The notes under the pieces are model-generated. The model saw only the letters and a program-made list of their open reading frames with translations. It had not been told where the DNA came from and searched no databases. The position numbers and the translations under genes are program-made. From positions 1-18,703 of the forward strand of contig JASBTC010000004.1 in NCBI GenBank assembly GCA_030148625.1: 18,703 bases of DNA, written 5' to 3'. This DNA comes from Sphingobium sp. (GTDB lineage: Bacteria > Pseudomonadota > Alphaproteobacteria > Sphingomonadales > Sphingomonadaceae). This document shows positions 1 to 18,703 of the stretch, in pieces (position 1 is the stretch's first letter; every line of letters starts with the position of its first letter).

Positions 1-83
1 ACGTTGTTATAAATCAGTATCTTATGTTTTTCGTGTGAATCCCTCCTCCGCTACCATTTACATGGTCCTGATATCGCACCCTG
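1..83. other. AT-rich sequence downstream of the alpha-subunit fusion gene
   Basis: This short stretch lies 3' of the minus-strand RNA polymerase alpha-like gene, whose TAA stop is at 84-86. It is clearly more AT-rich than the rest of the window. It contains only a weak ACCAT/ATGGT inverted repeat near 53-66, and no T-run that would make a convincing intrinsic terminator. No coding potential is apparent, and the neighbouring gene on the left is outside the window. Confidence 0.5.
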
Positions 84-1670
84 TTAGCTCAGAAGCTCCT
101 GCTCGATCATGCGTGCCACCTCCTCGATTTGTTCGGGTGGCCATCCGGGGATCTCCATGCCGAGGCGCAGGCCCATGCCGGAGAGGATCTCCTTGATCTC
201 GTTGAGCGACTTGCGGCCGAAATTCGGCGTCCGCAGCATCTCCGCTTCGGTCTTCTGCACGAGATCGCCGATATAGATGATGTTATCGTTCTTGAGGCAG
301 TTGGCCGAACGCACCGACAATTCCAGCTCGTCCACCTTCTTGAGCAGATAGCGGTTGATCCGATCGTTATCCTCTTCCGATGCAGCGGGGAGGGCGGCCG
401 GCATCGACGCCTGCGCCATCCCCTCGTCGAAATGGATGAAGACCTGCAGCTGATCCTGAAGGATACGCGCGGCATAGCCGAGCGCATCCTCGGGATGGAC
501 GGTGCCGTCGGTTTCCACGCTCAGGGTGAGCTTGTCGTAATCCAGTTCCTGGCCGACACGCGTATTCTCGACCCGGTAGGTGACCTGACGCACGGGCGAG
601 TAGAGCGCGTCGATCGGGATCAGCCCGACCGGCGCGTCGACCGGCCGGTTCGCAACCGCGGGCGCATAGCCCTTTCCGGTATCCGCGATGAGTTCCATCG
701 TGAGCGAAGCGCCCTCGTCGAGCGTGCAAATCACAAGCTCGGGGTTCATGATCGTCACGCCATCGGCACCCCCGATCATATTTGCGGTCACCTGCCTTGG
801 CCCCTTTGCCGAAAGCCGGAGCCGCTTGGGGCCGTCGCCATCCATGCGGATCGCGATCTGCTTCACGTTGAGCACGATATCCGTCACGTCCTCGCGCGCA
901 CCGGGGAGGCTCGTGAACTCGTGCAGCACGCCGTCGATGCGAATCGACGTGATCGCGGCGCCCTGGAGCGAGGAGAGCAGCACGCGGCGCAATGCGTTGC
1001 CGAGCGTCAGGCCGAAGCCGCGCTCCAGCGGTTCGGCGATGAAGGTCGCCTTGCGCCGGTCATTGGCCGCGTGCCTTGCCAGTTCGTCCGGTCTTTTGAT
1101 TCCCTGCCAGTTGCGGGCGTTCACACGGCGGGCCAGTCCGCCTGTGCCGGCCGACACGGCGACCGGGACGCGTCGTGAGACCGGTTGCGATTGCTCGGTC
1201 ATGACCTCGACCCGACCGTCCCTGCGCAAGGCGCCCACCGTATCGCGCAGGTGCCGGAAATTATCGGGTGCAGTGCCGGCAAGATAGGTCGTCGCATCGG
1301 TGATCAACTGGTCGAGCTCCGCGCCAATGGCGATGCGTTCCCGTGACGGAAGCGCGAGAATGCGTCCCGCATGACGATCGAGCTCTTCGCCGACACGGTC
1401 GAAGTCGTGCCAGAGCGGCAGGCGCCGCGTCACCGCGCTCACATATGCCTTCGCGACACGGGCGTTGCCCACAGCCTCGACCTGCGCGCCTGCTTCAAAG
1501 GCTTCCGCCCAGCCGAGCGCTTCCTCATCGACCAGGAAATCGCCGAAATCCGAAATCGAGGCGCCGATCAGCGCGCCGAGATCGTGTACATCTCCGTCCG
1601 CCTCGATCCGGGCGATCAAAGCCATGTCGCTCTGCGACAATATGACGGGTCCGGAAGCAATGCTCGCCAT
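84..1670 (-). CDS. rpoA: RNA polymerase alpha-subunit paralogue with about 180-residue N-terminal extension
   Basis: Residues about 183-528 form a full-length alpha subunit. The alpha-NTD has the core block around [14 protein letters not shown] (221-234; R229 matches E. coli R45) and [11 protein letters not shown]. It is followed by a linker (about 418-438) and an alpha-CTD with VRSANCLK (453-460) and TPNFGRKSL (481-489). The UP-element-contacting residues of E. coli (R265, N268, C269, G296, K298, S299) are kept as R454, N457, C458, G485, K487 and S488. The housekeeping protein is about 335-355 residues, so the first ~180 residues are extra. They are acidic, look helical, have normal high-GC codon use and match no domain I recognise. 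The ATG at 1670 has GAGGG seven bases upstream, overlapping the end of the preceding gene, which implies translational coupling. An internal ATG (residue 157, 1200-1202) could give a 372-residue form. The ribosomal-protein neighbours of housekeeping rpoA are absent, so this is probably a second, specialised copy. Confidence 0.93.
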
Positions 1671-1673
1671 TCG

Positions 1674-2561
1674 TCAGCCCTCGTCGATCTCGAAAAATTC
1701 CGGCTGCGCGTTGTTCGACACCCGCCGTGCCTTTTGCCAGTGGATGAAGCGCAGCAGCATGCCTCTCATGCCCGATTTGGCGATGCCCTCGCGGCTGATG
1801 ACCTCCGCCGTCGAAAAGAGCCGGATCTGCCCCTGACGCGCGGCGTCCCACTGGCAGTCCGCGGTGAAGTGCTGCTCGCAGTCGAGCACCGCATCCCGCT
1901 TTTCGAGCTCGCCGGGGCGAATGGTCCAATAGGCGGTGTCGGTCTGCGTCTTCTGGCGGATTTCGGGGGTGTAATCGGTACCCGATATCTTTCGGGCGTC
2001 GGATTTCTTGTTCGAGAATGCGAACTCGCCGACTTCCGCATCGAGGCCGACTTCCTTGAATCCGACCTTGATGCCGATCTTTGGATTGGCCTTGATCGTG
2101 CGCTCGCTGCTGCTTTCGGTGGTGCGTTCGATGTTGATATCCGGCGGGGCCGCCGCGGCCACGGACAGCGTGCCGCCGATCGTCCGGAATTGCAGATTCG
2201 CCTCGCGACACGCGACCTTATAGGGGGAGGGGGTGCCGTTCTGGTCGATGAAGGTGACCGGCGTTATCACCATCTTCAGTCCGACCGAAACGCCGTTTCC
2301 CCGGATTTCCGGGGTCAGGGCGAGCGTGATCGTGGTCTGGAGCCCCTCATTCCGGCTTCGAATGGGAAAATGCAGCGTCTGCCCCAACGCAACTCTGTCC
2401 ACCGCCCACTCCCCGATTTCGCAAGCAAGATTCGGAGACGTAACAAATCCTCTACCGACGGCGAAGCGGGAATCATTCCACTTGCGGGGGCCAGGCGGAC
2501 AGGCGCGATCCGGGGTGAAGCGGCCATCGGCGTTCCGAGACCATGGTTGCGGTAGCGCCAT
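1674..2561 (-). CDS. Hypothetical protein, predicted beta-rich, partner of the alpha-subunit fusion
   Basis: I do not recognise this 295-residue protein. It has no signal peptide or membrane segment. The middle (about residues 55-170) alternates hydrophobic and polar residues (e.g. GLQTTITLALTPEI, VGLKMVITPVTFID), suggesting beta strands. A small alanine/proline run (about 134-140) precedes a Ser/Glu/Arg-rich stretch, and the tail is basic and helical. Six or so cysteines are scattered without a metal-site pattern. The ATG at 2561 is the first in frame; its ribosome binding site is poor, so the start is uncertain. Its TGA (1674-1676) lies 3 bp before the start of the RNA polymerase alpha-like gene, and that gene's ribosome binding site lies inside this gene's last codons. 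The two are therefore almost certainly co-transcribed and probably work together. The role is unknown. Confidence 0.75.
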   Translation of the reverse strand: MALPQPWSRNADGRFTPDRACPPGPRKWNDSRFAVGRGFVTSPNLACEIGEWAVDRVALGQTLHFPIRSRNEGLQTTITLALTPEIRGNGVSVGLKMVITPVTFIDQNGTPSPYKVACREANLQFRTIGGTLSVAAAAPPDINIERTTESSSERTIKANPKIGIKVGFKEVGLDAEVGEFAFSNKKSDARKISGTDYTPEIRQKTQTDTAYWTIRPGELEKRDAVLDCEQHFTADCQWDAARQGQIRLFSTAEVISREGIAKSGMRGMLLRFIHWQKARRVSNNAQPEFFEIDEG

Positions 2562-2714
2562 CCGTCGGCGGAAGTGTTAGGATGGCGAGCCGCGACGAAT
2601 GGCGCATGGGCCGAAATGAGAGATGGCCCGGAGCGGCTCGAACAATCACAATATTCATGTGCGATTGGCAGGCGCGTATCGGCGTGGATATCCAGAGACT
2701 TCATGGAGATCGTG
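2562..2714. promoter_or_regulatory. Divergent intergenic region between the hypothetical/alpha-fusion unit and the CYTH-CHAD gene
   Basis: These 153 bases separate two divergently transcribed units, so both promoters should lie here or just inside the flanking genes. The AT-richest part, AATCACAATATTCATG near 2643-2658, is the likeliest site for a -10 element. I cannot assign a convincing -35/-10 pair for either direction. A plus-strand reading frame continues upstream of 2715 through this region, but it lacks the CYTH fold's beginning and I treat it as non-coding. Confidence 0.4.
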
Positions 2715-4178
2715 ATGGAGGGTTCGCTTGAGGTCGAGCTGAAGCTGGAGCTGGATCCGGTGGCGCTTGGGAAAGTCGATCGGGATGCCTTGTTTGGCGT
2801 GACGCGTGCGTCCGATCGGCTCGAGTCCGTCTATTTCGACACGCCCGGCCTCGATCTGCGCGCTGCAGGTTTCTCGCTACGCGTCCGCAAGAAGGGGCGG
2901 CAGCATATTCAGACGATCAAGGCCGATGCGAAGGCAAAAGCGGGCTTGTTCGTGAGGCCCGAATGGGAACACCCCATCAAGGGAAGCACGCCGATCGTCG
3001 ACGAAACCGCCGGCCCCCTGACTTCGATGGTCGGCTGGAAAGTGCTCGACGCGCTTGTCCGCCTTTTCGCGACCGATGTCAGGCGGACGATCCATCTCCA
3101 TAGCGAGCGGGGTGCGACGATCGAGATTGCGATCGACGAGGGCGACGTTCGGGCGGGCGAACGCTCCGAACCGCTTTGCGAAATCGAACTGGAGCTGAAG
3201 AGCGGGCCGTCCGGTGTCCTGTTCGACATCGCCCGGCGCATGAACGAGGTCCTTCCGGTCCGGCTGGGCGTACGCTCGAAGGCCGAACGGGGCTATGCCC
3301 TGGTCGCGGGCGATGCCGTCACGGCTTTCGGGAACGAGCCCATCATACTCGATCCCGGCGACGATGCGGCGCACGCTTTCGAAACGATCGCGCACGCATG
3401 CCTTCGCCAGTTCCGTTTGAACGAAGCCTTGCTCCTTGCCGGGGGAGGGGCGGAGGCGCTTCACCAGGCGCGGATCGGCCTGCGCCGGCTGCGATCGGCT
3501 TTTACGCTCTACAAGCCTTTGCTGGCCGGTGATGCGAAGGCGCAATTGCTGCGCGGCGAGCTCAAATGGCTGGCGGCGGAATTGGGCGAGGTGCGCAATC
3601 TCGACATAGTGATCGACAGGGTCGAGGCAGGCGAGCGCGAACCGATCATGGATGCACGCGCGCGCATCCATGATGTCGTCCGGGCCGAACTCGAGTCCGC
3701 GCGAACCCGAATCCTCATGATCGATCTCGCCGAATGGCTCGCGCTGGGCGACTGGCGGGTGCGACCGCAGGATCCGGCCGCGCTTCACCAGCCGGTCCGG
3801 CTGCTGGCCGATGGTCTGCTCGAAAAGCATCGCAAGCGGATGAAACGCCGTGGCAGGAATTTCGCCTCGCTGTCGGACCGGGGTCGGCACGAGGTCCGGA
3901 TCGAGGCCAAGGCGCTACGCTATGCCGCCGAATTCTTCGCCGCGCTCTACCGCGACAAAAAGTCCCGCCGACGGCAAAAGGCGTTTCTGAAGGCGCTGGA
4001 GGATCTTCAGGACAGACTGGGCGCCTTGAACGATCTTGTGACGGCCCCCCAAGTGATCGGGAAGCACGGGCTGGACGTCAAACTCCCCAGGATCGGACGT
4101 CGAGAGCGGGAGCGGATGCTGCACCGGGCGGAAGGCGCATTCGAGGCGTTCATGGATATGAAGCGCTATTGGCGTTGA
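2715..4178 (+). CDS. CYTH and CHAD domain protein (triphosphate tunnel metalloenzyme type)
   Basis: This 487-residue protein begins with a CYTH domain (about residues 1-205). Its signature ExExK is at E6, E8 and K10, and the family's YFDTP and basic RVRKKG segments follow. A CHAD domain occupies about 215-485, with the two characteristic His/Arg helices HQARIGLRRLRSAF and HEVRIEAKALRYAAEFF. CYTH enzymes hydrolyse triphosphates using divalent metals, and CHAD domains bind polyphosphate. The combination matches the YgiF-type inorganic triphosphatase layout, so the product is probably a cytosolic tripolyphosphatase or polyphosphate-binding protein. I chose the ATG at 2715 because GGAG (2705-2708) sits six bases upstream and because the CYTH strand starts immediately after it. 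The ATG at 2703 and farther in-frame starts are possible but lack a good site. No functional link to the steroid genes is evident. Confidence 0.9.
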   Translation: MEGSLEVELKLELDPVALGKVDRDALFGVTRASDRLESVYFDTPGLDLRAAGFSLRVRKKGRQHIQTIKADAKAKAGLFVRPEWEHPIKGSTPIVDETAGPLTSMVGWKVLDALVRLFATDVRRTIHLHSERGATIEIAIDEGDVRAGERSEPLCEIELELKSGPSGVLFDIARRMNEVLPVRLGVRSKAERGYALVAGDAVTAFGNEPIILDPGDDAAHAFETIAHACLRQFRLNEALLLAGGGAEALHQARIGLRRLRSAFTLYKPLLAGDAKAQLLRGELKWLAAELGEVRNLDIVIDRVEAGEREPIMDARARIHDVVRAELESARTRILMIDLAEWLALGDWRVRPQDPAALHQPVRLLADGLLEKHRKRMKRRGRNFASLSDRGRHEVRIEAKALRYAAEFFAALYRDKKSRRRQKAFLKALEDLQDRLGALNDLVTAPQVIGKHGLDVKLPRIGRRERERMLHRAEGAFEAFMDMKRYWR

Positions 4179-4201
4179 TCCGGCCAATGCAAGGATATGA
4201 T

Positions 4202-4238
4202 GCGGTTTACGCCAGTGAAATTGCAGTGGCGAAACCGC
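4202..4238 (+). repeat. Stem-loop just after the CYTH-CHAD gene
   Basis: GCGGTTT (4202-4208) and CGCCA (4210-4214) pair with TGGCG (4227-4231) and AAACCGC (4232-4238). This gives a 12-bp stem with one bulged A and a 12-base loop, 23 bases after the stop codon. It could act as a 3'-end hairpin for the CYTH-CHAD transcript, but there is no T-run after it, so a classical intrinsic terminator is not supported. Confidence 0.55.
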
Positions 4239-4337
4239 CTCATGGCTGATAGTCGCGAGGGACCTGCCGACGGGATCGGCAAGCTGCGATCTGTTGGCGG
4301 GCAGGATTTTCAGGGGCGATATGCAGGCCTCCCTAGA

Positions 4338-4381
4338 GCGATTTTTAGTTCGATGGAATCATCGAACGGCTCGAAAATCGC
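4338..4381. repeat. Nested palindrome (dispersed intergenic repeat candidate)
   Basis: The outer arms GCGATTTT (4338-4345) and AAAATCGC (4374-4381) are perfect inverse complements. They enclose a second inverted pair, TTCGAT (4349-4354) and ATCGAA (4361-4366), around GGAATC. The layout resembles the short palindromic intergenic repeats common in alphaproteobacterial genomes. From this window alone only one copy is visible, so its repetitive nature is inferred. Confidence 0.55.
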
Positions 4382-4394
4382 GACAAGACAAAAG

Positions 4395-4424
4395 CCTGGG
4401 GCATGCGATCCCGCATGCCCCAGG
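4395..4424. repeat. Perfect 13-bp inverted repeat upstream of the TetR gene
   Basis: CCTGGGGCATGCG (4395-4407) is followed by ATCC and then its exact inverse complement (4412-4424). It lies 55 bases before the TetR start. No T-run follows on the plus strand; on the minus strand it is followed by CTTTTGTCTT. It may be an autoregulatory operator for the TetR protein, part of a repeat cluster with the palindrome just upstream, or a transcription-end hairpin. The length and perfection of the arms make chance unlikely. Confidence 0.6.
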
Positions 4425-4479
4425 TCGGAAGGCACATTCTGTAGCCGTACGGAAAAGTTCCAATTTTAGGGTTTGAACA

Positions 4480-5076
4480 TTGCGACGGAAAACGCCGATT
4501 CAAAGCAGGGCAAAGGTAACCTCGGAAGCGATATTGGAGGCGGCCGAGATCATCATCCTCAAAGACGGATATGATAAGGCGACGACAAACTATATCGCCG
4601 AAAGGGCCGGCGTCAGTATCGGTTCGCTATATCAATATTTTCCGAACAAGGATGCCGTCCTCTCGGCGCTGATCGAGCTGAAGGTCTCCAGGCTCGCGAA
4701 TGGCGTGCGGCTCATCTTGCGGGAATCGATGGAGTTCCCACTGGATGAAGCGAGCCGCAGGATATTGACATATCTGCTCAAAAATTTCCGCGAGCATAAG
4801 GTCCTGCTCTATTCACTTGCCAAGCAGACGCCGGAACTTGTCCAGCTGACGCGAAATCTGTCGGTGGAGAAGTTCACGCACGCCACCAGCAAGGCGCTGT
4901 TCGAACGGCATCGGAGCGAGATCACCCCGAAAAACCTGGATCAGGCGCTCAACATCCTCGAGATCGCCGTCCTGTCGAATATCAGGCGCTACATCATGGA
5001 AGAGCCGGCCGACATGACCGATGAGGAATTCATCGACGAGATGGTCAAACTGTCGATGGCCTATATGCGGGCATAG
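4480..5076 (+). CDS. TetR/AcrR-family transcriptional regulator
   Basis: This 198-residue protein has the usual TetR length. Its N-terminal helix-turn-helix spans about residues 15-62, with the diagnostic recognition block AGVSIGSLYQYFPNKDAV (43-60). The C-terminal two thirds is the helical ligand-binding and dimerisation domain, of unknown ligand. The start must be TTG at 4480: an in-frame TGA lies at 4474-4476, there is no early in-frame ATG, and AGGG (4468-4471) sits eight bases upstream. The gene converges on the eight-gene catabolic operon, whose last gene ends at 5149. Together with the palindrome in its own upstream region, this makes it a plausible repressor of itself and of the neighbouring catabolic genes. 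The target and inducer are inferred, not shown. Confidence 0.9.
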   Translation: MRRKTPIQSRAKVTSEAILEAAEIIILKDGYDKATTNYIAERAGVSIGSLYQYFPNKDAVLSALIELKVSRLANGVRLILRESMEFPLDEASRRILTYLLKNFREHKVLLYSLAKQTPELVQLTRNLSVEKFTHATSKALFERHRSEITPKNLDQALNILEIAVLSNIRRYIMEEPADMTDEEFIDEMVKLSMAYMRA

Positions 5077-5114
5077 GCTCGGCAGGCTGCACGATTTTGT
5101 GATGCCCCCACGGC

Positions 5115-5140
5115 GTCATCTCCGCGAAAGCGGGGATGAC
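5115..5140. repeat. GAAA-capped hairpin between convergent genes
   Basis: GTCATCTCCGC (5115-5125), loop GAAA, then GCGGGGATGAC (5130-5140) form an 11-bp stem with a single T.G pair. It sits in the 72-bp gap between the convergent TetR and EthD genes and is a reasonable bidirectional transcription-end hairpin. No T-run follows on either strand. The sequence resembles a repeat I recall as widespread between genes in sphingomonads and some other proteobacteria, so it is probably a dispersed element used as a barrier. Confidence 0.6.
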
Positions 5141-5148
5141 AGTCAGAT

Positions 5149-5934
5149 CTAAGCCTCGATGCCCGAAACATGCTCCTCCACCGCGAGCATGATGATCGAG
5201 GCGCGATCGAACAGCTGCGCTTCATCTTCCGTGACGATCGCGTCGACTTTCGGATCGCTGCGATGCACTTGGAAATGCAGAAAGTCCGCCTCGTTCCAGA
5301 ACCAGACTTCGACCATGACATCGAAGAACGGCTCGATCCGCAGTGACGGTATCGCCGGTATCGGGCGCTGCGCATCGGCTTTCGGAAAGCTGCGACGATA
5401 GCCTGCAAAGGCCGGTTTGCCGTCCTTGGTGAGGACACTGAGCGCCAGCGGGCAATGGCCGTCCTCATATCGCCGGATGAACGCATCGCGCGACATCCCC
5501 GCCTTTTTGCGGATCAGGCCGATCAGCTTGATTGCCGGCCGACCGGCATGGCCGGCGGGGCGCGGCTGAAGCATGGCGTCCGGCGTGACGAATTCGTCGC
5601 ACTCGAACATGCCGGCCTGATCGAAGAGCGCCGCCTCGCTGTTCCGTATCGCAGTCGCGATGCCGTCATCCTCGATCGCCGCGGCAAGCGCCGTCAGCTT
5701 GTCGCCATCCTCGTACCAGATCTCGGTGACGACATCGAAATCCGGCTTCGACGCGGCCTGGCGCGAAGGATCCCGCGACAGCATCGCGCCCGGCAGCACA
5801 TAGCTTCGGTGATAGGCGGAGAAATAGGGGAGCAGCGATTGCACCAGCGGCACATGGCCGGTTTCGTACCGATCGATGAAGGTCCGGGTCTCAATCCCGT
5901 CCCGGGCCTTCAGGAACACCAGCTGCTTGATCAT
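5149..5934 (-). CDS. Double EthD-domain protein
   Basis: This 261-residue protein is an internal duplication of an EthD-type ferredoxin-like (dimeric alpha-beta barrel) domain. FIDRYETGHVPL (19-30) repeats as FIRRYEDGHCPL (152-163). DFDVVTEIWYED (65-76) repeats as FFDVMVEVWFWN (203-214), and an ALFDQ-like helix (about 102-106) repeats as QLFDR (about 240-244). EthD proteins accompany oxidative catabolic systems such as ethyl tert-butyl ether degradation, but their biochemical role is poorly defined. The start ATG overlaps the TGA of the upstream KstD-like gene by ATGA (5931-5934), so the two are translationally coupled. It is the last gene of the operon. Conserved Tyr/Glu/His residues in both RYExGH motifs suggest that each half keeps a functional pocket. 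Confidence 0.88.
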   Translation of the reverse strand: MIKQLVFLKARDGIETRTFIDRYETGHVPLVQSLLPYFSAYHRSYVLPGAMLSRDPSRQAASKPDFDVVTEIWYEDGDKLTALAAAIEDDGIATAIRNSEAALFDQAGMFECDEFVTPDAMLQPRPAGHAGRPAIKLIGLIRKKAGMSRDAFIRRYEDGHCPLALSVLTKDGKPAFAGYRRSFPKADAQRPIPAIPSLRIEPFFDVMVEVWFWNEADFLHFQVHRSDPKVDAIVTEDEAQLFDRASIIMLAVEEHVSGIEA

Positions 5935-7634
5935 GCGTCATCCTTCCGCGACCGGGCGGCGATATCGTTCGCCGCGATATAGGCAAAGACCGTTGCCGGC
6001 CCGAGCGTGCCGCCGGCACCGGGATAGCAATTGCCGAAGGGCGATCCGGCGCAGTTTCCGATGGCGTAGAGATTGCCGATCTCCTTACCCTGCTTTGCAA
6101 GGACACGGGCATTGGCGTTGGTCTTGAGGCCGCCCTTGGTCCCAAGATCGCCAAGGTCGATCTGCACCGCATAGAAGGGGCCTTGGTCGATGGGGCCCAT
6201 ACAGGGGTTGGGCGCGACACCCTGCTTGCCGAAGAACAGGTCGAACCGGTTCTGTCCGCGGCCGAATTCCTCATCCCGGCCGGTGGCCGCATATTGGTTC
6301 ATCCTTGCGACGGTTTCGGTCAGCGTGGCGGCATCGACCGCTATCTTTGCTGCCAGTTCCTGAAGGCTGTCGGCCTTGAAGACATAGCTGTCCCACCATT
6401 CGACCGGAATACTGCGATCCGGCATGACGAAACTCGGCAGGATCGCGCCGCAGGGATAGGCTTTCCGGAATTTGGCGTCGAAGACCATCCAGCAGGGCGT
6501 GTTGGCGCCGGTTTTCTGGTGGTCGGCGATCATCGCCTGGCCGAATTCGTCATAGGAACAACTCTCATTGACGAAGCGGCGGCCGAGCCGGTTGACGCAC
6601 AGGCTATAGGGATGCCGGTGATCGAAGAACATCGGCTGTGCGATGTCGAGATTGGGCACCGTGCGCGACGGCAATTGCATGCTCGGCGCCCACCAGTTCG
6701 CGTCCAGCGATTCGGTATCGGCGCCGACCGCCATTCCCGCCGTCAGCCCGTCGCCGACATTCATGCCCCGCGGCGTCAGGCTCCAACTGCTGCTGGTGGG
6801 AACCGGCAGCAATGCGTCGCGCAGCGCCTGGTTCTGTTCGAATCCGCCCGCGGCAAGGATCACCGCATGACGCGCCGTGAAGGTGGTTGTCCTGCCCCTG
6901 GAAAGCGCCTCGACGCCGACCACCTTGCCGCTCTTGGTCACAAGGCCGGTGAGCGCGCAGTTGAGCATGAGCGGAATGTTCCGCTCCAGCATCGCCTTGC
7001 GCAATCCGCCGATCAGCGCGCGGCCCATGGTCAGCCGGCGATCATGCGCGGTCCTTCTGCGCCAGGGCAGGTCCAGCCAATATTTGAGGATCAGCTTCGC
7101 CGCGGTCCATTGCCAGCCGAATTTCCGCGCCGACAAGGCAAAGCTTTGCTGGAGGTTGAGCGCATAGCGATCGAACAGCTTGTAGCCGGATGGCGACTCC
7201 CTGAGATGGAAGAAATCCTCGCCGAGATCGGCGCCGTTCATCTCGACCGGGAACAGCGAGCGCCCGGTCGATGCGCCGGGGGCGCCCGCGATATAGTCCG
7301 GAAATCCGGGGATCGACATCATCTGTACGCCGATGTCGGAAAGGAAACGGATCATGTCGCGGCCATGGTCGACATAAGCGGCCAGCTTGTCGGTGCGGAA
7401 GTCGCCCTTTGACACCGCATCGAGATAGGTCAGCGCCTGTTCGCGGCTGTCCGGCTCGACGCCGATGCCATGATCGGGGATCCAGATCCCGCCGCCCGAT
7501 GTGGCCGATGTGCCGCCATATCGGGATGATTTTTCGACGAGCAGCGGGCGCAGGCCCAGATCGTGCAGGCGGACCGCGGCGAGCATGCCCCCGGCGCCGG
7601 CGCCGCAGATGACGACGTCGAAATCCGTCTCCAT
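5931..7634 (-). CDS. KstD-like FAD-dependent 3-ketosteroid dehydrogenase family protein (first copy)
   Basis: This 567-residue flavoprotein belongs to the fumarate reductase/succinate dehydrogenase/3-ketosteroid 1-dehydrogenase group. The FAD Rossmann motif GAGAGG is at 11-16, with the ribose-binding Glu at E34. GGTSATSGGGIWIP (40-53) and the C-terminal GPFYA (485-489) and GDLGTKGG (495-502) segments match the KstD signature. Y488 corresponds in context to the catalytic Tyr near position 487 of characterised KstD. The length is in the family range. The expected reaction is FAD-dependent desaturation beside a steroid 3-ketone; a different position on a degraded steroid is possible. Its ATG directly abuts the SDR stop codon, and its stop overlaps the EthD start, so it is internal to the operon. 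A paralogue is encoded divergently at 16064. Cytosolic; no signal peptide. Confidence 0.88.
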   Translation of the reverse strand: METDFDVVICGAGAGGMLAAVRLHDLGLRPLLVEKSSRYGGTSATSGGGIWIPDHGIGVEPDSREQALTYLDAVSKGDFRTDKLAAYVDHGRDMIRFLSDIGVQMMSIPGFPDYIAGAPGASTGRSLFPVEMNGADLGEDFFHLRESPSGYKLFDRYALNLQQSFALSARKFGWQWTAAKLILKYWLDLPWRRRTAHDRRLTMGRALIGGLRKAMLERNIPLMLNCALTGLVTKSGKVVGVEALSRGRTTTFTARHAVILAAGGFEQNQALRDALLPVPTSSSWSLTPRGMNVGDGLTAGMAVGADTESLDANWWAPSMQLPSRTVPNLDIAQPMFFDHRHPYSLCVNRLGRRFVNESCSYDEFGQAMIADHQKTGANTPCWMVFDAKFRKAYPCGAILPSFVMPDRSIPVEWWDSYVFKADSLQELAAKIAVDAATLTETVARMNQYAATGRDEEFGRGQNRFDLFFGKQGVAPNPCMGPIDQGPFYAVQIDLGDLGTKGGLKTNANARVLAKQGKEIGNLYAIGNCAGSPFGNCYPGAGGTLGPATVFAYIAANDIAARSRKDDA

Positions 7635-8408
7635 CTAAAGGCTGTAGCCGCCATCGAGCGTCAGCGTCTGTCCCGTGACGAAACGCGCGCGGTGCGATGC
7701 GAAGAACAGCACCGCTTCGGCGACCTCCTCCGCCGTCCCCAGCCGCTTCAGCGCGGAGTTTCGTTTCGCCGCTTCGATATAGGCATCGTCATAGGCGACC
7801 CCGATCATCTTGCGGAACAGGCCCGCGTCGATCAGGCCCAATGCAACGGTGTTCGCGCGAATACCGTTGCGCCCCTCTTCGCGCGCGATGCCGGTCATCA
7901 GCGCGTCGACCGCAGCCTTGGGCACGACCGACAGCGCGTCCTTTGCCGGCCAGCGCAGCAGGCCGGTGGTGCTGATCGTGACGAAGCTTCCACCCCGTTC
8001 GCGCATATGGGGCAGCAGCGCGTGGACGAGGTTGAAGAAGCCGTTGGTGTCGGCATCCATCACCTGTCTGAACTCGTCGGTGCCGATATCGCCGATGAAC
8101 TTCATCGCGATGTGCGAGCCGCTGGCATTGACCAATGAGTGGATGCGGCGATGGTTCGCCACGATCTCCGCGCAGACGGCGGCGACGCTCGCCGCATCCT
8201 CCATCGCGAGCGCATAGGATGCCGCGCTGCGGCCATGTCCGTTGACCGCCGCGATCGCCTGGTCGGCGGCTGCCTTGTTGGTGCGGTATGTCAGCACGAC
8301 ATCGCTGCCCGCCTCGGCGAGCTTCTCGCAGATCGCGCTGCCGATGCCGCCGCTGCCGCCGATGACGAGCGCGACGCCGTCATCGGGGAAATCCGGGGAG
8401 GCGACCAT
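7635..8408 (-). CDS. Short-chain dehydrogenase/reductase with missing catalytic Tyr
   Basis: This 257-residue SDR has the cofactor glycine motif GGSGGIG (17-23) and the NASG structural motif (94-97). The C-terminal TGQTLTLDGGYSL (245-257) is typical of FabG-like enzymes. The usual YxxxK is replaced: the sequence reads ALSVVPKAA, so K164 is present but the Tyr position is Ser160. The catalytic Ser position appears to be Thr147. It may use altered chemistry, be a non-reducing SDR-fold enzyme, or be catalytically weak. I chose the ATG at 8408 because it lies 2 bp after the acyl-CoA dehydrogenase stop. The frame is open farther upstream to 8825, but that part overlaps the acyl-CoA dehydrogenase gene and has no SDR character. 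In the operon it would be expected to act on a hydroxyacyl-CoA or ring hydroxyl of a steroid intermediate. Confidence 0.88.
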   Translation of the reverse strand: MVASPDFPDDGVALVIGGSGGIGSAICEKLAEAGSDVVLTYRTNKAAADQAIAAVNGHGRSAASYALAMEDAASVAAVCAEIVANHRRIHSLVNASGSHIAMKFIGDIGTDEFRQVMDADTNGFFNLVHALLPHMRERGGSFVTISTTGLLRWPAKDALSVVPKAAVDALMTGIAREEGRNGIRANTVALGLIDAGLFRKMIGVAYDDAYIEAAKRNSALKRLGTAEEVAEAVLFFASHRARFVTGQTLTLDGGYSL

Positions 8409-8410
8409 GA

Positions 8411-9568
8411 TCAAAAACTCCTCGAGATGATTTCTTTCATGATCTCGTTCGTGCCGCCGTAGATCATCTGCGCGCGCGCATCGGTCCATGCCCGCGCGAC
8501 CGGATATTCGAGCATATAGCCATAGCCGCCATGGAGCTGGACGCACTCGTCGAGCACGCGGTTCTGCAGCTCGGTGCACCACCATTTGGCCATGGCCGAC
8601 GCTTCGGCGCTCAGCGTTCCGGCGCAGGCCAGCTCGATGCACCGGTCGATATAGACCCGTGCGATCTGCGTCTTGGTCTTGCACTCCGCCAGCTTGAACT
8701 TGGTGTTCTGGAAATCGATCAGCTTCTTGCCGAACGCCTCGCGCGATTTGGTGTAATCGATGGTCGATTCCAGCGCGACCTCGCAGCCGGCGATGGCGCG
8801 GATCGCGATCATCAGCCGCTCCCACGCCAGTTCCTGAATCAGGTAGCGCAGACCCTCGCTCTGGCGGCCCAGCAGATTGCCCCGGGGGATCCGGACATCG
8901 TCGAAGAACAGTTCGGCGGCGTCCTGTGCCTTTTGCCCGACCTTGTCGAGCGGCAGGCTCTTGCTGACGCCGTCACGGTCCGCCTCGACCAGGAACAGCG
9001 ACAGGTTGCTGCCGCCATCCTCCTGCTCGGTCTTGGCGGCGACGATGATCAGGTCGGTGATATAGCCGTTGGTGATGAAGGTCTTGGTGCCGTTGAGGAT
9101 GTAATCGTCGCCGATCGCGACGGCGCGGGTGGAGATCGCGCGCAGATCGGACCCGCCGCGCGGTTCGGTCATGGCGAGCGAGCCGATGACTTCGCCGCGG
9201 GCGAGCCTTGGCAGCCACGTCTCCTTCTGCGCCTCGTCACCGAAGCGTTCGATATAACCGGCGACGATCTCGGAATGCATGACGAAACCGGGGCCGGCTG
9301 CATTGGCCCTTTGCTGTTCCTCGATCATCACCGCGCTGTATTTCCGGTCGGCGCCGGCGCCGCCATATTTTTCGGGTGTCGTCAGGCAGAGGAAGCCATG
9401 CTTGCCCGCCTCCAGCCAGACCTCGCGGTCGGTGTGGCACTGCTTGTTCCACTTATCGAGATTCGGGATGACCGAATCCTGCATGAAGCGCCGGACGTTC
9501 GTCCGAAACAGCTCATGCTCGTCCGTGAATATCGTTCTCTCTATCGGCAGGAAATGCGCACCGCTCAC
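8411..9568 (-). CDS. Acyl-CoA dehydrogenase, long-chain (LCAD) type
   Basis: This 385-residue protein has the family length and blocks: MTEPRGGSDL (133-142), NGTKTFITNG (159-168), LHGGYGYM (345-352) and IYGGTNEIMKEII (369-381). The MCAD-type catalytic Glu position is Gly (IYGGT). A Glu at E250 in LAWERLMIA matches the alternative base of LCAD and isovaleryl-CoA dehydrogenase, so it should be active. It catalyses FAD-dependent alpha,beta-desaturation of an acyl-CoA, here probably a steroid-derived side chain or ring fragment. The start is GTG at 9568, supported by AGGGGA (9577-9582) eight bases upstream; no better ATG exists. The SDR follows after 2 bp. It is a single-gene ACAD, unlike the alpha2beta2 heterotetramers encoded by gene pairs in actinobacterial cholesterol side-chain degradation. 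Confidence 0.93.
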   Translation of the reverse strand: MSGAHFLPIERTIFTDEHELFRTNVRRFMQDSVIPNLDKWNKQCHTDREVWLEAGKHGFLCLTTPEKYGGAGADRKYSAVMIEEQQRANAAGPGFVMHSEIVAGYIERFGDEAQKETWLPRLARGEVIGSLAMTEPRGGSDLRAISTRAVAIGDDYILNGTKTFITNGYITDLIIVAAKTEQEDGGSNLSLFLVEADRDGVSKSLPLDKVGQKAQDAAELFFDDVRIPRGNLLGRQSEGLRYLIQELAWERLMIAIRAIAGCEVALESTIDYTKSREAFGKKLIDFQNTKFKLAECKTKTQIARVYIDRCIELACAGTLSAEASAMAKWWCTELQNRVLDECVQLHGGYGYMLEYPVARAWTDARAQMIYGGTNEIMKEIISRSF

Positions 9569-9670
9569 TTGTTGTTTCCCCTGAATTCCATTGGCCGCTT
9601 TGCTTGTTTCAACGGAAATCGGAGTGACGACCGCACATTGAACAGGCGAAATCCTACGTCCCGATCGGGC
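9569..9670 (-). other. 102-bp gap inside the catabolic operon
   Basis: This is the longest gap within the otherwise tightly packed operon. Just after the thiolase-like stop it contains the perfect 10-bp palindrome CCCGATCGGG (9660-9669). At its other end lies the AGGGGA ribosome binding site of the acyl-CoA dehydrogenase. On the minus strand TTGAAA near 9615-9620 resembles a -35 box but has no good -10 partner, so an internal promoter is only a possibility. Confidence 0.35.
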
Positions 9671-10828
9671 TCATTTTGAACTCGTATTCCGCAGGATGAG
9701 CGCGCCATTGGGCGTTGTGTCGCAGGATGTGACGAGGCAGGTCTGCGCACCCGCGATCTGGGTGCAGGCATCGCCGCGAAGCTGCTTCACCGCTTCGGTC
9801 ATCAGGTTCATGCCGTGAAGATAGACTTCGGCCAGGCTGCCGCCCGATGTGTTGACGGGCAGCCTGCCGTCCGCACGGGTGTCGCCGCGCGCGACGAAGT
9901 CGCCGGCCTCGCCGCGATCACAGAAGCCATAGGCTTCCAGGCTGAACAGGACCAGAGGCGAGAAGGCGTCGTAAAACTGCGCGACATCCACGTCGGCAGC
10001 CTTGATGTCCGACTGTCTCCACAGGTTGGCCGCGCAACTCCATGACGAACTGCGCAGCGGATCGGCGCTGTGATAATCGGTCATCAACTGGTGCTGCGGC
10101 TTCATGCCTTGCGAGAAGGCATGGATATGGACCGGCGGTCTCGGGCAATCGGCGGCGCGGTCGCTGCGGACAAGCACAAGCGCGATCGCACCGTCGCTCT
10201 CCAGGCAATTGTCATACAGGCACAGTGGGTCGGAGATCATCCGCGCGCCCATATAATCCTCGATCGACAGCGCGCGCGATCCCATCAGCGCCTTAGGATT
10301 GTTGCGGGCATAGCTGCGCATCGACAGTGCCACTTCGGCGAGCTGTTCGCGCGTCAGGCCATATTCGTGCATATAGCGCTTGGTCAGCACCGCGACCTCG
10401 TCGACGGGGCGCAGCAGCCCCTGCGGCCTCGACCATTTCCAGTGATCCTCGACGACGCTCTGGACCCCGGCCCAGAGCCGTTTCGATGGTGCGCCGCGTT
10501 TGCGCGATCGCCAGACGACGCCGACATTGGCGACGCCCGCGGCGATAGCCAGCGCCAGATGCCCGACCGCGCCGCAACCCGCGCCGCCGCCATGCGGCGA
10601 TTGCGACAGATAATGGACGTCGCCCATGCCGACGCTGCGCGCAATCTCGAACTCGGGCGTCTGTTCATAGGTGTAGCAGGACAGCGCATCGACTTCGGAC
10701 GGGTGGATGCCGGCATCGTCGAGCGCAGCCTTGATCGCCCGGCACGCCAGCTGGAATTCGGATTCCTCCAGGTTTTTCGAAAAGGGCGTTTCGCCGATCC
10801 CGACGATCGCGGTCTTGTCTTTCAGCAT
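9671..10828 (-). CDS. Thiolase-fold lipid-transfer-like protein, possible Ltp2-type retro-aldolase
   Basis: This 385-residue protein belongs to the SCP-x/lipid-transfer thiolase group. The usual nucleophilic Cys site (NNNCxTG in SCP-x) reads GGAGCGAVG (81-89), placing Gly86 at the nucleophile with a Cys one residue earlier. A normal thiolase mechanism is therefore doubtful. In Ltp2, the steroid side-chain aldolase, two Tyr (294 and 344 in the form I recall) replace thiolase chemistry. Here Y286 in FYDAFSPL and Y336 in SLAEVYLHG have exactly the same 50-residue spacing. Such proteins need a DUF35 partner, and one is encoded two genes upstream (14428-14889). It could release propionyl- or acetyl-CoA from a hydroxyacyl-CoA by retro-aldol cleavage, or be a thiolase of unusual type. 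The ATG at 10828 has a weak ribosome binding site, 28 bp after the oxidoreductase gene. Confidence 0.87.
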   Translation of the reverse strand: MLKDKTAIVGIGETPFSKNLEESEFQLACRAIKAALDDAGIHPSEVDALSCYTYEQTPEFEIARSVGMGDVHYLSQSPHGGGAGCGAVGHLALAIAAGVANVGVVWRSRKRGAPSKRLWAGVQSVVEDHWKWSRPQGLLRPVDEVAVLTKRYMHEYGLTREQLAEVALSMRSYARNNPKALMGSRALSIEDYMGARMISDPLCLYDNCLESDGAIALVLVRSDRAADCPRPPVHIHAFSQGMKPQHQLMTDYHSADPLRSSSWSCAANLWRQSDIKAADVDVAQFYDAFSPLVLFSLEAYGFCDRGEAGDFVARGDTRADGRLPVNTSGGSLAEVYLHGMNLMTEAVKQLRGDACTQIAGAQTCLVTSCDTTPNGALILRNTSSK

Positions 10829-10856
10829 GATCGTAATGCCCGCTTTTCTGTCTGTT

Positions 10857-13800
10857 CTATTCGGCGGCCACCAGCGTCATCGGCTGCGGCGACGGGTGAA
10901 AGAAGCGCTCGAGCAGTTCGGCAAGCCGGGCCTGCGCCTTTTCGAGATGCTCGTCCTTGACCGTGTCGTAGCCGCGGATCAGCTCCGGATAGGATGCGAT
11001 CTCGACCGCGAGGCCGTAATTGCCGGCGTCGAGCGCCGCGAGAATGTCGCCGATCATCGTCTCGTAACTGGCGATCAGCTCGCGCTCGATCCGGCGGTGT
11101 CCGCTATAGCCGAAGATGTCGAAAGGCGTGCCGCGCAGGACTTTGAGCTTCGCCAATATGGCATAGAGGCGCATCGTGCCGCGGCCGAATGTCCGCTTTG
11201 GGTATCGCCCGGTTTTCGGATCGCGCTTTTGCAACAGCGGCGGCGCCATGTGGAATTCGAGGCGCAGATCGCCTTCGAACTCCTGGCTGAGCGCCTGCAT
11301 GAAGCCGGCATCGCTATAGAGCCGGGCGACCTCATATTCGTCCTTGAAGGCCATCAATTTGTAGAAATAGCGCGCGACCGCCCTGGTCAGCGCCTGATCG
11401 TCGCCGAACCCGGCATCGACCACGCGCACCCGCTCGATCAGCACCCGATATCGATCCGCATAGGATCGGTTCTGATAGCCGACCAATTCGTCCGCAAAAC
11501 GATCGACGAGCGATGCGACCGTCTTGTCCTTTTCAACGGGGGCCTGTTCGGATCCCCCGAACGCAATGGCTTCGACCGCAGGCAGATTGGTGGCGGCGAT
11601 CCGGCCCCAGGTCAGCGCGGCCTTGTTCATCTCGACGCTGACGCCGTTCAGCTCGACGGCCTTCAGCAGCGCGTTCAGGCCGATCGGCATCCATCCCTTC
11701 TGGAAGGCATAGCCGACCAGGAACAGATTGGCTGCCACCTCGTTGCCCATCAACGCATAGGCCAGCTTTCCGGCATCGACGAAAGCGCTGCGGGCGTCGC
11801 CCAATATGCCGAGGATCGATCCGACCATCCGGTCCGCGGTCAGGTTGAGATCGGGATTGCTCGCAAAGGCCGATGTCGGGGCGACGCGGGTATTGACGAC
11901 CGCGCGGCTCCTGTCCGGCGCCATTTTCGAGACGACCTCCTGACCGGTGGTCACGACGATGTCGCATCCCAGGATCAGGTCCGCGACGACGATGCGGGTG
12001 GCGTGCAGTTCCTCCGGTCGCGCGGCGATCCGCACATGGCTGGTCACCGGCCCGTTGCGCTGGGCAAGGCCGGCGACGTCGAGCACCGAACATCCCTTGC
12101 CCTCCAGATGCGCGGCCATGCCGAGCAGCGCGCCGATCGTCACGACGCCGGCGCCGCCGATGCCGGTGATCAGCAGGCTGAACGGTGCGTCGAGCGGTGC
12201 GACATTCGGTTCGGCCAATTGCGCGGCGAGCATCGCGGCTTCGGGGGGCAGGGCCGATCCATGACTGACACTGCGCTTGCGCGGCGTGCCGCCATGCACC
12301 GTCACGAAGCTGGGGCAATAGCCCTTGGTGCAGGAGAAATCCTTGTTGCAGGCGGATTGGTTGATCCGTCGCTTGCGGCCGAATGCGGTTTCGACCGGCT
12401 CGATCGCGATGCAATTGGATTGCACGCCGCAATCGCCGCAGCCCTCGCACACGCGCGGGTTGATGAAGATGCGCCGGTCGGGCTCCTCTGCGGTGCCGCG
12501 CTTGCGGCGGCGGCGCAATTCGGTCGCGCAATATTGTTCGTAGACGATGATCGAGACGCCCTCGACCTCGCGCAGTTCGGTCTGCACCGCGTCGAGCGTG
12601 TCGCGGTGGTGGATCGTCACGCCCGGCGCGAAATCGTACCGGCCGTCATATTTTCCGATATCGTCGCTGACGACCGCGATCCGCCGGATGCCTTCGGCAT
12701 GGACCTGCCGGGTCAGTTCGTCGACGCGGACCTTGCCTTCGATGCTTTGCCCGCCGGTCATCGCGATCGCGTCGTTGACCAGGATCTTGTAGGTGATGTT
12801 AACCCCGGCGGCGACGGCCGCGCGGATCGCGAGCAGGCCCGAATGATAATAGGTGCCGTCGCCCAGATTCTGGAAGATGTGCGTCTTGTGGGTGAAGGGG
12901 GAGAGGCCGATCCATGGCGCGCCTTCGCCGCCCATCTGGAACAGCGTCGGCGTATTCCGTTCCGGCAGGAACGTCGCCATGCCATGGCATCCGATGCCGC
13001 CAAAGGCGACGCTGCCCTTGGGCACCTTGGTTGACGTGTTATGCGGGCATCCCGCGCAGAAGCTCGGCAATCTGACGAGATTGCCGCCCTGTCCGACGGG
13101 CGCGGCAGCGGATCTGGGCTGCCATCCGGTCGCCGCGAGCGCCGCTTCGCCGCCCAGCCGCGCCAGCAGCGCGCCGATCACCTCAGCCAGGTTCGGCGCG
13201 TTCAATTCGCCTTCCGACGAGATCAGGGGCAGGCCGTTTTCGTCGAGCTTGCCCAGCAGCAGCGGCGCGACCTTGTCGTTGACGAACAGGCTGGCCAGTT
13301 GCGGCTCGATGATCGGCCTTTTTTCCTCGACCACCAGGACGTATCGATAGGACCGGGCAAAGTCGGAAATCAGCTCGGGCTCCAGCGGCCAGGGCATGGC
13401 CACCTTGAAGACGCCGATGCCATGGTCGCGGCATTGGTCGTGATCGAGGCCGAGTTCCTCGATCGCCTGCATCAGATCGGGATGCGCCTTGCCGGTGGTG
13501 ACGATGCCGAGCAGGCCGGTCTTGCCGTGGATGATCGGACGGTTGAGCCGGTTCGCCTTCACGAACGCCTTCACCGCGGGAATGCGCTTCTGATATTGGC
13601 GCTGTTCGACCATGACGGGATGGATGCCCCAGCCCGCGTTCAGCGCGCCCGGCTGATGCTCGTCCTCGTCGGGCAGGGAAATCGAGACCCGATCGTCCGA
13701 CACATTGACCGATGCCGAGCTTTCGACGGTGTCGGTCACGCATTTCATGCCGATCCAGCAGCCTGAAAAACGCGACAGCGCGATGCCGTAAAGGCCGAAA

Positions 13801-14369
13801 TCCAGATAGTCCTGCACCGACGACGGATTGAAATAGGGCATGCCGTAATGGACGAAGGCATGATCGCTCTGATGCGCGACCGTCGACGATTTTGCGCCAT
13901 GGTCGTCGCCGGCGAGGACAAGCACGCCGCCATGTTTCGACGACCCGGCATAGCTGCCATGCTTCAGCGCGTCGCCGGCCCGGTCCAGCCCGGGGCCCTT
14001 GCCGTACCAGAGCGCGAACACGCCGTCATAACGCGCCTCGCCGAACAGATCGGTCTGTTGCGATCCCCAGACCGCTGTCGCGCCGAGTTCCTCGTTGATG
14101 CCCGGCTGGAAGACGATGTGATGCGCGTCGAGGTCCCGCCGGGCGCCCTTCAGCGCGGTGTCGTAGCCGCCGAGCGGCGAGCCCGTATAGCCGGAGATGA
14201 ACCCCGCCGTGTTCAGTCCGGCGGCAAGATCGCGGTCGCGCTGCATCATCGGCAGCCGCACCAGCGCCTGCGACCCGGACAGATAGACGCGCCCGGCGGT
14301 TTTCCGATAGCGATCCTCGAGAGCATAGTCCTGCAGGCCTTGCCCGGACGCGGTTGCAGGCTCGGTCAC
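10857..14369 (-). CDS. Fused indolepyruvate-type 2-oxoacid:ferredoxin oxidoreductase
   Basis: This 1170-residue single chain joins the alpha and gamma parts of a TPP-dependent 2-oxoacid oxidoreductase. An N-terminal pyrimidine-binding domain (about 25-240) is followed by the TPP/pyrophosphate domain with CAGCPHNT (438-445), GIGCHGM (458-464) and GDG (503-505). An Fe-S cysteine cluster comes next (C641, C644, C647, C653, C674, C680, C685). Then comes the gamma Rossmann-like domain starting ITGIGGAGVVTIG (734-746) and a C-terminal domain typical of the alphaproteobacterial fusion. It oxidatively decarboxylates a 2-oxo acid to an acyl-CoA while reducing ferredoxin. The GTG at 14369 is chosen because GGAG lies eight bases upstream (14378-14381); the longer open frame overlaps the DUF35 gene and is implausible. 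Such an enzyme (edcC) is implicated in estrogen degradation in Novosphingobium tardaugens. Here the substrate is inferred to be a steroid-derived 2-oxo acid rather than indolepyruvate, because of its neighbours. Confidence 0.92.
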   Translation of the reverse strand: MTEPATASGQGLQDYALEDRYRKTAGRVYLSGSQALVRLPMMQRDRDLAAGLNTAGFISGYTGSPLGGYDTALKGARRDLDAHHIVFQPGINEELGATAVWGSQQTDLFGEARYDGVFALWYGKGPGLDRAGDALKHGSYAGSSKHGGVLVLAGDDHGAKSSTVAHQSDHAFVHYGMPYFNPSSVQDYLDFGLYGIALSRFSGCWIGMKCVTDTVESSASVNVSDDRVSISLPDEDEHQPGALNAGWGIHPVMVEQRQYQKRIPAVKAFVKANRLNRPIIHGKTGLLGIVTTGKAHPDLMQAIEELGLDHDQCRDHGIGVFKVAMPWPLEPELISDFARSYRYVLVVEEKRPIIEPQLASLFVNDKVAPLLLGKLDENGLPLISSEGELNAPNLAEVIGALLARLGGEAALAATGWQPRSAAAPVGQGGNLVRLPSFCAGCPHNTSTKVPKGSVAFGGIGCHGMATFLPERNTPTLFQMGGEGAPWIGLSPFTHKTHIFQNLGDGTYYHSGLLAIRAAVAAGVNITYKILVNDAIAMTGGQSIEGKVRVDELTRQVHAEGIRRIAVVSDDIGKYDGRYDFAPGVTIHHRDTLDAVQTELREVEGVSIIVYEQYCATELRRRRKRGTAEEPDRRIFINPRVCEGCGDCGVQSNCIAIEPVETAFGRKRRINQSACNKDFSCTKGYCPSFVTVHGGTPRKRSVSHGSALPPEAAMLAAQLAEPNVAPLDAPFSLLITGIGGAGVVTIGALLGMAAHLEGKGCSVLDVAGLAQRNGPVTSHVRIAARPEELHATRIVVADLILGCDIVVTTGQEVVSKMAPDRSRAVVNTRVAPTSAFASNPDLNLTADRMVGSILGILGDARSAFVDAGKLAYALMGNEVAANLFLVGYAFQKGWMPIGLNALLKAVELNGVSVEMNKAALTWGRIAATNLPAVEAIAFGGSEQAPVEKDKTVASLVDRFADELVGYQNRSYADRYRVLIERVRVVDAGFGDDQALTRAVARYFYKLMAFKDEYEVARLYSDAGFMQALSQEFEGDLRLEFHMAPPLLQKRDPKTGRYPKRTFGRGTMRLYAILAKLKVLRGTPFDIFGYSGHRRIERELIASYETMIGDILAALDAGNYGLAVEIASYPELIRGYDTVKDEHLEKAQARLAELLERFFHPSPQPMTLVAAE

Positions 14370-14427
14370 CGTGAAATCTCCATAATGCCGTCGGCAGTGC
14401 CGAAGTGCCGCATTGGGCACGCGATGA

Positions 14428-14889
14428 TCAGGACCATGGCGACGGCGTCCGTGTACCGAGGCGCCAGAAGGGCAGGGTGCAGTCTTCGGACACCTGGCGG
14501 AACTGGATGTGGATGGGCTGGCCAATCGTCACATCGTCCGCGGTCACGCCCGTCACCTCGCCGTGCTCGTCCCGGACGGCCATGCCGGCCATCCTGATCT
14601 GCGGATTCTCCTTCAGCGCGCCGATGATCGTGACATAGGGGGCCAGTGCCTCGAATGCGGGCAGCAGCGGCGTGCGCGGGCTGGCAAAGGACCAGACGAT
14701 ACCCTCGCCCGAAACCTGTTCCCAGACCACGTCTTCCGACTGGCAATGCGGGCACATCGGGCGCGGCGGAAAGCGCATGTCGCCGCATGACGCGCAGGCC
14801 TGAACGACCAGCCGATGCTGCCATGCATTCTCCCAGAACACGCGGTCGAGTGGATCGTCGGTCGAGGGCAGGGGGATATCGTCGATCAT
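14428..14889 (-). CDS. DUF35 Zn-ribbon/OB-fold protein
   Basis: This 153-residue protein has an N-terminal helix, then a rubredoxin-like zinc ribbon with C32, C35, C46 and C49 (CASC...CPHC). A C-terminal OB-fold carries the family's GxGxVWSF-type strand (about 61-68). DUF35 proteins bind acyl-CoA and serve as obligate partners of thiolase-fold enzymes, as ChsH2 does for Ltp2. Its expected partner is the thiolase-like protein at 9671-10828, although the large oxidoreductase gene lies between them. Its ATG overlaps the crotonase stop codon by ATGA (14886-14889), indicating translational coupling. A 58-bp gap separates it from the oxidoreductase start. Its C-terminus (RLGTRTPSPWS) is short and unremarkable. 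Confidence 0.92.
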   Translation of the reverse strand: MIDDIPLPSTDDPLDRVFWENAWQHRLVVQACASCGDMRFPPRPMCPHCQSEDVVWEQVSGEGIVWSFASPRTPLLPAFEALAPYVTIIGALKENPQIRMAGMAVRDEHGEVTGVTADDVTIGQPIHIQFRQVSEDCTLPFWRLGTRTPSPWS

Positions 14890-15707
14890 GTGCCGTCCTG
14901 CCCGGAATAGGGCGCCCAGCGCGGTGTTCGCTTCTCCGAAAACGCGCGGATCCCTTCGGCGAAATCATGCGACTGATTGTGCGCGACGATCGCATTCCAT
15001 CCGTTGCACGACGCGTCGTGCAGGCCCGCTTCCTTCGCGCCCCAGATCGCGCGTTTGGTGTGCGCCATGGCGCCCGGCGAGTTGCGTGCGATGCGTGCCG
15101 CCAGCGTGCGGGCGCGATCGAGCAGGTCGCCGGCGGCGTGGATCTCGTTGACCATGCCCAGCCTGAAAGCGTCCTGCGCGGTGATTGTCTCGCCCCGACC
15201 GCCCAGCGCCATCTGGAGCACCGCGCCCATCGGCATGCGCCGGGCGAGCGCGATCGTCTCCAGCGCGGAGACCAGGCCGACGCTGACATGACTGTCGGAA
15301 AATTCGGCATGGTCGCAGCTGAGCACGATGTCGCACTCGGCGACGAAATGCAGGCCGCCGCCGATCACCGCGCCGTTGATCGCGCAGATGACGGGTTTCC
15401 AGACATGGTTCTGGAGTGGGGTCCATCGGATCGATGCGATGTCGGGCACGCCGTTCCCGTCGACGATCATGGCGGGCAGGTCGGCCAGGTCCGCGCCGGT
15501 GCAGAACGCCTTGTCGCCGGCGCCCGTGACGATCGCGACGATCGCCGAAGGATCGGCATCGAACAGTCGCCATGCCTCGGGCAATTCCCGGCTCATCACA
15601 CTGTTGACGGCATTCAGCCGCTGCGGCCGATCGAGCGTGATCAGCGCAACGCCATCGCTGACGTCATAGGTGAGAGTTTCGAACCGAATTTTCCGATCCC
15701 CTTCCAT
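14886..15707 (-). CDS. Crotonase-superfamily (enoyl-CoA hydratase/isomerase-like) protein with atypical active site
   Basis: This 273-residue protein has the crotonase fold: ITLDRPQRLNAV (23-34), the oxyanion-hole segments AFCTGADL (67-74) and NGAVIGGGLH (111-120), and a helical C-terminus. The two Glu residues of true hydratases (E144 and E164 in rat) correspond by exact 20-residue spacing to His120 (GGGLH) and His140 (SDSH). Simple hydration is therefore unlikely. The superfamily also contains hydrolases, isomerases and C-C bond cleaving enzymes, for example the ring-opening EchA20 of steroid catabolism. The ATG at 15707 is chosen because the crotonase strand begins right after it, with AAGGA about 12 bases upstream, a long spacing. 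The frame continues to 15827 without family character. It is the first gene of the operon, facing the divergent KstD gene. Confidence 0.9.
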   Translation of the reverse strand: MEGDRKIRFETLTYDVSDGVALITLDRPQRLNAVNSVMSRELPEAWRLFDADPSAIVAIVTGAGDKAFCTGADLADLPAMIVDGNGVPDIASIRWTPLQNHVWKPVICAINGAVIGGGLHFVAECDIVLSCDHAEFSDSHVSVGLVSALETIALARRMPMGAVLQMALGGRGETITAQDAFRLGMVNEIHAAGDLLDRARTLAARIARNSPGAMAHTKRAIWGAKEAGLHDASCNGWNAIVAHNQSHDFAEGIRAFSEKRTPRWAPYSGQDGT

Positions 15708-16063
15708 AAATCGCTGTTTTCCTTGATGTTCGCGTGACGGGTCCGCGGCCATGCCACGGAGAACGCACCCGGCGACGGATGCGCGAAGGCGCTGCATTCG
15801 ATTGGGATCGCGTCCGTGGATGGCCACTCCGGACTGCGGTCTTCCGTCAATTTATGTTATGGATAGCGTTCAGGATAAACTCGCATTGGCGGACTTTGGG
15901 CATCGCCGGCTTTAGTGAGTTAAAGCGAGTTTCAGTTGAGTGTCCTTCGAGGTCTTCTCTAGTCAGTCATGATCGGGCGAGGATATATGCGATTGGCACC
16001 AGCGGACTGGAATCCGGCGGCACAGCCCAGCGGGTTCACGCACCGGCGCGACAGGCGCGCGAC
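15708..16063. promoter_or_regulatory. Divergent promoter region between the catabolic operon and the second KstD-Rieske unit
   Basis: About 356 bases lie between the crotonase start (minus strand) and the KstD start (plus strand). The core at about 15840-15965 is visibly more AT-rich than the genes and is the likely site of both promoters. A possible minus-strand promoter pairs TTTATC with CATAAA at 17-bp spacing within 15854-15882, but both boxes are weak matches. The plus frame is open across the region, but the protein it would encode is Arg/Ser-rich and unrelated to the KstD family, so I treat it as non-coding. The repeats inside it are listed separately. Confidence 0.55.
15877..15942. 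promoter_or_regulatory. Inverted AAACTCGC/GCGAGTTT pair and helically phased GAGTT half-sites
   Basis: AAACTCGC (15877-15884) is the exact inverse complement of GCGAGTTT (15925-15932). GAGTT also occurs at 15917-15921 and 15927-15931, and GAGTG at 15938-15942, so half-sites fall 10 and 11 bp apart on one face of the helix. This looks like an operator array for a regulator controlling both divergent units, possibly the TetR protein at 4480. No factor can be assigned from sequence. Confidence 0.4.
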
Positions 16064-17782
16064 ATGAAGCCAGTCGCCGTCAACGGTTCGGCAGCGCAGG
16101 ATTTCGACGTCATCGTGGTTGGCTCCGGCGCGGCCGCGCTGCTGTCCGCGGTGCGTGCGACGGACCTGGGTGCGCGCGTGCTTGTCCTCGAGAAGGAGGA
16201 CAAGTTCGGCGGGAATTCGGCGATGTCCGGCGGGGGCATCTGGGTACCCAACAACTCGAAGATCGGATCGGCCGGCATATCGGACAGCGCGGAGGATGCC
16301 TTCGCCTATCTGCGCTCCGTCATCCCGGCGGAGCAGATCGGCGACGATACGATCCGCATGTATATCCGCACGGCGCCGGCGATGATCGATTATCTCGGCC
16401 AGATCGGCGTGCCCTATAGCCCGGTCGAGAAATATCCCGACTATTATCCCAGCATGCCCGGCTGGAAGCCGGGTGGGCGCACCATGGATTGCGCGCCGCT
16501 CGACGGCCGGGCGCTTGGCGGCCATCTGCAGCAGCTCCGCGAGATGCCGCCGGCCTCGAAGGCATTCGGCAGGATCAACCTGTCGATCACCGAAGCGTCT
16601 AAGTTGCAGGCGGTGGCCAAGGGCTGGCAGAAGATCGCGGCGGGATCGGTCGTGCGCTACGCTCTGGATATCGGTGCCCGATTGCGCGGCGGACGTGACC
16701 GTCGCCTGTGCATGGGCGAGGCGCTGGTCGGCCGGCTGTTCCTGGCGGTTCAGGCGCGGAAGATCGAATTCAGGACGAACACGCCCGTGTCCGGGCTTGC
16801 CTATGAGGCTGGCCGCGTCTGCGGCGTCATCACCCAGGAAAAGGGCGGGAAGACGCGCCTCCACACCGCCCGCAAAGGCGTGATCGTCGCGGCGGGCGGG
16901 TTCGAGAAGAGCAAGGGGATGCGGCTGCAGCATCTCGCCAACCCGACCTCGCCCGACTGGTCGGCGGGCAGCCCCGGCAATACTGGCGACCTGATCGCGG
17001 CCGGACGGAAGATCGGGGCGGCGACCGGCCTGATGAACGAAGCCTGGTGGGCGCCGTCGGTGCGTTGGGGCGGGCGGACGATCATCCTGTTCTTCGAGAA
17101 ATCAAAACCGGGGCTGATGATCGTCGATCGCGCTGGCCAGCGCTTCATGAATGAATCGATCACCTACAATTCCTACGGCAAATGCATGTATGGCGAGAAT
17201 TACGATCTGAAGGATCGAGTGCCCGCCTATGTGATCTTCGACAGCCGATATCGCGCCAGATATATGTTCGGCGGCCTGTTGCAGTCGGGCATGTCGCCGG
17301 ACTGGATGAACCCCGGCGCGTTCGGCAAGAACGGGATGCTGACCAGGGCATCGACCCTGGGCGAACTGGCCGCGAAGCTCGGCATCGATCCGGCCGGGCT
17401 GGAGGCGACGGCGGCCGAAATGGGCCGTTTCGCAGCAACCGGGGTCGACGAGAAATTCGGGCGTGGCGCCGACGAACACGACCGCATGTATGGCGACGAA
17501 CGCGTCTCTCCCAATCCATGTCTGGGGCCGATCGACAAGGGGCCATTCTACGGCACGCTGCTGTTCGCCGGCGATATCGGCACCAAGGGCGGCCTCGTCA
17601 TCGATAACGATGGCCGCGTGCTCGATGAGGCGGGCGCACCGATCGAAGGGCTCTATGCCGCGGGCAACAGTACATCGTCGATCATGGGCGACAAATATCC
17701 CGGCGCCGGCTGCACTTTGGGGCCGGCGCTGACCATCGCCTATCGCGCCGCCGCGAAAATCATGGGCGCCAACCAGATCTGA
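16064..17782 (+). CDS. KstD-like FAD-dependent 3-ketosteroid dehydrogenase family protein (second copy)
   Basis: This 572-residue flavoprotein has FAD motif GSGAAA (20-25), ribose-binding E43, GGNSAMSGGGIWVP (49-62) and a PDYYPSMPG...GGR segment typical of KstD. The C-terminal blocks are GPFYG (493-497; Y496 at the catalytic-Tyr position), GDIGTKGG (503-510) and YPGAGCTLGPA (545-555). The predicted role is FAD-dependent 1,2- or related desaturation of a 3-keto steroid; the electron acceptor is unknown. The ATG at 16064 is chosen because the dinucleotide-binding strand starts shortly after it and a modest AGG lies about eight bases upstream. It is only moderately similar to the operon copy at 5931-7634, differing in the central substrate domain, so the two probably act on different intermediates. 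A Rieske oxygenase gene follows 46 bp downstream, the KstD/KshA pairing expected for B-ring opening. Confidence 0.9.
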   Translation: MKPVAVNGSAAQDFDVIVVGSGAAALLSAVRATDLGARVLVLEKEDKFGGNSAMSGGGIWVPNNSKIGSAGISDSAEDAFAYLRSVIPAEQIGDDTIRMYIRTAPAMIDYLGQIGVPYSPVEKYPDYYPSMPGWKPGGRTMDCAPLDGRALGGHLQQLREMPPASKAFGRINLSITEASKLQAVAKGWQKIAAGSVVRYALDIGARLRGGRDRRLCMGEALVGRLFLAVQARKIEFRTNTPVSGLAYEAGRVCGVITQEKGGKTRLHTARKGVIVAAGGFEKSKGMRLQHLANPTSPDWSAGSPGNTGDLIAAGRKIGAATGLMNEAWWAPSVRWGGRTIILFFEKSKPGLMIVDRAGQRFMNESITYNSYGKCMYGENYDLKDRVPAYVIFDSRYRARYMFGGLLQSGMSPDWMNPGAFGKNGMLTRASTLGELAAKLGIDPAGLEATAAEMGRFAATGVDEKFGRGADEHDRMYGDERVSPNPCLGPIDKGPFYGTLLFAGDIGTKGGLVIDNDGRVLDEAGAPIEGLYAAGNSTSSIMGDKYPGAGCTLGPALTIAYRAAAKIMGANQI

Positions 17783-17787
17783 GCACC

Positions 17788-17810
17788 CGGCCGGATGCGG
17801 CCGCATTTTT
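17788..17810 (+). terminator. Candidate intrinsic terminator or attenuator between KstD and Rieske genes
   Basis: CGGCCG (17788-17793), loop GATG, CGGCCG (17798-17803) form a 6-bp GC stem followed by CATTTTT (17804-17810). It begins 6 bases after the KstD stop. The stem is short, so it may be a partial terminator that lowers Rieske expression relative to KstD rather than a full stop. The remaining 18 bases to the Rieske ATG leave little room for a separate promoter unless one lies across the hairpin. Confidence 0.4.
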
Positions 17811-17828
17811 CGTACACATCAAGACAAT

Positions 17829-18703
17829 ATGGGGACGTTGGTCGTGGCCAAATCCAGAGACTATAAATTGGGCGAGTTCGACTTTCCGCGCGGCTGGTTC
17901 ATGATCGCCGAGGCATCCGAACTCGGCAAGGCGCCGCTGCCCTTGCGCTTCTTCGGAAAGGATTTCGCGCTGTTCCGCGGCGAGAGCGGTCGGCTGGTGC
18001 TGCTCGACGCGCATTGCGCCCATATGGGCGCGCATCTCGCCGCATCGACCAGCGCCTCGATCGTCATCCATGGCGAACAGATCGAGGGTGACGCGATCCG
18101 CTGCCCCTATCATGGCTGGCGGTTCAACCAGGAGGGTTATGCCGACGACATTCCGGGGTTCGACGGGCCGTGCCCCAAGGCGGCGAAGCTGGGATCCTAT
18201 CGCGTGACGCAGGTGATGGGCGCGATCATGATGTGGCACGATCCCGAAGGCGGCGAACCCGATTTCGATCCGCCGTCATTGCCCGAATGGGACCGGCCGG
18301 ACTGGATCAATGGCGCTTATGATCATCTCGGGCGGCTGGAGATCCACCCGCAGGAGATCCTCGACAATATGGCGGATTCCAACCATCTCGGCCCGACGCA
18401 CGGTGCGCCCTGCGAATATTTCGAGAATGAGTTCAGGGGCCATCTCTATTATCAGCGGCAGGGCGGATTTCGCCGCGAATATGACGCCTATCTGATGACC
18501 TATACCTGGTATACCGGGCCGGGCCTCCTCCTCTCGAAACAGGCGATCGGCGATATCCGCTCGATCGAATTCATCTTCCACACCCCCGTCGACGACGGCG
18601 TCACCCAAGTGTGGCACAATAATCTGCTGAAAGCGTCGAGTGACGCACCGGGCGACGAAGAGCGCGCCAGGGCAGCCTTCCTCCAGAACGAAGTGCTGTC
18701 GGC
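17829..18703 (+). CDS. KshA-like Rieske non-heme iron oxygenase, oxygenase component (3' end outside window)
   Basis: The first 291 residues are visible and the gene runs off the window. The Rieske [2Fe-2S] ligands are C63, H65 (CAH), C92 and H95 (CPYH). The mononuclear-iron region DNMADSNHLGPTH (179-191) supplies the bridging Asp183 and ligands His186 and His191. This layout matches 3-ketosteroid 9alpha-hydroxylase oxygenase (KshA) and related cholesterol-desaturase-type Rieske enzymes, which hydroxylate steroids using electrons from a separate reductase. No reductase gene is seen here. The gap between the two ligand pairs is 26 residues, about ten more than I recall in KshA. The ATG at 17829 lacks a clear ribosome binding site. 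GTG at 17844 has GGGGA eight bases upstream and is a strong alternative that would remove five residues. Confidence 0.9.
   Translation, partial: MGTLVVAKSRDYKLGEFDFPRGWFMIAEASELGKAPLPLRFFGKDFALFRGESGRLVLLDAHCAHMGAHLAASTSASIVIHGEQIEGDAIRCPYHGWRFNQEGYADDIPGFDGPCPKAAKLGSYRVTQVMGAIMMWHDPEGGEPDFDPPSLPEWDRPDWINGAYDHLGRLEIHPQEILDNMADSNHLGPTHGAPCEYFENEFRGHLYYQRQGGFRREYDAYLMTYTWYTGPGLLLSKQAIGDIRSIEFIFHTPVDDGVTQVWHNNLLKASSDAPGDEERARAAFLQNEVLS

Follow-up and report, generated by a model that had tools for sequence, protein, structure and literature searches.

The locus described here raises the question whether an RNA polymerase alpha subunit can be kept as an accessory protein with a domain of its own, or whether the gene is the ordinary rpoA of its host in an unusual form. 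The window, that is the whole stretch of DNA analysed, is a contig of 18,703 bases, and the gene lies near one end of it. In the initial annotation it had been placed at 84..1670 without an internal stop, which was right on both counts: from the ATG at base 1670 the frame stayed open for 528 codons on the minus strand. Pfam detected the dimerisation, insert and C-terminal domains of the alpha subunit (PF01193, PF01000 and PF03118) within residues 213-497, all above cut-off, and the NCBIfam rpoA model TIGR02027 scored 365.7 bits on the fusion against a cut-off of 227.8. The alpha part began in the alignment at V183-N184, with V183 encoded by GTG, at the place where M-x-V-N stands in the housekeeping sphingomonad alphas shown. 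The about 345 residues of intact alpha that had been claimed were confirmed by Pfam and TIGR02027, residues 183-528 being a complete subunit. Judged from its sequence, the protein can firmly be assigned to the RpoA family, at full length and with all three domains. The features of the locus are collected in Table 1.

Table 1. Features at the alpha locus, with position in the window, strand and the basis of each assignment.
Feature	Position	Strand	Basis
Fusion ORF, 528 aa: orphan N-terminal region and complete RNA polymerase alpha subunit	84..1670	(-)	ORF list, Pfam, NCBIfam
Residues 1-156: N-terminal region, orphan and acidic, perhaps helical	1203..1670	(-)	Searches, low-confidence model, composition, codon score
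Residues 157-182: probable linker, first codon ATG followed by A	1125..1202	(-)	Codon score, low-confidence model, sequence
Residues 183-528 and stop: complete alpha subunit, from GTG V183	84..1124	(-)	Alignments, GTG codon, assembly and CTD residues
Orphan ORF, 295 aa, ends 3 bases before the ATG of the fusion	1674..2561	(-)	ORF list
CYTH-CHAD gene, divergent from the orphan ORF and the fusion	2703-4178		Pfam PF01928, PF05235

The residues on which the function of an alpha subunit depends were compared by alignment. Residues 454, 457, 458, 485, 487 and 488, pointed out in the initial annotation as UP-element residues, correspond to and are identical with R265, N268, C269, G296, K298 and S299 of E. 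coli, which we take to be the UP-element contact residues of the alpha C-terminal domain (CTD); K271 was identical as well. According to PMC3294249, dimer formation of the E. coli alpha subunit needs F35, T38 and I46, the interaction with beta R45 and L48, and that with beta-prime K86, V173, V180 and K200. The window alpha was identical at F35, T38, R45, L48, K86, V180 and K200 (E. coli numbering). I46 was replaced by V, a conservative change common to most of the relatives compared, and V173 by I, also conservative and found likewise in a plasmid-borne Yoonia alpha and in P0013. The window alpha should, by inference from the sequence, be able to dimerise and to nucleate polymerase assembly. 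It differed at positions where E. coli, Azospirillum, Yoonia and the compared sphingomonads agree, e.g. at E. coli positions 7, 10, 69, 74, 153, 168 and 306. Two of the 27 changes described below, S69T and V74A, speak against such an assembly: they fall within segment 65-75, which is listed among those most strongly protected by beta (PMC3294249).

The part in front of the alpha subunit could not be connected to any known protein in the searches performed. The protein search with the whole fusion scored 8,000 candidates, and the best 120 listed consisted of the window's own protein and 119 sphingomonad-type alphas. The latter were 351-397 residues long and 73-77% identical, covered 65% of the query (69% in one), and none of the 119 among these listed matches extended over the N-terminal region. 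The longer rpoA entries among the top matches (up to 397 aa) appeared by eye to be ordinary sphingomonad alphas with mis-set starts. With residues 1-156 as query, 245 candidates yielded none with E <= 0.001 in a search reaching proteins of about 86-273 residues, and Pfam, PHROG and PADLOC gave no match. The best NCBIfam hit was sub-threshold (E 0.0069, 15.6 bits against a cut-off of 355), and comparison with solved structures gave chance-level matches only (best E 0.19). Scans of genome_contigs with the fusion, and of viral_contigs with the fusion, the alpha alignment and the N-terminal region, found no relatives; they were seeded by a few short peptide patterns and hence not exhaustive. At least 80% of the fusion was covered by none of the 87 plasmid records and none of the 23 phage records that had a match. 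The term novel, under which this domain had been introduced, is therefore apt in the sense that it had no detectable relatives among the 245 candidates or in Pfam, PHROG and PADLOC. Its description as acidic also held, with 26 D/E against 15 K/R in residues 1-156. It had further been called probably helical and proposed for structure prediction: a single-sequence model placed helices in residues 13-150 and no structure from residue 151 on, and at a mean pLDDT of 41 this is a hint only.

The normal coding character that had been ascribed to the N-terminal part was not borne out by codon usage. Residues 1-156 scored 0.287 in the fusion frame, which has no stops and was the best of the six frames, and the mirrored antisense scored 0.204 with one stop. 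For forty-six equal pieces of the contig's other genes the score ranged from 0.296 to 0.774 in sense and from -0.269 to 0.292 in mirrored antisense, under a codon model that was trained on the same pieces and so slightly favours them. The N-terminal value thus falls below the lowest sense piece and just inside the antisense range, i.e. between the classes. For residues 79-156 sense (0.220) and antisense (0.217) came close to a tie, and residues 157-182 scored -0.012. In this scoring the IOR reading was started upstream of its likely start. In a scan by codon position the second position of the fusion frame was lowest in G+C in 25 of 25 windows, which together with the open frame favours the sense frame; the first position exceeded the third in three windows inside the N-terminal part, and no switch of the lowest position was seen. 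As the frame is open through to the alpha subunit and the second position is lowest in G+C, we concluded that residues 1-156 are probably coding, while codon usage alone gives no proof of this. Residues 157-182 are a probable linker.

The reading that we favour, at a probability of roughly 0.47, is that the fusion is an accessory alpha paralogue of a sphingomonad-like bacterium, which would assemble into RNA polymerase together with a tethered regulatory domain and would be the putative second rpoA of its host. The fused alpha would pair with itself or with the housekeeping alpha and would nucleate alpha2-beta-beta' assembly. Reconstituted E. coli polymerase tolerates tags at the N-terminus of alpha. 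The resulting enzyme would have the extra domain attached through a flexible linker some 30 residues long, and the domain could serve as a regulator built into the enzyme, or as a docking site to which the protein of the orphan ORF upstream might bind. The promoters at which it acts would be those selected through the usual contacts of sigma and of the alpha-CTD. Against this reading count that the fusion is known from one contig, that the N-terminal model is of low confidence, and that the codon signal is weak in residues 1-156 and about zero in residues 157-182.

In favour of this reading, alphas outside a ribosomal operon were also met among plasmids. The window alpha matched 87 of 72,556 plasmid records, and the gene surroundings were read in 15 of these plasmid records; the PLSDB gene tables are incomplete. 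Several of the other 72 matching records listed appear to be of chromosome size. A ribosomal context was present in five of the 15 (Sphingomonas, Azospirillum, Tsukamurella, Comamonas and Pseudoalteromonas), while for four (Methylobacterium, Sinorhizobium, Shinella and E. coli) the stretch was unannotated and the record provided sequence only. All four Streptomyces plasmids read, out of 21 Streptomyces records with a match, had no annotated ribosomal gene within 4-5 kb on either side of rpoA (NZ_CP108493.1, NZ_CP108499.1, NZ_CP108986.1 and NZ_CP109461.1); these rpoA genes have a CDS of 1,008-1,026 bp and are about 44-47% identical to the window alpha. NZ_CP108499.1 and NZ_CP108986.1 had a gene order in common, consisting of a MerR regulator, an HTH protein, a single-stranded DNA-binding protein, a small ORF and rpoA. 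On the 898-kb plasmid NZ_CP062975.1 of Pontibacillus sp. ALD_SL1 (L019:1-3867), rpoC was immediately followed by a divergent rpoA with 31% identity to the window alpha, and the two are perhaps part of an extra polymerase.

A close parallel came from the 16,564-bp plasmid pBS5-3-2 of Yoonia sp. BS5-3 (NZ_CP150953.1). It carries a complete alpha with no ribosomal genes beside it. An orphan ORF of 193 aa lies immediately upstream, and the two are coupled by an ATGA overlap; alpha and partner span positions 14681-16425 of the record (L003:5414-7161), and the alpha has a C-terminal tail of about 50 residues. As in the window, as far as that reaches, a complete alphaproteobacterial alpha without ribosomal neighbours has an orphan ORF directly upstream. 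In contrast to the window, alpha and partner are two separate ORFs, the partner cannot be aligned to the N-terminal region, and the alpha has its tail. A relationship between this partner and the N-terminal region was rejected accordingly, no alignment being obtained. The partner had looked by eye like an ECF sigma factor, which was also rejected: PF04542 had no match on the plasmid, PF08281 matched only elsewhere and below cut-off, and the protein itself was without a Pfam match. No relatives of the partner were found in viral_contigs by a scan seeded with a few short peptide patterns. The plasmid has annotated relaxase and MobC genes and is typed by MOB-suite as non-mobilizable; its alpha is missing from the PLSDB gene table.

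The Yoonia arrangement bears on the first alternative, which we consider rather unlikely: that the window holds two translationally coupled genes, one for an orphan small protein and one for an accessory alpha starting at ATG157 or GTG183, which an indel of one base in the contig makes look fused or a recent indel has really fused. After both ATG157 and GTG183 the next base is A, so that a TGA of the +1 frame overlaps each of the two codons. A start codon overlapping a TGA of the +1 frame is a common layout of translationally coupled genes, and the Yoonia alpha is joined to its partner by such an overlap. A 1-base indel near the junction would convert a coupled pair into the present fusion, and the codon signal is about zero between the two codons, in residues 157-182. 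Against this reading stands the unbroken run of windows in which the second position of the fusion frame is lowest in G+C, and the +1 frame just 5' of both ATG157 and GTG183 has a non-coding look by eye. The indel is moreover hypothetical, the contig being the sole sequence. Shine-Dalgarno pairing did not choose a start, because the values of ATG1 (-6.4), ATG157 (-7.2) and GTG183 (-5.8) are similar and 6 of the 31 in-frame ATG or GTG codons examined within the ORF have stronger pairing than ATG157.

Another alternative, which we regard as unlikely, is that the gene serves as housekeeping rpoA in a sphingomonad-like lineage that is unsampled and evolves fast, with the ribosomal operon broken upstream and rplQ just off the contig. 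Housekeeping rpoA sits between rpsK upstream and rplQ downstream. In the window rpsM and rpsK were absent 5' of the alpha gene and the orphan ORF stood in their place, followed by the divergent CYTH-CHAD gene, which argues against the housekeeping reading; a normal ribosomal operon upstream of the window alpha is ruled out. Pfam found no ribosomal gene among the 14 window ORFs scanned, and the 18,703-base contig had no tRNA or Rfam matches at gathering scores. On the downstream side the window ends 83 bases after the alpha gene, and in two relatives among the Alphaproteobacteria rplQ lay 260 and 241 bases away, which speaks for this alternative. The location away from the ribosomal operon that had been claimed for the gene stood for the upstream side; for the downstream side, where the 83 bases fall short of both gaps, it is putative.

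The orphan ORF upstream is represented in the database by a protein form of 242 aa, which by its length implies a start at GTG54 (base 2402), and Shine-Dalgarno pairing was -9.3 at this codon and -1.5 at ATG1. Among 1,148 candidates the sole match was the contig's own protein, and no match was found in plasmids, PADLOC or PHROG, nor in genome_contigs and viral_contigs by scans seeded with a few short peptide patterns. Its structure model was beta-rich with a pLDDT of 36. A resemblance between the N-terminal region and this ORF was considered and rejected, as no alignment was obtained.

The sequence of the window alpha itself was compared with the same 119 alphas. Of the 244 columns that at least 95% of them conserve, it departed from 27 and kept 217, and a leave-one-out count of such departures within the 119 gave a median of 0 and a maximum of 7. 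The 119 are top search matches, which do not sample the order in a balanced way, and the window alpha lies outside their clade, so part of the excess is expected of any outside lineage. The departures were spread over the insert (residues 243-358, 11/69), the C-terminal tail (6/19), the N-terminal edge (3/13) and the inter-domain linker (2/4), with 3/73 in residues 208-242 and 359-414 together and 2/66 in the CTD. A maximum-likelihood tree was built from 49 rows, of which 40 came from the 119 and nine were others, and the tool warned of long rows. In it the window alpha clustered with the sphingomonads at a support of 100/99. Its end branch measured 0.6, where the median was 0.056; its position as first branch within them had weak support (86/52). 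Identity to each of six outgroups was lower for the window alpha than for every one of the 119.

In relative-rate tests with Azospirillum as outgroup, the median number of unique changes was 29 for the window alpha against 14 for the alpha compared, with p<0.01 in 27 of the 119 comparisons. With Sinorhizobium it was 29 against 15, and p<0.01 was reached in only two of the 119. The alpha of S. parapaucimobilis, used as a control, gave 14 against 12 and p<0.01 in none of the 119. Between the window alpha and S. parapaucimobilis rpoA, dN was 0.20 and dS 0.88 (NG86 only). These values show that the window alpha is under amino-acid constraint and suggest that it probably evolves faster, about twofold by counts, with patchy significance. 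A faster rate is expected of a paralogue and possible also for a fast unsampled lineage, and the tests do not separate the two. The twofold acceleration of patchy significance and the kept assembly residues speak for a housekeeping gene, against which stand the changes at sites common to E. coli, Azospirillum, Yoonia and the sphingomonads compared. What had been put forward as a dedicated paralogue accordingly agrees with a complete, constrained alpha, faster by counts and without rpsK and rpsM upstream, and its rate would also fit a fast lineage. The underlying observation of an alpha fused to a further region largely held overall.

It had also been suggested that the protein poisons polymerase as part of a conflict system. 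That a mobile element uses the fused alpha to poison, mark or redirect the host polymerase seems very improbable to us. Orphan partners are typical of fast-evolving accessory loci and are present here, and plasmids do carry alphas without ribosomal neighbours. On the other hand, no mobile-element, phage or defence family was found among the 14 window ORFs scanned with Pfam, and neither PADLOC (at E <= 1, for known anti-phage defence) nor PHROG matched the fusion, its N-terminal region or the ORF upstream. The functional residues are kept and not broken, and the neighbours look catabolic, so that the suggestion received no specific support. Beyond the CYTH-CHAD gene a TetR regulator is followed by a catabolic cluster that extends as far as a gene for a KshA-type Rieske oxygenase, where the contig ends. 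This cluster (5149-18701) comprises an EthD protein, two FAD-binding proteins, an SDR, an acyl-CoA dehydrogenase, a thiolase-like protein, an oxidoreductase with POR and DUF6537 domains, a ChsH2-like OB protein, an enoyl-CoA hydratase and the Rieske oxygenase; judged from the family names it presumably serves steroid or lipid breakdown. A chimeric assembly or a decaying copy without function is equally far-fetched: the fusion comes from a single contig, the searches found no relatives of the N-terminal region and the upstream ORF, and the N-terminal codon signal is weak, but around the junction the 1-kb blocks have G+C values (0.608, 0.646 and 0.609) inside the contig range of 0.556-0.671, dN is well below dS and most conserved columns are kept.

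If the fusion is an accessory paralogue as we favour, it has precedents in part. Second rpoA genes are described for Francisella, Chloroflexus species and Streptomyces avermitilis, and identical recent copies for two other genomes, in the covered portion of PMC3294249. The Francisella RpoA1 and RpoA2 are two non-identical alpha subunits that heterodimerise (PMC3294249, same portion). Like the window, which departs from the usual ribosomal-operon place on its upstream side, Francisella has a divergent alpha outside that place. For Francisella an acceleration of evolution after the duplication is reported. The Francisella alphas, however, changed residues for homodimerisation and beta contact, whereas the window alpha keeps or conservatively changes them; the second rpoA is established in Francisella and putative for the host of the window, and that portion of PMC3294249 mentions no fused extra domain. 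The second alpha of Chloroflexus has no drastic substitutions in the assembly regions, as in the window (PMC3294249). For Chloroflexus, Streptomyces avermitilis and the identical-copy duplications the same portion of the paper mentions no fused N-terminal region, unlike the window. The gene called rpoA2 in P. aeruginosa seems, from the covered part of PMC13170360, to be a laboratory duplication. The Streptomyces plasmid alphas resemble the window alpha, as far as the window reaches, in having no annotated ribosomal neighbour and differ from it in their length, given above, which leaves no long extension. Among the open-licence PMC matches listed, no title or beginning of an abstract described rpoA in fusion with a further domain, or an alpha on a plasmid that lacks ribosomal neighbours. 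Second rpoA genes are already known; what is new is the orphan region fused to alpha.

Bacterial RNA polymerase is usually regulated through the exchange of sigma factors on an invariant core. The window and the Yoonia plasmid together suggest a wider reading, which is doubtful at present: bacteria and plasmids may carry spare alphas joined to private partners, by fusion in the one case and by translational coupling in the other, and may in this way install the partner permanently on a fraction of the polymerase. If true, the core enzyme would be specialised by a swap of alpha rather than of a sigma factor, and an accessory alpha with a domain of its own would mean that the core itself exists in versions. 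It would also be a natural case of a protein tethered to the N-terminus of alpha. The plasmid-borne alphas of Yoonia and Streptomyces, being present in named strains, would make this wider question testable.

A phage sequence was also seen in the comparisons. In Ruegeria phage vB_RpoS-V16 (NC_052969.1, positions 10387-10593) a match to the C-terminal domain of alpha only was found, with 34.8% identity over 69 residues and an E of 4e-4.
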